Source: Paracoccaceae bacterium (GTDB taxonomy: Bacteria > Pseudomonadota > Alphaproteobacteria > Rhodobacterales > Rhodobacteraceae). From it: a stretch of DNA of 64,000 bases. Below are positions 1-64,000 of this stretch, one piece after another. The stretch is from positions 1-64,000 of the forward strand of contig JAHEJA010000028.1 of assembly GCA_024639125.1 (NCBI GenBank), read 5' to 3'. How positions within the stretch are numbered: position 1 is the first letter of the stretch; the number at the start of each line of letters is the position of its first letter. The notes under the pieces are model-generated. The model was not told the origin of the DNA. It made no database searches and worked only from the letters and a program-made list of their open reading frames with translations. The position numbers were made by a program, and so were the translations under genes.

Positions 1-1188
1 ACTTAGGGAAAGGTCAGCAGCCCCTTGCGCTATGCTATCAGTAAGGGTGATATTGCTTAGGGGGGAACCACTTTCGTTTTTGATTTCAATTGTATAGGTC
101 AAGACGTCGAAATCATCCACGTCGGATTTATCGACTGTTTTTGTCATTGTCACAAGTGTTGATTCTCTGAACCCAAAATAGCCAACCATTTCGTCTGTGT
201 GTTTGCGATTGGAATCAACATGTGTTTCATCTAAAACCATATTAATGCGTTTGTTTGTTAATGGTGATGTCCCATAAAACCCTGCATGCGTCCCGTCGTT
301 GCCGAATTGAGCCATCTCGGTGGCAACAGCCATATTTAACTGAATAGGTGTTGTCGCAATGTAGGGTGGGGGCGGGTCGGTGTCATCGATACCTTTAACA
401 CCCTCACCCGCGGGTACACGCCCATCGTCACCTACTGCGCCCTTCGCTCCTGCGACGCCTTGGATAAGCTTTCCGGTGGCTGTATTTAGAAAATTATAGG
501 TACCAGGCTGGGCTACGATATAACCGACTGTTTCACCAGCAAGGTCGTCGATCTCTAGGTTTCCTGTGTGACGGCCGACACACATGTCGGCGGTTACACC
601 GAAAAAAGGAGGTTTCCCTGCAGGCGGGGTATCTATGCTTTCGCAGTTGGATAACAATGGCACCTGTGCTCTCACATCATTAGACGTCATGATTTGTGCC
701 AGAATTACGGAATTAGTATTTCGTTTATTGACGTCAATAGCGTTGGTTACATTTACGCCTTCGTTTGCCCAATTTTTAAAATAGTGGTTCCCAGTGACCC
801 CAACTTTTTCTGCTTGGTACTGTTTTCCGTCGGGAAGCGTGTGTGAACCGATTTCTGAGACCAAACAATATACTGTGCCCACGTGGGCATTAGGATACCC
901 TGCATCTGGATTGAATTTCTGCACACGAATTTGCATGCTTGTGGTTGACACGTTCTGTAGCCGAATAACCGGCAGCGATTGCCCTGCGTTAGGTACTTGT
1001 CCAGTGCACACAACGACAGGAGCAAGGGTATAGGTATTTTGAAAGGTAACGGTTTGGAACCCTGTTCCAACAGAGCTTACTGTAATCGCTTCAAGCGTGT
1101 TCGTGATTTGAAATGCATGCGCCGAGCCTGTATTCAGAAAAATAGATAGTCCCAACGCATATAAAAAGTTCGACACACGGTTAAGCAT
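1..1188 (-). CDS. Secreted repeat-domain protein, 3' end beyond window
   Basis: An uninterrupted frame of 396 codons runs from an ATG at 1188 on the minus strand to the window edge, so the start is present and the C-terminus is missing. Residues 1-24 form a Sec signal peptide: a short basic start, a hydrophobic core and an Ala-x-Ala cleavage site (GSAHA). About residues 25-170 resemble a beta-sandwich module seen in secreted adhesin-like proteins (motif FQTVTFQNTY, paired Cys). A Gly/Ala/Asp-rich linker with a proline run (DDTDPPPPY) follows. From about residue 350 a DUF11-type repeat begins (LTYTIEIKNESGSPLSNI). The protein probably acts at the cell surface or outside the cell; its ligand is unknown. 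The upstream RBS is weak (GTGATGAAA), so the exact start is moderately certain. Confidence 0.75.
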   Translation of the reverse strand, partial: MLNRVSNFLYALGLSIFLNTGSAHAFQITNTLEAITVSSVGTGFQTVTFQNTYTLAPVVVCTGQVPNAGQSLPVIRLQNVSTTSMQIRVQKFNPDAGYPNAHVGTVYCLVSEIGSHTLPDGKQYQAEKVGVTGNHYFKNWANEGVNVTNAIDVNKRNTNSVILAQIMTSNDVRAQVPLLSNCESIDTPPAGKPPFFGVTADMCVGRHTGNLEIDDLAGETVGYIVAQPGTYNFLNTATGKLIQGVAGAKGAVGDDGRVPAGEGVKGIDDTDPPPPYIATTPIQLNMAVATEMAQFGNDGTHAGFYGTSPLTNKRINMVLDETHVDSNRKHTDEMVGYFGFRESTLVTMTKTVDKSDVDDFDVLTYTIEIKNESGSPLSNITLTDSIAQGAADLSLS

Positions 1189-1528
1189 TTCATCACACCA
1201 GTTTGTTCAGCAATCAATATTGTGACGACATTATGATTTAAACATACAATATTGAAGCGAAAAGCGGCCAAATTGCCAGATTATTAAAACTTTTGTCATA
1301 TTTGCCGCTACAGCCCTATGCGATACGGATCGATCAGACCGCCAACATAAATATCTATTCAAATTGTTGTTAAACGTTATAGTTGCGTATTGTAATCTTG
1401 CTTAACCGCACGACTCATTGAACTCTGACGATGGGGGTGGCGCTGGAGCAGGGGATGACAAATTCCCCAAGCCAGCCAACGCCCAACCAGCCAACCCAAA
1501 GGCAGAGCGCACCAATAGGGAGAAACCC
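1189..1528. other. Intergenic region between divergent genes
   Basis: This AT-rich stretch separates the minus-strand secreted protein from the plus-strand Rieske operon and should hold both promoters. I see no convincing -35/-10 pair or long palindrome. An open frame continues upstream of the ferredoxin to a TTG at 1418. That extension is Ala/Pro/Gly-rich low-complexity sequence without a good RBS, so I treat it as non-coding. Confidence 0.4.
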
Positions 1529-1840
1529 ATGACCGCGTGGATTGACGCCTGTGCAACAGATGACATTGACCCAGAGGATGTCATTCGATTTGATCACGGG
1601 TCTCGGACGTTTATTATCGTGCGCGACCACGAGGATAATTTTTATTGTTCCGATGGGCTATGCACCCACGAAGATGTGCATCTAAGTGATGGCTTAGTGA
1701 TCGAAGCCACTATCGAGTGTCCCAAGCATTCCTCGATTTTTCAATGCACAACAGGCCAAGTTACGACACCTCCGGCTTGTCATAACCTTAAGACATATGC
1801 GACGCGGGTCGAAAACGGCCGCGTGTTGGTGGAGATTTAA
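1529..1840 (+). CDS. MocE-like Rieske [2Fe-2S] ferredoxin
   Basis: This 103-residue soluble protein carries the full Rieske cluster motif: CTH at about residues 45-47 and CPKH about 17 residues later, two Cys and two His ligands. Such small ferredoxins pass electrons from a reductase to a Rieske oxygenase, as MocE does for MocD in rhizopine catabolism. I chose ATG 1529 over the longer TTG frame because AGGGAG lies 7 bases upstream and the Rieske fold begins directly after it. It abuts the isomerase gene (stop 1840, next ATG 1841), so the two are surely cotranscribed. No oxygenase or reductase partner is encoded in the window, so the electron acceptor is unknown. Confidence 0.85.
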   Translation: MTAWIDACATDDIDPEDVIRFDHGSRTFIIVRDHEDNFYCSDGLCTHEDVHLSDGLVIEATIECPKHSSIFQCTTGQVTTPPACHNLKTYATRVENGRVLVEI

Positions 1841-2614
1841 ATGGGTTTTCAATTAGCAGCCTGTGCTGAAATGCTATGGCAGGATAAACCAATTCATTGG
1901 CGTGCCGCACGATTGCACGAAATGGGATTTGGCGTTGGGCTATGGAATTGGCCCGCATGGGATTTGGACGCCTTGGAAAAGACGGGTGCAAATTTCACCA
2001 TTATGAATGGGTATCTTGTTGGACGTTTGGCGGATGATGCGGGGGCGGATCTTTTGATCCAATCAGCGCGTGAAACGGCACAGATTGGCAAACGGCTTGG
2101 TGTTGATCGGTTGAATTTACATGGGACAGGCTTGGGGGATTTCGGTCTTCCTATTCCGCAATTGCATCATGTCGCGCCCGATATGTGGTTAAAAGCCCGC
2201 GATACGCTTCACCGAATTTGTGACATGGCCGAACAAGAAGGCGTGCAATTTACGTTGGAAAATTTGAACCTGCGCGAACATCCGGGCTGTCCGTTCAACA
2301 CGACCCAAGACGTTTTGAATTTGGTCAGCTCTGTGAACCGGCCCCAGTTGAAAATCAACCTTGATCTTTATCATACGCAAATCGGAGAAGGCGATGTGAT
2401 CCGGTGGGCAAAAGCATGTCTCCCATGGATCGGAGAGATTCAAGTGGCGGACAATCCCGGACGATTTGAACCCGGAACAGGTGAAATGAATTGGCCCGTG
2501 ATTGCACGCGCGTTGCAGGACATGGGCTACAGTGGTCCCATCGGTTTAGAAGCCTATGCCAAAGCCAAAGAAGAAGACGCGTTAGACGCCTTTCGCGCGG
2601 CCTTTACACTTTGA
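1841..2614 (+). CDS. TIM-barrel sugar isomerase/epimerase (hydroxypyruvate isomerase-like)
   Basis: The 257-residue protein belongs to the xylose-isomerase-like TIM-barrel family (AP_endonuc_2), close in length and layout to hydroxypyruvate isomerase Hyi/OtnI and to MocC/IolI-type proteins. Metal-binding acidic and His positions are visible in FTLENLN, INLDLYHTQ, EIQVADNPGR and the C-terminal GLEAY. These enzymes interconvert keto and aldo forms of small sugars or polyols using a divalent metal. It follows the ferredoxin without a gap and precedes iolG, which suggests a cyclitol or related substrate. It is shorter than typical inosose dehydratase IolE (about 300 residues), so I do not call it IolE. 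The exact substrate cannot be read from sequence. Confidence 0.7.
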   Translation: MGFQLAACAEMLWQDKPIHWRAARLHEMGFGVGLWNWPAWDLDALEKTGANFTIMNGYLVGRLADDAGADLLIQSARETAQIGKRLGVDRLNLHGTGLGDFGLPIPQLHHVAPDMWLKARDTLHRICDMAEQEGVQFTLENLNLREHPGCPFNTTQDVLNLVSSVNRPQLKINLDLYHTQIGEGDVIRWAKACLPWIGEIQVADNPGRFEPGTGEMNWPVIARALQDMGYSGPIGLEAYAKAKEEDALDAFRAAFTL

Positions 2615-2716
2615 CCGGTTAAGTGCCTGTGGTAATGAAACCTAGGCTAGTTCAGTTAGCAAAGTCAGAAATTACACGCTTATAAACGGGCTTTGCCCAT
2701 TCACGGAGAAGCAAAT

Positions 2717-3712
2717 ATGTTCAAGGTTGGGTTACTTGGGGCAGGGCGCATTGCAGGTGTGCATGCAACAGCAATTACATCACATCCAAATAGCACATTG
2801 GCAGCAGTATCAGATTATTTTCCTGAAAATGCCGAAAAATTGGCGGCCCAGTATGGATCAGTGGCGCGCACAACAGAAGACATTATTGCCGACCCCTCTA
2901 TCGACGCGGTGTTGATCGCTACGCCTACGGATACGCATTCTGATTTGATCGAAGCAGCAACAGCGGCTGGCAAGGCAGTGTTGTGCGAAAAGCCGGTGGA
3001 TCTTAGCCTTGGGCGTGCGCGCGACTGTTTGGCTGCGTCATCCAAACATGGTCAACCCATCATGATCGGGTTTAATCGTCGGTTTGACCCGAATTTTGGG
3101 GCATTAAAAGCCGCGCTTGATGCAGGCGAAATCGGCAAGGCGGAATTGTTGTCCATAACGTCATTTGATCCCGCTCCGCCCCCGGTCTCTTATATAAAAG
3201 TGTCGGGCGGGTTGTTCCGCGACATGATGATCCACGATTTTGACATGGCGAACTTTATGATGGGCGCGGCACCCGTCACAGTTATGGCAACAGCCAGCTG
3301 TGTTGTTGATCCCGAAATTGGGGCCGCTGGTGATGTGGATACGGCTGTTGTTACATTAAGCTATGCCGATGGTCGGATCGCCGTAATCAAAAATTCGCGC
3401 CGTGCTGCCTATGGGTATGATCAGCGGGTTGAGCTGCTTGGTTCAGGTGGTTTGCTGCAAGCACAAAACATGTTGGAAAATACAGTTGTTAAATCAACAA
3501 CGGCTGGCGTCACAGGTGCAAAGCCGACGTATTTCTTTTTGGAACGCTATATGCCGGCTTATGCGGCGGAATGGGCGGCATTTGTAAATGCGTTAAAGAC
3601 TGGAACCGATATGCCTGTAACTTTGTCAGACGGTATTGATGCCTTGGCAATGGCTGAAGCGGCAACACAATCCGCGAAAACGGGATTACCGGTTAAGTTG
3701 TCAGATATCTAA
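2717..3712 (+). CDS. iolG: Inositol 2-dehydrogenase (Gfo/Idh/MocA family)
   Basis: The 331-residue NAD(P)-dependent dehydrogenase has an N-terminal Rossmann motif (GAGRIAG from about residue 8), the family signature EKPVD near residue 95, and the catalytic segment GGLFRDMMIHDFDMANF, which closely matches IolG. IolG oxidises myo-inositol to scyllo-inosose, the entry step of inositol catabolism. ATG 2717 was chosen because GGAGAA lies 7 bases upstream; the TTG at 2693 has no RBS. It sits downstream of the ferredoxin and isomerase with a 100-bp gap, and iolDCBJ lies 7 kb away on the other strand. A related cyclitol or sugar, as for MocA, is the main alternative substrate. Confidence 0.75.
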   Translation: MFKVGLLGAGRIAGVHATAITSHPNSTLAAVSDYFPENAEKLAAQYGSVARTTEDIIADPSIDAVLIATPTDTHSDLIEAATAAGKAVLCEKPVDLSLGRARDCLAASSKHGQPIMIGFNRRFDPNFGALKAALDAGEIGKAELLSITSFDPAPPPVSYIKVSGGLFRDMMIHDFDMANFMMGAAPVTVMATASCVVDPEIGAAGDVDTAVVTLSYADGRIAVIKNSRRAAYGYDQRVELLGSGGLLQAQNMLENTVVKSTTAGVTGAKPTYFFLERYMPAYAAEWAAFVNALKTGTDMPVTLSDGIDALAMAEAATQSAKTGLPVKLSDI

Positions 3713-3722
3713 ACCATCGTGT

Positions 3723-3746
3723 CGCGCCGCAGATTTTCGCGGCGCG
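3723..3746 (+). terminator. GC-rich hairpin after iolG
   Basis: Perfect 8-bp stem CGCGCCGC / GCGGCGCG with an 8-nt loop, 10 bases after the iolG stop. No T-tract follows, so it is either a weak terminator or a 3'-end protecting hairpin. Confidence 0.5.
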
Positions 3747-4272
3747 TACATGACGTACATTGCTTGCCGGGGTCTGTCAAATTCACGCATAATGAATGTT
3801 ATGTTAAATAAATGTGGTCCATTTGACGATACCTCTGCCGCTTCTGACGATATGTAATTATTGACGTGGCACTTGCATGGCATCTTCTCAGGTTTGCGTG
3901 ACCTGATCCAATCGTGACGCCGAAAGGTTGCTACCCAGGTAGTTATTTATTGCGAAACTGCTACCTTTGGGAATCATTTTCTAAGCGGATATCTTTGTTG
4001 TGTGGTCGCTTTGGGCAGCCATATATTTTGCGCTCGTGTCTATGAAGCACCGCATTGTCCCAGTTTGAGATTATCTAAATAACACAAATCATAAATTGAC
4101 GTTAGGGCATCTGGTTGGTTGGTTCATAATCTGCAAAAGAATATAGTTTTTCCAAACTCAGGGCGTTGACCCTATTTCACGTTAGCGTTACCATTCGCGT
4201 TGAAATTGCGAATTGGGTATTTTCCAAAATGCAATTTTAAGATCAGCATACGCTATTTTCAGGGAGGAAATA
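3747..4272. other. Intergenic leader of the agl operon
   Basis: About 525 bases upstream of aglE without a credible gene. A short inverted repeat, CTACC-CA-GGTAG, lies at 3931-3942 and a further CTACC occurs near 3970. AGGGAGGAAA at 4261-4270 is the strong aglE ribosome binding site. The operon promoter should lie here but I cannot place it with confidence. No transcription factor gene adjoins it. Confidence 0.4.
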
Positions 4273-5619
4273 ATGCGATTCAACTCTAAAACTTTGGGTG
4301 CCGCAACGGTTGCAGCGCTTTTGACATCTGGCGCAGCATTTGCCGGCAGCCATTCTGACGTTTGTAACACACCATCTGCATTGGGTGATTTGGGGAACTT
4401 TGAAGGCGAAGTGATCACAATCGCTGGCTCCATGGAAGGCAAAGACGAAGAAATGCTCACAAACACAATCAGCTGCTTTGAAAAGGCAACTGGCGCTGTT
4501 GTGAAATATTCCGGTTCACGTGACTTTGCAGCACTTATCGTTGCTGACTTGCGTTCAAACAACGCACCAAACATCGCGATTTTCCCACAGCCAGGTCTTG
4601 CTGGTGACATGGCGAAAGAAGGCCACCTAGTTCCACTTGGTGATGCAACGGCATCATGGATGGCGGACAACTATGGCGCGGGTCAATCATGGGTTGATTT
4701 GGGCACATATGCTAACGCCGATGGCAAAAAAGACATGTATGGTTTCGCGTTCAAAATGGACTTGAAATCATTGGTTTGGTTTTCACCAGAGCAGTTCGAA
4801 GACAACGGCTATGAAATTCCATCAACAATGGAAGATCTAATTGCATTGTCAGACCAGATGGTTGCAGACGGAAACACACCATGGTGTATCGGTGTAGAAT
4901 CCGGCAACGCAACAGGTTGGACAGCGACTGACTGGATGGAAGACATCATGTTGCGCACAACGTCACCTGAAAACTATGACCGTTGGGTGTCAAATGATTT
5001 GCCGTTCAACAGCCCAGAAGTCATCAACGCAATGGACGTTTACGGACAGTTCTCGCGCAATGACGCATATGTTGCCGGTGGCGCTTCTTCTGTTGCGACA
5101 ACATTCTTTGGTGACGCGCCAAAAGGTCTATTTTCTTCACCAGCAAGCTGCATGATGCACCGTCAAGCGTCATTCATTCCTGCGTTCTTCCCGAAAAAAG
5201 GCGAAGAAGTTGCAAATGGCGAAGCTGATTTCTTTTACTTCCCACCATTCGCAGCTCAAGATCTAGGCAACCCAGTTTTGGGTGCGGGTACACTTTGGAC
5301 AATGACCAAAGACAGCCCAGCGACACGCGCGTTCTTTGAATTCATGAAAGAGCCAGCAGCACACGAAGCATGGATGTCACAAGGTACATTCTTGACTGCG
5401 CACAAAGGTGCAGACTTGAACGCATACGCGACACCAGCACTTCGTAAGCAAGGTGAAATCTTGTCAAACGCGACAACATTCCGCTTTGACGCGTCTGATT
5501 TGATGCCAGGCGCGATTGGCGCAGGTGCGTTCTGGTCAGAAATGACTGCTTTCGCAAACGGTCAAGATTCAAAAACAACCGCGGATAATATCCAAGCGGC
5601 ATGGGACGCGATTAAGTAA
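4273..5619 (+). CDS. aglE: Alpha-glucoside ABC transporter substrate-binding protein
   Basis: The 448-residue periplasmic binding protein of the extracellular solute-binding family 1 has a Sec signal peptide (residues 1-24, cleavage after GAAFA). Its product would capture alpha-glucosides such as sucrose, maltose or trehalose for the AglFG permease. Assignment rests on the Agl layout (binding protein, two permeases, GH13 glucosidase, ATPase) and on family-like stretches such as GYEIPSTMEDLIALSDQM and LGAGTLWTMT. The frame is open further upstream, but ATG 4273 has an excellent RBS and starts exactly at the signal peptide. A strong stem-loop follows the gene. The precise sugar range is inferred from the operon, not from seen ligand contacts. 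Confidence 0.85.
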   Translation: MRFNSKTLGAATVAALLTSGAAFAGSHSDVCNTPSALGDLGNFEGEVITIAGSMEGKDEEMLTNTISCFEKATGAVVKYSGSRDFAALIVADLRSNNAPNIAIFPQPGLAGDMAKEGHLVPLGDATASWMADNYGAGQSWVDLGTYANADGKKDMYGFAFKMDLKSLVWFSPEQFEDNGYEIPSTMEDLIALSDQMVADGNTPWCIGVESGNATGWTATDWMEDIMLRTTSPENYDRWVSNDLPFNSPEVINAMDVYGQFSRNDAYVAGGASSVATTFFGDAPKGLFSSPASCMMHRQASFIPAFFPKKGEEVANGEADFFYFPPFAAQDLGNPVLGAGTLWTMTKDSPATRAFFEFMKEPAAHEAWMSQGTFLTAHKGADLNAYATPALRKQGEILSNATTFRFDASDLMPGAIGAGAFWSEMTAFANGQDSKTTADNIQAAWDAIK

Positions 5620-5642
5620 GCATCGCCCCTGTTAATCTATCG

Positions 5643-5669
5643 CAGAGCGCGCTTTATGGGCGCGCTCTG
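5643..5669 (+). terminator. Intercistronic stem-loop between aglE and aglF
   Basis: Perfect 10-bp stem CAGAGCGCGC / GCGCGCTCTG with a 7-nt loop (TTTATGG), 23 bases after the aglE stop and 36 before aglF. There is no long T-tract. This is the placement known from malE-malF type operons, where such hairpins stabilise the binding-protein mRNA and lower permease expression. That role is inferred here. Confidence 0.75.
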
Positions 5670-5705
5670 TTGTCTTGCTACCACCTCTTAGATATCGGAT
5701 CTGCC

Positions 5706-6959
5706 ATGCGTTCCATTCAACCGATTATTGCGAGCAATGGTCTGGCAATTGCTTTGACCATAATTGTTTTATTGCCAATCACAGCGATTGTTACTTTTTT
5801 CGCCACAGCGCCTCTTGATACTGCGCTTGCCGAATTTGGTTTGTGGCTACACGGACGCGGCAATTGGGCCATTTCAGAATTTGATACAATCCAGCGATTT
5901 TCAAAAATCGGCTTTGCGTTGCGATCTATTGTCATCGCGGTTGGGATTTCCTTTATGTACTTTGGCATTTCCAACTGGCTCAATATGGGTCTAGCCAAGG
6001 TACGTGCGCGTGATTCAATTGGGCGCCAGTCCACAATCATCGAAGCCATTCAGCCATGGATATTTGTTGGCCCCGCTTTGATGCTTTTGCTGTTGTTTTT
6101 GCTTATTCCCGCATTTTCAACCCTAAGCTTATCGTTTCAGGAATCTGATGGCACTTTGTCTACTCGGAATTATGCGTTTTTGTGGGATCGCGATGCCTTG
6201 GGGTATTTGCAGTTCCGGCTTGCGATGCGAAATTCCTTGATGTGGCTGGTTTTGGTTCCAACCCTTTGCATTAGCTTGGGTTTGTTGATTGCCGTGCTTG
6301 CTGACTCTGTGAAATGGGGCATCGTGGCCAAGACATTTATCTTTGTTCCTTTGGCTATCTCGTTTGTTGGGGCCGCCGTGATTTGGCGGAACATCTTTGC
6401 GGGTGGCGGGATTCAGGCCCAAGAAGCCATAAACGGGTTTACCCCATCCTATCAGATTGGTTTGCTCAAAGCGCTTTTGGGCCATTCCGCCGAATATAAC
6501 GAACCGCTTTATAATTTGAAATTCTGGGGGAACTTTTTCCTTATGTGGATTTTGGTATGGGTTCAAACTGGGTTTGCCATGGTCATTTTTTCTGCGGCTT
6601 TGCGTGGTGTTCCAAGCGACACAATCGAAGCGGCGACAATTGACGGAGCCAACCCATTCCAAATGTTTTTCCGCATTAAGTTGCCACAAATTTATTCAAC
6701 TGTTTTGGTTGTTTGGACGACGCTTGTGATTTTGGTGCTCAAGGTTTTTGACATTCCTTATGCCCTATCTGCGAACGACGACGATAAATTGCTTTTGGCA
6801 ACGATGATGGAAAATGCGCGCAACAACTGGTCGATTGGCGGGGACAACGTCGATAACCTTTTTGCTGCGATCGCCGTGATGCTTATGTTGACGGTTGTGC
6901 CGAATATGGTGTTCAACGCGTGGCGCATTCGCAAAGAACAACGAGAAATGGGACATTAG
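5706..6959 (+). CDS. aglF: Alpha-glucoside ABC transporter permease, first subunit
   Basis: This 417-residue inner-membrane protein is a MalF-type permease. It has two N-terminal hydrophobic segments (near residues 10-30 and 75-95), another near 120-140, and a C-terminal block of transmembrane helices. The EAA loop that contacts the ATPase is visible as EAATIDGANPFQMFFRIKLP. The extra N-terminal helices match AglF and MalF rather than short sugar permeases. ATG 5706 is preferred over an upstream in-frame TTG that falls at the end of the aglE/aglF stem-loop; the RBS is poor, in keeping with lower expression than aglE. The stop is followed 9 bases later by aglG. Confidence 0.85.
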   Translation: MRSIQPIIASNGLAIALTIIVLLPITAIVTFFATAPLDTALAEFGLWLHGRGNWAISEFDTIQRFSKIGFALRSIVIAVGISFMYFGISNWLNMGLAKVRARDSIGRQSTIIEAIQPWIFVGPALMLLLLFLLIPAFSTLSLSFQESDGTLSTRNYAFLWDRDALGYLQFRLAMRNSLMWLVLVPTLCISLGLLIAVLADSVKWGIVAKTFIFVPLAISFVGAAVIWRNIFAGGGIQAQEAINGFTPSYQIGLLKALLGHSAEYNEPLYNLKFWGNFFLMWILVWVQTGFAMVIFSAALRGVPSDTIEAATIDGANPFQMFFRIKLPQIYSTVLVVWTTLVILVLKVFDIPYALSANDDDKLLLATMMENARNNWSIGGDNVDNLFAAIAVMLMLTVVPNMVFNAWRIRKEQREMGH

Positions 6960-6968
6960 GAGGCCGCT

Positions 6969-8195
6969 ATGATTTCACGCAGTTTGCGCCATGTGGTTTT
7001 GGCATTAATCGTCTTTATTTGGGTCGTTCCCTTTGTCGCGCTTGTCACGACATCGCTACGTTCCGAAACAGCGTCAAAAACGTCAGGTTTTTGGAAGGCG
7101 TTTACCCCAACTGAATTGGGACATCGCTTTAGCACCCATGACGGGGACAACCAAGACGCCTTTGTTGTCATGACTGGCAATATTTTTGAACGCTTGAACC
7201 AAGGTTCCGAAAGCTTTCCTGTAACGGGGGATGTGAAATCCATTTTCTTTAAGGGGCGCGTTCCAGATCCCGACAACCCCGGCGAGACGATCTTGCTGCG
7301 CAAGTTGGTGCCGCCAAATGAACCAATGGAAGTCCGCGATGGTGAATTTGTCTTTGACGAATTTGGCAACTTTACATGGACCTTCCCCGAAGCATCGGCA
7401 CCACAACCCAAAAACCTGGATGTGTTCATTGACCAAGACCCGGTGTTTGGTGCGGATGCCTTTGTCGAGGTTTTGTTCCAAGACAAAAACGTACCTAACG
7501 CGCTTATTTCATCCTTTATTGTGACGATCCCAGCAACCATCATTCCGATCACCATCGCTGCATTTGCAGCCTATGCCTTTGCTTGGATGTCCTTTCCTGG
7601 TCGGGATTGGTTGTTTGTGATTGTCGTGTCCCTGATGGTGGTTCCGACACAGCTTGCGTTTTTGCCCGTTTTGCAAGGTTTCAGTGGCATCGCATCTTGG
7701 GCGACACAACTGAATGCGTGGCTCACGGATTGCGAGCTGAACGATACATGCCAAGTGGCGTCAAAATCCTTTGCTGGGCTTTGGATTACGCACACGGCGT
7801 TCGGGTTGCCATTGGCGATTTATCTGTTGCGCAATTACATTGTGGGGCTTCCAAAAGAGCTTTTGCAATCTGCACGGATTGATGGTGCCAATCATTTGCA
7901 AATTTTCACCAAGATCATCGTTCCCCTGTCGGTTCCTGCGCTTGCATCGTTTAGTATTTTCCAATTCCTTTGGGTTTGGAACGACTTGATTGTTGCGCTC
8001 TATATCGGACCCAACAACGCCGAAGACCTTGTGTTCCCAATTCGTCTACAGAAACAACTTGGTACATTCAAAGACCAGCTGCATTTGCTGAATGCATCTG
8101 CGGTTATTTCGATGATTGTTCCAGTGATTGTGTTCCTATCTATGCAACGCTATTTCATTCGCGGCCTGCTCGCAGGCTCCGTGAAAGGTGGATAA
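6969..8195 (+). CDS. aglG: Alpha-glucoside ABC transporter permease, second subunit
   Basis: The 408-residue MalG-type permease has an N-terminal transmembrane helix (residues 8-28), a large periplasmic domain of about 150 residues, and a C-terminal five-helix core. Its EAA loop reads SARIDGANHLQIFTKIIVP. The long periplasmic insertion is characteristic of AglG compared with MalG. It pairs with AglF to form the channel through the inner membrane. The RBS AGGAGG overlaps the aglF stop region and ATG 6969 follows at good spacing. aglA starts 3 bases after its stop, which implies tight cotranscription. Confidence 0.85.
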   Translation: MISRSLRHVVLALIVFIWVVPFVALVTTSLRSETASKTSGFWKAFTPTELGHRFSTHDGDNQDAFVVMTGNIFERLNQGSESFPVTGDVKSIFFKGRVPDPDNPGETILLRKLVPPNEPMEVRDGEFVFDEFGNFTWTFPEASAPQPKNLDVFIDQDPVFGADAFVEVLFQDKNVPNALISSFIVTIPATIIPITIAAFAAYAFAWMSFPGRDWLFVIVVSLMVVPTQLAFLPVLQGFSGIASWATQLNAWLTDCELNDTCQVASKSFAGLWITHTAFGLPLAIYLLRNYIVGLPKELLQSARIDGANHLQIFTKIIVPLSVPALASFSIFQFLWVWNDLIVALYIGPNNAEDLVFPIRLQKQLGTFKDQLHLLNASAVISMIVPVIVFLSMQRYFIRGLLAGSVKGG

Positions 8196-8198
8196 ATC

Positions 8199-9746
8199 AT
8201 GACTTCAATTAAATGGTGGGAAAACGCGGTGATCTATCAGATTTATCCGCGTTCATACCAAGACTCTAATAATGACGGAATTGGCGACATTCCCGGCATC
8301 ATATCGAGGCTAGACTATATCGCAGGCCTTGGGGTTGATGCGGTTTGGATTTCACCTTTCTTTAAGTCCCCTCAAAAGGACTTTGGCTATGATGTTTCGG
8401 ATTATTGCGACATCAACCCAGATTACGGCACTATGGACGATTTCGACAAGATGATCGCCAAAATGCACGACTTGGGTTTAAAATTGATGATCGACATCGT
8501 GCCTGCGCATTGTTCAGATCAACACCCTTGGTTCGAAGAAAGCCGTCAAAGCCGCGATAACCCAAAAGCGGATTGGTTCCATTGGGTTGACCCCCTTCCG
8601 GACGGATCAGCGCCAACCAATTGGCTTTCTTTCTTTGGTGGCCGCGCATGGTCGTGGGAACCCCGTCGTCAGCAATATTATTTGCATAACTTCTTGCCTG
8701 AACAGCCAAACCTAAACCACGCCAATCCAGAGGTCACAGAGGCTTTTGTACAAATTGCGCAATATTGGTTTGATCGTGGCGTAGATGGGTTCCGCATTGA
8801 TGCCGTCCACACGATCAATGCAGATACCGCCCCCTATCGCAATAACGACGCAAATCCCAATTTTGTTCCGGGGGCCTTGCCACAACAGCAACAACCGTTT
8901 TTCCGTCAATTGCATGATAGCGCACAACTGAACCAACCCAGCATTCAGCGGTTTAGCGAAGCATATCGCGCCTGTGCGGATAGTTATGATCGCGACATTT
9001 ACCTTATGGGAGAATTGCACGGCGATGATCCAATCAAGGCAAGCCAAACATTCACCGAAGACGGCCGTTTGCACGCAACCTATAACTTTAACCTTTTGGC
9101 GTGGGATGGATTGGACGTGCGCGGCATAAAAGAGGCTATTACCTCGGCTGTTCAAGCGTTCAACGGCACGGGACGGTTGTCTTTTGCATTTTCAAATCAT
9201 GATGTTCCACGTTCGGCAACACGACAGCTAAAGCCGCTGGGACTTGGTCCTGAGAGCGTCGAGAAAATGCAGCTTTTGTTGCTTAAGTTAGAAGCATGTT
9301 TAATTGGATCAACCTGTGTGTACCAAGGCGAAGAATTAGCTTTGGATGACGTACGCGACATCCCTATCGACAAAATGCAAGACCCATGGGGCATCGAATT
9401 TGCCCCTGCATTTTTGGGTCGTGACACATGCCGCACACCGATGGTTTGGCGCCAAGACGCTCCACATGGCGGTTTTTCGACAGCAAACCAAACGTGGTTG
9501 CCCGTTGCCAAATCCCACCTGCCCAAAGCCGGCCTTGACGCAGCAGAGCGTGACGGGTCAGTTTATCGGGAATTTTCAGCCTTTTTGAAATGGCGTAAAT
9601 CCCAACCGGCATTTATGTCAGGCAATACAATGTCCGATATTTCTGGGGATGATCACACACTTATCTTCGACCGGGTCAGCGAAGCACAGACCATTCGCTG
9701 TACTTTTGATTTTGACACGCTCACTGCGCATTTTGAGGAGCTGTAA
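8199..9746 (+). CDS. aglA: Alpha-glucosidase, GH13 family
   Basis: The 515-residue cytoplasmic glycoside hydrolase hydrolyses imported alpha-glucosides to glucose. The GH13 regions are all present: region I DIVPAHCS, region II DGFRIDAVHT with nucleophile Asp201, region III GELHGDD with acid/base Glu272, and region IV FSNHDVPR with transition-state Asp335. The N-terminus WWENAVIYQIYPRS is typical of oligo-1,6-glucosidase/AglA enzymes. There is no signal peptide, consistent with intracellular action after transport. It is somewhat shorter than the 540-550 residues usual for AglA, mostly at the C-terminal beta domain. Its 3' end directly abuts aglK. Confidence 0.9.
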   Translation: MTSIKWWENAVIYQIYPRSYQDSNNDGIGDIPGIISRLDYIAGLGVDAVWISPFFKSPQKDFGYDVSDYCDINPDYGTMDDFDKMIAKMHDLGLKLMIDIVPAHCSDQHPWFEESRQSRDNPKADWFHWVDPLPDGSAPTNWLSFFGGRAWSWEPRRQQYYLHNFLPEQPNLNHANPEVTEAFVQIAQYWFDRGVDGFRIDAVHTINADTAPYRNNDANPNFVPGALPQQQQPFFRQLHDSAQLNQPSIQRFSEAYRACADSYDRDIYLMGELHGDDPIKASQTFTEDGRLHATYNFNLLAWDGLDVRGIKEAITSAVQAFNGTGRLSFAFSNHDVPRSATRQLKPLGLGPESVEKMQLLLLKLEACLIGSTCVYQGEELALDDVRDIPIDKMQDPWGIEFAPAFLGRDTCRTPMVWRQDAPHGGFSTANQTWLPVAKSHLPKAGLDAAERDGSVYREFSAFLKWRKSQPAFMSGNTMSDISGDDHTLIFDRVSEAQTIRCTFDFDTLTAHFEEL

Positions 9747-10805
9747 ATGGCACAAGTTGAACTTAACCATGTCATGAAATCGTTCGGGAAAACCGACGTT
9801 ATTCGCGATGTAAACTTAGAAATCAACAAAGGCGAATTCGTCGTTTTTGTTGGACCATCGGGCTGCGGTAAATCAACGTTGTTGCGTTTGATTGCTGGTC
9901 TGGAAACGCTTTCTTCTGGGGAAATTATCATTGCCGATCGGCCTGTGATGGACCTTCCTCCGTCCGAGCGCGGTATTGCAATGGTGTTCCAATCCTATGC
10001 GCTTTATCCGCATATGACAGTTTACCACAACATGGCGTTTTCTCTTAGCCTGCAAAAAATGTCAAAAGCCGAAATCAAAGAACGCGTTGAAGCGGCTGCT
10101 AAAATTTTGCAAATGGAACATCTTTTGGATCGTCGTCCTGCGGCCTTGTCGGGCGGACAACGTCAGCGTGTGGCCATTGGTCGTGCAATCGTGCGCAATC
10201 CTGATGTGTTCCTATTTGATGAACCCTTGTCAAACCTTGACGCCGCCTTGCGCCATGAAACACGGGTTGAGATTGCAAAACTACACAAGCAATTGGGCGC
10301 GACAACGGTCTATGTGACCCATGACCAAGTAGAGGCAATGACACTTGCCGATAAAATCGTTGTTCTAAAAGACGGCCAAGTCATGCAAGTCGGTGCTCCG
10401 ATGGAACTATTTAATCGGCCTGCAAATGAATTTGTAGCCAGCTTCCTAGGATCCCCAAAGATGAACTTCTTTGAAGGCAAGCTCGGCACCATCGCAGGTG
10501 ATACATCCACAGCCGCGTTTGCAGGCGAAGGCATTGCATGTGACGGTGTTCGATTGGTCAGCCAAAACAAGGCCCAAGGCGCTGCTGCAAAGTTAGGTAT
10601 TCGCCCACAACACCTGCGGCTTGATCCAAACGGGCAATTGTCTGGTACGATCACATTGATCGAACGCTTGGGAACGGAAACTGTGGTGGAATTGAACAAT
10701 GCCGACAACACTGTGTTCCGCTTTGCATCCCCTGACAGCCCAGATTTAGAGCTTGGCCAAACGGTTTCGTTCAGCTTTGATCCAACTCTGGCGCATTTGT
10801 TCTAA
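9747..10805 (+). CDS. aglK: Alpha-glucoside ABC transporter ATP-binding protein
   Basis: The 352-residue ATPase of the MalK/UgpC type powers AglFG. It shows Walker A GPSGCGKST (residues 36-44), the Q-loop MVFQSYALYPHM, signature LSGGQRQR, Walker B FLFDEPLSNLD and the H-loop YVTHDQ. A C-terminal TOBE/regulatory domain includes GIRPQHLRL. ATG 9747 follows the aglA stop with no gap, and the RBS (GAGGAG) lies inside aglA. It closes the operon and converges with iolJ. Confidence 0.9.
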   Translation: MAQVELNHVMKSFGKTDVIRDVNLEINKGEFVVFVGPSGCGKSTLLRLIAGLETLSSGEIIIADRPVMDLPPSERGIAMVFQSYALYPHMTVYHNMAFSLSLQKMSKAEIKERVEAAAKILQMEHLLDRRPAALSGGQRQRVAIGRAIVRNPDVFLFDEPLSNLDAALRHETRVEIAKLHKQLGATTVYVTHDQVEAMTLADKIVVLKDGQVMQVGAPMELFNRPANEFVASFLGSPKMNFFEGKLGTIAGDTSTAAFAGEGIACDGVRLVSQNKAQGAAAKLGIRPQHLRLDPNGQLSGTITLIERLGTETVVELNNADNTVFRFASPDSPDLELGQTVSFSFDPTLAHLF

Positions 10806-10820
10806 GCCTTATTTGGCTTA
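10803..10820 (+). terminator. Small hairpin at the aglK/iolJ convergence
   Basis: TAAGCC-TTATTT-GGCTTA begins within the aglK stop codon, 10 bases before the iolJ stop. The 6-bp stem has no T-run, so termination would be weak. Confidence 0.35.
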
Positions 10821-10830
10821 AATCAGCGTT

Positions 10831-11661
10831 TTAGCGGGCTTTTAAGGCCGTTAAAACGCGCCGCGTGGCCTGAACAAGCGGATCATGCGTATCCTTTAAA
10901 ATTTGCACGCGATCGAACCGATCCGGGTCCATGTTAACCGACGTACGCAATGCCTCACCAAAGGCCATTCGCAATTCGGTTCCAATATTAAATTTGCAAA
11001 TCTTGGATCCCCGCGCCAAAGCCGTTCTTTGTGCGACCGGAACGCCAGAACCACCATGAATAACCAAGGGAACAGTCGTCACCTCTTCGATCGCACGAAT
11101 GCGCGCTTCATCTAAGCCGCCTTCTTTGTCTTGTTGCAAATGCACGTTTCCCACGGAAATGGCCATGGCATCCACACCGCTGTCGCGCGCAAAGATTGCC
11201 GCATCGTTAGGGTCCGTGCCATTCGACCCCTCGCCTCCTGAATACCCGACAAAGCCAATTTCGCCTTCACAAGAAATGCCTGCCCCATGCGCAAGCTCGG
11301 CGACACGTGCTGTTTCGTCGATATTTTGCTTCAAAGGCTTGCGCGACCCATCAAACATAAGTGATGTAAACCCGCTCTCAAGTGCCATTTTGCATTCCTC
11401 GAAGGTGTAGCCATGATCTAAATGTGCAACCACGGGCACGGATGCGGATTCCGCAAGGTGCCGGAACATTTTGCCCAATATAGGCAACGGCGTATGCGCC
11501 CGACAGGACGGACCGGCCTGAAGGATAACGGGTACATTTTCGGCTTCGGCCGCAGCAACATAGGCTTGCATGTCTTCCCAGCCTAATGTGACCAAACCAG
11601 CAACGGCATAGCCTTGATCATAGGCGGGTTGCAGCACATCTTTTAACGTCGCAAGGGTCAT
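10831..11661 (-). CDS. iolJ: Class II aldolase, probable 6-phospho-5-dehydro-2-deoxygluconate aldolase
   Basis: The 276-residue zinc-dependent class II aldolase has a TIM barrel with metal-ligand segments AHLDHGYTFEECKMAL, CEGEIGFVGYSGGE and VIHGGSGVP, and the phosphate-binding KFNIGTELR. In inositol catabolism IolJ cleaves 6-phospho-5-dehydro-2-deoxygluconate to malonate semialdehyde and dihydroxyacetone phosphate. It overlaps iolB by 4 bases and is the last gene of iolDCBJ, which supports this role over a tagatose- or fructose-bisphosphate aldolase, with which it shares the fold. Malonate semialdehyde would need IolA, absent from the window. Confidence 0.8.
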   Translation of the reverse strand: MTLATLKDVLQPAYDQGYAVAGLVTLGWEDMQAYVAAAEAENVPVILQAGPSCRAHTPLPILGKMFRHLAESASVPVVAHLDHGYTFEECKMALESGFTSLMFDGSRKPLKQNIDETARVAELAHGAGISCEGEIGFVGYSGGEGSNGTDPNDAAIFARDSGVDAMAISVGNVHLQQDKEGGLDEARIRAIEEVTTVPLVIHGGSGVPVAQRTALARGSKICKFNIGTELRMAFGEALRTSVNMDPDRFDRVQILKDTHDPLVQATRRVLTALKAR

Positions 11662-12494
11662 TTGAATTTGGCTACCATGTCCTTGATCCCGGGAATAGTT
11701 TCAATCTGATAGGCATGGGTTGGCTGGAAATATTGGATCAAACTACGTTGGCTCAGGCCGCCAAGAATGGTGAAATAATACATCTCGTATCCCGGAAGAA
11801 CCGCACAAGGGTGATACCCATTATCAATACAGATCGTTGAGCCATCCATAATGTGGTACGCATCGCCCGGCTTATTATCTTCGCGTTGAAGCATTTGCAT
11901 GCCCGATCCCCAATTCGGTTTAAACCGGAAATTATAGGTTTCGTCATGCCGTGTTTCGTCCGGCAACCGATCCGTGTCATGTTTGTGACTAGGGAAACCA
12001 GACCAGCCCCCTGCCCCGACGGTGAACAATTCGCTCACTAACAAACGCCCCACTTTGCCGTGTTGCTTTTGCCCAAGAATATGTTTGATTTTGCGATGGG
12101 TTTTGGTGTCATCGGATCCATATTGAACAAGGTCCGGTTCGCGGACATCAAAGGGGTCTAAGACCTTGTCATATTTTGCACCCGCAATAAAAGTTTCTGT
12201 GTCATCGGATACACAGACGATCGTGACCTTGGCCCCAACCGGAACATACACGCCTTCGGGGTCACCATCCCAAACGTCTTCGCCACGGTTGCCAAGATTG
12301 CTAAACGCAAGACCTTCTATTTCGACATTAACTGTGCCCGTGGCAGGGACGATACAGGTTTCATACCCAGGCACCTGATATTCAAAGGCCTCGCCTTTTT
12401 TTAATTTAACGATGTTAAAATAGTTCAAAGGAACCGTAGCATCATCAACATCAACAATGGGACGATTTTGGTTATCATGGGGGGCGATATGCAT
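11658..12494 (-). CDS. iolB: 5-deoxy-glucuronate isomerase
   Basis: The 278-residue bicupin isomerase converts 5-deoxy-glucuronate to 5-dehydro-2-deoxygluconate. The central metal-binding cupin is recognisable: SHKHDTDRLPDETRHDETYNF split across FPSHKHD and ETRHDETYNFRF, then NGYHPCAVLPGYEMYYF. The ATG at 12494 was chosen because GGAGG (complement of 12501-12505) lies 6 bases upstream and it follows the iolC stop by 1 base. A longer frame to 12518 would overlap iolC and lacks an RBS. Length matches family members of about 270 residues. Confidence 0.9.
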   Translation of the reverse strand: MHIAPHDNQNRPIVDVDDATVPLNYFNIVKLKKGEAFEYQVPGYETCIVPATGTVNVEIEGLAFSNLGNRGEDVWDGDPEGVYVPVGAKVTIVCVSDDTETFIAGAKYDKVLDPFDVREPDLVQYGSDDTKTHRKIKHILGQKQHGKVGRLLVSELFTVGAGGWSGFPSHKHDTDRLPDETRHDETYNFRFKPNWGSGMQMLQREDNKPGDAYHIMDGSTICIDNGYHPCAVLPGYEMYYFTILGGLSQRSLIQYFQPTHAYQIETIPGIKDMVAKFK

Positions 12495-12495
12495 T

Positions 12496-13479
12496 TTAAA
12501 CCTCCGTTGGGCCATCATGGGCCGCTATAAATTTATCTAACTGATCTGGTGTCGGCATGGCAGGCGCACAGCCGGCTTTGGACACAACAATGGCGGCACA
12601 GGCTGAACCCCGCAAAACGGCATCGCGCAAAGTTCGGCCTTCTGCCAGACCTGCCAATAAACCCGCCATAAAGCTGTCTCCTGCTCCATTGGGTTTGACA
12701 GGGGTTACTGGAAATATCCCTGTGCGTATTTCTTGACCCTCGGCAAAGGTAATGGCCCCTTGCGCACCCATTTTGTAAATAACAATCCGTCCATTGCGTT
12801 GTGCAAGATGGCGGGCCATATCCAAGCCTTTGTCCAAGCTGCCCGCCATAAAACCGAATTCTTCGTCATTGCCAATAATCATGTCACTGGCTTCGCCTGC
12901 ACGGGTCAGCACGTCGGATGCGACCTCTGCCGAGGGCCACGAATAGGGACGATAATCAATATCAAACAAAACAGGCAAACCAGCTGCCCGCGCATTTTCA
13001 AATGCACGAAATGTTGCGCCACGCGACGGTTCAGCCGCAAAGACCGTGCCTGCCGTAATTAACGCGCCATATGCGCTATAATCTACGCGATCCATATCTT
13101 CGGGGGTCACCTGAAAATCAGCGGCCCCATTGCGGTAAATAACGTTTTGAAAATCATCCATGCTGCTTTCGTATACCGCGAGCGATGTGCGGTATTCGCC
13201 ACCAACAGAGCGAACATATTGCGTATCAACACCATAGTGCTGCAATTTATTGATACAAAACCGCCCCACGGCATCATCAGATACGCTTGTCACCAAAGCA
13301 GACTGTGACCCAAGTTTGCATAGGCCTGCACAGATATTTGCAGAAGATCCCCCAAGATCGGCTTGAAAAACATCGGCTTGTTCGCTTTTGGTGCCAATGG
13401 GGGTTGCAAACATATCCATGCCAGCACGCCCGAATACCACGAATTTATTCTTACGAATGGCGTCGATCAAGGTGCTCAT
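12496..13479 (-). CDS. iolC: 5-dehydro-2-deoxygluconokinase
   Basis: This 327-residue PfkB-family sugar kinase phosphorylates 5-dehydro-2-deoxygluconate with ATP. Family marks include the N-terminal FGRAGMDMFATPIG, the substrate-side GGSSANICAGLCKLG, and the C-terminal ATP/anion-hole motif NGAGDSFMAGLL with catalytic Asp. It starts 1 base before the iolD stop and ends 1 base before iolB, so translational coupling is likely. The context with IolB, IolD and the aldolase makes IolC much more likely than a fructokinase or KDG kinase. Confidence 0.9.
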   Translation of the reverse strand: MSTLIDAIRKNKFVVFGRAGMDMFATPIGTKSEQADVFQADLGGSSANICAGLCKLGSQSALVTSVSDDAVGRFCINKLQHYGVDTQYVRSVGGEYRTSLAVYESSMDDFQNVIYRNGAADFQVTPEDMDRVDYSAYGALITAGTVFAAEPSRGATFRAFENARAAGLPVLFDIDYRPYSWPSAEVASDVLTRAGEASDMIIGNDEEFGFMAGSLDKGLDMARHLAQRNGRIVIYKMGAQGAITFAEGQEIRTGIFPVTPVKPNGAGDSFMAGLLAGLAEGRTLRDAVLRGSACAAIVVSKAGCAPAMPTPDQLDKFIAAHDGPTEV

Positions 13480-15345
13480 TCATACGCCCTTTCTTTGACG
13501 ATCGCGTGTTGATTCCCAATCTATATGGGCGTCTTGCACGGATTTGCTTGGCGACACATGCGGTGTGCCCACTTCCCACCAAGCGTGGCCTTCGGTGGTC
13601 CAACCGTCATAGGGATCGACTTTCATCACAATGACGGTTGTGCGGTCTGCGGCCTTGGCACGTTCAAAAGCCTGACCCAATTCTTGGGGGTTTGAAACAG
13701 CTTCGGCAAGCGCACCCATCGACGTCGCATGGGCGACAAAATCAACGCCAAAGGGTGTTGGGATCGTTGGGCAATCGCTTATCAAATTGTTAAAGCTTTC
13801 ATTGCCAGTATTATTTTGCAGCTTATTGATAACGGCAAATCCACCGTTGTCCAAAACTAGTGCGATGATTTTCTTGTTGCTTAAGACACTGGAATATATG
13901 TCGGAATTTAACATCATATACGATCCATCACCACAAAATGTGATTGTGTCCTGGTCAGGTTCTTGTTCGCTTTGTGCAATACGCGCACCCCAAGCTCCGG
14001 CAATTTCATAACCCATGCACGAAAAGCCGAATTCAACATCAACAGTGCCGATATCCAAGGTTCGCCAGTTGGCCGTGACTTCGGCGGGCAAACCGCCAGC
14101 CGCCGCAACAATACGATCGCGCTTGTCACACAGCGCATTCACAACACCGATTGCCTGAGCATAGGAATTGGGCCGATTATCGCCAAAGGACACATTATCA
14201 GCCACATAGGCATCCCACTGTTTGCGGGCATCTTGGGCAAAGGCTGTCCAGTCTGCAGGCGCGCTATAACCAGCCGAGGCGGCCTTGAGCGCATTCAAAC
14301 TTAGCTTTGCATCGCCGACAACAGGCAAGGACATGTGTTTGCCAGCATCATGTCGCGCAGCATTGATTGAAATGAACCTGGCCTCCATATCAAACGCAGT
14401 CCATGACCCGGTTGTGAAATCCTGCAAACGTGTGCCAACCGCGACAATCACATCGGCTTTTGCCGCGATGTCATTGGCGCTGTTTGAACCCGTCACCCCA
14501 ATCGGACCAATATTCAAGGGGTGTTCGTTCAAAAGATTTGCCCGTCCCGCAATGGTTTCGACAACAGGAATGTTCATGGCTTCGGCAAATGATGTCAGCT
14601 CTTTTACGGCACGCGAATACTGCACCCCGCCACCTGCGATGATCATAGGCCGCTTGGCAGAAACAAGCGCGGCAACCGCATCAGCAATTTCATTTTCATC
14701 CGGGCTTTGACGCCGAATGCGATGGGTTTTTTTGTCAAAGAACACTTCGGGATAGTCATAGGTCCACCCTTGCACATCTTGGGGCAACCCTAGAAAAGCG
14801 GGTCCGCAATCACCGGGGTCTAGCATCGTGGCAAGGGCGGCCGGAAGCGATTGAATGACCTGCGCAGGATGTGTGATACGATCCCAATAACGGCTCACAG
14901 CTTTAAACGCATCATTGACCCCAAAAGTAGGGTCATTGAAATGTTCCATTTGCTGCAAAACCGGATCAGGCAACCGAGTCAAAAACGTATCACCACAGAG
15001 CATCAGCATTGGCAAACGATTGGCATGTGCCAGCCCCGCCGCCGTCAACAAATTCGCCGTCCCCGGGCCCGCGCTTGCCGTGCAAAACATAAACCTGTGA
15101 CGGAGCCATTGCTTGGCATATCCTGCGGCTGCAAACCCCATACTTTGTTCATTCTGACCACGATAAAGCGGCAGCTCGTCTTGGTGGGTATATAACGCCT
15201 CGCCCAGACAGGTGACATTGCCGTGACCAAAAATACCGAACCCACCGCCACAAATCCGATGCTCTGTTCCATCAATGTCAATAAATTGCGCAGATAGCCA
15301 ACGTACAATCGCTTGCGCTGTGGTCAAAGTTACCGTCTTGGTCAA
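13480..15345 (-). CDS. iolD: 3D-trihydroxycyclohexane-1,2-dione hydrolase, ThDP-dependent
   Basis: The 621-residue enzyme of the acetolactate-synthase/pyruvate-decarboxylase superfamily opens the cyclitol ring, giving 5-deoxy-glucuronate. N-terminal ThDP-binding residues lie in ALYTHQDELPLYRGQNEQSMG. The central domain has IIAGGGVQYS, and the C-terminal ThDP/Mg motif is GDGSYMMLNSD running to VLDNGG. Length fits IolD (about 610-640) and exceeds acetolactate synthases. It is the first gene of iolDCBJ, and a perfect LacI-type palindrome sits 47 bases upstream. Its substrate is made by IolE, which is not found in this window. Confidence 0.92.
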   Translation of the reverse strand: MTKTVTLTTAQAIVRWLSAQFIDIDGTEHRICGGGFGIFGHGNVTCLGEALYTHQDELPLYRGQNEQSMGFAAAGYAKQWLRHRFMFCTASAGPGTANLLTAAGLAHANRLPMLMLCGDTFLTRLPDPVLQQMEHFNDPTFGVNDAFKAVSRYWDRITHPAQVIQSLPAALATMLDPGDCGPAFLGLPQDVQGWTYDYPEVFFDKKTHRIRRQSPDENEIADAVAALVSAKRPMIIAGGGVQYSRAVKELTSFAEAMNIPVVETIAGRANLLNEHPLNIGPIGVTGSNSANDIAAKADVIVAVGTRLQDFTTGSWTAFDMEARFISINAARHDAGKHMSLPVVGDAKLSLNALKAASAGYSAPADWTAFAQDARKQWDAYVADNVSFGDNRPNSYAQAIGVVNALCDKRDRIVAAAGGLPAEVTANWRTLDIGTVDVEFGFSCMGYEIAGAWGARIAQSEQEPDQDTITFCGDGSYMMLNSDIYSSVLSNKKIIALVLDNGGFAVINKLQNNTGNESFNNLISDCPTIPTPFGVDFVAHATSMGALAEAVSNPQELGQAFERAKAADRTTVIVMKVDPYDGWTTEGHAWWEVGTPHVSPSKSVQDAHIDWESTRDRQRKGV

Positions 15346-15391
15346 GGTATTGCCCCCCTGTAAATAGTCTGTTCTCGTTTAGACTACAGTT

Positions 15392-15409
15392 TTTGCAACC
15401 GGTTGCAAA
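15392..15409. promoter_or_regulatory. LacI-type operator upstream of iolDCBJ
   Basis: Perfect 18-bp palindrome TTTGCAACC/GGTTGCAAA with the central C-G step typical of LacI/GalR operators. It lies between the LacI gene's stop (15417) and the iolD start (15345), so it most likely governs iolDCBJ. A single half-site GGTTGCA at about 16489-16495, upstream of the regulator gene, may serve autoregulation. Confidence 0.8.
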
Positions 15410-15416
15410 TTGAATT

Positions 15417-16436
15417 TTATGCCAATTGGCTTGCCCCCAGAGGTCGCAAAGTGCCGCGTTCAATCACACGGCATGGAAACACTTTGGACTGGGGATTATA
15501 TGTTTTTTGTGACTGGCTGAGCATGTCAATCATGATCTCAATTGAGACGCGCACAATCTGATCCAGAGGTTGTTGAATGGTCGTAAGGTTGATGTTTTGC
15601 CACCCTGCCATTTCCATATCGTTCAGGCCAATAATCCCTATATCCTGCGGAACAGAAAGCCCCGCGTCTTGGATCGCACTAAGTGCGCCAATCGATAGAA
15701 CATCATCACCACAAAAATAGGCCTCTGCTGGTGTGCCAATTAACAAACGTTCCATTTCACGCCGGCCGGCAGAAAACGAATAAAAATCAGCATAAGAATA
15801 GGACAGGTCTATATCGCTGTAATTTTCCAGTTCGGACACAAAACCTGCAAATCGGTCTTGGGTCGATGTCGCAATTTTTGGCCCCCCCATAAAGCCAAGG
15901 CGCCGATACCCCCGCGCAACCAGCGTCCGCGCCGCCATGCGACCCGCTTCGACATTATCGATCCCGACCACTGGCACGACCGGAGCGCTTGAAAAGCGCC
16001 CAAAACTGTTAACGACGGGAACACCTGCATCTTGGAAGGCTATGGAAAAGCTGGGGGGCAAAGTCGATGAGGCAACAATAACCCCATCAACGGAATATTG
16101 CGTCAGCATGCGCATAGAATTAGCCGGATCCGTTTCGTCGGATAAATTCACCAACAAGGGTCGCAATCCAACATCCTGAAGCCCTTGGGTAAAGTGGGCA
16201 AACACATCCAGAAAATAGGGGTTGTGAAAATTATTGGATACCAGCCCAACCAATTTTGTGCGCCCCGTTGTCAAAGAAGAGGCAAGCGCATTTGGATGAT
16301 AGCCCAGCTCTTGGGCGGCTTGCTCAACCCTTTTGCGCATTTTGTCAGAGACGGACGCCCCGTCTGTGAACGTACGCGATACAGCAGAGCGCGACACGCC
16401 AGCGCGTTCAGCAACATCTTTTAAAGTCACGCTCAT
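15417..16436 (-). CDS. LacI-family repressor, probable inositol regulator
   Basis: The 339-residue LacI/GalR protein starts with the canonical helix-turn-helix and hinge (TLKDVAERAGVSRSAVSRTF, then ALASSLTTGRTKLVGLV). A periplasmic-binding-protein-like effector domain follows, with GYRRLGFMGG and IGIIGLNDMEMAGW. It lies directly upstream of iolDCBJ on the same strand with a strong palindrome between, so it is probably the local repressor of inositol catabolism. The effector is not deducible from sequence. No RBS-supported alternative start is apparent. Confidence 0.85.
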   Translation of the reverse strand: MSVTLKDVAERAGVSRSAVSRTFTDGASVSDKMRKRVEQAAQELGYHPNALASSLTTGRTKLVGLVSNNFHNPYFLDVFAHFTQGLQDVGLRPLLVNLSDETDPANSMRMLTQYSVDGVIVASSTLPPSFSIAFQDAGVPVVNSFGRFSSAPVVPVVGIDNVEAGRMAARTLVARGYRRLGFMGGPKIATSTQDRFAGFVSELENYSDIDLSYSYADFYSFSAGRREMERLLIGTPAEAYFCGDDVLSIGALSAIQDAGLSVPQDIGIIGLNDMEMAGWQNINLTTIQQPLDQIVRVSIEIMIDMLSQSQKTYNPQSKVFPCRVIERGTLRPLGASQLA

Positions 16437-16670
16437 TGAATTGATCCTAACTAGCCACCTTTGACCGTTCTAGCAGCCCACATCAAAGGTTGCACAGATT
16501 TTCTAAATCAATTCAACAATGCCCGAAAAGGCCCGAAAAAGGGGAGGATCAAAGCCGTTGAAATATTTCACCAATGGCACATGTCTAACTAGACCTGGCA
16601 ATGCATGGGAATTTACTTTGTGCATGGAACTGGCTATCACGTTTTATGCTCTTGGATTGGGGTTTGGAAA

Positions 16671-17165
16671 ATGGCTGCGTTAAAGATAGACAAAACGGAT
16701 CTTCGTATCTTGAGCGCCGTACAATTGCATGGGCAAATCAGCAAAACCAAGCTTGCCGCGCTTGTTAATTTGTCACCCACCCCTTGTTTGGCGCGATTGA
16801 CCCGGCTCAAGGCCGCAGGCCTTATCCAAGGGTATCGCGGCGATATTGCCTTAGAAAAGCTTGGGGCAGTGACACGCGTGGTTGTAACCGTTTCGCTGAC
16901 CCATCACCGCAAAATTGATTTCGACCGCTTTGAAGCACGTATCAAAGGATTGGATGAAATTGTTGATTGCATCGCCACTGGCGGCGGCACAGACTATGTG
17001 ATGACATGCGTGACATCCAATCTAACCGCGTTCCAGACACTGATGGACACGCTCTTGTCCGACGAATTGGGGATCGAGCGCTATATGACCTATATCGTCA
17101 CGCGTCAGGTTAAATCCGCACAGCCAAATTTGAACAAATTGCTCGGGGACACTCTCCAAAGTTAA
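16671..17165 (+). CDS. Lrp/AsnC-family transcriptional regulator
   Basis: The 164-residue regulator has an N-terminal winged helix-turn-helix (KIDKTDLRILSAVQLHGQIS, then LAALVNLSPTPCLARLTRL) and a C-terminal RAM/AsnC effector domain. Such proteins bind amino acids or related small molecules and act on neighbouring genes. ATG 16671 has a purine-rich RBS (TTGGGGTTTGGAAA) and starts at the conserved domain; the longer frame from 16605 adds an unrelated N-terminus. It lies 136 bases upstream of the DmdA-like gene on the same strand, so it is the obvious candidate regulator of that gene and the OsmC gene. Confidence 0.85.
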   Translation: MAALKIDKTDLRILSAVQLHGQISKTKLAALVNLSPTPCLARLTRLKAAGLIQGYRGDIALEKLGAVTRVVVTVSLTHHRKIDFDRFEARIKGLDEIVDCIATGGGTDYVMTCVTSNLTAFQTLMDTLLSDELGIERYMTYIVTRQVKSAQPNLNKLLGDTLQS

Positions 17166-17301
17166 GCAAGCGACCGATTGGGCTTTGCCGGCAAAATTAA
17201 TAGTCCATTTGGACCACAGTCCCCAATTTTTCAGTCCTCTTTTTTGGATAAAACCATATTACCACATCGCTCAGTTTAACCTGCAATGAACGAGTGCTGA
17301 C

Positions 17302-18444
17302 ATGACACAACCTGATGATTTTGGCTTTGGAACTCAAATCCGCAAGTCACCCTATTTTGATGCAACCGTGCGCTGGGGCGCACAGGGGTTTTCTGTGTAT
17401 AATCACATGTATATCCCACGTGATTTCGGAAACCCTGAACAGAATTTCTGGAACCTCGTGAATGATGCGATTTTGTGTGATGTTGCCGTAGAACGCCAAG
17501 TTGAAATTACCGGACCGGATGCGGCGCAGTTTGTGCAAATGCTGACGCCGCGTGATTTGTCCAAAATGGCGGTGGGTCAGTGCAAATACATTCTGATCAC
17601 CAATGCAGAGGGCGGCATCCTAAATGACCCTATTTTGCTGCGTTTGGCGGAAAATCATTTTTGGATTTCACTTGCTGACAGTGATATTTTGCTTTGGGCA
17701 CAGGGCGTTGCGGTCCACGCAGGTCTGGATGTCAAAATCCAAGAACCAGATGTGTCCCCGCTTCAGCTTCAGGGGCCTAAGTCAGGTGACATCATGAAAG
17801 ACCTGTTTGGTGACAGCATCATGGACCTAAAATATTATTGGCTGCGTCATGTCGAGCTAGACGGCATTCCCCTTGTGGTGTCGCGCACAGGGTGGTCAAG
17901 TGAATTGGGCTATGAGCTTTATCTTCAGGATGGGACACGCGGCAACGAGCTTTGGGAAAAAATCATGGCAGCCGGTGCAGCGCATGGGTTGAAACCGGGG
18001 CACACATCCAGCATTCGCCGTATCGAAGGCGGCATGTTGTCCTATCATGCCGATGCTGACATTTCCACAAACCCGTTCGAGCTGGGCTTTGACAGGTTGG
18101 TCAATTTGGATATGGACGCAGATTTCATTGGCAAAGCCGCCTTGCGCCGTATCAAAGACCAAGGTCCAAGCCGCAAACAAATCGGATTGATTATCGACTG
18201 CGACCCCCTCAAGGGACCAAACACCCGTTTTTGGGCAATTACCCATAATGGCCAAGAGATCGGCAAAGTAACATCGGCAGTGTATTCCCCACGGCTAGAG
18301 CAAAACATCGCTTTGGCCATGGTATCCATCGAGCATGCCGAAATAGGAACAACCGTTGATGTCGCCGTGAATGGCCAACCCGCGACGGCGACAATCGTAG
18401 AATTCCCGTTCTATGATCCGAAAAAAGCAATTGCAGCAGCATAG
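17302..18444 (+). CDS. DmdA-like THF-dependent demethylase (GcvT superfamily)
   Basis: The 380-residue protein has the GcvT aminomethyltransferase fold and reads much like DMSP demethylase DmdA: an N-terminal SVYNHMYIP, then DVAVERQVEITGPDA, LTPRDLSKMAVGQCKY, LADSDILLWAQG and EPDVSPLQLQGPKS. DmdA moves a methyl group from dimethylsulfoniopropionate to tetrahydrofolate. Some segments differ from DmdA as I know it: TGWSSELGYELYLQ replaces a GGFEIYVE-like segment, and LSYHADAD replaces LSYGNDM. It may therefore be a paralogue acting on another methylated compound. No dmdBCD or acuI gene is nearby; an OsmC-like gene follows after 23 bases. I leave the symbol blank because the substrate is unsettled. 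Confidence 0.7.
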   Translation: MTQPDDFGFGTQIRKSPYFDATVRWGAQGFSVYNHMYIPRDFGNPEQNFWNLVNDAILCDVAVERQVEITGPDAAQFVQMLTPRDLSKMAVGQCKYILITNAEGGILNDPILLRLAENHFWISLADSDILLWAQGVAVHAGLDVKIQEPDVSPLQLQGPKSGDIMKDLFGDSIMDLKYYWLRHVELDGIPLVVSRTGWSSELGYELYLQDGTRGNELWEKIMAAGAAHGLKPGHTSSIRRIEGGMLSYHADADISTNPFELGFDRLVNLDMDADFIGKAALRRIKDQGPSRKQIGLIIDCDPLKGPNTRFWAITHNGQEIGKVTSAVYSPRLEQNIALAMVSIEHAEIGTTVDVAVNGQPATATIVEFPFYDPKKAIAAA

Positions 18445-18467
18445 CCCAATCAAGAGAGGCAAAACAT

Positions 18468-18917
18468 ATGTCTGATCTCGCGATTGAATTGCACTGGCAT
18501 CGCAATGAACCCCAGTTCACACCTGGGGCCTATTCCGCCGCTCATGTTGTTCACTACAATCGTTTGTTCGAAATTGATGTGGATGCCGCGCCGGATTGGG
18601 GCGGAAATCCAGAGCACACCAACCCCGAACAAGCCTTGGCATCGGCCTTGTCCAGCTGTCATATGATGACATTCCTTGCTTTGGCTGCCAAAGCGGAATG
18701 GCCGGTCGCCAGTTACCATGACTATGCGGTGGCGCATTTGGGCAAAAACCCCAAGGGCCAAATGTCGGTTACTAAAATCGATCTTCACCCCGTGGTGCGT
18801 TTTGACACTGGTTTTAACGTCAGCGATCAGACCCTTGCCGAAATGCAAGATCGCGCGCACCGGTATTGCTTTATCGCAAATACATTGGCCGATAGCGTGG
18901 AAATAAACGTGCTTTAA
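18468..18917 (+). CDS. OsmC-like peroxiredoxin-type protein
   Basis: The 149-residue protein belongs to the OsmC/Ohr family. The two redox cysteines are in place, one in ALSSCHMMTFL near residue 64 and one in RYCFIANTL near residue 125, the pattern used for thiol-dependent reduction of organic hydroperoxides. It is cytoplasmic with no signal peptide. It begins 23 bases after the DmdA-like gene with an AGAGG ribosome site, so the two form a probable operon. Its job may be defence or an unrecognised step linked to the demethylase. The physiological substrate is unknown. Confidence 0.85.
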   Translation: MSDLAIELHWHRNEPQFTPGAYSAAHVVHYNRLFEIDVDAAPDWGGNPEHTNPEQALASALSSCHMMTFLALAAKAEWPVASYHDYAVAHLGKNPKGQMSVTKIDLHPVVRFDTGFNVSDQTLAEMQDRAHRYCFIANTLADSVEINVL

Positions 18918-18922
18918 AAATC

Positions 18923-18952
18923 CTTTGCCGCTTCTTTCGGGGGGCGGCAAAG
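18923..18952 (+). terminator. Hairpin downstream of the OsmC gene
   Basis: CTTTGCCGC / GCGGCAAAG gives a perfect 9-bp stem with a 12-nt loop just after the OsmC stop. Only a short T-rich stretch (CCTTTG) follows, so Rho-independent termination is plausible but not strong. Confidence 0.55.
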
Positions 18953-19027
18953 CCTTTGATCCAGATTTAAACAGCCTTATTTGTTCGCCACAATGATCGC
19001 CGAGCGCACAAGCATTGTGGCATATCT

Positions 19028-19047
19028 ATACCAAAGTGGCTTGGTAT
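19028..19047. promoter_or_regulatory. Inverted repeat upstream of the GH3 gene
   Basis: ATACCAA-AGTGGC-TTGGTAT has 7-bp perfect arms and lies about 70 bases before the beta-glucosidase start. It is a candidate operator for an unidentified regulator. Confidence 0.4.
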
Positions 19048-19115
19048 TTTGGGCTTTTCCCACGCTCTTTATTCGTTTACCCATACGCTAAAACAAAGCC
19101 AAGTTAGGTCACATA

Positions 19116-21563
19116 ATGCCCAAAAGCCGTATCGAAAACATCGTTGACCAAATGACCTTAGAGGAACAAGTTTCCATTTTATCTGGTTCGGATTTCTGGT
19201 CACTTCCTGCAATTGATCGGCTTGGCATCGGCAAGCTTCGTGTAACGGATGGTCCCAATGGCGCACGCGGTGGCGGATCATTGATTGGTGGCGTCACTGC
19301 AGCAGCCTTGCCAGTCGGGATCGCCATAGGCGCAACTTGGGATGTCACTCTGGCCCAAGAAATCGGCAGCGCGATTGCAGACGAAGTAAAATCAAAAGGT
19401 GCGCATGTGGCTTTGGCACCGACTGTGAACATGCAACGCTGTGTGACCAACGGGCGTAACTTTGAATGCTATTCCGAAGACCCTGAACTCAGCTCGGCCC
19501 TAACAGTTGGATACATCCAAGGCCTACAAAACAAAGGTGTTTCAGCAACGCTAAAACACTTTATCGGCAACGAGTCTGAAATTGAACGCACGACGATCAG
19601 TTCCGAAATTGATGAACGCTCTCTGCGCGAAGTATATCTTCGCCCCTTTGAGGACGCCGTAAAAAAGGCCGGAACTTGGGGGATTATGTCATCCTATAAC
19701 AAAATCAATGGCACCTATACCGCGGAAAATAAATGGCTGCTGAGCGACATATTGCGGGATGAATGGGGGTATGACGGGATCGTTATGTCCGATTGGTATG
19801 GATCACGGACCACTGCGCCAACTGTGAACGCTGGGCTTGATCTTGAAATGCCCGGACCCACGCGCGACCGCGGCGACATGCTGATCGCCGAGGTTGAAAA
19901 TGGCACCGTCAGCCGTGACACCATCCGCGATCGCGCCTTGAATATATTGCGATTAATGGAACGTGTGGGATCGCTTGATGATCATCGGACATGGACGGAA
20001 ATCGCGGATAATCGACCCGAACATCGCGCATTGATCCGCCGTGCAGGCGCCGCAGGGGCCGTTTTGTTAAAAAATGATGGCATTTTACCACTGGCACCGC
20101 CAAGAGGTAAAATTGCTGTCATCGGACCGAATGCAAAAGTTGCGCAAATTATGGGTGGCGGTTCTGCGCAGCTCAATCCACATTACCGGGTTTCCCCTTG
20201 GGATGGGCTCGTTGACCGGTTTGGACCCGAGGGGCTGTTGTATGCCGAAGGTGTGAACAACCATCGGTGGGAACCCGTCCTGACATCTGGGTTAACCGTT
20301 GAATTCTTTGATAACGAAGACCTAAGCGGCACCCCCGTACACAAGGACACATTGGACGTCTCTAATGCCTTTTGGACCGAAGGCGTCGCAGACGGCAAAG
20401 TGGACTTGTCTCATTTCTCGGCGCGCGTCACGGGATCCTTCACCGCGACCGACGCAGGCCCCCATAGCTTTGGCATTCATGCCGCCGCTTTGGCGCGGCT
20501 TTATGTTGATGGGGATTTGATCGTTGATGTTTGGGACAATTGGACCAAGGGGCGGACATTCTTTGAAGAGGGATGCGACGAAGTCACAGCGCTGCTTGAT
20601 CTGGCCCAAGGCCAAACTGTGTCGATTGTCATGGACCTTCGCACGAAACCAGCGGACAACTTGCAGGCCACCGGATTCCGGTTTGGCGTCTCGCGTCCCC
20701 TTGGCGACAGTGACATCGCAGACGCCGCAAAACAAGCGGCCCAAGCGGAAACCGCTTTGGTCTTTGTTGGTCGCTCTGGCGAATGGGATACCGAAGGCTC
20801 TGACCTTGAAAACATCGCCCTGCCCGGTCGTCAGGATGAATTGGTGTCTGCGGTTTTAGATGCAAACCCGAATACCATAGTCGTCTTGCAAACAGGCGGC
20901 CCTGTTGAAATGCCCTGGATCCATCGCGCCAAGGCAGTTTTGCAAGCTTGGTATCCGGGTCAAGAATGCGGAAATGCTATTGCTGATGTTCTTTTTGGCG
21001 ATGCTGAACCGGGTGGGCGGTTGCCGCAAACCTTTCCGATCCGCTGGCAAGACAACCCAACCCAAAGCCAAGATCCCGAAGTCTATCCCGGTATCAACGG
21101 CAAAGTTCGCTACGAAGAAGGCGTTTTCATTGGGTATCGCCATTATGATCAACAGGGCATCGCAACACTGTTTCCCTTTGGGCATGGGCTTAGCTACACA
21201 AGCTTTGACATCAGCAATGTGAATATTTCGGCCACCGATACAGGGGCCGACATTAGCGTCACAGTGTCTAACACAGGCGACCGCGAAGGATCGACTGTTA
21301 TTCAGGTATATGTCGGGGATCAAGACGCGTCTGTCCAACGGCCAAAGCGCGAATTGAAAGGCTTTGAAAAAGTTGTGCTAAAGGCGGGCGAAAGCAAAGA
21401 TATTTCCATCACTCTGGATGATCGCGCCTTTGCCTTTTTTGACACATCTGCACATGATTGGGCCATCGAAGCCGGTACATTCACAGTAGAGCTTGGGTTT
21501 TCGGTCGCTGATATTCGCTATGCAACCACGATCACGAAAGCCGACAAAAGGATCCCTGTTTAG
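19116..21563 (+). CDS. Beta-glucosidase, GH3 family with PA14 domain
   Basis: The 815-residue glycoside hydrolase releases glucose or related sugars from beta-linked oligosaccharides. It has the GH3 (alpha/beta)8 domain (residues about 1-290) with the substrate segment LKHFIGNESE and nucleophile Asp226 in GIVMSDWYG. The GH3 C-terminal domain is interrupted by a PA14 carbohydrate-binding insertion (about 390-520, ARLYVDGDLIVD). A fibronectin-III-like domain ends the protein (GDREGSTVIQVYVGD). No signal peptide is seen, so it acts in the cytoplasm unless exported unusually. It stands alone on its strand with an inverted repeat upstream. Plant, algal or glycoside detoxification substrates are possible. 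Confidence 0.88.
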   Translation: MPKSRIENIVDQMTLEEQVSILSGSDFWSLPAIDRLGIGKLRVTDGPNGARGGGSLIGGVTAAALPVGIAIGATWDVTLAQEIGSAIADEVKSKGAHVALAPTVNMQRCVTNGRNFECYSEDPELSSALTVGYIQGLQNKGVSATLKHFIGNESEIERTTISSEIDERSLREVYLRPFEDAVKKAGTWGIMSSYNKINGTYTAENKWLLSDILRDEWGYDGIVMSDWYGSRTTAPTVNAGLDLEMPGPTRDRGDMLIAEVENGTVSRDTIRDRALNILRLMERVGSLDDHRTWTEIADNRPEHRALIRRAGAAGAVLLKNDGILPLAPPRGKIAVIGPNAKVAQIMGGGSAQLNPHYRVSPWDGLVDRFGPEGLLYAEGVNNHRWEPVLTSGLTVEFFDNEDLSGTPVHKDTLDVSNAFWTEGVADGKVDLSHFSARVTGSFTATDAGPHSFGIHAAALARLYVDGDLIVDVWDNWTKGRTFFEEGCDEVTALLDLAQGQTVSIVMDLRTKPADNLQATGFRFGVSRPLGDSDIADAAKQAAQAETALVFVGRSGEWDTEGSDLENIALPGRQDELVSAVLDANPNTIVVLQTGGPVEMPWIHRAKAVLQAWYPGQECGNAIADVLFGDAEPGGRLPQTFPIRWQDNPTQSQDPEVYPGINGKVRYEEGVFIGYRHYDQQGIATLFPFGHGLSYTSFDISNVNISATDTGADISVTVSNTGDREGSTVIQVYVGDQDASVQRPKRELKGFEKVVLKAGESKDISITLDDRAFAFFDTSAHDWAIEAGTFTVELGFSVADIRYATTITKADKRIPV

Positions 21564-21604
21564 GGTCTTAACGTCCCAAGCTAGGCAACCTAACCTAGAA
21601 TAGG

Positions 21605-22399
21605 CTAGTCCTGTTTTGTCTCACTTTGATGCAGCTCGGCTAATTTTTTAGCCGCAGCCCTCAGAGGATCGAGAAACCCGATAATTTTGTCTAGGGTATA
21701 GCGTTGCACGGGGGCATGAATCGACAAAGTCGCAAATAGCCTGTCATGCGGATCAAGGATAGGAACCGCAATTGCGGCCATGCCCGTCATGAATTCTTCG
21801 TTATCGGTTGAATAGCCGCGCGCGCGTGTTTGCTGAAGTTCCGCCCGCAACACATCCGGCGATGTGATCGTTTGTTCCGTTTCTGCGATCAAACTACGTG
21901 CGCTAAGGACCCCGTTCAATGTTGTACTGCGCAACGTCGAAAGATACATTTTGCCACTTGCCGTGCAATGAAACGGAACCTGAGTTCCTCTTGGGAGCTG
22001 AATGCGCAAGGGCCATTTTGTTTCTACCCGATCCAGATATGTCATACCTTCTCGGTCAGGGATTGCCAGATTACATGTTTCCCCAACGTCTTCGGCAAGT
22101 GCCTTGAGAATGGCAAGCCGCGCTGTGCGTACCCGTTCTGATGACATCGTATTGACAGCAAGGGCGCGCAACCGATCGCCCGGGCCATAGGATCGCCCAT
22201 CTATATCCCGCTGCACAAATCCCTCTGCTTCTGCTGTTTGCAACAAACGATGGATTGTGGGTTTGGGTAGCCCAATGACATCAATTAATTCCGCAGGTTT
22301 CACCGCGACCCCGCGCTGTGCGATTGCTTCTAAAAGCATCAACAAGCGCAGGTTGGTCGGGATCTGGCTATCCTTTGGCGGATTGGTATCATTGGGCAT
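21605..22399 (-). CDS. IclR-family transcriptional regulator
   Basis: The 264-residue regulator has an N-terminal winged helix (LRLLMLLEAIAQRGVAVKPA, then LPKPTIHRLLQTAEAEGF) and the IclR effector domain, with CTASGKMYLS and RGYSTDNEEFMTGMAAIAVP. It is the last gene of the TRAP operon (dctP-dctQ-dctM-iclR), 10 bases after dctM, and so likely controls that operon and perhaps the divergent GMC oxidoreductase. The effector would be the transported acid or its product. Confidence 0.88.
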   Translation of the reverse strand: MPNDTNPPKDSQIPTNLRLLMLLEAIAQRGVAVKPAELIDVIGLPKPTIHRLLQTAEAEGFVQRDIDGRSYGPGDRLRALAVNTMSSERVRTARLAILKALAEDVGETCNLAIPDREGMTYLDRVETKWPLRIQLPRGTQVPFHCTASGKMYLSTLRSTTLNGVLSARSLIAETEQTITSPDVLRAELQQTRARGYSTDNEEFMTGMAAIAVPILDPHDRLFATLSIHAPVQRYTLDKIIGFLDPLRAAAKKLAELHQSETKQD

Positions 22400-22409
22400 T
22401 GCATCACGT

Positions 22410-23771
22410 TTATCTGTTAGGCAGCAAGATCAACGCAAGGTCAGGAACAAGAGACACAACCAACCAGACACTAATCAACGCTATAAGGTAAGGCACCGTA
22501 TAAGGAAGAAGTCGGAAATATGGAACACCCGTGACACCTGATGCGACATATAAGTTCAATCCATAGGGTGGCGTGATAAACCCGATCGAGGCCCCAACAA
22601 GGAAGATAACCGAGAAGTGGATCGGATCGATCCCAACCGATGCAGCAATAGGCGCTAGGATGGGGGCCAAAATGATTGTGACCGGTAAGCTTTCCAAAAC
22701 CATCCCCGAGAAAAAGACAATGGCCATTGATGCAAACAAAACTGCGTAATATCCACCAAGTCCCGTCACAAAATCGCCAATCACCTGTTGGGCGCCAAGC
22801 AGAGACAATATCTGTTGCATCACAACCGACACCGCGATCAGCGGGGCAAGGATCCCCGTAATCTGGGCCGAACGCACAACGATGGATGGCACTTTGGGGA
22901 TGGTGAACCCTTCGACAACGAACATTTCGGCATAGCCTTTTTCGGTCGCTGGTTTTTCTGGATCAGACCCCATAAGTTTGTTGATCGGATAGCTTACTAA
23001 TCCTGCGATCACACAAAATCCTACTGTCACGCCAGCGGCTTCGGTTGGAGAAAACTTGCCTGTGTAAATGCCCCACAAAACCAAACCAATTGCGAAAAAG
23101 CCAAGCCATGCCCCAAAGGCTGTTTTCAAAACTCGGTTCAATTGAAGCGGAATAAGGTAACCCCACCCGTTGATCCGACAAATGATCCAGCACGCAAGCT
23201 GCATTCCAACAACCATTAAGACACCTGGCAAAATACCAGCTACGAAAAGGTCCGAAATCGGCAAGTTCATCAAGAACCCGTAAACGATAAAAATAATCGA
23301 TGGCGGGATGATAATGCCAACTGTGCCGCCCGCCGCAGCTGTTGCCGCAGAAAACCGTTCATCATAGCCGCCTTTGACCATCTCTGGATGCAGCATTGAC
23401 CCAATGGTCGCCGTCGTAGCAGAATTGGACCCCGAAATCGCAGCAAACAAGCCACATGCTCCTAATGCGGCCATCGCCAGACCACCGCGCAGCCATCCCA
23501 AACAGGCATAGGCAAAATCAGAAAGCCTTCGCGCAATCCCAGACTGGTTAATCAGATCACCGGTCAAAATAAACAAAGGCATCGCAAGCAAAGCAAACCC
23601 TTTGTTAAACACGTTCAAAAGCTCGGCACCCATATTATCAAGCGTCAACCCAAGCACAAAGGAACATCCGATCACCCAATACGCAATGATCAAAAGCACC
23701 GGTACACCCAAAAGAAACAACCCTGTGACCCCCAGCGAGATCAGCGTTACCCATGTTCCATCAGTCATCAC
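22410..23771 (-). CDS. TRAP transporter large permease (DctM type)
   Basis: The 453-residue inner-membrane protein has about 12 hydrophobic segments. Family motifs include MPLFILTGDLINQSGIARRL, CGLFAAISGSNSATTATIG, GGTVGIIIPPSIIFIVYG and GFITPPYGLNLYVASG. It forms the sodium-coupled channel of a TRAP system. The start overlaps the dctQ stop by 4 bases, so the pair is translationally coupled. The substrate class is unknown; an adjacent IclR regulator and a GMC oxidoreductase suggest a carboxylate or hydroxylated compound. Confidence 0.9.
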   Translation of the reverse strand: MMTDGTWVTLISLGVTGLFLLGVPVLLIIAYWVIGCSFVLGLTLDNMGAELLNVFNKGFALLAMPLFILTGDLINQSGIARRLSDFAYACLGWLRGGLAMAALGACGLFAAISGSNSATTATIGSMLHPEMVKGGYDERFSAATAAAGGTVGIIIPPSIIFIVYGFLMNLPISDLFVAGILPGVLMVVGMQLACWIICRINGWGYLIPLQLNRVLKTAFGAWLGFFAIGLVLWGIYTGKFSPTEAAGVTVGFCVIAGLVSYPINKLMGSDPEKPATEKGYAEMFVVEGFTIPKVPSIVVRSAQITGILAPLIAVSVVMQQILSLLGAQQVIGDFVTGLGGYYAVLFASMAIVFFSGMVLESLPVTIILAPILAPIAASVGIDPIHFSVIFLVGASIGFITPPYGLNLYVASGVTGVPYFRLLPYTVPYLIALISVWLVVSLVPDLALILLPNR

Positions 23772-24436
23772 ACGTCACCTCCGATGACAGCTTGTTTGAT
23801 CAACGGCGCGCCACTGCGCCAATTGGCAAGATCATCTCTTAAATTTTCAAACACGCGCGCAACCATCAGCACAAAGGCAAGCGGTGCGGTAAGCAAAAAC
23901 CACCACTGCATCAAATCATCGGTTCCAAGAACAATCTGAAAATTAGAAGCAGACAGCGCCGTCACGCGGCTGGTTGTCACCAACACGATGACGGCAAAAA
24001 TAAACCACAGCGCCGCATCAAGGATCAAACACGCCAATTGCCCGCCGCGCGGCATTATTGTGCGGAATTCTGCAAAACTTAAATGAGTCCGAAGGCGCAC
24101 ATTATAGGCAGCCCCAAACCAAGCCATCACCATGAACAAAAGCGGTGGAATGGTCGTCGACCAAGGTTGCTGATTGGAAAATACAAAGCGATCAACAACA
24201 CCCCAAAAAATAATAAAGGCGATGGCAAGATAGCTCCAGACCATGACGGTACGTTCAAGATGGCGATCAAGCAGCGGCACTTTGGAATAAATCCACATGA
24301 CGCACAGCCCACCGAGCGCGGCGGCCAGTGTCCCGACAATCCAGGCCGCATCTGTATTTAAAGCATTTCGAATTTCATAACTGTCTTGTGATGCAAATGC
24401 GCTAAAAATAGCGCCAATGTCGGACCAGATTTCCAT
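23768..24436 (-). CDS. TRAP transporter small permease (DctQ type)
   Basis: This 222-residue protein has four transmembrane helices (about residues 32-50, 64-84, 97-112 and 140-160, with a further hydrophobic stretch near 190), the layout of DctQ subunits. It is longer than the common 160-180 residues, mostly by an N-terminal extension. It pairs with the DctM subunit encoded next to it. ATG 24436 has a good RBS (GGGGAGGGA). A hairpin separates it from the binding-protein gene upstream. Confidence 0.82.
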   Translation of the reverse strand: MEIWSDIGAIFSAFASQDSYEIRNALNTDAAWIVGTLAAALGGLCVMWIYSKVPLLDRHLERTVMVWSYLAIAFIIFWGVVDRFVFSNQQPWSTTIPPLLFMVMAWFGAAYNVRLRTHLSFAEFRTIMPRGGQLACLILDAALWFIFAVIVLVTTSRVTALSASNFQIVLGTDDLMQWWFLLTAPLAFVLMVARVFENLRDDLANWRSGAPLIKQAVIGGDV

Positions 24437-24495
24437 CGATCCCTCCCCTTACTACCTGCCCTATTTTCTGGCGATGTGGTCTTGTATTCGAACAA

Positions 24496-24521
24496 GGACG
24501 GCGCAGACACCTGCACCGTCC
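24496..24521 (-). terminator. Intercistronic stem-loop between dctP and dctQ
   Basis: On the minus strand GGACGGTGCAG pairs with CTGCGCCGTCC (11 positions including one G-T) around a 4-nt loop, 14 bases after the dctP stop. No T-tract follows. It probably stabilises the binding-protein mRNA or limits readthrough into the permease genes. Confidence 0.65.
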
Positions 24522-24534
24522 CTGCGTCAAAGTC

Positions 24535-25767
24535 TTAGGCTTTCCACCAACGACGCGGCTCGACGTTTTCGGCTTTGGTATCCTTGGGAATTTGACGCGC
24601 AATGTCGTAAATTTCCTGATAGGTATCGATGCCACCGGCCCAGCCATTTAGACGCTCGCGCCACTTATCCCAAAGCTGAGGTTGGAATTCTGGGGAGCAC
24701 ATTTCTTCGGCCATTTTGATCTGATCATCGGCAAGGAACGCATTACGAACATTATTTTCCGCAAAAATTGTGCCCGGCAATTGTGGGTTAGAATGCCCAA
24801 CTGTGTTTACCAATGCCGCTTCGTTTGCGGCTTGTACATGTGTTTGTGCCCAATACGAAGATTCCATAACCGCATCCTGAAGATGCCCGTCCAAGCTATC
24901 AAAGACAGAGGCGCTCATCGATGTATGTTCGGTCCCACAAAAGAATTTAAGGTCAACAGATTGGCTCACAACAGGCGACATATTGGCATAAGCAACCGCA
25001 GACGCCCATGTTTCCGCACCATCGATCAAGCCCTGTTTAAGACCATCAAGCGTTTCTTCCCATGCAATCGGAACAGGGTTCAAATTCAAGGCTTGCATCG
25101 CAATACGGCCCAATTGGGTACCAGTGACGCGGTTTTTGGTCCCAAATAGTTCCTCAAGCTTGGTCACGGTTGGTTTATTTTCCCAGCCTAGGCCCAACTG
25201 AATGCCACGCAATTCACAGTGGCTAAACAAGAATTTCAACCCATGCCGCTTTTCCAAAGGTTCGCGTAAAATACGCTGGGATTCGGGGCTATAAAGGAAA
25301 TGGTATTGCGCCGCACGGCTTGGGAACATGTAAGCATAATCCAACACGTTCAAATAAGGCGCGCCGCCCGCGGAGTTCTGGGTAGAGGCGGCATAGATAT
25401 CAATAATACCTTGCTGCGCTTTTTCCACACAGGATGTCTGACCACAAATTTGGTTGTTGCCAATAAATTCGATACGGATTTCGCCGTCTGTGCGGCTTTC
25501 TAGATCTCGTGCAAATTCCAAAGCACCGGCGCGTTCGATCAACAAGTTTTGTGGGTTAAAGCCAGCTGCTCCGAATTTAAGGGTATATTTAGCAGGTTTT
25601 GAAAAGCGTTTTGTATATGTGGATTCTGCAGCGCTTGCGAGGTTCGCCAGGCTCATGGCGCCACCAAAGCTACCAGCCGCCAAAAGCGTTGAACTCATGC
25701 CATATTGTCCCGCGACCCGGAACAGGTCACGCCGCGAAATTTTCTTAAGATTATTTGCCGTGCTCAT
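24535..25767 (-). CDS. TRAP transporter substrate-binding protein (DctP type)
   Basis: The 410-residue periplasmic protein has a twin-arginine signal (SRRDLFRVAG, then a hydrophobic stretch to about residue 47), suggesting export in folded form. DctP-family features include the substrate Arg region FGTKNRVTGTQLGRIAMQAL and PVAWEETLDGLKQGLIDGAE. It captures an organic, usually carboxylate-bearing solute. The RBS GGGAGGA precedes ATG 25767. It heads the dctP-dctQ-dctM-iclR operon and is divergent from the GMC oxidoreductase across a 119-bp promoter region. Confidence 0.88.
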   Translation of the reverse strand: MSTANNLKKISRRDLFRVAGQYGMSSTLLAAGSFGGAMSLANLASAAESTYTKRFSKPAKYTLKFGAAGFNPQNLLIERAGALEFARDLESRTDGEIRIEFIGNNQICGQTSCVEKAQQGIIDIYAASTQNSAGGAPYLNVLDYAYMFPSRAAQYHFLYSPESQRILREPLEKRHGLKFLFSHCELRGIQLGLGWENKPTVTKLEELFGTKNRVTGTQLGRIAMQALNLNPVPIAWEETLDGLKQGLIDGAETWASAVAYANMSPVVSQSVDLKFFCGTEHTSMSASVFDSLDGHLQDAVMESSYWAQTHVQAANEAALVNTVGHSNPQLPGTIFAENNVRNAFLADDQIKMAEEMCSPEFQPQLWDKWRERLNGWAGGIDTYQEIYDIARQIPKDTKAENVEPRRWWKA

Positions 25768-25886
25768 TTCATTCCTCCCTGAATGTCAATTATTGAGACT
25801 TGCAGGCTCATTAATAGTCGATTACTTATCAGTGGCGCAAGAAAATTCTACAGAATGCGCAAAGTCGACCGGAGAGGATACATCGT

Positions 25887-27512
25887 ATGTCACCGAAACA
25901 CGCTGATTTTTTGGTAATTGGGGCTGGATCAGCCGGCTGTGTGTTGGCCAACCGACTAAGTAAAAACCCGTCGAATCGGGTGATTCTGTTAGAAGCAGGA
26001 GGTCGGGATTTGAACCCGTGGATTCATGTCCCCGTCGGTTATTTCAAAACCCTACACAACCCAAATACGGATTGGTGCTATAAAACCGAACCAGATTCGG
26101 GATTAAATGGGCGCTCTCTGGATTGGCCTCGTGGCAAGACACTTGGCGGTTCAAGCTCGATCAATGGTTTGCTCTATGTGCGTGGCCAAAAAGAAGATTA
26201 TGACAGCTGGGCCCAACGCGGCAATCGAGGATGGGGCTATGACGACGTTCTGCCGCTCTTCAAACGCTCTGAGTCCCATGAAAACGGCGCAGATGATTTT
26301 CACGGTGGGGACGGCGGGCTTGCGGTTTCGCTAATCCGCGCAAAAACCGATCTTTCCGAAGCCTTCATAAATGCCGCCGTAGAAATGGGTGTGCCCCGCA
26401 CCGAAGATTACAACGGTCTTGACCAAGAAGGCGCCGGATATTTTCATCAAACCGCACGTGGTGGATTTAGATGTTCTAGTGCTCGGGCATTTTTGAACCC
26501 GGTCAAGAAACGCCCCAATCTAGAAATAATCACCCAAGCGCATGCAGAACGGCTTTTGTTTGACCCAAAAGACCCACGCAAAGTCATCGGACTGCGCTAC
26601 ACCCACAAAGGACAAAGTCAGGACATCTTGTTGAATGCAGGCGGTGAAGTGATCCTGTCCGCAGGGGCTATCGGGTCGCCACAGCTGCTTGAACTTTCGG
26701 GTATCGGACGCGGCGATGTATTGCAAAACGCCGGTGTAGAGCTTCGCCACGAATTGCCCGGTGTTGGCGAAAACTTACAAGATCATCTGCAAATTCGACT
26801 TGTCTACGAAGTCAACACACAGACGTTAAACGATGCCATCAATAGGGTCATTCCACGCGTTGGTATCGGGCTAAACTATATGTTGTTCCGAAAAGGCCCC
26901 ATGAGCCTTGGTGCGAGCCAAGTTGCGATCTTTGCTAAATCAATGGCCGGACTAGAAACGCCTGATATTCAATTTCACTTCCAACCCCTGAGCGCCGATA
27001 AACCGGGGCTTCAGATGCACCCGTTTTCCGGCATGACATCATCCGTATGCCAATTAAGACCAGAAAGCAGAGGGCATATTCACATCCATTCGCCAAATGC
27101 ATCGGATTACCCAAAAATCGTGCCGAATTACCTTTCTGCGCATGCGGATCAACTTTGTGCAATCCGCGCAATCAAATTTGCCCGCGCGATGACAAAAACC
27201 AAGGCCCTAAGCCCATTCATCGTCCGTGAACATGTTCCAAACAGCAATCCGCAAACAGATGATGATCTGCTGGACTGCGCACGGAATGTAAGCCAAACAA
27301 TCTATCACCCAACCAGCACATGCCGCATGGGTCAGGATCAAATGGCCGTGGTCGATGACCGTTTGCGTGTGCACGGCATATCGGGGCTACGAATTGCAGA
27401 TGCCTCTATCATGCCCGACATTGTATCAGGCAACACCAATGCTCCGACGATCATGATTGGCGAAAAAGCCAGCGATATGATTTTAGAAGACCGCAAGCAC
27501 CAGAGCGCCTAA
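25887..27512 (+). CDS. GMC-family FAD oxidoreductase (choline/alcohol dehydrogenase-like)
   Basis: The 541-residue flavoprotein has the N-terminal FAD motif [14 protein letters not shown] (about residues 11-24) with the acidic LLEAGG strand. It has both GMC signatures, [19 protein letters not shown] and [15 protein letters not shown]. The catalytic His is in [12 protein letters not shown] and the second His/Asn region in [15 protein letters not shown]. Family members oxidise alcohols or choline to aldehydes. It resembles choline dehydrogenase in length, but no betaine aldehyde dehydrogenase or BetI accompanies it. Being divergent from a TRAP operon, it more likely oxidises an imported hydroxylated compound. 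RBS GGAGAGGATA is upstream. Confidence 0.88.
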
Positions 27513-27655
27513 TCCAAGACGTACAGATCCTTAAGCCCAAGTGAGCGCATTCGTTACACGCGGTTAATCGTTCGTTTTTACGCAATCAATATTTTTGCTC
27601 TTGGAATAGTCTGGTCAAAACGGCATAGTCCGCGCGATATTTAGGGGCAAGGCCG

Positions 27656-28360
27656 ATGGGCGATTTTTGGAGCGGACTTGGACAAGCAGCTTGGCTTGTT
27701 CTGACCTTTGATAGCGATCTTCTGGCGATAGCGGCCCGATCGCTTCAGGTGTCGTTAACCGCACTTTTGATTGCCTCTTTGCTTGCCATGCCATTGGCGG
27801 CGTTTTTGGCCGTGCGCCGGTTTCGGTGGCGGCGCAATGTCATTGCTTTGATGAACGCGTTGATGGGTCTTCCTCCGGTTGTTGTGGGATTGATTGTTTA
27901 CATCCTCTTGTCACGATCTGGTCCCTTTGGCATTTTGGGGCTTTTGTTCACCCCATCCGCCATGATTATTGCACAAGTCATTATTATTGTTCCGTTGATC
28001 GCAAGCATCGCGCATCAATCGCTTCGGGATCTTTGGCAGGAATATCATGATTTGCTAATTTCAATGAATGTCACCCAAGGCCAAAAAATACGCACCCTTT
28101 TATGGGATGCGCGGCGGGCTTTGTTAACCGCAGCGCTTGCCGGCTTTGGACGCGCAATTGGTGAAGTCGGCGCTATTATGATTGTTGGCGGCAACATTGA
28201 TCATGCCACGCGCGTGCTTACAACGGCGATTGCCCTTGAAACTGGCAAAGGCGATTTCGCGCTCGCGCTTGCGCTTGGGTTTGTGTTGATCGCCATCACG
28301 ATTACCGTCAATTTTGCGGTGCATTGGATCAGTCGCACAGAAAGCGAGGGACGGTGGTAA
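27656..28360 (+). CDS. tupB: Tungstate-type ABC transporter permease
   Basis: The 234-residue inner-membrane permease of the TupB/ModB-like family has about five transmembrane helices and the ATPase-contact loop following LISMNVTQGQKIRTLLWDARRAL, GRAIGEVGAIMIVGGNI. It works with the ATPase and TupA-like binding protein immediately downstream to import tungstate (or molybdate) for pterin-containing oxidoreductases. The downstream ATPase starts before this gene ends (28354 against 28360). Permease first, binding protein last, is unusual compared with the common tupABC order. Confidence 0.85.
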   Translation: MGDFWSGLGQAAWLVLTFDSDLLAIAARSLQVSLTALLIASLLAMPLAAFLAVRRFRWRRNVIALMNALMGLPPVVVGLIVYILLSRSGPFGILGLLFTPSAMIIAQVIIIVPLIASIAHQSLRDLWQEYHDLLISMNVTQGQKIRTLLWDARRALLTAALAGFGRAIGEVGAIMIVGGNIDHATRVLTTAIALETGKGDFALALALGFVLIAITITVNFAVHWISRTESEGRW

Positions 28361-29070
28361 ATTCGCTTTTTCCTTTGACCGTTCGTGATGCCGTATCCAA
28401 ACGTGGCGGCGTTCCCTTGATTGGGCCTATTCAGCTTGATCTTAAGGGGGCGGGCATCACTGTTGTGATGGGTCCGAACGGGTCAGGGAAAACAACGCTT
28501 TTGCGATTGTTGCACGGTGCTGCACGGCTGAACCATGGGTCCATACGTTGGGCCTGTGATCAGGAACAGGCGCGGGATGCTCAGACATTTGTGTTTCAAC
28601 GACCGATCATGTTGCGGCGCTCTATTTTGGACAATCTGATCTATCCTTTGCGGACACGTGGCGTATCCAAGGCCAAGGCACAAGAGCAAGCAGAACACTG
28701 GGCCGAGCGATTGGGGCTTGGGGGCTTTTTGTCCCGTCAGGCACCATCTTTGTCGGGGGGCGAACAGCAAAAATTGGCGCTGGCACGCGCGTTGATCACC
28801 GATCCGGAATTGGTGTTTTTGGATGAACCCTGCGCGTCACTGGATGCGCGCACCATGAAAGCCATTGAACGCATCCTCATTGATACCCGCGCAAACGGGA
28901 CGCAAATCATCATGTCCACCCACGATATGGGCCAAGCAAGACGTCTTGCGGATGAGGTGGTTTTTTTACTCAACGGTAAAGTGCATGAACATACCCCAGC
29001 GCATGATTTCTTTGCCAGCCCCCAAACCCCAGAAGCCAACGCATTTTTAAACGGAGACATCGTCGAATGA
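28354..29070 (+). CDS. tupC: Tungstate-type ABC transporter ATP-binding protein
   Basis: The 238-residue ATPase has Walker A GPNGSGKTT, Q-loop FVFQRP, signature LSGGEQQKLALARAL, Walker B LVFLDEPCASLD and H-loop STHDMGQ. I place the start at GTG 28354, preceded by GAGGG and overlapping the tupB stop by 7 bases; the longer TTG frame from 28324 lies wholly within tupB. The stop overlaps the next ATG by 4 bases (ATGA), so all three genes are coupled. Confidence 0.85.
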   Translation: MVNSLFPLTVRDAVSKRGGVPLIGPIQLDLKGAGITVVMGPNGSGKTTLLRLLHGAARLNHGSIRWACDQEQARDAQTFVFQRPIMLRRSILDNLIYPLRTRGVSKAKAQEQAEHWAERLGLGGFLSRQAPSLSGGEQQKLALARALITDPELVFLDEPCASLDARTMKAIERILIDTRANGTQIIMSTHDMGQARRLADEVVFLLNGKVHEHTPAHDFFASPQTPEANAFLNGDIVE

Positions 29071-29873
29071 CACACCGCATCCTTTCCACGGTCTGCGCAT
29101 TGCTGTTGGCCACATCGCTTCAGGCGGGTGAAACGTTGCGACTTGCCGTGACAACGTCATTTCACAATTCGGGCCTTGCTGATGTTTTGCTACCCGTCAT
29201 CGCAAAGGATCTGGACCTTGAGGTACAGCTGTTGGTGGTTGGTACAGGCCAAGCGCTTAAGCTCGGAGAACAGGGCGACGTCGATGCGATCCTTGTGCAT
29301 TCACGTACCGCAGAAGACGCGTTCCTAAACCAAGGGTTTGGCACCCATCGCCGTGAAATTATGTACAATGATTTTGTTTTAATCGGATCAGATACGGACC
29401 CGGCACACATTCAAACAGCCACAACAGCAGCGGATGCATTACAAAAAATCGCGATGGCACAAACGACCTTTGTCAGCCGTGGAGATGACAGCGGAACCCA
29501 CAAAAAGGAAGTGTCGCTTTGGAAAACCGCAGGGCTAGATACAGAACAGTTTGGGCCATGGTACACATCCGTCGGGGCCGGCATGGGCGCTGCGCTGAAT
29601 ACGGCGTCTGGGTTGAACGCCTATATTATGTCTGATCGCGCAAGCTGGTTGAATTTTGCAAACAAAGGCACGCTTGTCCTGCTTTATTCGGGCGATCCGG
29701 TGCTGTTTAACCAATATGCCTATATCCCCGTGAACCCAGAGGGAAAGCCACATATTAAATACGATCTCGCTTTGAAATTAGAGTCATGGCTGGTGTCTGA
29801 TGAGGCAAAGGCGTTAATTGACAGTTATAAGATAAATGGCGAACCTTTGTTTGTGTTTAACGCCACTTATTAA
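29067..29873 (+). CDS. tupA: Tungstate-type ABC transporter binding protein
   Basis: The 268-residue periplasmic protein has a Sec signal peptide (residues 1-20, cleaved near LQAGE) and begins its mature part with LRLAVTTSFHNSGLADVLL, the TupA anion-binding start (family form TTTSTxxSGLL). Further family marks are VGTGQALKLGEQGDVDAILVHS and FVSRGDDSGTHKKE. TupA binds tungstate, sometimes molybdate, with high affinity. It is the last gene of the operon and converges with azlD, overlapping it by 4 bases. Tungsten-dependent partner enzymes are not encoded in the window. Confidence 0.88.
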   Translation: MTHRILSTVCALLLATSLQAGETLRLAVTTSFHNSGLADVLLPVIAKDLDLEVQLLVVGTGQALKLGEQGDVDAILVHSRTAEDAFLNQGFGTHRREIMYNDFVLIGSDTDPAHIQTATTAADALQKIAMAQTTFVSRGDDSGTHKKEVSLWKTAGLDTEQFGPWYTSVGAGMGAALNTASGLNAYIMSDRASWLNFANKGTLVLLYSGDPVLFNQYAYIPVNPEGKPHIKYDLALKLESWLVSDEAKALIDSYKINGEPLFVFNATY

Positions 29874-30172
29874 GTTAACCACCACAAAACACCCAGGCCA
29901 CAAACCAAGGTTGCAATCACCGAGCGGGTTGTAAATGCAACCGCGCTCGCGATCAAAGCTGCGAGGATGCGCGGATTGTCGATTGATATCTGTACACCCT
30001 CGGGTCCGGTAAACAAGGCCGCCGAAATGATCGCCGACAAAACAGCCGTCGGCACAAAGCCTAGGTATTTTTCGGCCCATGTTGGCAAGACAGAGCCAAT
30101 CACCCCAGAAAAAACAGATATGCGGGCTGCAAAATTTGCAAGCCCAGTAAGGATCATCACCACCCAAATCAT
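29870..30172 (-). CDS. azlD: AzlD-family small branched-chain amino acid transport subunit
   Basis: The roughly 100-residue membrane protein has four hydrophobic segments and the family pattern (NFAARIS, LPTWAEKYLGFVPTAVL, AFTTRS). AzlD pairs with AzlC, encoded upstream with a 4-base overlap, as an exporter of branched-chain amino acids or analogues. A longer frame to 30241 adds a Cys/Trp-rich N-terminus lying inside azlC, so ATG 30172 is preferred. Confidence 0.8.
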   Translation of the reverse strand: MIWVVMILTGLANFAARISVFSGVIGSVLPTWAEKYLGFVPTAVLSAIISAALFTGPEGVQISIDNPRILAALIASAVAFTTRSVIATLVCGLGVLWWLT

Positions 30173-30855
30173 GACGATGCCCTTTCTTTTGTGAGGGCAC
30201 CACCAACAATGATCCCGGTAAGGCCAGCCACAATTATCCAAATATTATGTGGTAGATCATGAGCAAGAATAGCCATGCACCCCGCACTCAGCGCTGCCGC
30301 TATTTGCGGAATATTGCGCAGATTTGGGACAATGATTGCGATAAAGGTCAATGGGATTGCAAAATCTAAATTCCAATCCGCTGGTATTTCCTTGCCAACC
30401 AAAACGCCCGCGACTGTTGCCGCTTGCCAAAAGACCCAAAGCGTCAAACCAGATCCGAGCAAATGATAATGGGCCCACTTGGGCGCCGTTTCAAATCGCT
30501 TAACGGACACCGCAAAGGCTTCGTCCGTTAATAAGTAACCCAAGACAATGCGCCAACGAAGCGGCAAGGGGTGCAAATATTTGGCCAAACTTGCACTATA
30601 AAGAACGTGCCGCAGGTTAATCACTGCAACAGAGGACCCTGTGACCAAAGCAGAGGTCCCAAGCGACCAGAGCTGTGCGAAAACAACCTGGCTTGCCCCT
30701 CCGAACAGAATCGAGGACATCAAAACAGTTTGCAAAGGCGTCAGCCCGCTTGCCAAACCCAAAATACCAAACACCAACCCAAACGGAACGACGCCTAATT
30801 GAAGGGGCAATTGCGCAAGCACACCTGCGATAAAATCTTGGGTTCTGGGGGCCAT
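30169..30855 (-). CDS. azlC: AzlC-family branched-chain amino acid permease
   Basis: The 228-residue inner-membrane protein has about six to seven helices and AzlC signatures: QLGVVPFGLVFGILGLASGL, MSSILFGGASQVVFAQLW, and NLRHVLYSASLAKYL with YLLTDEAFAV. AzlCD homologues export branched-chain amino acids in other bacteria. I start it at ATG 30855, which fits family length. An in-frame TTG at 30915 would add 20 residues and lies 13 bases after the stop of the upstream LacI gene; neither has a clear RBS. It could be cotranscribed with that regulator. Confidence 0.82.
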   Translation of the reverse strand: MAPRTQDFIAGVLAQLPLQLGVVPFGLVFGILGLASGLTPLQTVLMSSILFGGASQVVFAQLWSLGTSALVTGSSVAVINLRHVLYSASLAKYLHPLPLRWRIVLGYLLTDEAFAVSVKRFETAPKWAHYHLLGSGLTLWVFWQAATVAGVLVGKEIPADWNLDFAIPLTFIAIIVPNLRNIPQIAAALSAGCMAILAHDLPHNIWIIVAGLTGIIVGGALTKERASS

Positions 30856-30927
30856 TGGAAGCAACTTTTTTGCGGAATTTGGTCGTGGCTTATCAGCTAT
30901 GCTGAGCAGTTCCAAGCCACTTAGCGC

Positions 30928-31968
30928 CTATTTAGATGCTCTTGGTGCAGCCAAAGTTTCGCGTTCACAATAAACTGTTTCTAACGCCAAAGGCCGTGGC
31001 AATTGGGTTTTTAGCAAAATGACATCAGCCAGATATCTGGCTGCGTGACGTCCCATTTGGCGATGTGGCACATGCATCGTTGTCAATGCAGGTTCCGCAA
31101 TTGTCGCCAATTCGATATCATCAAAGCCCGTTATAGAAATGTCTTCGGGAACCCTCAGCCCCATTTTCTTGGCCATTTTAAGCGCGCCAATTGCCAAAAC
31201 ATCGTTACCACACATCACCGCTGTGATCTCAGGGTTTTCGCTTAAGAGGGTGGCAAAGGCATCTGCTCCGTTTAAAATTGAATAATTGGTTTCACAAATT
31301 GTCAGCGCGTTCGCATTCAACCCATGGGCTTCTAACGCATCCTTTGCGCCCAAAACACGTTCGCGCGCACGATCATTGGTGGCTTGAGGGGCTGAAATAA
31401 ACCCAAGCTGGCGATGCCCAAGCCCGATAACATGATCCGCCATAGTTCGAAGCGCTGCCCGATTATCAAACCCGATAGAATGAAGGGGATTGTCTGCTTG
31501 ATATGTCCAGGCCACCACAGTCGGAATGCCTTGGCGTTCTAAAAACCGATAGATGGACGGATCACGATCATAACCAATCAATAACAAAGCATCCGCCCCG
31601 CGCGCGACCAATGTTTTGATCTGCTCTTCTTCTCGCTCGGGCAAATAGTTGGAACTGGCAACCAAGAGTGTCATGCCAAACCGATTAAGCTCTTCTTCAA
31701 AGGCCTGAAGCCCGCGCGCAAAAATCGCATTATCCATCGTTGGAATAATCGCGCCCACTGTATTCGTACGTTTTGCAGCCAAAGCCCGCGCACCGAAATT
31801 CGGGGAATATCCCAATTCGTTCACCGCGTTCATCACTTTGTCGCGGGTCGCCTGCCCCACTTTTTCAGGGGCATTCAAACACCGAGACACGGTCGCAGAC
31901 GACACATCAGCAAGACGCGCAACGTCGGCTAAGGTCGGTAAACTTGTGTCAGTATTGCGCAATGGCAC
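30928..31968 (-). CDS. LacI-family regulator of the DHPS cluster (probable)
   Basis: The 346-residue LacI/GalR repressor has helix-turn-helix TLADVARLADVSSATVSRCL, hinge ALAAKRTNTVGAIIP, and an effector domain with RQLGFISAP and ISITGFDDIELATIAEP. It is divergent from the TRAP/DHPS operon across 347 bases that hold three candidate operators, two with the AAGCGCTT core typical of this family. It is therefore the likely local repressor. DHPS clusters in Cupriavidus use an IclR-type HpsR, so a LacI protein in this seat is a different solution. The inducer could be DHPS or sulfolactate. Confidence 0.85.
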   Translation of the reverse strand: MPLRNTDTSLPTLADVARLADVSSATVSRCLNAPEKVGQATRDKVMNAVNELGYSPNFGARALAAKRTNTVGAIIPTMDNAIFARGLQAFEEELNRFGMTLLVASSNYLPEREEEQIKTLVARGADALLLIGYDRDPSIYRFLERQGIPTVVAWTYQADNPLHSIGFDNRAALRTMADHVIGLGHRQLGFISAPQATNDRARERVLGAKDALEAHGLNANALTICETNYSILNGADAFATLLSENPEITAVMCGNDVLAIGALKMAKKMGLRVPEDISITGFDDIELATIAEPALTTMHVPHRQMGRHAARYLADVILLKTQLPRPLALETVYCERETLAAPRASK

Positions 31969-32028
31969 GGTTTTTTACCCTCAACTCTCGGTCAACTAAG
32001 TAAATGCAAAGAATCTCTTCCTATGTCA

Positions 32029-32044
32029 ATGTAAGCGCTTGCAT
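32029..32044. promoter_or_regulatory. LacI-type operator 1
   Basis: ATGTAAGCGCTTGCAT is a near-perfect palindrome around AAGCGCTT with the central C-G step bound by LacI-family proteins. It lies between the divergent LacI gene and the TRAP operon. Confidence 0.75.
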
Positions 32045-32050
32045 GAAAAA

Positions 32051-32066
32051 ATGAAAGCGCTTACAT
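32051..32066. promoter_or_regulatory. LacI-type operator 2
   Basis: ATGAAAGCGCTTACAT has the same AAGCGCTT core as operator 1. The two centres are 22 bases apart, about two helical turns, so two dimers could bind the same DNA face. Confidence 0.75.
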
Positions 32067-32078
32067 TCGAATTCGAAT
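32065..32078. promoter_or_regulatory. Palindrome ATTCGAATTCGAAT beside operator 2
   Basis: Perfect 14-bp palindrome overlapping the last bases of operator 2. Its core differs from the LacI sites, so it may be a separate factor's site or a promoter element. Confidence 0.45.
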
Positions 32079-32106
32079 CGATACCTAACACTGATCGGCG
32101 GATAAA

Positions 32107-32292
32107 ATGTATTTACTTGTATCTATCGTATTATTTGTAACGATGTTTGTGAACGTCGTACTTGGAACACTTGGTTTATCGGTTTTTTTAACAGACGTAC
32201 AAGAAATGTTGGTTTTACTCTTGGCGACTGTTTTTTTCGTAGTTGATATTTTGAAACGCGAAGCACGGGCGAAAGACTTGGTGCAAAAATAA
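32107..32292 (+). CDS. Small two-helix membrane protein of the DHPS operon
   Basis: This 61-residue frame starts at ATG 32107, a few bases after GGCGGA, and encodes two hydrophobic helices (about residues 3-26 and 33-48), a short loop and a basic tail (LKREARAKDLVQK). It is the first frame after the operators and ends 23 bases before the TRAP binding-protein gene, so it is probably cotranscribed with it. I do not recognise a family. The low-polarity composition and operon position argue for a real small membrane protein, perhaps a transporter accessory. Confidence 0.6.
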   Translation: MYLLVSIVLFVTMFVNVVLGTLGLSVFLTDVQEMLVLLLATVFFVVDILKREARAKDLVQK

Positions 32293-32315
32293 ACAAACTT
32301 CTTGGGAGGAAGAAA

Positions 32316-33452
32316 ATGACAAAAGAACTTAAATCGACGGAACGTCGTAATTTCCTGAAATTGGTTGGAACAGGTAGCTTTACAGCTGCAATGGTTGCAG
32401 GTGCATCTGGCATGTTGTGGTCCAGCGAAGCGGTTGCTCAAACAGCAAACGAAGAACGCGACCGTGAAAAAGCAGCCGATCATATCATGACAATCGCGAC
32501 TGCGTATGTTTTAGGCGCGTCACGTAGCTATCCGATCATGCAGCTTGACCTAAAAGAAAACATCCAAAACGCCACAAACGGCAAAGTCTATGTTAAATTG
32601 GCACCTGGTGGCCAACTTGGTGCCGGTGGTGCATTGGTACAGGCCGTACAAGGCGGCACGATCCAAGCAGCCCAGCACTCACTTGCTAACTTTGCACCTT
32701 TTGCAAGCGCCGTTGACTTGATCAACATGCCTTACTTCTGTGGCTCGAACCAACGGTTTACGAACCTTGTGAATTCAGACGCATGGAACAAAGACGTCAC
32801 ACCAAAAATCGAAGCAGCTGGCTTTAAGCCATTGTTCTACGTTGTGATCGATCCACGCGTTGTGGCTGTCCGCAAAGGCGGCAATGCTGTGATCACACCA
32901 GCAGACCTGGATGGCGTAAAATTCCGCGTACCGGGTTCAGCAATGTTGCAGCAATATTACCGTATGGTTGGCGCGAACCCAACACCGGTTGCATGGGGTG
33001 AAACACCATCTGCGATCAAACAAGGTGTTGCAGATGCGTTGGATCCATCCGTTGGCGCGCTATATGTATTCGGCTTCAAAGATATCCTAAGCCACGTTAC
33101 ATTTACGCAAGCGGTTCCAGATAGCCAAGTGTTCTCAATGAACCTAGAGTGGTTCAATGGTCTACCACAAGACGTCCAAGACGGCATCATGTTCGCGGGT
33201 GAAATCACATCTCAGCAGAACCTTGCCAAAGTTCCAGCAGCTCGCGCATTTGCGATGTCCGAATTGGTCAAATCAGGCGTGGAATTCCATTCACTCACAG
33301 ATGATCAATTGGCCGAGTGGAAAGCAGCCGGCGGATACCAGCGTTCTGAGTGGGATCAGTTCAAAACAGATCTTGCTGGCTCTATGGATGCATTTGCGCG
33401 CCTCGAAGAAGGTGCAAATACACAAAGCCGTTATTACGTACACGACGCGTAA
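32316..33452 (+). CDS. TRAP transporter binding protein, probable DHPS uptake
   Basis: The 378-residue periplasmic protein has a twin-arginine signal (ERRNFLKLVG, hydrophobic stretch to about residue 41, AVAQ cleavage). The DctP fold is shown by VYVKLAPGGQLGAGGALVQAV, the substrate-Arg region DGVKFRVPGSAMLQQYYRMV and PVAWGETPSAIKQGVADAL. Its place ahead of DctQM and the DHPS enzymes makes it the likely sulfonate-binding subunit, analogous to one of HpsKLM. RBS GGGAGGAAG gives a firm start. A terminator-like hairpin follows the gene, implying much higher expression of this subunit than of the permease. Confidence 0.85.
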   Translation: MTKELKSTERRNFLKLVGTGSFTAAMVAGASGMLWSSEAVAQTANEERDREKAADHIMTIATAYVLGASRSYPIMQLDLKENIQNATNGKVYVKLAPGGQLGAGGALVQAVQGGTIQAAQHSLANFAPFASAVDLINMPYFCGSNQRFTNLVNSDAWNKDVTPKIEAAGFKPLFYVVIDPRVVAVRKGGNAVITPADLDGVKFRVPGSAMLQQYYRMVGANPTPVAWGETPSAIKQGVADALDPSVGALYVFGFKDILSHVTFTQAVPDSQVFSMNLEWFNGLPQDVQDGIMFAGEITSQQNLAKVPAARAFAMSELVKSGVEFHSLTDDQLAEWKAAGGYQRSEWDQFKTDLAGSMDAFARLEEGANTQSRYYVHDA

Positions 33453-33466
33453 TACGTTTAAGCTTC

Positions 33467-33497
33467 CTGAAGCCCCTTGGCGGGGCTTCAGTTTTCT
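33467..33497 (+). terminator. Terminator-like hairpin after the TRAP binding-protein gene
   Basis: CTGAAGCCCC / GGGGCTTCAG, a perfect 10-bp stem with a 5-nt loop (TTGGC), followed by TTTTCTTTT. It lies between dctP (stop 33452) and dctQ (start 33569) and would allow only partial readthrough. Confidence 0.85.
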
Positions 33498-33568
33498 TTT
33501 CCAACAATTTGTCTTGCTGATCCCGCTCACGCGCGGAACCAAGAGAGATGTGCATATTGGAGCTTTGA

Positions 33569-34096
33569 ATGTCCAAGTACCTGAAACTTCTAGATCAAAA
33601 CGCTGAGCGGTGGGCGTTGTTGGTCTTTTATGTGATGGTCGTCGTTACGATGGCGGTCGAAGTGTTGCGTCGCGAAATCTTTGCCTATTCCTCTATTTGG
33701 GGCGAAGAAATGGTGCGCTATTCGTTTATTTATCTCGCATGGGTTGGTGCGGCCGCAGCTGTCAAAGAGCGCGCCCACATTCGCATTGACGTGCTGATGC
33801 ATTACCTAGGCCGTCGCACAAAAGCGCTGCTTTATATGTTTGGCGACCTTATTATGTTCGGCGTTGCTGTCATTGCCCTGTTTTATTCGTTTGAAACCGT
33901 CATGGTATCGGCCAAGTTTGGATCCGTCAGCCATGGACTAAGGGTTTCAATGGTTTGGTTTTTAATGGCAGTCCCTGCAGGCTTTGCCCTGATGACGTGG
34001 CGCTTAATCCAATCCTTCGTCCGTGATTTCAACGACCTAAGATCGGGTCGGGATGTTTACGAAGGCGACACTCTATTTGAAGAAGGCGGTGCATAA
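33569..34096 (+). CDS. TRAP transporter small permease, probable DHPS uptake
   Basis: The 175-residue DctQ-type protein has four transmembrane helices (about residues 15-35, 50-68, 90-110 and 130-150). It carries the conserved loop sequence REIFAYSSIWGEEMVRYSFI and ERAHIRIDVLMHYL. It bridges binding protein and DctM in TRAP systems. The stop overlaps the dctM start (TAATG), so translation is coupled. The substrate is inferred from the downstream enzymes. Confidence 0.87.
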   Translation: MSKYLKLLDQNAERWALLVFYVMVVVTMAVEVLRREIFAYSSIWGEEMVRYSFIYLAWVGAAAAVKERAHIRIDVLMHYLGRRTKALLYMFGDLIMFGVAVIALFYSFETVMVSAKFGSVSHGLRVSMVWFLMAVPAGFALMTWRLIQSFVRDFNDLRSGRDVYEGDTLFEEGGA

Positions 34097-35427
34097 TGCT
34101 TTGGAATGCGCTTCAAGAACAAACTGTTATCCTTGGTTGGGATTTCTATATCCCGGTTATCCTTTTCGTGGTGCTCTGCGCCCTTGCGGTTCCCGTTTGG
34201 GCAGCGATTGGCGTTGCCGCCATTTCGATGCTGCTTTTGTCAGGGGACTTGCCCCTTAGCCTCGTAGGTGAAAGCCTCTTTGCAGGCATCGATCACTTTG
34301 CCCTAACGGCGATCCCCTTGTTCATTTTGACCGGAGACGTTTTGGTCCGCACAGGGCTTTCGCGGAAATTCCTTGATGTTGCCGAAGCCCTGACTTGCTG
34401 GGCCAAGGGCGGATTTGGGTCAGCGACTGTTTTGGTTTGCGGAATGTTTTCAGCAATCTCTGGGTCAGATGCGGCTGGTGCCGCTGCTGTGGGTCGCATG
34501 ACCATCGATCGTTTGGTCGAAAGTGGTTATCCGCGTCCCTATGCCTGTGCCTTGGTGGCCGCAGGTGCCTGTACAGGCATCCTTATCCCACCTTCGATTG
34601 CTTACATTGTGATCGGCCTTGTGTTGGGAATATCGGCGTCAACATTGTTCCAAGCGGCACTTATTCCGGGCTTGGCGATCCTTGGATCAATCCTGGCAAC
34701 GAACATCGTGATGAACCGCATTTACGCATTTGAAGGCGGCGGCTTGATCACATGGGGTGAATGGATCCGCAACCTAGGATCATCTGTCAAAAGCGGATGG
34801 TATGCGTTTATTGTTCCGGGTATTATTTTCTACGGTATCTTTTCGGGTCGTTTGACACCAACCGAAGCAGGGGCGACAGCCGTGATTGTGACAATCATGA
34901 TCGGCTTTATCCTTGGTACGCTAAAGTTATCAGATTTCCCAAGCATGTTGATCAGCTCTGCCAAAGTGAATGGTGTGATCCTTCCGATTATCGCGTTCTC
35001 TTTGCCTTTGGCACAAGCCCTCGCCATCATGGGTGTCCCCCAAGGGTTTGTCTATTCCGTCACCTCAATGACCGATAATCCCTATGTCTTGATTTTGATG
35101 ATGATTGGTATCCTAATCGCAGCTGGCTGTGTGATGGAAACAACGCCGAACATCGTTATCCTTGCACCAATTTTGAAACCGCTTGCGGACGAAATCGGCA
35201 TGAACGAAATCCAATTCTGTGTCATGATGATCACTGCATTGGGCGTCGGCTTCATAACCCCTCCTCTTGGACTGAACCTTTTTGTCGTCTCTGGTCTGAC
35301 AGGCGAATCCATCTTGAAAATTGCAGTCTATGCAATTCCATTCGTCCTGTTCATGCTGATTGTCGTACTCTTGATCGCGTTCATTCCTGAACTTTCAACA
35401 ACCCTTCTTCCTGATGTTTATAAATAG
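34096..35427 (+). CDS. TRAP transporter large permease, probable DHPS uptake
   Basis: The 443-residue DctM-type protein has about 12 hydrophobic helices. Family segments include IPLFILTGDVLVRTGLSRKF, CGMFSAISGSDAAGAAAVG, CTGILIPPSIAYIVIG and GFITPPLGLNLFVVSGL. It is the ion-coupled channel of the uptake system and is followed 10 bases later by hpsN, which ties transport to DHPS oxidation in one transcript. Confidence 0.9.
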   Translation: MLWNALQEQTVILGWDFYIPVILFVVLCALAVPVWAAIGVAAISMLLLSGDLPLSLVGESLFAGIDHFALTAIPLFILTGDVLVRTGLSRKFLDVAEALTCWAKGGFGSATVLVCGMFSAISGSDAAGAAAVGRMTIDRLVESGYPRPYACALVAAGACTGILIPPSIAYIVIGLVLGISASTLFQAALIPGLAILGSILATNIVMNRIYAFEGGGLITWGEWIRNLGSSVKSGWYAFIVPGIIFYGIFSGRLTPTEAGATAVIVTIMIGFILGTLKLSDFPSMLISSAKVNGVILPIIAFSLPLAQALAIMGVPQGFVYSVTSMTDNPYVLILMMIGILIAAGCVMETTPNIVILAPILKPLADEIGMNEIQFCVMMITALGVGFITPPLGLNLFVVSGLTGESILKIAVYAIPFVLFMLIVVLLIAFIPELSTTLLPDVYK

Positions 35428-35437
35428 GACTCTCCCG

Positions 35438-36745
35438 ATGGCACGAGAATACCTCAAAAAAGCAACCCTAACGTCACAGTCTAATGCATCCGATGTAACG
35501 GCAACTGTGCAAAATATCTTGAACGATATCGAAGCAGGCGGCGATGCCAAAGCAATGGAATATGCCGCCAAGTTTGACCAATATGACGGAAGCGTTTTGC
35601 TGAGTGATGAAGAAATCAAAGCCGCTATTGCCTTGGTTCCTGCAAAACTAAAAGCTGATATCGATTTTGCGCATGACAACGTAAAACGGTTTGCCCAAGC
35701 TCAGAAAGCAACGCTTAAAGATATCGACGTCGAAATTGTACCGGGCCTTGTTGCGGGTCAGCGTTCAATCCCCGTTAACGCGGCGGGGTGCTATATTCCC
35801 GGTGGTCGTTACAGCCACATTGCGTCGGCGATTATGACTGTGACAACCGCACAGGTTGCCGGATGTAAAAACATTGTTGCCTGCTCACCGCCACGCCCTG
35901 GTGTTGGTGTTGCACCGGCAATCGTTTATGCGGCGCATATTTGCGGGGCGACTAAAATTATGGCAATGGGCGGCGTCCAAGGCGTTGCGGCAATGACATT
36001 TGGTCTATTTGGATTGCCAAAAGCAAACATTCTTGTTGGTCCGGGCAACCAATTTGTTGCCGAAGCCAAGCGCATTCTTTTTGGACGTGTTGGCATTGAT
36101 ATGATTGCAGGTCCAACAGACAGCTTGATTTTGGCGGACAAACACGCCGATGCGGAAATCGTCGCTGTTGATTTGGTTGGTCAAGCCGAGCATGGGTATA
36201 ACTCGCCCGTTTGGTTGGTCACAGATGATCGCGCTTTGGCGGAAAAAGTCATGAACCGCGTTCCTGAATTGATCGAAGAATTACCCGACGTGAACCGCGA
36301 CAACGCGCGGGCCGCATGGCGTGATTATGCCGAAGTGATCCTCTGTGCTGATCGCGAAGAAATGGCAGCGACGTCTGATGACTACGCACCAGAGCATCTT
36401 ACTGTGCAAGCAGAAGATCTTGATTGGTGGTTGAACCGACTAAGCTGCTATGGATCTTTGTTCTTGGGCGAAGAAACAACCGTTGCCTTTGGCGACAAAG
36501 CATCTGGCACGAACCATGTGCTTCCAACATCCGGTGCGGCGTCTTACACAGGCGGTCTATCTGTTCACAAGTACATGAAAATCGTCACATGGCAGCGATC
36601 CACACGCGAAGGCGCAAAACCTATCGCCGAAGCAACCGCACGTATTTCCCGTCTAGAAGGCATGGAAGGCCACGCGCGCACAGCTGATATCCGTTTGCAC
36701 AAATACTTCCCTGACGAAGTATTCGATCTGTCCGCAAATGGCTAA
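35438..36745 (+). CDS. hpsN: Sulfopropanediol (DHPS) 3-dehydrogenase
   Basis: This 435-residue enzyme belongs to the histidinol-dehydrogenase family and matches HpsN by context and length. It should carry out the NAD-dependent four-electron oxidation of (R)-DHPS to (R)-sulfolactate. Visible marks are NAAGCYIPGGRYSH, LVGPGNQFVAEAKR, the zinc-ligand region DLVGQAEHGYNSP and the catalytic pair Glu319-His320 in YAPEHLTV. No histidine-biosynthesis genes adjoin it, whereas suyAB follows, so HisD proper is unlikely. ATG 35438 has AGGA upstream; an ATG at 35414 lies inside dctM. Its last 8 bases overlap the next gene. Confidence 0.88.
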   Translation: MAREYLKKATLTSQSNASDVTATVQNILNDIEAGGDAKAMEYAAKFDQYDGSVLLSDEEIKAAIALVPAKLKADIDFAHDNVKRFAQAQKATLKDIDVEIVPGLVAGQRSIPVNAAGCYIPGGRYSHIASAIMTVTTAQVAGCKNIVACSPPRPGVGVAPAIVYAAHICGATKIMAMGGVQGVAAMTFGLFGLPKANILVGPGNQFVAEAKRILFGRVGIDMIAGPTDSLILADKHADAEIVAVDLVGQAEHGYNSPVWLVTDDRALAEKVMNRVPELIEELPDVNRDNARAAWRDYAEVILCADREEMAATSDDYAPEHLTVQAEDLDWWLNRLSCYGSLFLGEETTVAFGDKASGTNHVLPTSGAASYTGGLSVHKYMKIVTWQRSTREGAKPIAEATARISRLEGMEGHARTADIRLHKYFPDEVFDLSANG

Positions 36746-37508
36746 TGTGTCCGCCATAAATGCGCTGTTCGATCTAAGCGGCAAAACAGCTTTGGTGACC
36801 GGGGCCAGTTCTGGTCTTGGTCGCCAAGCAGCGATTGTTTTGGCGCAAGCGGGGGCAAACGTAGTTGGTATTGCCCGCCGCGCCGATGCGCTTGCCGAAA
36901 CCAAAAAGCTTGTCGGGGATGCCTTTACGGGGATCACCGCAGACTTGGCCAATCGATCCGAATGGGATGGCTTGGTGGATCGGGTTAACCCAATTTATGG
37001 CGCGCCCGATATTTTGGTGCATGCTGCTGGGATCAACACACGCCAAGACGCAGACAGCGTAACGCCCGAAGGATGGGATGTGACACTATCGCTTAACCTA
37101 TCCGCACCGTTCTTTATCAGCCAAGCCTTTGTGCCGTTTATGAAAGCCAAAGGTTGGGGGCGCATTGTGAATTTCGCGTCTCTCCAAAGCTATCGCGCAT
37201 TTACAAGTGGGATATCATATGGCGCCTCAAAAGGCGGGGTCGCACAAATGACCCGTGCGATGGCCGAAGCATGGTCAAAAGACGGGATAACAGCGAACGC
37301 CATTGGGCCCGGATTTTTCCGCACCGAATTGACTGCTGTTGTCTTTGCCGACCCGGAACGCGCCGCACGTAATGCAGCGCAAACCTGTATCGGTCGCAAT
37401 GGTGAACCAGAAGATATGTCAGGACCGCTTTTGTTTCTTGCATCAAACGCATCTGCCTATATCACTGGTCAAATACTTATGGTGGACGGAGGGTTTACCG
37501 CAAAATGA
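36738..37508 (+). CDS. hpsO: SDR-family dehydrogenase, probable DHPS 2-dehydrogenase
   Basis: The 256-residue short-chain dehydrogenase has the cofactor motif TGASSGLG (about residues 22-29), the NAG-equivalent VHAAGINT, catalytic Ser in FASLQSY and the YGASKGG Tyr/Lys pair. HpsO- and HpsP-like enzymes are thought to interconvert DHPS enantiomers through the 2-keto form so that HpsN can use both. It is coupled to hpsN (8-base overlap) and to the zinc dehydrogenase (ATGA overlap). Assignment as HpsO rather than HpsP is by analogy with the Cupriavidus cluster and is tentative. Confidence 0.72.
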   Translation: MANVSAINALFDLSGKTALVTGASSGLGRQAAIVLAQAGANVVGIARRADALAETKKLVGDAFTGITADLANRSEWDGLVDRVNPIYGAPDILVHAAGINTRQDADSVTPEGWDVTLSLNLSAPFFISQAFVPFMKAKGWGRIVNFASLQSYRAFTSGISYGASKGGVAQMTRAMAEAWSKDGITANAIGPGFFRTELTAVVFADPERAARNAAQTCIGRNGEPEDMSGPLLFLASNASAYITGQILMVDGGFTAK

Positions 37509-38497
37509 AAGCTCTGGTTTATACAGGCCCAAAGTCGGTGGAATACCGCGATGCAGTTGATCCAACACCGACCGCTGGCGAAGTCCTAATTCGCATCGAA
37601 AGCGTTGGAATATGCGGATCGGATATGCATGCCTATCTCGGGCACGACGACCGTCGCCCTGCCCCACTTATTCTAGGTCACGAAGCTGCGGGTGTCATCG
37701 TTGGCGGATCGCGCGACGGTGAACGCGTCACGATCAATCCACTGGTCACATGTGGTAACTGTTCTGCCTGTCGCAAAGGGCGGGATAACCTCTGCCCAAC
37801 CCGTCAAATCATTTCTATGCAGCCACGCGAAGGGGCCTTTGCACAGTTTGTGGCCATGCCTGAACGCAACTTGGTCACGGTGCCCGAACACGTCAGTTAT
37901 TCCCAAGCCTCGCTTGCTGAACCGATTGCCTGTGGATGGCACGCTGTGCGCATGGCGCTTGGCATGTCAGATACCACAGCCAGCGATGTTAAAGCCTTGG
38001 TTTTGGGCGGCGGCGCGATTGGCCTTGGGGCGGCGCTAAGCCTTCGGGCGCAGGGTGTTACCTCTGTTACGATAATCGAACCAAACGACAACCGACGCGC
38101 ATTTTTGAATGACGCCTGTGGTCAAACTGCGCAGGCAGCGGCGGCAGATGCCGATATGAACACCTATGACATTATTGTTGATGGTGTCGGCTATGCAGCA
38201 ACGCGGCAAACCGCTTCGGCAGCCGCGCGTCCCGGTGGCGTCATTGCCCATATCGGCTTGGGACAAGCCACCGATGGATTGGATATCCGTCGTTTAACAC
38301 TACAAGAAATCACCTTTTTTGGCACGTATACCTATACAGCCGAAGACTTCCGCCAGACGGCTCAAGCCATTTTTGACGGGGCCCTTGGCCCGCTTGATTG
38401 GTTTGAAGAGCGCGCCTTGGCAGATGGGCAACTCGCTTTCCAAGATATTTTAAATGGACGCGTTGCCAGCCCCAAACTGATCCTTAAACCAAACTGA
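37505..38497 (+). CDS. hpsP: Zinc-dependent dehydrogenase, probable DHPS 2-dehydrogenase
   Basis: The 330-residue medium-chain dehydrogenase has catalytic zinc ligands in GICGSDMHAY and GHEAAGV, the structural zinc site CGNCSACRKGRDNLC, and the Rossmann motif VLGGGAIGLGAA. The sorbitol/threonine-dehydrogenase-like architecture suits a polyol-like substrate. With the SDR it would racemise DHPS through the 2-keto compound. The stop is 12 bases before suyA. Which of the two dehydrogenases acts on which enantiomer cannot be told from sequence. Confidence 0.72.
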   Translation: MKALVYTGPKSVEYRDAVDPTPTAGEVLIRIESVGICGSDMHAYLGHDDRRPAPLILGHEAAGVIVGGSRDGERVTINPLVTCGNCSACRKGRDNLCPTRQIISMQPREGAFAQFVAMPERNLVTVPEHVSYSQASLAEPIACGWHAVRMALGMSDTTASDVKALVLGGGAIGLGAALSLRAQGVTSVTIIEPNDNRRAFLNDACGQTAQAAAADADMNTYDIIVDGVGYAATRQTASAAARPGGVIAHIGLGQATDGLDIRRLTLQEITFFGTYTYTAEDFRQTAQAIFDGALGPLDWFEERALADGQLAFQDILNGRVASPKLILKPN

Positions 38498-38508
38498 TGG
38501 AGCCTAAT

Positions 38509-38826
38509 ATGTCAGAAAATCCGCATCTCCCTAATATACCAGAAACGCCACATCTATTAGTGCATGAGCATGCAGATAACGTTGGTGTTGTTGTTGTCGA
38601 AGGCCTAACCGCCGGCACCGAAATGCTGGTCTGCGTCACGCACGACAATTCAACCTTTCGTCTAACCGCTGGTGCAGATGTCACAATCGGTCACAAAATC
38701 GCACTCAAAGATCTAAAAGACGGTGATACAGCCATCAAGTATGGCGAAGACATCGGCAAAATCATCGCGGACATCGAAAAAGGTGCGCATGTCCACACAC
38801 ACAATTGCAAAACAAAGCGCTGGTAA
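38509..38826 (+). CDS. suyA: (R)-sulfolactate sulfo-lyase, small subunit
   Basis: The 105-residue SAF-domain protein matches the small subunit of the altronate dehydratase/sulfolactate sulfo-lyase family: HEHADNVGVVVVEGL, the SAF-like VTIGHKIALKDLKDGDTAIK and the tail HVHTHNCKTKRW. SuyAB splits (R)-sulfolactate into pyruvate and sulfite in the cytoplasm. ATG 38509 has GGAG at good spacing, while ATG 38497 overlaps the previous stop. A UxaA-type altronate dehydratase is normally one fused chain, so the split pair supports SuyAB. Confidence 0.9.
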   Translation: MSENPHLPNIPETPHLLVHEHADNVGVVVVEGLTAGTEMLVCVTHDNSTFRLTAGADVTIGHKIALKDLKDGDTAIKYGEDIGKIIADIEKGAHVHTHNCKTKRW

Positions 38827-38838
38827 GGAGATAATTCC

Positions 38839-40020
38839 ATGGCTTCTAAATATTCAAATATGACAGTCAAAGCCTTCCGCCGCGAAAACGGCCGTGTTGG
38901 TGTGCGTAACCACGTTGTTATTCTTCCGGTTGACGATATTTCAAACGCGGCCTGTGAAGCGGTTGCAAACAACGTAAAAGGCACTTTGGCTATTCCTCAC
39001 GCCTATGGTCGTCTTCAGTTTGGCGAAGACCTTGATTTGCATTTCCGCACAATGATCGGCACAGGCGCAAACCCGAACGTCGCAGCTGTTGTCGTTATCG
39101 GCATCGAGCCAGGCTGGACCAAGCGCATCGCCGACGGTATCCGCGCAACAGGTAAACCCGTAGCGGAATTTTCAATCGAGCAAAACGGTGACTTTGAAAC
39201 CATCCGTCGCGCAAGCTGGGCTGCCAAAGATTTCGTTCACATGACATCTGAATACCAACGCGAAGAATGTTCAATCTCTGAGCTATGGGTTTCAACCAAA
39301 TGCGGTGAGTCCGATACAACAACAGGTCTTGGGTCTTGCCCAACTGTTGGCAACATGTACGACAAACTGCTTCCCGAAGGGATCACAGGTTTCTTTGGTG
39401 AAACGTCTGAAATCACAGGCGCAGAACACATCTGTAAAGAACGCGCAATCAACGCAGAAGTTGGCGAGCGCTGGTACAAAATGTGGAAAGCATACCAAGA
39501 TGACGTTATCTTTGCACACCAAACAGACGATCTTTCAGATAGCCAACCAACCAAAGGCAACATCGAAGGTGGCTTGACCACAATCGAAGAAAAAGCCTTG
39601 GGCAACCTAGAGAAAATCGGTCGTACATCCAAGTTCATCGACATTCTTGAACCAGCAGAAGCGCCAAAATCTGGCAACGGTCTATACTTTATGGACAGCT
39701 CCTCTGCGGCGGCGGAATGCGTAACATTGATGGCAGCGGGTGGTGCGGTGATCCACACTTTCCCAACTGGTCAAGGTAACGTTGTCGGGAACCCAATCGT
39801 TCCTGTTATCAAAATCACCGCGAACCCACGCACAGTACGTACAATGAACGAACACGTTGATGTGGACGTTTCTGGTATTTTGCGTCGCGAGATGACAATC
39901 GACGAAGCCGGTGATGCATTGATCGAAATGATCACACGCACAGCCAATGGCCGTAACACAGCAGCAGAAGCTCTTGGTCACCGCGAATTCTCGATGACCA
40001 AACTTTATCGCTCTGCATAA
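38839..40020 (+). CDS. suyB: (R)-sulfolactate sulfo-lyase, large subunit
   Basis: The 393-residue UxaA-family protein contains the family segments [39 protein letters not shown] and [19 protein letters not shown]; conserved Cys such as those in TKCG are likely metal ligands. With SuyA it cleaves the C-S bond of sulfolactate. The RBS AAGGAGATAATTCC lies 12 bases after suyA. A strong Rho-independent terminator follows directly, marking the end of the main DHPS transcript. Confidence 0.9.
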
Positions 40021-40030
40021 GGTAGGACAA

Positions 40031-40064
40031 GGCAGCATCCAGCATTGGGTGCTGCCGCTTTTTT
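40031..40064 (+). terminator. Rho-independent terminator after suyB
   Basis: GGCAGCATCC / GGGTGCTGCC (10-bp stem with one G-T) around AGCATT, then GCTTTTTT. The ATG of the next gene is only 4 bases past the T-run, so the downstream pair depends on readthrough or an undetected promoter. Confidence 0.9.
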
Positions 40065-40067
40065 GAT

Positions 40068-41078
40068 ATGACGGATACTGTTACCCTTTCGTTGGATGAT
40101 GCGACGTCATTAATCCAAAATGCTTTTGTCGCTTTGGGCGTTGACCAAACGGCATCGCTCTCTGTCGCCCGTGCTTTGGTCGAAGCCGAAGCAGACGGTC
40201 AAGTTGGACATGGGTTTTCCCGTCTTTCCGACTATATGGCCCAAGTTAAATCTGGCAAAATCAACAATGCCGCGAACATCACAACCAAGGCCGTTTATCC
40301 CGCCGCGCTTTTGACAGATGCGGATTGTGGATTTGCTTATGCGGCCATTGATCAAGCCATTGAACAAGGCATCACAGCCGCGCATACCTATGGTATTGCT
40401 GCCATGGCCATCGGAAATTCGCACCATTGCGGGTCACTTTCTATTCATGTTGAGAAAATAGCCAAAGCGGGTCTGATCGGGTTTATGGTCACAAATGCCC
40501 CCTCTGCGATTGCGCCTTGGGGTGGCACCAAACCCCTGTTTGGCACGAATCCAATTGCCTTTGCTGTACCGCGCCAAGGGCAAAATCCACTGGTGATTGA
40601 TATGTCGCTGTCTGTGGTTGCCCGCGGTAAAATCATGCATGCCGCCAAAACGGGGCAACCCATCCCCGAAGGCTGGGCCTTGGATTTGGATGGCAATGCG
40701 ACCACCAATCCCCAAGACGCCCTAAAAGGCACAATGGTTCCCGTAGGCGGACCCAAGGGAACGGCTTTGGCGCTTATGGTGGAAATTCTTTCTGCCTCGA
40801 TGACTGGGGCGAATTTCAGCTTTGAAGCCAGCTCTTTCTTTACCCCCGAAGGGCCATCGCCACGGATCGGGCATTACATCATCGCGATGAAGCCTGCCGA
40901 AGCGGAAACAAATTTTGCCCATCGTTTAGAAGTCTTGTTGTCAGAAATCGTATCCCAAGACGGGGCGCGATTGCCCGGAATGCGTCGTTTTGAAAAACGC
41001 GCGGACGCAGAACAACATGGTATCACCATACCGAAATCATATGTGGATTTGGCGCAGAGCATTGTGACTGCACCCTAA
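40068..41078 (+). CDS. comC: Sulfolactate dehydrogenase, ComC type (malate/lactate dehydrogenase 2 family)
   Basis: The 336-residue protein belongs to the type-2 malate/L-lactate dehydrogenase family, distinct from Rossmann MDH. Family marks are EADGQVGHGFSRL, IGNSHHCGSLSIH, NPIAFAVPRQG and GPKGTALALMVEILS. Its homologue ComC is an (R)-sulfolactate dehydrogenase interconverting sulfolactate and sulfopyruvate. Set between suyB and suyZ, that role fits well; ordinary malate or ureidoglycolate dehydrogenase is the alternative. ATG 40068 has no recognisable RBS because it directly follows a terminator T-run, so translation may be inefficient. Confidence 0.75.
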   Translation: MTDTVTLSLDDATSLIQNAFVALGVDQTASLSVARALVEAEADGQVGHGFSRLSDYMAQVKSGKINNAANITTKAVYPAALLTDADCGFAYAAIDQAIEQGITAAHTYGIAAMAIGNSHHCGSLSIHVEKIAKAGLIGFMVTNAPSAIAPWGGTKPLFGTNPIAFAVPRQGQNPLVIDMSLSVVARGKIMHAAKTGQPIPEGWALDLDGNATTNPQDALKGTMVPVGGPKGTALALMVEILSASMTGANFSFEASSFFTPEGPSPRIGHYIIAMKPAEAETNFAHRLEVLLSEIVSQDGARLPGMRRFEKRADAEQHGITIPKSYVDLAQSIVTAP

Positions 41079-41115
41079 ATTCATTCCCTAACTCAAAACG
41101 AAAGGCTGAAAAGCT

Positions 41116-42117
41116 GTGTTAACGTCTTATCGCGCGCAGGCGTCGCTCTTGTTTCCAGGAGTCTTGGTGTCTTTGATCGTCGCGCTCTCGGCACAATTTG
41201 TAGCCGATCATTACGGAGCACCAGCCATGTTGATGGCGCTGCTCTTTGGAATTTCGCTAAACTTTCTATCCGCCGAAGGCAAAACCGTCCAGGGTATCCA
41301 ATTCTGTGCGCGCACCGTTTTGCGTATTGGCGTTGCTCTCTTGGGGTTGCGCATCAGTGTTGCGATGATCTCTGACCTTGGGGTTCCCTTGGTCATGTTG
41401 GTGATCGCTGGCGTGGTCGCGACCATAGGAATCGGGCTATTGGTTGGCCCGCGTTTGGGTCACGGGCCGCGATTTTCATTTTTGACGGCGGGATCTGTGG
41501 CAATTTGTGGCGCCTCTGCTGCCATGGCGATTGCCGCCATTTTGCCCAAAGATGAACGCAGTGAACAAAGGCTGGTCTTTACCGTTGTTGGCGTCACCCT
41601 GTTGTCAACGATCGCAATGATCCTTTATCCAATTTTAGCCAGCTCCCTTGCCATGGATGACACCCAAACTGGCATATTCTTGGGCGCAACAATCCATGAC
41701 GTCGCCCAAGTGGTTGGTGCTGGATTTTCCGTATCCGAGTCAACAGGTGAAACCGCGACGTTGATCAAACTGTTTCGCGTGGCAATGTTGGCCCCCGTTG
41801 TGGTGATCGCAACCATGGTCATCCGCATGAACGTCAAAACAGAAGGCGACATGAAACAACCGCCGGTCTTGCCGTTTTTTGTGGTTGGATTTGTGGCGCT
41901 TGCGGCGTTGAATTCTATTGTCGCCTTGCCAGAGTTCGTCACCACAACCGCTGGCACATTGTCGCGTTGGGCATTGCTCACATCCATTGCTGCGGTTGGT
42001 ATGAAGACCAGCATCAAAGACGTCGCTCAAGTCGGCGGCGCGGCGATTGCGTTGATTGTTGTGGAAACTGTGTTTTTGGCTGGCTTTATCTTGATTGGTT
42101 TGGAACTTCTTCTTTAA
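41116..42117 (+). CDS. suyZ: Putative sulfite/sulfate exporter, YeiH/UPF0324 family
   Basis: The 333-residue inner-membrane protein has about ten hydrophobic helices and UPF0324 motifs: ARTVLRIGVALLGLRIS, GSVAICGASAAMAIAAI and GATIHDVAQVVGAGFSVSE. In organosulfonate clusters such proteins (SuyZ) are proposed to export the sulfite or sulfate released by sulfo-lyase. It begins at GTG 41116 with AAAGG somewhat far upstream. No sulfite dehydrogenase (SorA/SoeABC) is in the window, so the exporter may handle sulfite, or oxidation may be encoded elsewhere. Confidence 0.8.
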   Translation: MLTSYRAQASLLFPGVLVSLIVALSAQFVADHYGAPAMLMALLFGISLNFLSAEGKTVQGIQFCARTVLRIGVALLGLRISVAMISDLGVPLVMLVIAGVVATIGIGLLVGPRLGHGPRFSFLTAGSVAICGASAAMAIAAILPKDERSEQRLVFTVVGVTLLSTIAMILYPILASSLAMDDTQTGIFLGATIHDVAQVVGAGFSVSESTGETATLIKLFRVAMLAPVVVIATMVIRMNVKTEGDMKQPPVLPFFVVGFVALAALNSIVALPEFVTTTAGTLSRWALLTSIAAVGMKTSIKDVAQVGGAAIALIVVETVFLAGFILIGLELLL

Positions 42118-42141
42118 CCCATCACACCAGAACCAGATAAT

Positions 42142-42174
42142 AAAGGGTGCGGCGAAAACCGCACCCTTTTTGTT
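42142..42174. terminator. Bidirectional terminator between suyZ and katG
   Basis: AAAGGGTGCGG / CCGCACCCTTT, an 11-bp stem with loop CGAAAA, followed on the plus strand by TTG TTATTT after T-rich stem ends and on the minus strand by TTTATTAT. It lies between convergent stops at 42117 and 42177. Confidence 0.88.
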
Positions 42175-42176
42175 AT

Positions 42177-44423
<2,247 letters not shown>

Positions 44424-44457
44424 TCATAATTGCTATTTGTATTAATTTATATTTTTG

Positions 44458-44472
44458 ATAAGAAATACTTAT
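44458..44472. promoter_or_regulatory. Inverted repeat at the oxyR start
   Basis: ATAAG-AAATA-CTTAT, a LysR-type dyad overlapping the oxyR start codon in the 131-bp katG/oxyR divergent region. It may serve autorepression. I cannot align a full four-part OxyR consensus with confidence. Confidence 0.4.
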
Positions 44473-45358
44473 GATAAACATCACTCTAAAACAAATGCGT
44501 TATTTCGCGACCCTATGTCGTTTGGGGCATTTCGGGCATGCCGCTGATATCTCAGCAATTTCCCAGCCAGCGTTGTCCATGCAAATCAAAAAACTAGAAG
44601 AAGAGCTGGGCACGCCCCTTATCGAACGCAGTGCAAAATCGTTTATTTTAACGCGGTTTGGTCATGAATTTCTGACCCAATGTCACAAAATCTTGGGCGA
44701 TGTGGATACGATTGAATTAATGGCCCGCGCGGCCCAACACCAAGAGATCGCAGCGCTCAACCTAGGCATTATCCCAACAATCGCGCCCTATCTACTGCCC
44801 CAGGTGTTGACGACTTTGGCACATCACCATCCAGAATTAGACATAAAAGTGCGTGAATCGCAGACCACTAATCTGGTAAAAGACATTCATGATGGCACTC
44901 TCGACATCGCGGTTTTGGCGCTTCCTCTTGGGGATCAACACCTAGAAGAAACGCTTATGTTCCAAGAAGACTTTGTTTTGGTGCGCCCAGTGCATGCCAA
45001 AAACATGCCCATCCCGGCACCCAGCTCATTTGCCAAATTACCTTGGTTGCTTCTGGAAGAAGGCCATTGCTTTCGCGATCAAGCCCTTGCCTTCTGTCAG
45101 CCAGATGTCAACGAACGCCGCCGCCATGATGCCAGCTCACTGTCAACTCTGGTGCAAATGGTCCAAGCGGATTTGGGCATCACGCTTATTCCCGAAATGG
45201 CGATCGACTTGGAAACCAGATCGACCACAGTTGATATCGTGCGCTTTGACACCGACACACCCAAGCGTGATATCGGGGTCATTTGGCGGAAATCGTCTCC
45301 CTTGGCTCACTCCTTTGCCAAAATCACCGAAACCCTGAGCACCGCAATGCAGCGTTAA
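44471..45358 (+). CDS. oxyR: Hydrogen peroxide-sensing regulator OxyR
   Basis: The 295-residue LysR-type regulator has the N-terminal helix-turn-helix (LGHFGHAADISAISQPALS) and the diagnostic redox segment LLEEGHCFRDQALAFC, with Cys200 and Cys209 corresponding to the peroxide-sensing pair of OxyR. The divergent katG is its expected target. The RBS is weak, consistent with low-level autoregulated synthesis. The 3' end overlaps the convergent SDR gene by 4 bases. Confidence 0.93.
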   Translation: MINITLKQMRYFATLCRLGHFGHAADISAISQPALSMQIKKLEEELGTPLIERSAKSFILTRFGHEFLTQCHKILGDVDTIELMARAAQHQEIAALNLGIIPTIAPYLLPQVLTTLAHHHPELDIKVRESQTTNLVKDIHDGTLDIAVLALPLGDQHLEETLMFQEDFVLVRPVHAKNMPIPAPSSFAKLPWLLLEEGHCFRDQALAFCQPDVNERRRHDASSLSTLVQMVQADLGITLIPEMAIDLETRSTTVDIVRFDTDTPKRDIGVIWRKSSPLAHSFAKITETLSTAMQR

Positions 45359-46119
45359 TCAGCCGTCCAACCGCCATCCAACAACAACGCGCTGCCGGTC
45401 ATCAAAGCAGATGCATCCGACGCCAGAAATACGGCTGCACCCATGATGTCCTCAACCTGACCCACACGACCCAATTTGATTTTATCTTCGACCCATGCGC
45501 GCATTTCCGGGCGGTCAAAGGTTGCTTGGGTCAGGGGCGTCAAAATAAACGTCGGACAGAGCGTATTGATCCGTATTCCGAATTTACCCCATTCGATAGC
45601 CATGGCCTTGGTAAAACCTTCAACCGCGTGTTTGCTCGCACAATACACAGCCCGCTCAAGCCCCCCGACATGCGCCATTTGACTGCTGATATTAATCAAA
45701 GACCCGGGCTTGCCAGCCTCAATCAACCCATTGGCCACAGCTTGGGTGATAAAATAAGCGCCTTTGATGTTCAAATCTGACACCACATCAAAATCCGCTT
45801 CGGTGGTTTCTGTTGCTGCACTGTGGCGCGCTGTTCCGGCACTATTCAACAATATATCAAACGGACCGTCAGCCGCGATTGCCGCTTGACAGGCTTGCAC
45901 ATCCGCAACGTCCAATGCCATCGCCTTCGCAGCCATCCCCTGAGCCGTCATTGCGGCAACAACCTCTTCGACAACATCCAACCGGCGCGCCGCGACGGTC
46001 ACTTCTGCCCCCGCTTCACCAAATGCAACCGCAGCCGCTAAGCCAATTCCCGAAGACCCGCCCGTCACAAGAGCGCGTTTACCATCTAATCGAAAACTTG
46101 GTGTTTTGGGCAGCTGCAT
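45355..46119 (-). CDS. SDR-family oxidoreductase
   Basis: The 254-residue short-chain dehydrogenase has TGGSSGIG near residue 17, LLNSAG, the catalytic Ser in NISSQMAHVGG and YCASKHAVEG with catalytic Tyr and Lys. The C-terminal LASDASALMTGSALLLDGGW is typical of classical SDRs of the gluconate/sugar-alcohol type. ATG 46119 is favoured (AGG seven bases upstream, family-like N-terminus); frames extending to 46170 add a poorly conserved leader. It may be cotranscribed with the epimerase gene upstream, which hints at sugar metabolism. The substrate is unknown. Confidence 0.85.
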   Translation of the reverse strand: MQLPKTPSFRLDGKRALVTGGSSGIGLAAAVAFGEAGAEVTVAARRLDVVEEVVAAMTAQGMAAKAMALDVADVQACQAAIAADGPFDILLNSAGTARHSAATETTEADFDVVSDLNIKGAYFITQAVANGLIEAGKPGSLINISSQMAHVGGLERAVYCASKHAVEGFTKAMAIEWGKFGIRINTLCPTFILTPLTQATFDRPEMRAWVEDKIKLGRVGQVEDIMGAAVFLASDASALMTGSALLLDGGWTAD

Positions 46120-46304
46120 TGAAAACCTCATTGAAAACGTTGACCTGATCCATTCCAGACTTAGACCCAAACCCCCCTGTTTTTCAATATATCAAATGAC
46201 ACCATGCCTATCAGAGTTACAATTAACCCCTAGGTCACAGCCCAAAACAACGCGACACGTTAGGCATTCTTTTTGCCAAAAATACTCAAACTAACAACGC
46301 CCAC

Positions 46305-47345
46305 TTACGGCGTGGGGTCCTCTGCTGCATTTAACCGCGAAAAGCGATAAACCGCGGTGTGCGCATAGGGCGTATCAGGGCGCAAGACCGCTGACGGAAA
46401 ATCAGGTTGATTTGGGGCATCCGGCCAAGCTTGGGTTTCCAGTGCAATGCCCGCGCGCGCGCCGTAACCGCGCCCATCTAACCCCTGCCCTTTTGGCAAA
46501 TCCAAACCATCCCCTGTATAAATCTGCAGCCCAACTTCATTGGTTGCGACCTCCATCATCACACCTGCGGTTGGATCACTCAAACACGCCACGACGCGAC
46601 ACGGCTGTTTGCTTTCTGACAAACAGAAATTATGATCGATAAACGTATCCGCCAAAAGCTTGGCTACGCGAAAATCATAGGCATGTCCTGCAACGGTATC
46701 GACCTGACCCAGAGGAATCAAATCATCATCAATCGGCAAATATCCATCGGCTTGCACCTCTAAAAGATGATTGTTGATTGTATCCGTACCGCCCAAATTG
46801 AAATAGCTGTGATGCGCAATCGAACACAGTGTCGCTTTGGTGGTCGTGGCGCTTAGGTCAAACGCCAATGCGCCATCGGCCGCCAAACTTATCTTGGCAC
46901 GGATATCAATTTCACCGGGAAATCCCATATGCCCATCCGGAAGGATCAATTGCATCTCGACCCAAGAGCGGCCCAGTTCAATAATTGTCCAAAGACAAAG
47001 CGACGTTCCATTTGCCCCCCCATGAAGCGCATGCCGGCCCCTGAAATTTACAGGCACTTGATACAGGACGCCATCAATCGCAAAAGCCCCTTTGTCGATA
47101 CGATTGGCAAAACGCCCCACCAAAGCGCCCGCATGACAGAGGGGCCCCAAATAGGGCTCGATGGTCGGCGCGCCCAAAACCAATGGATGCGCAACGCCGT
47201 CAAGACGTAGGTCCTGAAGGCTCGCACCATAGGTCAAAACCGTAGCCGCAAGGCCCCCACCCACAAGCCGCACTTGATGCACATCTTCGCCCGTTGGCAA
47301 CGTGGCGAAATAATCTATTTGGTCTTGGAATGTATCCTGCATCAT
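46305..47345 (-). CDS. galM: Aldose 1-epimerase
   Basis: The 346-residue mutarotase-family protein interconverts alpha and beta anomers of aldoses. Marks include GRFANRIDKGAFAIDG, the His-containing ALHGGANG, catalytic His in IAHHSYFNLGG, and the Glu-containing GIALETQAWPDAPNQ. No signal peptide is seen, so it is cytoplasmic. It is not inside a galactose operon, so the preferred sugar is open; the agl and GH3 enzymes elsewhere in the window would supply aldoses. Confidence 0.9.
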   Translation of the reverse strand: MMQDTFQDQIDYFATLPTGEDVHQVRLVGGGLAATVLTYGASLQDLRLDGVAHPLVLGAPTIEPYLGPLCHAGALVGRFANRIDKGAFAIDGVLYQVPVNFRGRHALHGGANGTSLCLWTIIELGRSWVEMQLILPDGHMGFPGEIDIRAKISLAADGALAFDLSATTTKATLCSIAHHSYFNLGGTDTINNHLLEVQADGYLPIDDDLIPLGQVDTVAGHAYDFRVAKLLADTFIDHNFCLSESKQPCRVVACLSDPTAGVMMEVATNEVGLQIYTGDGLDLPKGQGLDGRGYGARAGIALETQAWPDAPNQPDFPSAVLRPDTPYAHTAVYRFSRLNAAEDPTP

Positions 47346-47381
47346 GTGCCTTTCTTAAAACGTACTGCAATCACCGACGGT

Positions 47382-47843
47382 TTAGCGCAAAGCATCGGGC
47401 AAATTGGCAAGAGCCTCTTGAGCTGAAACAATGGGTAAATCGCTCTCGATCCAGCCTTTGATGTCTCCTTTGCCGACCATCCCGCCTTGGGTATCGACAA
47501 ACCCTTGTATCCCCGCTTTGCGGATTTGTTGCATCAAAAACCCCGTTCTGTTTGCGGTGCGACAGATCAAGGCAATGGGCCGTCCTTGGGCCAAATCGCG
47601 GGCGAGAAATATCTTTTTGCTGAAATCAGCCGAGGTCATATCCAACGGCCAAGCCCCTTTGGCCACGCCCGTTTGCGCCCATTCCTCTGGGCGGCGCACA
47701 TCGATGACACGAATTTCATCCGCTGCCAACGCCGCTTGAACTTGGTCAACCGACCAAACATCGCTCATCTGTGCAAAACCGGCGGTGGCGCATAGAGGCA
47801 TCATAGCGGCCCCATGTAGAAAACGACGACGCGAAAAAATCAT
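47382..47843 (-). CDS. TAT-exported rhodanese-like protein
   Basis: The 153-residue protein has a twin-arginine signal (FSRRRFLHGAAM, cleavage near GFAQ) followed by a single rhodanese domain: VIDVRRPEEWAQTGVAKGAW and the active loop ICRTANRTG with a catalytic Cys. Such periplasmic rhodaneses handle sulfane sulfur or act as sulfurtransfer partners. ATG 47843 has AGGACACAAAC upstream and begins at the signal; the longer frame lies in the cop promoter region. It stands divergent from copA, and a link to copper or thiol stress is possible but unproven. Confidence 0.85.
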   Translation of the reverse strand: MIFSRRRFLHGAAMMPLCATAGFAQMSDVWSVDQVQAALAADEIRVIDVRRPEEWAQTGVAKGAWPLDMTSADFSKKIFLARDLAQGRPIALICRTANRTGFLMQQIRKAGIQGFVDTQGGMVGKGDIKGWIESDLPIVSAQEALANLPDALR

Positions 47844-47992
47844 GTTTGTGTCCTTAATAAACGTAAAATCTGCCCACGACACATTTAGCCGTAAGCCCGC
47901 CGCTGATAATTCGCTTTGGGCGTGCTCCTGTTGTAATCGCCACACCCTAGACGTCAAGGCTCTGAGGTCGCGGGGATAAAGTCATTATGCCC

Positions 47993-48023
47993 TTGACCTT
48001 CTAGTTACTGGAAGGTCTATATG
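47993..48023 (+). promoter_or_regulatory. CueR-type promoter with 19-bp spacer
   Basis: The -35 TTGACC (47993-47998) and -10 TATATG (48018-48023) are separated by 19 bases, which hold the dyad GACCTTC-TAGTTACTG-GAAGGTC (47995-48017). The overlong spacer with a centred CCTTC/GAAGG dyad is the hallmark of MerR-family copper promoters. Transcription should start near 48030, so the in-frame ATG at 48021 cannot be the copA start. Confidence 0.9.
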
Positions 48024-48053
48024 CCGCTTATCTTCGTCACATTTGGACCTGTT

Positions 48054-50516
48054 ATGCCTATTTCTGTTACCCTCTCCCTTCAAGGAATGTCTTGCGGCGC
48101 GTGTTCTGCGCGTGTGGATCTAAAACTTTCTTCGATTGACAGTTTGTCAGACGTTGCGGTCAATCTAGCGGCCCAAACAGCGCGGTTTAGCCTGTCCGAT
48201 GGGGATGCGCTTGCCAATGTGGGAAAAACGCTCTCTGAGATGGGATATGCGGCCCGTATGGCCACAGTGACGCTAAATATCGCTGACATGAGCTGTGCGT
48301 CCTGTACGGGGCGCGTAGAGCGTGGATTGCGGCACATCCTGGGTGTGAGCGAGGCAAATGTGAACCTTGCCAGCAATACAGCCCAGATCACCTATTTCGA
48401 AGGGGTTACCGATCCTCTGGCGTTGGCGCAGGCGGTCACTGCCATGGGCTATCCTGCGACGCCACAGGCCGACGAAGCCCCCATCGACATCACCACCCGT
48501 ACCCAAGCCGAAGCAAAAACCATCGCGCGTCGTGCATTGATTGCAGGGCTTCTTGCGTTGCCTGTGGTCCTTTTGGAAATGGGATCGCATATGATCCCTG
48601 CCCTGCATATGCTGATAGAGCGCACAATCGGACAAACCAACAGCTGGATCCTACAATGCATTTTGACCACTTTGGTCATGATTTGGCCCGGACGGATATT
48701 TTACACCAAGGGTCTAAACGCACTGCGCCACCTAGCACCCGATATGAATTCCTTGGTCGCGCTTGGCACAGGTGCAGCGTATGGATATTCACTGGTTGCC
48801 ACGTTTTGGCCCAGCCTTTTGCCCGAGACATTGCGCGCCGTCTATTTCGAAGCAGCCGCCGTTATCATTGTGTTGATCCTTTTCGGGCGCTGGCTTGAAA
48901 CCCGCGCCAAAGGCCGCAGCGGTGCCGCCATTCAAAGCCTGCTTGGGCTGCAACCCCGAACCGCGCATGTCATCCGAAATGATGCCTTGCAAACCGTGGT
49001 GATCGCCCAACTAAGGGTCGGTGACATGCTGCTTATCAAACCCGGAGAGCGTTTGCCCGTGGATGGGGTGGTCTACGATGGCGACAGCCTTGTGGATGAA
49101 AGCATGATCACAGGCGAACCTATTCCCGTTGCCAAAACCAAAGGCGATATTATCACTGCTGGCACTGTGAATGGGGCGGCGAACCTGTTTGTGAACGCCA
49201 CCCATGTCGGGGCCGAAACGACCTTGGCGCATATCATCCGCATGGTGGAAACCGCCCAAGGCAGCAAGTTACCAATTCAAAGTCTGGTGGATCGCATCAC
49301 CCTATGGTTCGTGCCTGTGATCATCGGCTTGGCCTGTGCGACCGTTGGTGCCTGGATGGTCTTTGGCCCCGCGCCCGCCCTAAGTTATGCGTTGGTCGCC
49401 GGAGTATCCGTTTTGATCATTGCCTGCCCCTGTGCGATGGGATTGGCGACACCCACCTCGATTATGGTGGGCACGGGGCGCGCTGCACAAATGGGGGTTC
49501 TGTTTCGCAAAGGCGATGCTCTGCAACACCTAAGTGCCGTTGATGTCATCGCATTTGACAAAACTGGCACATTGACCCAAGGCCGCCCTGTGCTGAGCGA
49601 ATTCATCACCGCCAAGGGGTTTGATCGCAACACGCTTTTGGCGCGGATCGGTGCGATGGAAAACCAATCCCAGCACCCTATCGCCGCCGCCATCGTGCAG
49701 GCCGCCCAATCCCAAGGGATGATGTTCCCCAGCATAGACAAAATCACCCATGTGACGGGCTTTGGCATAGAAGCACAATTTGACGATGACATCTATCTGG
49801 TCGGTGCGGATCGGTTAATGCGCAAACACGGCGTCGATCTAAGCGACTGGGAGGACACCGAAACGAAACTGGCCGCTGACGGAAAAACGGTTCTCTATGC
49901 CGCGCAAAATGGTCAAATCGCTGCATTGATCGCCGTGAGCGATCCAATCAAAGACACAAGCTATGCGGCTATTCAGGCACTGAAAGCCCGTGGAATAGAG
50001 TTGGCAATGATCACTGGGGACAAACAAGAAACCGCAGACACTATTGCCCGCGCTTTGGGCATAACAACAGTAATTGCCGAAGTGCTACCTGATGGCAAAG
50101 TTGCGGCACTTGAGACGCTAAAAACCAAGGGGCGTGTGGCCTTTGTTGGGGATGGTATTAACGACGCTCCTGCCCTTGCCCATGCGGATATCGGGATCGC
50201 GCTTGGGACGGGTACAGATGTCGCCATCGAAAGTGCTGATGTCGTGTTGATGTCGGGTGATCTAGGCGGCGTTGTGAATGCGCTGTCTGTTTCGCGCCAC
50301 ACATTACGCAACATCAAACAAAACCTCGGATGGGCCTTTGGTTACAACGTGGCTTTGATCCCTGTCGCCGCCGGAGTGCTTTATCCGTTCTTTGGAATTT
50401 TACTCTCTCCGATTTTAGCAGCGGCTGCTATGGGCCTAAGTTCGATTTTCGTCGTAACCAATGCGCTGCGGCTGCGTCATTTGCGTCCAATGATAAATGC
50501 CAAGAAACCGCTATGA
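48054..50516 (+). CDS. copA: Copper-exporting P1B-type ATPase
   Basis: The 820-residue inner-membrane ATPase exports Cu(I). Two N-terminal metal-binding domains have GMSCGACS (Cys14, Cys17) and DMSCASC (Cys81, Cys84). Eight transmembrane helices follow, with the translocation motif CPC at 458-460. The actuator loop has TGEP, phosphorylation Asp502 is in DKTGT, the nucleotide-binding HP motif is in SQHPIAAA, and GDGINDAPAL ends the core. I start at ATG 48054 because the mapped CueR promoter's -10 overlaps ATG 48021. The stop overlaps cueR by 4 bases. Confidence 0.94.
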   Translation: MPISVTLSLQGMSCGACSARVDLKLSSIDSLSDVAVNLAAQTARFSLSDGDALANVGKTLSEMGYAARMATVTLNIADMSCASCTGRVERGLRHILGVSEANVNLASNTAQITYFEGVTDPLALAQAVTAMGYPATPQADEAPIDITTRTQAEAKTIARRALIAGLLALPVVLLEMGSHMIPALHMLIERTIGQTNSWILQCILTTLVMIWPGRIFYTKGLNALRHLAPDMNSLVALGTGAAYGYSLVATFWPSLLPETLRAVYFEAAAVIIVLILFGRWLETRAKGRSGAAIQSLLGLQPRTAHVIRNDALQTVVIAQLRVGDMLLIKPGERLPVDGVVYDGDSLVDESMITGEPIPVAKTKGDIITAGTVNGAANLFVNATHVGAETTLAHIIRMVETAQGSKLPIQSLVDRITLWFVPVIIGLACATVGAWMVFGPAPALSYALVAGVSVLIIACPCAMGLATPTSIMVGTGRAAQMGVLFRKGDALQHLSAVDVIAFDKTGTLTQGRPVLSEFITAKGFDRNTLLARIGAMENQSQHPIAAAIVQAAQSQGMMFPSIDKITHVTGFGIEAQFDDDIYLVGADRLMRKHGVDLSDWEDTETKLAADGKTVLYAAQNGQIAALIAVSDPIKDTSYAAIQALKARGIELAMITGDKQETADTIARALGITTVIAEVLPDGKVAALETLKTKGRVAFVGDGINDAPALAHADIGIALGTGTDVAIESADVVLMSGDLGGVVNALSVSRHTLRNIKQNLGWAFGYNVALIPVAAGVLYPFFGILLSPILAAAAMGLSSIFVVTNALRLRHLRPMINAKKPL

Positions 50517-50899
50517 ATATTTCCGATGTTGCCAAAGCCTCTGGCTTGCCAGCCAAAACAATCCGCTATTACGAAGATATAGGATTGCTCACACCGCAAC
50601 GTGCGCAAAACGGATACCGCAGCTTTAGCGACCGCGATTTGCACAAGCTGACCTTTTTAGGCCGCGCCCGCGCATTGGGATTTTCGATTGATATCTGCCG
50701 AACGCTCTTGGCTCTTTACGAAGACGACAGCCGCGAAAGCGCACAGGTCAAAGCATTGGCCCAAGACCACCTAAAAGCCATAGACGACAAAGTTGACCAA
50801 TTGCTTTCAATGCGTCGGACATTGGCAAATTTGATCGACAGCTGCGCCGGAGATCAACGCCCGGATTGCCCGATATTGGCGGATTTAGGGAAACTTTAA
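50513..50899 (+). CDS. cueR: Copper-responsive MerR-family regulator
   Basis: The 128-residue regulator has the MerR winged helix (MNISDVAKASGLPAKTIRYY), a coiled-coil dimerisation helix and the metal loop CAGDQRPDC, with Cys111 and Cys119 spaced as in CueR. It distorts the 19-bp-spacer promoter upstream of copA when Cu(I) binds. It overlaps copA by ATGA, so the operon is self-regulated. A longer frame from 50330 lies entirely in copA and is rejected. Confidence 0.93.
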   Translation: MNISDVAKASGLPAKTIRYYEDIGLLTPQRAQNGYRSFSDRDLHKLTFLGRARALGFSIDICRTLLALYEDDSRESAQVKALAQDHLKAIDDKVDQLLSMRRTLANLIDSCAGDQRPDCPILADLGKL

Positions 50900-51022
50900 A
50901 GGACCCGTGTAAATCGTTGGCTAAAATAAGTAAAAATTGTTTATAATCAATTATTTAGAGTGTTTTTTAGGTTTACGGGCCAAATTAAACGACTGATGTC
51001 ACCCTTTGGCCCGTATTGCTAT

Positions 51023-52132
51023 TTATCCATGACTTGAATCAAGCAGGCGATGTAATTCTTCGAGTGCGGTTTCAACCATTACGCGGTCAACTTGCTTGCC
51101 GGAAATGCGGATATAATGGCCTTTGCCGTCAGTTTCTTGCCGAAGAACGATCCCGTTCTGCAAACGCCGTTCTTGAAGTACACGGTTTGCTTTATCGGCT
51201 TTGGGACGCCCGCCTTTGCTTGGCGAATCCGCGGCCTGTTCGAATTGGCGCAGCACCGGTTCCATTGCGGCTATGTCTTCGGCTGCCGAACCACCCCGTG
51301 CCATATCCAAAGCGTCACGCAGGGCATTTGCCCCACCCAAACGCAACACGTTCGCCAATCGCAAACCAAAGCGTTCGCTGATCGTTTCCGGTTGAGTCAG
51401 CAAATCGCCAAGGTCTTCGAAGACTTGGGAAAAGCTTCTGATTTTTGATCGTTTGGCTTTGGACCCAGATGCAAACAATGTGTTCACGGCCTCTTCGACA
51501 TTGGCAAACGTTCCGTTCTGAGCGCTAAGCGCAGCGATACGCCCCCGTTCAAAATGGCTAAGATTGGCGCGGATTTCGTTTTCTTCAACCATCGCAACAA
51601 TCGCAGCGGACCCATCTTTGGGCGCGCGAATGAAACATTTGATCGTTGAAAATTTAGTCGCCTGCGTCATGCCAAACAAGGTCTTGACCGCAAGCAATCT
51701 GCGATAACCAGACAAGACGCCATATTTGTACGCATCATGCGCCGACGCTTGGCGTTCATAGATTTCGATGGGCAACCGAAGACCATTTGCCAAAATGCTT
51801 TTGCGCAGCTCCTCCATGTCTTCGTCGTCTAGAATGATCCGATCACGGGTCATGTCATCCGGATCGATTTCAGAGATAGGAATTTCAGCAAGCACAAGGC
51901 CCCTAGCCTGAGCATCGCGAAGGGTTTCGGCATCCTTTGCATCCCGCGCCTGCGCTGCACGGCTATTGGTATCAAGTACGGGCGCAGAAGACGCAACATC
52001 CGCCGCCACCTGTGCGATCGGAGGGGTAAGACTTGCTGAACGATTTTGTGGTGTGGTTTCGCTGCGAAACTCTTCTTCTATGCGCACCAAATCTTCGGGT
52101 TTGGGCATTTCCAATTTACGACGCTTTGCCAT
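51023..52132 (-). CDS. parB: Plasmid partitioning protein ParB
   Basis: The 369-residue DNA-binding partition protein has the ParB/Spo0J N-terminal region (IPISEIDPDDMTRDRI, LRLPIEIY), a conserved block around VEENEIRANLSHFERGRIAAL, a central helix-turn-helix and a lysine-rich linker before the C-terminal dimerisation part. It binds parS and works with ParA encoded 3 bases upstream. The RepB-like N-terminus (MAKRRKLEMPKPEDL) resembles roseobacter plasmid proteins. Adjacent iterons and a Rep protein make chromosomal Spo0J unlikely. Confidence 0.9.
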   Translation of the reverse strand: MAKRRKLEMPKPEDLVRIEEEFRSETTPQNRSASLTPPIAQVAADVASSAPVLDTNSRAAQARDAKDAETLRDAQARGLVLAEIPISEIDPDDMTRDRIILDDEDMEELRKSILANGLRLPIEIYERQASAHDAYKYGVLSGYRRLLAVKTLFGMTQATKFSTIKCFIRAPKDGSAAIVAMVEENEIRANLSHFERGRIAALSAQNGTFANVEEAVNTLFASGSKAKRSKIRSFSQVFEDLGDLLTQPETISERFGLRLANVLRLGGANALRDALDMARGGSAAEDIAAMEPVLRQFEQAADSPSKGGRPKADKANRVLQERRLQNGIVLRQETDGKGHYIRISGKQVDRVMVETALEELHRLLDSSHG

Positions 52133-52135
52133 GAT

Positions 52136-53521
52136 TTATGCCTCCTCTTCTTTCAACATTTGCTCGTCTCGCCACCACGTTCCGAGCAAGATTTCTTTGA
52201 CCTCACCCCAAGTCCGATCAAACGCTTCCCGACCCCGCGCATAAGTATCGCGGTTAAATTCACGGTAATCAATTTCATAGATACCGCTGACCTGCTCGCC
52301 GGCTTGACCGACAAGAGCTGTGAAATCTTGGCGATAGGTGGTCATAAAGTCGCCAAAATATGCTTGGATAACATTCGCCAAATCCGTTTGCTGACCGGCA
52401 TCAAACCGCGTGATCAGCGCACGTACGGCATCCCATTCAAACTTGATCTCGGGAAGCCCATCGCGCCGACGTTGCGAATTTTCACCGTCCTCGATTGATG
52501 AAAAGGTCGAATAGAGCATATCAAAAAACCGGCCTGTTGAATCAAATTCTAAGAAAGATGCCCCCAAAGGAACGAGCAAAATATCAGCCGCCGAAAGCGC
52601 ATTGATCGTCAAATAGCCAAGGGCAGGGGGCGTATCGAGCAGAATAATATCGTAGCTGTCCAGCAATCCTTCGCTTTCAAGAAAGCCTTGTAGAGCATCC
52701 CACAGCGGCCAGTTTCGGGCCTGCATGCGCCAAACCGGAACTTGGAATTCGGCCCAATAGAGGTTCAGCTGGGCACCGATAAGATCGATATTTGGCCAAT
52801 GCGTTGATTGAATGACATCCTGCGCGCGTATCTTTAAGGCTTCGGTAAGGGTTTCATCCAAGGGCAGGGGCGTGTGACCAGCGGCTTCGCGGACTTTGTT
52901 TTCCTCTAGCACATGGGCTGCATAATGCTTGGCCATCAAAGGAAAGGCTGTTTGCCATTCGTCTTCGACTGTGCCGCCCATAATCGAGGTCATTGATCCC
53001 TGACTGTCCAAATCGACAACCAACACCCGATACCCGTCCAATGCGGCAGACATCGCTATATGTGCCGCGGTGCTGGTTTTGCCAACGCCACCCTTAAAAT
53101 TGGCAACGGCGATTGTCTTGGCTTGCACACCTTTGGGACGATAAGAGCGGTAGTTTTTATTTGCGGCCCCTTCTTGGGCAAAGTGATTTCGCAAAAGCAC
53201 CACTTCTTCTAATGTGAACCATTTCGCGCCGCCCTCGCCTTCGCCTTGGGGCAAATCTGGATGCGCTTTTAACACCCGGCGAAAATGGGCAGGGGCCACA
53301 GGAATAAGATATTTGCAGATTTCCCAAGTGGAAAATTTACGCAGCCGCTTTTTCCCATCTGGGGAATATCCCCGCTTGGCAAGGTCATCTCGACCTCGCG
53401 CCACAAAGGCCGCAGCCTTGGCAAAGCGGGACGTGTCAACAGGCCCAGCAAGCTTTTCAGCTGCCTGTGCTGGATCGATGTTTAGAAATTTTGGATGGTC
53501 ATCCGAAGACTTTGTCGTCAT
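52136..53521 (-). CDS. parA: Plasmid partitioning ATPase ParA
   Basis: The 461-residue ATPase has an N-terminal extension of about 130 residues with a winged-helix-like region (FSTWEICKYLIPVAPAHFRR), then the deviant Walker A KGGVGKTSTAA (143-153), VLVVDLDSQGSMT and the Walker B region IILLDTPPALGYL. Long N-terminal DNA-binding extensions are typical of type Ia plasmid ParA, which also autorepress. It moves ParB-parS complexes on the nucleoid. The palindrome TATGCGCATA at 53554-53563, 33 bases upstream of its start, is a candidate operator. Confidence 0.92.
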   Translation of the reverse strand: MTTKSSDDHPKFLNIDPAQAAEKLAGPVDTSRFAKAAAFVARGRDDLAKRGYSPDGKKRLRKFSTWEICKYLIPVAPAHFRRVLKAHPDLPQGEGEGGAKWFTLEEVVLLRNHFAQEGAANKNYRSYRPKGVQAKTIAVANFKGGVGKTSTAAHIAMSAALDGYRVLVVDLDSQGSMTSIMGGTVEDEWQTAFPLMAKHYAAHVLEENKVREAAGHTPLPLDETLTEALKIRAQDVIQSTHWPNIDLIGAQLNLYWAEFQVPVWRMQARNWPLWDALQGFLESEGLLDSYDIILLDTPPALGYLTINALSAADILLVPLGASFLEFDSTGRFFDMLYSTFSSIEDGENSQRRRDGLPEIKFEWDAVRALITRFDAGQQTDLANVIQAYFGDFMTTYRQDFTALVGQAGEQVSGIYEIDYREFNRDTYARGREAFDRTWGEVKEILLGTWWRDEQMLKEEEA

Positions 53522-53553
53522 AATATACCTATGATGTGCTCTGTTTTATTGTA

Positions 53554-53563
53554 TATGCGCATA
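53554..53563. promoter_or_regulatory. Palindrome upstream of parA
   Basis: TATGCGCATA is a perfect 10-bp palindrome 33 bases ahead of the parA start, within a slightly offset ATGTGC...GCACAT repeat (53534-53575). It may be a ParA operator or part of parS. Confidence 0.45.
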
Positions 53564-53738
53564 AACATGGCACATGAAAATGAAAAAGTGAATCACAGAA
53601 TAGAGTTTCCCAAGTAAATTCTAAATATTCAGGAAAAGCAACGCACTATAGTTGAAGTATATTTAGTAATCTTTATAGACTTTGCTTAGAAAAAATTATT
53701 TTTTATCAATAGGTTACATTAGTTTGGGTATCCGAATA

Positions 53739-53830
53739 CGGGTTCAAGGGTGACCAATCACGGGATCAAGGGCACCAATTTACAGGATTAAGGACTCCGA
53801 TTCTCGGGTTTAAGGGAGACCAGATTCGGG
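53739..53830 (+). repeat. Iteron array, 22-bp units (plasmid origin)
   Basis: Four direct repeats of exactly 22 bp begin at 53739, 53761, 53783 and 53805, and a fifth truncated copy at 53827. Each starts CGGG (once CAGG) and follows with a TnAAGG core and then a CC(A/G)A-type element. Such iterons bind Rep_3-family initiators and set copy number. The AT-rich stretch just before (53630-53710) is a candidate unwinding element. Confidence 0.88.
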
Positions 53831-53897
53831 AATAGCAAGATTAGAGACTGTTTTTTCCTACATTAGACCCTGTTTGACATTTCTACCCAATTCTATG

Positions 53898-53976
53898 CTC
53901 TTGGGTCTCCTGTAGATTGGTACCTTTGTTTCTGGGAACAGGATGTCAAAGGGACCCGTTTACAGGAACCTAAGAG
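53898..53976. promoter_or_regulatory. Long inverted repeat before rep (possible Rep operator)
   Basis: CTCTTGGGTCTCCTGTAG at 53898-53915 pairs, with a gap and a few mismatches, with TTACAGGAACCTAAGAG at 53960-53976. A further CAGGA-containing element lies at 53939. Inverted copies upstream of rep genes commonly serve Rep autorepression; here that is inferred. Confidence 0.55.
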
Positions 53977-53980
53977 CGAC

Positions 53981-54008
53981 TTGTTTTGAGGTGCCTTTGT
54001 AGTATACT
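53981..54008 (+). promoter_or_regulatory. Predicted rep promoter
   Basis: TTGTTT (53981-53986) and TATACT (54003-54008) with a 16-bp spacer, 26 bases upstream of the rep ATG. It lies next to the inverted repeat, as expected for an autoregulated initiator gene. Confidence 0.6.
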
Positions 54009-54034
54009 GCTGTGAAAAAGAACAGAGCAGACAT

Positions 54035-55213
54035 ATGAATACGATTCGATCAGAAACGCTTCCTGGGGCGTTACGGCGCGAAACCGTCAAAAAGAATGTG
54101 GCGGCAATCCATGTATCCGGAAAGCTGACGTTATTGCAGCGCAAGCTTTCGAATGTGCTGTTGCTGAATGCTTATGACACCTTGATGAGCCGGCAAAGCC
54201 ATAAAATAGATGCGCGGACGTTGTGTTTGATGATCGGGTATAATTCCAATGATATGGAAACGCTCAAGGCATCGTTGCGCGGCTTGGCAGAGACCGTTGC
54301 GGAATGGGACATGCTCGATGATCAGGGCCGTCAGGAATGGGGTGTTTCCGCGCTTTTGTCGTTTGCAAAACTCAAAGAGGGGGTTTGTGAATATGCCTAT
54401 TCGCCCGCCTTGGCAGAAAAGCTGCATGACCCCAAAGTGTTCGCGCTTATTAATTTAAACATCCAACGCCAGTTTACGGGCGGCCATGCGCTTGCGCTTT
54501 ATGAAAACTGTTTTCGGTTTGTTAAAACGGGCAGCACTGGTTGGTGGGATATTGATATTTTTCGCCGGCTTATGGGGGTTGAGGAGTCTGAATATTATAA
54601 ATCCTATAAGCACCTGAACGCGAAAATCATCAAACCTGCGGTCGCCGAAGTCAACAAAGTCAGCGATATCATCGTCACGCCCGAGATCCGCAAACAGGGG
54701 CGGACCGTGTCACATATTCGGTTTTTAATCCGCAACAATCCACAGCTGTCGATTATCGACATTGATGACGGGGCAGGGGTGCGTAACACGAATGTATATG
54801 ATCAGTTGCGCGGGCTAGGCGTGTCTGATCGATTGGCCCGTCAATGGATCGGTGAACATGGAGAAGACTATGTGAGCCAAAAAATCGACTATGTTGCCGC
54901 CCAATCGGGTGTCAAAAATGCCGCTCGGTATCTAAGCGTGGCGATTGCCAATGATTTTAGCGACACCCCCGCAATCGAGGTCGCAAAACCAACCTCTGAA
55001 CGGGCGGTGCGGTTGGCGCGCATTCAGAAAATTGTTGCGTCGCGGTCCCCCACACAACGGGATGCGGACAAGCGGTTGTTTCTGTCACAATTGAAATCAA
55101 ACAGTGAACGCGATGATTTTGAACGTCATGCGTGGATGTCTGCGATCAATCATGCGGCTATTGTTGCTTTTTGGAACGACCTTATGCCCGACGCATTACA
55201 GGCCGACATCTAA
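54035..55213 (+). CDS. Plasmid replication initiator, Rep_3 family (RepB-type)
   Basis: The 392-residue initiator has the two winged-helix layout of the Rep_3 family. The first domain opens with VKKNVAAIHVSGKLTLLQRK, and the second includes IDIFRRLMGVEESEYYKSY and AVAEVNKVSDIIVTPEIRKQ. A C-terminal tail of about 150 residues follows. It binds the iterons just upstream to open the origin. In roseobacter nomenclature this type is usually called RepB, though automatic pipelines may say RepA. Iterons, promoter, inverted repeat and the divergent parAB operon form a complete replicon module. The stop overlaps the convergent flavoprotein gene by 4 bases. Confidence 0.88.
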   Translation: MNTIRSETLPGALRRETVKKNVAAIHVSGKLTLLQRKLSNVLLLNAYDTLMSRQSHKIDARTLCLMIGYNSNDMETLKASLRGLAETVAEWDMLDDQGRQEWGVSALLSFAKLKEGVCEYAYSPALAEKLHDPKVFALINLNIQRQFTGGHALALYENCFRFVKTGSTGWWDIDIFRRLMGVEESEYYKSYKHLNAKIIKPAVAEVNKVSDIIVTPEIRKQGRTVSHIRFLIRNNPQLSIIDIDDGAGVRNTNVYDQLRGLGVSDRLARQWIGEHGEDYVSQKIDYVAAQSGVKNAARYLSVAIANDFSDTPAIEVAKPTSERAVRLARIQKIVASRSPTQRDADKRLFLSQLKSNSERDDFERHAWMSAINHAAIVAFWNDLMPDALQADI

Positions 55214-57255
55214 AGCGTGCGCACCAATCGCAAGGCATCGTAAATTGCCGCATGGGTATTGCGTGACGAAACCGCATCGCCAATGCGGAATAGGTCAAAC
55301 GCCCCCTTATTATTTTTGACAATTGTTTGCGGCTGCCCTTGGATAAGCGCGTCATAGTCCACTTGGCCTAGATTACGGGCGTGGGGTTTTAGATCGAAAT
55401 ACAGATCGGCATTTGGCTGCGTGCCATAATTCACCACGATCTGATCATAGTGTTTGTCTTGGACCAAGTCGCTATAATCGGTGCCAATCTGGGCGCATAG
55501 TTGGTTGCCGTCCCGTGTGATCCCCTTTAGCCTTCGGGTGACGGTGAATGTGACGTCTTTGTCCTGAAGTGTGCGCATATAGGGCACAAGGTTCATGCCT
55601 TTTATTTCGGGGGCAAAGCTGCGATCTGGGGTCATAATTTCAACGGTTGATCCCGCAAGGGCCGCGATTTCCGCAGCCTGAAGGCCCGCATGATCGCCAG
55701 CCGCATCAAAGATCAGCATACGATTGGCCGGTTTCACATCACCAGACAAGATATCCCATGCGCTGATAGCCAAATCTTGATCCTTGGTGTTTTCGTAAAG
55801 CCGCATATGCGGCACTCCGCCAGTGGCAATTATAACGATATCCGGCGCAAGGGCGGTGATATCGCTGGCTTCTGCCCAGGTGTTGAAATGAAAATGCACG
55901 TCACGGGCGGCGCATTGGGCCATGCGCCAATCAATGATCGACATCATTTCACGGCGTCGCGGGGTTTGGGCCGTTAGCCGAATTTGTCCTCCGGCATCGC
56001 TTGCGGCTTCGAATACGGTCACAGAGTGACCCCGCTCCGCAGCGACGCGCGCGGCTTCTAATCCGGCGGGGCCAGCGCCAACAATGACCACAGTTTTGGG
56101 CGTTTGGCTGGGTGCGATGTCGTGCGGTTGTGTCAATTCGCGCCCTGTTGAGGGGTTGTGGATACACAATGCTTCGCCGCCTTCGTAAATACGATCCAAA
56201 CAATAGGTGGCGCCCACGCAGGGGCGAATATCATCTTCGCGCCCTTCCATGATTTTACGCACGATATGCGGATCTGCCATATGTGCGCGGGTCATTCCCA
56301 CCATATCAAGCAAGCCACTGGACACCGCATGGCGTGCGGTTGCCACGTCGGGGATGCGGGCCGCGTGGAATGTGGGCAGCCCGATTTCGGCCTTGATGGC
56401 GCCGGCAAAGTCCAGATGCGGGGCTGATTTCATGCCTTGGACCGGAATGACATCCACCAAAGCCGGATCGGAATGCACGCGCCCCCGGATTACATTCAGG
56501 AAATCCACCAATTTGTCATCAGCCAGCGTTTTGGCAATCTGAAAGCCTTCGTTTGCAGTCAGGCCACCTTGTTCTGCTTCGTCGCCCACCAGCCGAATGC
56601 CAACAATAAAGTCTGGCCCAACGCGTTTGCGCACAGCCGAGAGGACATCAATGGAAAATTGCATACGGTTCTTTAGTGACCCAACGCCATAAGGCCCGTT
56701 TAGTTCGTTCGACAAAGGCGACCAGAATTGGTCCATCAAATGCCCGTATGCTTCGATTTCGATGCCATCCATGCCACCGGCTTGCATGCGTTCTGCGGCA
56801 TCTGCATAGTCATTTATGATCCGCTCAATATCCCAATCTTCGATTAACTTGGGGAAAAACCGATGCGCCGCCTCGTAATGCTGCGTGGGCGCAACAGAGG
56901 GAAGCCAATCGCCTTTGGACCACCCTGTGCGACGTCCAAGGTGGGTCAATTGAATCATCATCGCACATCCATGGGCATGACAAGCATCCGTCATACGGCG
57001 GATCCACGGCACCACGTCGTCTTTGTAAGCCAGTACATTGTTAAACGCAGGCGGGCTGTCGCGCGACACAATCGCCGATCCTGCCGTCATCGCCATTGCA
57101 ATACCCGCTTTGGCGCGTTCTTCGTGATAGGCGCGGTAGCGATCCTTGGGCATGCCATCTTCGGGGTAGGCGGGTTCATGACTGGTCGTCATAATCCGGT
57201 TTTTCAACGTCAAATGTTTCAGCTGATAGGGCTGCAAAAGCGGATCATGAGACAT
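55210..57255 (-). CDS. Trimethylamine dehydrogenase-like FMN/FAD oxidoreductase
   Basis: The 681-residue enzyme has an N-terminal old-yellow-enzyme TIM barrel (residues 1-340: MMIQLTHLGRR, GIEIEAYGHLMDQFWSPLSN), a short iron-sulfur loop, and a C-terminal FAD/ADP-binding part with GAGPAGLEAARVAAERG. It aligns with trimethylamine and dimethylamine dehydrogenases and with proteins annotated as N-methylproline demethylase. The iron-sulfur region RPCVGATYC (Cys346, Cys352) and GEALC (Cys364) has Ala349 where TMADH has a cluster Cys. ATG 57255 has RBS GGGGAG. Oxidative demethylation of an N-methyl compound is likely; the substrate is uncertain. Confidence 0.8.
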   Translation of the reverse strand: MSHDPLLQPYQLKHLTLKNRIMTTSHEPAYPEDGMPKDRYRAYHEERAKAGIAMAMTAGSAIVSRDSPPAFNNVLAYKDDVVPWIRRMTDACHAHGCAMMIQLTHLGRRTGWSKGDWLPSVAPTQHYEAAHRFFPKLIEDWDIERIINDYADAAERMQAGGMDGIEIEAYGHLMDQFWSPLSNELNGPYGVGSLKNRMQFSIDVLSAVRKRVGPDFIVGIRLVGDEAEQGGLTANEGFQIAKTLADDKLVDFLNVIRGRVHSDPALVDVIPVQGMKSAPHLDFAGAIKAEIGLPTFHAARIPDVATARHAVSSGLLDMVGMTRAHMADPHIVRKIMEGREDDIRPCVGATYCLDRIYEGGEALCIHNPSTGRELTQPHDIAPSQTPKTVVIVGAGPAGLEAARVAAERGHSVTVFEAASDAGGQIRLTAQTPRRREMMSIIDWRMAQCAARDVHFHFNTWAEASDITALAPDIVIIATGGVPHMRLYENTKDQDLAISAWDILSGDVKPANRMLIFDAAGDHAGLQAAEIAALAGSTVEIMTPDRSFAPEIKGMNLVPYMRTLQDKDVTFTVTRRLKGITRDGNQLCAQIGTDYSDLVQDKHYDQIVVNYGTQPNADLYFDLKPHARNLGQVDYDALIQGQPQTIVKNNKGAFDLFRIGDAVSSRNTHAAIYDALRLVRTL

Positions 57256-57401
57256 GCGAAGACTCCCCTGTTTTTGGGATAGCCTATCCAGACAGGGCAC
57301 AAAGACAAGTAAAAGACCGACATCGCGTGTCGTGTTTTGAAAAACATGCTGACCGAGCGTGGTACGAAATGCGCCGCCTAACCGTCATGCAGAAGGTTGA
57401 A

Positions 57402-57432
57402 ACAAAAAGGGCGCACCCATTGGCACGCCCTT
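57402..57432 (-). terminator. Rho-independent terminator after isocitrate dehydrogenase
   Basis: On the minus strand AAGGGCG / CGCCCTT form a stem around a 12-nt loop, followed by TTTGTTTC, 23 bases past the stop at 57455. Confidence 0.75.
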
Positions 57433-57454
57433 ATTCTAAGATGGTAAACCGTGG

Positions 57455-59668
57455 TTACCCGATGATGGCGTTCAAGGTTGCGCTTGGTCGCATGACCCCT
57501 GCAACTTTGGCGCTGTCTGCGTGGTAATACCCTGCCAAGTCCGCTGGTTTACCTTGAACAGCAGCCAGTTCAGCCACGATTTTTTCTTCGTTTTCAGCCA
57601 AGGCGGCGGCGATTGGGGCAAAATGTGCGGCCAACTCTGCGTCATCTGTTTGCGCGGCAAGGGCTTGTGCCCAGTATTTCGCGAAATAGAAATGGCTGTC
57701 ACGGTTGTCTGGTTGACCAACGCGGCGCGATGGGGATTTGTTGTTGTCCAAAATCCCTTGGGTTGCGGCATCAACCGCAGCGCCCAAAACGGCTGCTTTC
57801 GGGTTGTTTTTGACTTCGGCGAGGAAGTTCAAAGATTCCCCAAGTGCGCAGAATTCCCCAAGTGAATCCCAACGCAGGTGGTTTTCTTCTACCAGCTGTT
57901 GCACGTGTTTCGGAGCAGAGCCGCCAGCGCCTGTTTCAAACAAGCCGCCGCCATTCATCAATTTCACAATCGACAACATTTTAGCAGAGGTGCCAAGTTC
58001 CAAGATCGGGAACAAGTCAGTCAGGTAATCGCGCAAAACGTTGCCCGTGATTGCGATGCTGTCTTGGCCTGTGCGGATGGTTTCTAGTGTGAGGCGTGTT
58101 GCTTCGCGTGGGGCCATGATCTGGAATTTGTCCGCCACGCCTTTTTCAGCAAGGATCGCGTTGACGTATGTGATCAATTCTGCATCATGTGCGCGCTGTG
58201 CATCCAGCCAAAAGATCGCTTGGGATCCTGTTGCCGCTTGGCGGGCAATAGCAAGGTTCACCCAGTCGATGATTGGTGCTTTTTTAGCAGAAGAAGACCG
58301 CCAAATATCGCCAGCTTCCACGGTATGAGTGTGGATCACATCGCCATTTGCCACAACGTAGCGCACAGTTCCGTTTGCCGACATTTCAAATGTTGTTGGG
58401 TGGCTGCCGTATTCTTCGGCTTTTTGCGCCATCAAGCCCACGTTGCCGACTGTGCCGGATGTTGTTGGATCAAGCGCACCCGTTTCTTTGAAATATTTGA
58501 TGGATTCATCATAAACAGGGGCATAGCAATTGTCAGGGATCACACATTTTGTGTCGCCTTCCTTGCCATCTGGACCCCAGCCTTTGCCGCCGGCGCGAAT
58601 GACCGCTGGCATCGAAGCGTCGATAATCACATCGGATGGCACATGAAGGTTGGTGATGCCCTTGTCAGAATTCACCATGTACATGTCTGGCTGTGCGTCC
58701 ATGGCTGCGTTGAAATCTGCAACGATTTCGGGCTTGTCTGCGATCCGGGCAAGCACGTCCCCTAGACCAGAGTTCGGGTTCACACCAGCCGCCGCAAGCG
58801 CATCGGCATGTTTTGCAAACACATCTTCAAAGAACACAGAAACCGCGTGACCAAAAATGATTGGGTCAGAGACCTTCATCATGGTGGCTTTCATGTGGAG
58901 CGAAAACAAGATGCCTTGGTATTTGGTGTCTTTGATTTCTGCCCGCAGAAAATCACGCAAGGCTTTGGCGGACATGAATGTTGCGTCCACCACGGTGCCT
59001 TCTGGCAAATCAATTCCGTCTTTCAAGACAGTGACATCACCGTTTTCAGCGATGAATTCAATTTTGGCTTTGCCCGCTTGCGCAGCTGTAAGGGTCGCGG
59101 ATTGTTCGTTGGAATAGAAATCGTTTCCAGACATTGCAGCCACGTGCGTTTTTGAATCTTTGCTCCAAACGCCCATGGAATGTGGGTTTTTCATTGCATA
59201 GTTTTTCACAGCGCGTGCCGCGCGGCGATCAGAGTTGCCTTCGCGCAAGACAGGATTCACAGCAGAGCCTTTGATCGTGTCGTATTTTGCACGAACTGCT
59301 TTTTCTTCGTCTGTGGATGGGTTTTCTGGATAATCAGGAAGCGCATACCCTTGGGATTGCAATTCTTTTACTGCGGCAACCAACTGAGGCACAGAGGCCG
59401 AGATGTTTGGAAGCTTGATCACATTGGCGTCGGGTGTTTTCACCAACTGGCCCAATTCCGCCAAATCGTCTGATTGGCGCTGATCTTCGCTTAGATAGTC
59501 CGGAAATGTCGAAATGATTCGGCCTGCAAGGGAAATGTCCTTGGTGCCAACGGTGACACCGGCGGCCTTTGCGAAAGTGCGAATGATAGGAAGCAGAGAC
59601 GCGCTGGCCAATTCTGGGGCTTCGTCTACAATTGTATACAATATATCAGCTTTTGATGTATCGGCCAT
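57455..59668 (-). CDS. icd: Monomeric NADP-dependent isocitrate dehydrogenase
   Basis: The 737-residue protein matches the monomeric (type II, about 740 residues) isocitrate dehydrogenase, unrelated in length to the common 400-residue homodimer. Characteristic segments are [70 protein letters not shown] and [13 protein letters not shown]. It converts isocitrate to 2-oxoglutarate with NADPH formation in the cytoplasm. RBS GGAAAGG precedes ATG 59668. A TCA-cycle gene close to a plasmid-type origin is noteworthy. A palindrome matching the GntR-side operator lies within its first codons (59631-59642). Confidence 0.93.
59631..59642. promoter_or_regulatory. GntR-type palindrome inside the start of icd
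   Basis: ATTGTATACAAT is a perfect 12-bp palindrome of the kind bound by FadR/VanR-type GntR proteins. It overlies codons 9-13 of icd and matches 11 of 12 bases of the site upstream of the GntR gene. Confidence 0.6.
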
Positions 59669-59903
59669 GTTTTTTGTACCTTTCCAAAGTGGTCGGAGGC
59701 TAATCTTGGTCTGGGCGGTGCCGTGAGCAGAAATATGAAATTTGCATCAAACGGCAGGTGTCCAGTAGGGGGCGAACATCGTCCTCATAGAACATTCAGC
59801 GTTGCATATCAATTCTTCATTACGCGGATGCAGCATTCTGTCGCTTGGCAGTTGGGGCCTGTTGCATGGCGCTGTTGCTGGGGGCGTTAAATTGTTTGTG
59901 TAA

Positions 59904-59915
59904 ATTGTAGACAAT
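59904..59915. promoter_or_regulatory. GntR-type operator upstream of the gntR gene
   Basis: ATTGTAGACAAT lies 47 bases before the GntR start and is the probable autoregulatory site. The matching palindrome inside icd starts 273 bases away. Confidence 0.7.
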
Positions 59916-59961
59916 ATGTATTTTGATGTCTAGGGTGCTGGGAACCTCATGAGGATTCCAA

Positions 59962-60669
59962 TTGAAACAGCCCGTAAAAACCAAAAAATCAGCATGCCTA
60001 GATGATTTGCGTCGCCGCATCCTGACTCAGGATTTAGAGCCGGGTGTCTATTTGGACGAAATGCAGCTGGCCGAGGCATATGATATTTCCCGCCCTCCGC
60101 TGCGCGAAGTATTGAACCAGCTTGCCGGCGAAGAATACGTGCTCTTGCACAAAAATCGGGGTGCGCAGGTTATGCCGATGACCCACAAGACCCTGCGGAA
60201 TTTCTTTGTTGCTGCGCCCATGTTGTATGCCGCTGTTGCGCGACTGGCAGCCGAGCATGCATCGCGCGATCAAATTGCTGACTTGCGCGCGATCCAATCC
60301 CGCTTTCGGTGCGCGATTGAGCAAGGGGACACCGCAGAGCGTACGTTATTAAATCAGCATTTTCACGCTGTAATCGGAGATATGGCAGATAATGAATACC
60401 TTGCGCCAAGTTATCGGCGTTTACTGATCGATCACACCCGCATTGGCATGTCATTTTATAATCCGCGCAATGCAGCGCTCGGTGAACAACGGGCGATTGC
60501 GGCGGATCAGCATGATGACTTTATCCGCTTGATCGATGCAGGTGATGCAGAAGCCGCCGCGCATTTGGCCGTTGCGCATTGGGAATTGTCCCGCGCGGAA
60601 ATTGAAAACTTTGCAACGCCAGTTGGGTTGCACATCCCGCTTGGTCACGCACCAAACGGATCACGTTGA
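59962..60669 (+). CDS. GntR-family transcriptional regulator (FadR/FCD type)
   Basis: The 235-residue regulator has an N-terminal winged helix (ACLDDLRRRILTQDLEPGVY, DISRPPLREVLNQLAGEEYV) and an all-helical FCD effector domain with metal-binding His positions, such as LLNQHFHAVIGDMADN and ADQHDDFIRLIDAGD. The start is TTG 59962, supported by GAGGA 6 bases upstream; no in-frame ATG is close. It heads the DapA-ALDH-FAD oxidoreductase cluster on the same strand and has a well-formed palindrome upstream, so it likely regulates this cluster and possibly icd. Confidence 0.88.
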   Translation: MKQPVKTKKSACLDDLRRRILTQDLEPGVYLDEMQLAEAYDISRPPLREVLNQLAGEEYVLLHKNRGAQVMPMTHKTLRNFFVAAPMLYAAVARLAAEHASRDQIADLRAIQSRFRCAIEQGDTAERTLLNQHFHAVIGDMADNEYLAPSYRRLLIDHTRIGMSFYNPRNAALGEQRAIAADQHDDFIRLIDAGDAEAAAHLAVAHWELSRAEIENFATPVGLHIPLGHAPNGSR

Positions 60670-60680
60670 AAGGACCCAAG

Positions 60681-61592
60681 ATGAAATTTGATGGCATTTA
60701 TACGCCAGTGATCACGCCTTATCACGAAGATGGCAGCATTGATCGTGATAGCTTTGTGGCGATAATCGAACACCTTATTGCGTCCGGTGTGCATGGGCTG
60801 ATTAATGGCGGCTCGACAGGCGAATATTACGCGCAATCCATGCAAGAACGCCAAGACATGGCAGCATTTGCGAAACAGGTGATTGGGGATCGTGTGCCTT
60901 TGATCGTTGGGACCGTTGCCATTCGCCAAGAAGATTCCATTGCTATGGCTGAAACAGCGGCGAATATTGGGGCCGATGCATTGCTTATTGGCACGCCACC
61001 CTATGCGGTTCCAACGGAGCGGGAAAATGCATTGAACGCTTTGGCGATTGATCGCGCGGCGGATTTGCCCATCATGCTCTACAACTATCCGGGCCGTATG
61101 GGGGTTGAAATGGGTCAAGAATTCCTTGACCGTGTGGGCCGCAGTCGCAATTTTTGTGCGATTAAAGAAAGCTCGGGTGACATCAACCGTGTCCATCTAT
61201 TGGCGCGGGATTATCCCCATATTCAAATGTCTTGCGGGATGGATGATCAAGCACTGGAGTTCTTTGCATGGGGCGCACAAAGCTGGGTCTGTGCGGGATC
61301 TAATTTCCTTCCTAAAGAACATATCGCTTTGTGGCGCGCGTGTCGTGTCGAGGGAAATTTTGAAAAAGGACGCCGCATTATGTCCGCCATGATGCCCTTG
61401 ATGCGCGTGCTAGAGCAGGGTGGAAAATTCATTCAATCGGTTAAATACGGATGTGAAATGACAGGTCATTACGCAGGCCCGCCGCGTCCGCCTTTAAAAG
61501 GGTTGAACAAAGACGACAAACGGCAATTAGACCAAGTGGTTCGCGTGTTGCAACGCACCATTGCAGATATCGAAGCGGAGGCATACCCATGA
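60681..61592 (+). CDS. Dihydrodipicolinate synthase-family lyase/deaminase
   Basis: The 303-residue class I TIM-barrel enzyme has the family's substrate loop GGSTGEYY, the tyrosine motif LYNYPGRMGV and the Schiff-base Lys in CAIKESSGD. Family members include dihydrodipicolinate synthase, N-acetylneuraminate lyase, KDG aldolases and pyrroline-4-hydroxy-2-carboxylate deaminase. With a downstream aldehyde dehydrogenase (4-base overlap) and an FAD amine/imino-acid oxidoreductase, a catabolic role is much more likely than lysine synthesis; hydroxyproline breakdown is one model. ATG 60681 has AAAGGA upstream and is preferred to TTG 60666. Confidence 0.8.
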   Translation: MKFDGIYTPVITPYHEDGSIDRDSFVAIIEHLIASGVHGLINGGSTGEYYAQSMQERQDMAAFAKQVIGDRVPLIVGTVAIRQEDSIAMAETAANIGADALLIGTPPYAVPTERENALNALAIDRAADLPIMLYNYPGRMGVEMGQEFLDRVGRSRNFCAIKESSGDINRVHLLARDYPHIQMSCGMDDQALEFFAWGAQSWVCAGSNFLPKEHIALWRACRVEGNFEKGRRIMSAMMPLMRVLEQGGKFIQSVKYGCEMTGHYAGPPRPPLKGLNKDDKRQLDQVVRVLQRTIADIEAEAYP

Positions 61593-63088
61593 GCGACCCC
61601 CTAACAACAGCAGAATATAAATCCATAGCCGCCAATCTTTCTTTGCCAACGCAGGCATTTATTGGCGGTGGGTTTCGTGCAGCCAAATCGGGTAAAACCT
61701 TTGATACGATCAACCCTGCCACGGGGGATATCCTCGCAAAAGTGGCGGCTTGTGATGCAAGCGACGTAGATATCGCCGTGGAAAAAGCCCGCGAAGCCTT
61801 TGACGATGGGCGCTGGTCGCGCCAACATCCCGCCGCACGCAAGGCAATCTTGATCAAACTTGCCAAGCTTATAAAGCGGAACGCGCGGGAATTGGCCGTC
61901 ATTGAAAGCCTAGACAGCGGCAAGCCGATTTTCGATTGTGAAACGGTGGATGTGCCTGAAACCATCAACTGTTTAATATGGCATGCCGAACTTATCGATA
62001 AAATCTATGATCAAGTGGCGCCGCAATCCGATGATCACATTGCCATGATCCTGCGTGAACCTGTGGGGGTTGTGGGGCTTGTGCTGCCTTGGAATTTTCC
62101 GCTGCTCATGTTGGCTTGGAAAATTGCGCCAGCTTTGGCGGCAGGGTGCTGTGTTGTTGTAAAGCCAGCCGAAGAAACATCGCTCAGCACGCTGCGGATC
62201 GCAGAGCTGGCAATGGAAGCTGGCATTCCTGCGGGTGTATTTAATGTCGTAACGGGGGATGGCCCAAATGTGGGCGAACCCCTTGGTCGGCATATGGATG
62301 TGGACATGGTATCGTTTACTGGTTCGACGCAAACGGGACGGCGGTTTTTGGGCTATGCATCAGAAAGCAACCTAAAAGAAGTCACCTTGGAAATGGGTGG
62401 CAAGAACCCCGCCATTGTTATGGATGATGCCGAAAACCTTGATCGTGTCGCGGCGCATGTGGTCAACGGAGCGTTCTGGAATATGGGCGAAAACTGTTCG
62501 GCGGCATCGCGTTTGATTGTGCATCGTGCTATCAAAGACGCGCTATTGGATCGGATCATTGCACATGCGCGCGAATGGCCAATGGGGGATCCTTTGGATC
62601 CAAAAAATCGCATTGGGGCGCTGGTGTCTCAGGATCATTTTGCCAAGGTTTCCGCATATCTTAACACAGACGCTACTGTGTTACTGGGGGGCACAGCTGC
62701 AAATGGATTTGTCGAGCCGACGATATTAGATGTTTCGGATGCGTCAGCACCGCAGGTTACAGAGGAAATATTCGGACCGGTTTTGGTGGTGCAAACTGTA
62801 GATAGTTTTGATCAGGCAATCGCGGTTGCAAACCAAACCGATTATGGTTTGGCGGCGTCTTTGTTTACGGGCAATGTGAAACGTGCCCTAAGAGGGGCGC
62901 GCATGATCAAAGCGGGCACTGTGACGGTCAACAGTTTCGGAGAAGGCGACATTTCCACACCGTTTGGCGGCTACAAGCAATCCGGATTTGGGGGGCGTGA
63001 CAATGGCATTCATGCGCATGAACAATACACGCAAACCAAAACGATTTGGGTTGATTTGAGCGATGATCTTGATGAAGCGGTTGATTGA
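61589..63088 (+). CDS. NAD(P)-dependent aldehyde dehydrogenase (PuuC-like)
   Basis: The 499-residue enzyme has the ALDH motifs VLPWNFPLLM, the cofactor-binding VKPAEETS and FTGSTQTGRRF, general base Glu in LEMGGKNP and catalytic Cys in NMGENCSAASR, ending in FGGYKQSGFGGRDNG. The sequence lies close to gamma-glutamyl-aminobutyraldehyde dehydrogenase PuuC and related broad-range enzymes. It overlaps the DapA-family gene by 4 bases and precedes a PuuB/OrdL-like oxidoreductase by 2 bases. It probably oxidises the semialdehyde produced by this pathway to an acid; which semialdehyde is unknown. Confidence 0.88.
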   Translation: MSDPLTTAEYKSIAANLSLPTQAFIGGGFRAAKSGKTFDTINPATGDILAKVAACDASDVDIAVEKAREAFDDGRWSRQHPAARKAILIKLAKLIKRNARELAVIESLDSGKPIFDCETVDVPETINCLIWHAELIDKIYDQVAPQSDDHIAMILREPVGVVGLVLPWNFPLLMLAWKIAPALAAGCCVVVKPAEETSLSTLRIAELAMEAGIPAGVFNVVTGDGPNVGEPLGRHMDVDMVSFTGSTQTGRRFLGYASESNLKEVTLEMGGKNPAIVMDDAENLDRVAAHVVNGAFWNMGENCSAASRLIVHRAIKDALLDRIIAHAREWPMGDPLDPKNRIGALVSQDHFAKVSAYLNTDATVLLGGTAANGFVEPTILDVSDASAPQVTEEIFGPVLVVQTVDSFDQAIAVANQTDYGLAASLFTGNVKRALRGARMIKAGTVTVNSFGEGDISTPFGGYKQSGFGGRDNGIHAHEQYTQTKTIWVDLSDDLDEAVD

Positions 63089-63090
63089 GC

Positions 63091-64000
63091 ATGATCAAGG
63101 TCACCCACAAGCCCGCACTTGTTGGACCTGCGGCCTGGACCCACATCTTGGGGCCACAGCGATCATATGGGGCGCTTGACGGAAATCACACTTGTGATGT
63201 CACTATAATTGGTGGTGGCTTTGCGGGCTTATCGGCGGCGCGTCGGTTGTTGGAATTGGACCCTAATTTAAGCATTGCAATTGTGGATGCCTTGACCATC
63301 GGACAAGGCTCCGCAGGGCGCAATTCGGGGTTTATGATTGATCTGCCGCATGATCTTGCCTCAGAAGATTATGCAGGGGCAGGGGATGATCGCGCAACAA
63401 TTGATTTAAACCGTCAGGCAATTGAATTTGCTGCCCGCGCGGTTCAAGACTATGAGATTGATCCAAATTATTTTGACCGTGCAGGCAAAATCAACGGAGC
63501 GGCAACGGTGGCGGCGCATCACCATAACGTGACGTATGCCCAGCACCTGACCACATTGGGCGAGAAAAGCGACCTGTTAGATCGCCAACAGATGCATGAA
63601 ATCACGGGGTCTCGGCACTATATCGGCGGGCTTTATAGTCCCGGCACTGTGATGCTTCAGCCGGGGGGGTATGTGTGTGGATTGGCGCGGGGTCTGCATC
63701 GCAACGGCCTTCGGATTTATGAACAAAGTCCGGTTGTGGCGATGACGCGACATGGATCGGCTTGGGATATCGAAACCCCCAAAGGAAGGCTGCATTCGGA
63801 TCGCGTCATCTTGACTGTGAATGGTCATTTGGAAAGCTTTGGCTTTGCCAAGCGCCGATTGATGCAGTTGTTTCTGTTCGCGGTTATGACGCCAAAGTTG
63901 GATGCCGACGCCCTTGCGCGTTTGGGGGGGCATTCCCGTTGGGGGATTACGCCATCTGATCCCATGGGCACAACAGTGCGTCGCATTGATACGGGGCAGG
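63091..64000 (+). CDS. FAD-dependent amine/imino-acid oxidoreductase, 3' end beyond window
   Basis: The first 303 codons of a DAO-fold flavoprotein are present. The N-terminus has the dinucleotide motif IIGGGFAGLSAARRL (about residues 40-54) with a following acidic VDALTIGQGSAGRNSGFM, a pattern shared with PuuB/OrdL-type oxidases (gamma-glutamylputrescine oxidase, glycine oxidase and sarcosine oxidase relatives). It starts 3 bases after the ALDH stop. Such enzymes oxidise a C-N bond to an imine, producing an aldehyde after hydrolysis, which fits the aldehyde dehydrogenase upstream. The missing C-terminus and unknown substrate limit the call. Confidence 0.82.
   Translation, partial: MIKVTHKPALVGPAAWTHILGPQRSYGALDGNHTCDVTIIGGGFAGLSAARRLLELDPNLSIAIVDALTIGQGSAGRNSGFMIDLPHDLASEDYAGAGDDRATIDLNRQAIEFAARAVQDYEIDPNYFDRAGKINGAATVAAHHHNVTYAQHLTTLGEKSDLLDRQQMHEITGSRHYIGGLYSPGTVMLQPGGYVCGLARGLHRNGLRIYEQSPVVAMTRHGSAWDIETPKGRLHSDRVILTVNGHLESFGFAKRRLMQLFLFAVMTPKLDADALARLGGHSRWGITPSDPMGTTVRRIDTGQ

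Follow-up and report, generated by a model that had tools for sequence, protein, structure and literature searches.

Among the described systems closest to the locus analyzed here is the 72-kb chromid pDSHI05 (NC_009959) of Dinoroseobacter shibae DFL 12, which is typed as non-mobilizable in PLSDB and whose 4553-bp RepB-I module was cloned and used for curing pDSHI05 (PMC4373377). In Sagittula sp. P11, the 110-kb unnamed4 (NZ_CP021917; 67% GC) has an OYE-type oxidoreductase gene placed tail-to-tail with rep, its ilvD being some 7 kb away from rep; the larger unnamed1 of Alloyangia pacifica YSBP01 (NZ_CP022191; 497 kb) bears, roughly 10 kb away from its rep, a monomeric icd that comes after flagellar genes. 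The RepB-I plasmids pSMR1-2 (NZ_CP022417) and pDSM109990_a (NZ_CP085145) each carry a full 16S-tRNA-23S-5S-tRNA operon and, in the stretches examined, transposase genes; PMC9025767 classes the latter as a RepB-I plasmid that has MOBP and not as a chromid. Finally, for Sulfitobacter pontiacus CB2047, PMC13386836 presents long-read evidence for a 280-kb ParAB-bearing plasmid, tied to rrn operons, that is integrated at an rrn locus in the chromosome.

The window, that is, the whole stretch of DNA analyzed, comprises the first 64,000 nucleotides of contig JAHEJA010000028.1 of a Paracoccaceae bacterium (GCA_024639125.1), a draft genome of 79 contigs and 2.75 Mb with approximately 50% GC. The segment of interest contained the following features:

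51023-52132, minus strand: parB, centromere-binding partition protein, 369 aa, intact ORF with Pfam ParB_N
52136-53521, minus strand: parA, partition ATPase, 461 aa, intact ORF with Pfam AAA_31 (E=9.8e-31) and CbiA
53738-53847, plus strand: iterons, four clear 22-bp direct repeats at 53738, 53760, 53782 and 53804 and a degenerate fifth at 53826, the probable Rep-binding origin
53848-54025, unstranded: long inverted repeat, imperfect, separating the iterons from rep; left arm 53848-53928, right arm 53947-54025
54035-55213, plus strand: rep, RepB-I replication initiator, 392 aa, intact ORF with Pfam Rep3_N and Rep3_C

A complete replication and partition module had been proposed in a sequence-only reading, and this was borne out, in that rep, divergent parAB, the iterons and the inverted repeat were all present and all three ORFs were intact, with parA-parB on the minus strand separated from rep on the plus strand by a 513-bp spacer. 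Of the 80 best related loci, 75 likewise had parA diverging from rep across a spacer of 200-1200 bp, and pDSHI05 has the same divergent layout, with its skew minimum near rep. Rep was 71% identical to the RepB-I proteins of both pDSHI05 and the Sagittula plasmid, 72% to that of pSMR1-2 and 70% to that of the Alloyangia plasmid, as against 28%, across 211 aa only, to the RepB-III protein of pDSM107133_h. Identity of ParA to the ParA of the compared RepB-I plasmids was 77-81% (81% for pDSHI05), and that of ParB to its best matches adjoining RepB-I in other genera was about 47-54% (47% for pDSHI05), the ParB_N score being barely above the Pfam cut-off (27.2 versus 26.3 bits). To judge from pairwise identity rather than from a tree, the module is a RepB-I replicon of the Rhodobacteraceae, a plasmid type known from marine bacteria, in which the divergently encoded ParA and ParB would, by homology, segregate a low-copy replicon.

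In other Rep_3 systems, Rep binds iterons and opens the origin, and a Rep dimer represses its own promoter. Here, among periods 10-59, the best tandem period in the parA-rep spacer was 22; 45 of 66 positions matched at lag 22, a score equalled in none of 2000 dinucleotide shuffles. The clear copies span 53738-53825, and because the fifth (53826-53847) retains just its first bases, the earlier count of five 22-bp iterons in exact register was slightly generous, although the four clear copies stood. Period 22 was also best in 71 of 75 relatives' parA-rep spacers, and 72 of the 75 contained a match of more than 10 bits to the source iteron; the 22-bp period may be a RepB-I hallmark, an observation of our own from this comparison and not one drawn from the literature. 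The inverted repeat ahead of rep, also noted previously, scored 40 against a shuffle mean of 18, and 0 of 1000 shuffles reached 40. A chance origin of the iterons and of the inverted repeat was rejected on the shuffles. The inverted-repeat signal was weaker in relatives, with 35 of 75 exceeding the shuffles' 95th percentile. By analogy with the other Rep_3 systems, Rep would bind the 22-bp iterons, upon which the origin would open, and the inverted repeat is probably an autoregulation site at which a Rep dimer represses the rep promoter.

The module's contig (C39) is 71 kb long with both ends open, and circularity via overlap of its own two ends was rejected, no such direct overlap being found. 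Because of exact 121-bp overlaps, it was joined to two further contigs in a 95,225-bp scaffold, C5-C39-C33; an equal 121-bp overlap occurs at 28 contig-end pairs in the assembly, and the joined ends have a single partner each. In two relatives (G139, G222), icd and the hydroxylase genes of C33 were on one contig, as in the scaffold. The outer ends, C33-R and C5-L, had no assembled partner contig. C5 starts with a tRNA-Met(CAT) that, together with its flank, is common to the end of contig C72 (113 bp, 99%), and the same tRNA was located 3' of the 5S rRNA in all three plasmid rRNA operons examined. The scaffold probably adjoins an rRNA operon at C5, akin to those of pSMR1-2 and pDSM109990_a, and the replicon would consist of the roughly 95-kb scaffold and a gap in the assembly, probably one rRNA operon, for a total of about 95-100 kb. 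Since matches to four relatives comprised just single genes and short blocks, gene order could not place the scaffold.

The cumulative GC skew minimum of the contig was at 53417, 321 bp from the first iteron, and kept its place on the scaffold. Skew flipped sign at parAB-rep and then back about 46-50 kb away. Change points fitted to strand-stratified four-fold sites, with no position fixed, fell in two places, one at parB-rep and the other at scaffold positions 10.0-14.0 kb, and permutations did as well in 0 of 120 cases for the two-change-point fit and in 3 of 1000 for the one-change-point version; when the origin was fixed and the strands were pooled, the terminus became flatter, 10-21 kb lying within 3.4 LLR units. 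Of 25 control contigs measuring 40 kb or more, 24 had the same skew sign in both terminal 20-kb stretches, and the largest terminal difference in the 25 was 0.154, compared with 0.249 across the iterons. Because the skew flips at parAB-rep and back, unlike in these 24 controls, the RepB origin has probably been in use, and the scaffold resembles the greater part of a single small circle. Replication would proceed bidirectionally from the iterons and end roughly half a circle away, for which the skew offers indirect support. In three complete RepB-I plasmids, the detrended skew minimum was 1.3-1.9 kb from the origin. These positive controls were imperfect: Sagittula had a skew of +0.010 in the 20 kb left of its origin, and in two of the three the skew maximum was 21 kb (D. 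shibae) and 29 kb (Sagittula) from the origin, not opposite it.

PMC9025767 gives as marks of a chromid parAB, GC within 2.5% of the chromosome, chromosome-like codon usage and tetranucleotides, and a copy number below 2. The source module encodes parAB, and scaffold GC was 50.7%, within 2.5% of the 49.6% in the other contigs compared, which stood in for the chromosome. Codon usage and tetranucleotides were chromosome-like: the RSCU distance was 0.460, where random contig sets gave 0.484 ± 0.120, and nine 9-kb scaffold pieces had tetranucleotide distances at the 30th-92nd percentile. None was past the 92nd, but seven were at or above the 77th, a point against the chromid reading. Harrison et al. 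are said to have held in 2010 that a chromid carries core genes that sit on the chromosome in related species. The scaffold holds the only CysNC, the only equivalog IlvD and the only isocitrate dehydrogenase found in the genome (a single PF03971 match, the one full PF00180 protein being leuB), and icd is on the sole contig of one-contig relatives, for example G069 and G323. Around the module, the window contained:

4213-10805, plus strand: sugar ABC transporter and alpha-amylase-family enzyme (the agl region of the sequence-only reading), Pfam SBP_bac_1, two BPD_transp_1, Alpha-amylase and ABC_tran
10831-16436, minus strand: myo-inositol catabolism cluster of iolD, KduI/IolB family, PfkB kinase, aldolase and LacI regulator, TIGR04377 above cut-off and Pfam matches
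32316-42117, plus strand: TRAP transporter with histidinol-dehydrogenase-like, SDR, zinc-ADH and further sugar-acid genes, Pfam DctP, DctQ, DctM, Histidinol_dh, adh_short, ADH_zinc_N, GD_AH_C and Ldh_2; the putative DHPS region of the sequence-only reading
42177-44423, minus strand: katG catalase/peroxidase, TIGR00198 above cut-off
44471-45358: OxyR-like LysR regulator accompanying katG, below the OxyR cut-offs
47382-47957, minus strand: rhodanese-like protein, Pfam Rhodanese
48021-50516, plus strand: copper-type P-ATPase, TIGR01511 above cut-off
50330-50899, plus strand: MerR-family regulator, cueR-like, adjoining parB, Pfam MerR_1 and MerR-DNA-bind
55210-57300, minus strand: OYE-type NADH:flavin oxidoreductase, tail-to-tail with rep
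57455-59668, minus strand: icd, monomeric NADP isocitrate dehydrogenase, TIGR00178 above cut-off

We consider it likely that the segment supplies a RepB-I chromid with its origin, its initiator and its partition locus, and that the surrounding contig forms the greater part of this chromid. A RepB-I chromid carrying single-copy core genes would be a known kind of element with unusual cargo: no icd or ilvD was annotated or matched on pDSHI05, whereas the source scaffold has both, and the Sagittula plasmid, with no icd annotated or matched, has otherwise mostly unlike cargo. Because no icd, CysNC or equivalog IlvD was found elsewhere in the genome, the chromid should be essential, in contrast to the well-studied pDSHI05, which is curable (PMC4373377) and so leaves to be explained how such a plasmid turns indispensable. 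The odds appear about even that this replicon of approximately 100 kb, driven by RepB-I, is an obligate second chromosome with the only icd, the only CysNC (sulfate activation), the only IlvD (the valine/isoleucine dehydratase) and one of the cell's rRNA operons, whereas relatives keep these genes elsewhere. If true, a small RepB-I replicon with the sole copies of genes of central metabolism would clearly exemplify a plasmid turned chromosome, and its GC-skew signature could be sought in other draft genomes; metabolic genes on such contigs are not assignable as chromosomal or accessory by gene content alone. A search of one open-access collection found no paper combining isocitrate dehydrogenase, chromid, plasmid and Rhodobacterales.

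A recent cointegrate and a free replicon would look alike in GC skew, and the replicon could have integrated in the main chromosome recently, perhaps via rRNA-operon recombination, while retaining its own skew and intact module. The tRNA-Met(CAT) end of C5, with its resemblance to an rRNA operon end, accords with such an event, for which the CB2047 plasmid is a published precedent (PMC13386836), although that plasmid is 280 kb and its integration was seen in long reads, while the source is known from draft contigs. Moreover, a 99%-complete relative (G200) has no Rep match and has ilvD, cysNC, the luciferase-like cluster and icd on four separate contigs, three of which are long (at least 310, 238 and 336 kb), a layout as expected of chromosomal genes that counts against the chromid reading. 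Among the matches listed, icd and a RepB-I match were on one contig in at least five relatives (G097, G273, G331, G380, G395), and icd and rep were on different contigs in many, for example G173, G339, G263 and G099. Against integration, the second skew change is near the expected terminus of a scaffold-sized circle, where a left border would fall only by chance, and pSMR1-2 and pDSM109990_a, with their complete rRNA operons, are separate circular records. On balance we regard integration as unlikely, and the free chromid as the preferred reading.

Insertion of the replication module alone in an ordinary chromosomal region, as a passive or decaying remnant, would fit the metabolic flanks and the presence of several genes on other, long contigs in relatives. 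However, rep, parA and parB are all intact, the skew minimum adjoins the iterons with no such flip in control contigs, and neighbors recur near RepB-I elsewhere: the oxidoreductase in Sagittula (65% identical to the equivalent tail-to-tail rep neighbor), the copper ATPase (58%; near rep and ilvD), rhodanese (48%) and ilvD in Pelagimonas varians (L040), and icd in Alloyangia. In Aliiroseovarius sp. Z3 (L044), homologs of katG and its LysR regulator (70% and 50%) were no more than 5 kb away from rep. Scaffold genes were also enriched near RepB-I of other genera, where 11 of 70 had a match at ≥50% identity, versus 36 of 1327 control proteins. A module that hopped in without its replicon was rejected on the skew and on the neighbors common to other RepB-I loci, and we view the remnant as very improbable; the metabolic flanks that the sequence-only reading had placed around the module hold, whereas the region is most likely the replicon itself rather than a chromosome harboring a plasmid module.

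A conventional accessory, mobile plasmid seems equally improbable, since single-copy core metabolic genes are aboard, GC and codon usage are genome-like and the matches for 77 of 78 ORFs included no transfer or transposition family, even though modules of this type abound on plasmids (169 of 999 Rep-matching plasmid records at 60-80% identity). More specifically, the matches shown for these 77 called ORFs of the 95-kb scaffold (Pfam or NCBIfam, E limits 0.001 to 1e-15) comprised no family of transposases, integrases, relaxases or conjugation proteins; the scan covered every called ORF but the 139-aa one at 29814-30233, one of them in part, and eight ORFs gave no family match. The earlier remark that no transposon remains were present agrees with this; of its suggestion of a mobile or essential extrachromosomal element, the essential extrachromosomal part gained support from the GC skew, the RepB-I plasmid comparison and the single-copy core genes, and the mobile part was not supported, given the absence of transfer, mobilization and transposition families from those matches and the genome-like base composition and codon usage. 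At the right end of C33, a cluster considered as CO dehydrogenase was rejected as such, its large subunit being below every NCBIfam cut-off and scoring best on the hydroxybenzoyl-CoA reductase and xanthine-dehydrogenase models; because of these sub-threshold scores, we call it only a putative molybdopterin hydroxylase.

The replication and partition module at 51,023-55,213 is genuine and, as RepB-I modules go, ordinary. It stands out for its surroundings: it lies in a replicon of some 95-101 kb, probably a RepB-I chromid, that carries core genes in single copy. The three open reading frames that a sequence-only reading had designated rep, parA, and parB were all intact, lay exactly where that reading had placed them, and belonged to the Pfam families ParB_N, ParA-type ATPase, and Rep3_N/Rep3_C.

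51,023-52,132, minus strand, parB
52,136-53,521, minus strand, parA
53,848-53,928 and 53,947-54,025, arms of an inverted repeat occupying the stretch from the iterons to rep
54,035-55,213, plus strand, rep

The 513-bp spacer between parA and rep had a best tandem period of 22, with 45 of 66 lag matches, a value equaled by none of 2000 shuffles. Of five 22-bp iterons proposed initially, four units were clear and the fifth was degenerate; the inverted repeat, also proposed, was present (equaled in 0 of 1000 shuffles).

Rep shared 71% identity with the initiator of the 72-kb RepB-I chromid of D. shibae and, over 211 residues, 28% with a protein of the RepB-III type. For ParA and ParB, identities to their counterparts on the RepB-I replicons chosen for comparison were 77-81% and about 47-51%, respectively. 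Among 394 genomes sampled across the family (the source genome counted), 96 gave a match to Rep with an E value of 0.001 or below; identity was about 65-76% in the strong matches, and the remainder were weaker. Named genomes, when scanned, yielded 208 confirmed Rep relatives, of which the best 80 were retained. A divergent parA, separated from rep by 200-1200 bp, was present in 75 of the 80; the best period of this spacer was 22 in 71 of the 75 cases, and a match to the window's iterons exceeded 10 bits in 72 of 75. According to PMC4373377, the complete D. shibae RepB-I module, obtained by amplification as a 4553-bp fragment and then cloned, served to cure the 72-kb chromid; the module in the window is about the same size.

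The contig carrying the module (C39), of which bases 1-64,000 make up the window, is 71,319 bp long, in a draft genome of 79 contigs and 2.75 Mb that is 96% complete, and no overlap was found between its own two ends. Exact 121-bp assembler overlaps were present at 28 contig-end pairs in this genome. Such overlaps connected C5 (5.9 kb) to the left end of C39 and C33 (18.3 kb) to its right end, with one partner each, and ilvD and one other open reading frame were continuous across the joins, giving a scaffold of 95,225 bp. In agreement with the C39-C33 join, two relatives (G139 and G222) had icd on one contig with the molybdopterin-hydroxylase genes that C33 carries here. The outer ends of the scaffold had no partner among the assembled contigs. 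Near the left end was a tRNA-Met(CAT) gene (bases 34-110 of C5), and 113 bp of this region were repeated, at 99% identity, at the end of another contig, C72. In all three plasmids examined, which we picked from 469 matching records and two of which are RepB-I plasmids, tRNA-Met(CAT) was located 3′ of the 5S rRNA in a complete rRNA operon, and by analogy such an operon probably has its 3′ end at the left end of the scaffold. The two RepB-I plasmids with a complete rRNA operon are pSMR1-2 (L287), in which it is about 3 kb from parB, and pDSM109990_a (L288).

Several core genes of the scaffold appeared to be the only copies, with the reservation that the genome is 96% complete: icd matched TIGR00178 and was the sole match of its family, the one full PF00180 protein in the genome being leuB, and no second CysNC, which CysD adjoins, was found, other matches being just 26-35% identical. 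The scaffold ilvD matched both ilvD equivalog models. Three other ILVD_EDD proteins were identified in the genome, edd, L-arabinonate dehydratase, and a PRK13017-subfamily member. The last is named dihydroxy-acid dehydratase yet scored under both ilvD equivalog cut-offs, and it might provide back-up activity. The window also encoded katG, an OxyR-like regulator, and a copper ATPase, alongside inositol, sugar-ABC/alpha-amylase-family, and TRAP/histidinol-dehydrogenase-like clusters.

Cumulative GC skew of C39 alone reached its minimum at 53,417, 321 bp from the iterons. When four-fold degenerate sites were compared separately for each gene strand, a single change point fitted the scaffold best between parB and parA and second best between parA and rep (3 of 1000 permutations gave as good a one-change-point fit), while two free change points were best placed at parB-rep and 9,983-13,969 (0 of 120 permutations as good); these permutations assume exchangeable genes, here called by a simple longest-ORF script. 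Treating the scaffold as a closed circle, after detrending, placed the skew maximum 46.8 kb away from the iterons, half the scaffold length being 47.6 kb; when the origin was held fixed and both strands were pooled, the terminus was spread across 10-21 kb. The skew difference across the iterons (20 kb each side) was 0.249, versus at most 0.154 in control contigs, and in 24 of the 25 control contigs of at least 40 kb the two terminal 20-kb stretches agreed in skew sign. As positive controls we chose three complete plasmids, one each from D. shibae, Sagittula, and Pacificitalea, and their skew minima after detrending were 1.3-1.9 kb from the origin. These controls are imperfect: only the Pacificitalea plasmid had its maximum opposite the origin, and the Sagittula plasmid had a skew of +0.010 in the 20 kb left of its origin.

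Skew is a record of the past, such that a recent cointegrate, in which the replicon had joined the main chromosome, would give an identical pattern to a free replicon. Counting against the chromid, in the relatives with the closest icd the core genes of the scaffold were spread over several contigs, and Rep had no match in G200, G139, or G222 among the matches listed, the latter two genomes being about 81% complete. Hence, either these genes were transferred to the replicon, or the replicon became part of the chromosome. Joining of the latter kind at an rrn locus has been reported in Sulfitobacter (PMC13386836). We regard a recent cointegrate as unlikely here.

Connections to other RepB-I replicons, in keeping with the chromid, extended beyond the module. 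Considering proteins of at least 150 aa and leaving the module out, 11 of 70 scaffold proteins had matches of at least 50% identity in the best-80 RepB-I neighborhoods, versus 36 of 1327 from the genome's other contigs analyzed (Fisher p 9e-6, neighboring genes not being independent). In Sagittula, ilvD was about 7 kb from rep, and a 65% homologue of the window's rep-adjacent flavin oxidoreductase was likewise tail-to-tail with rep. In Pelagimonas varians, rep was followed by homologues of ilvD (75%), rhodanese (48%), and the copper ATPase (58%), while in Alloyangia icd was about 10 kb from rep.

Of all scaffold proteins, a TRAP large permease in the region 21,605-23,771 had the closest match in the 80 RepB-I neighborhoods, at 90% identity, to a gene near rep in Leisingera aquimarina (L085), where the homologue of its IclR-type neighbor was 68% identical and both were about 8-10 kb from rep; the permease identity suggests recent exchange between RepB-I replicons. 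Elsewhere in the source genome, four of five proteins on C3 (6.4 kb) and five of nine on C60 (10.0 kb) had matches of at least 50% identity in RepB-I neighborhoods from other genera, and these contigs may be pieces of another plasmid. The strongest codon-usage and tetranucleotide outlier among the contigs listed was C42 (15 kb), possibly due to putative highly expressed translation genes. Finally, two PLSDB records filed as plasmids, NZ_CP119140.1 and NZ_CP119142.1 from Neisseria gonorrhoeae, look like chromosomes, judged on their size of about 2.17 Mb each.
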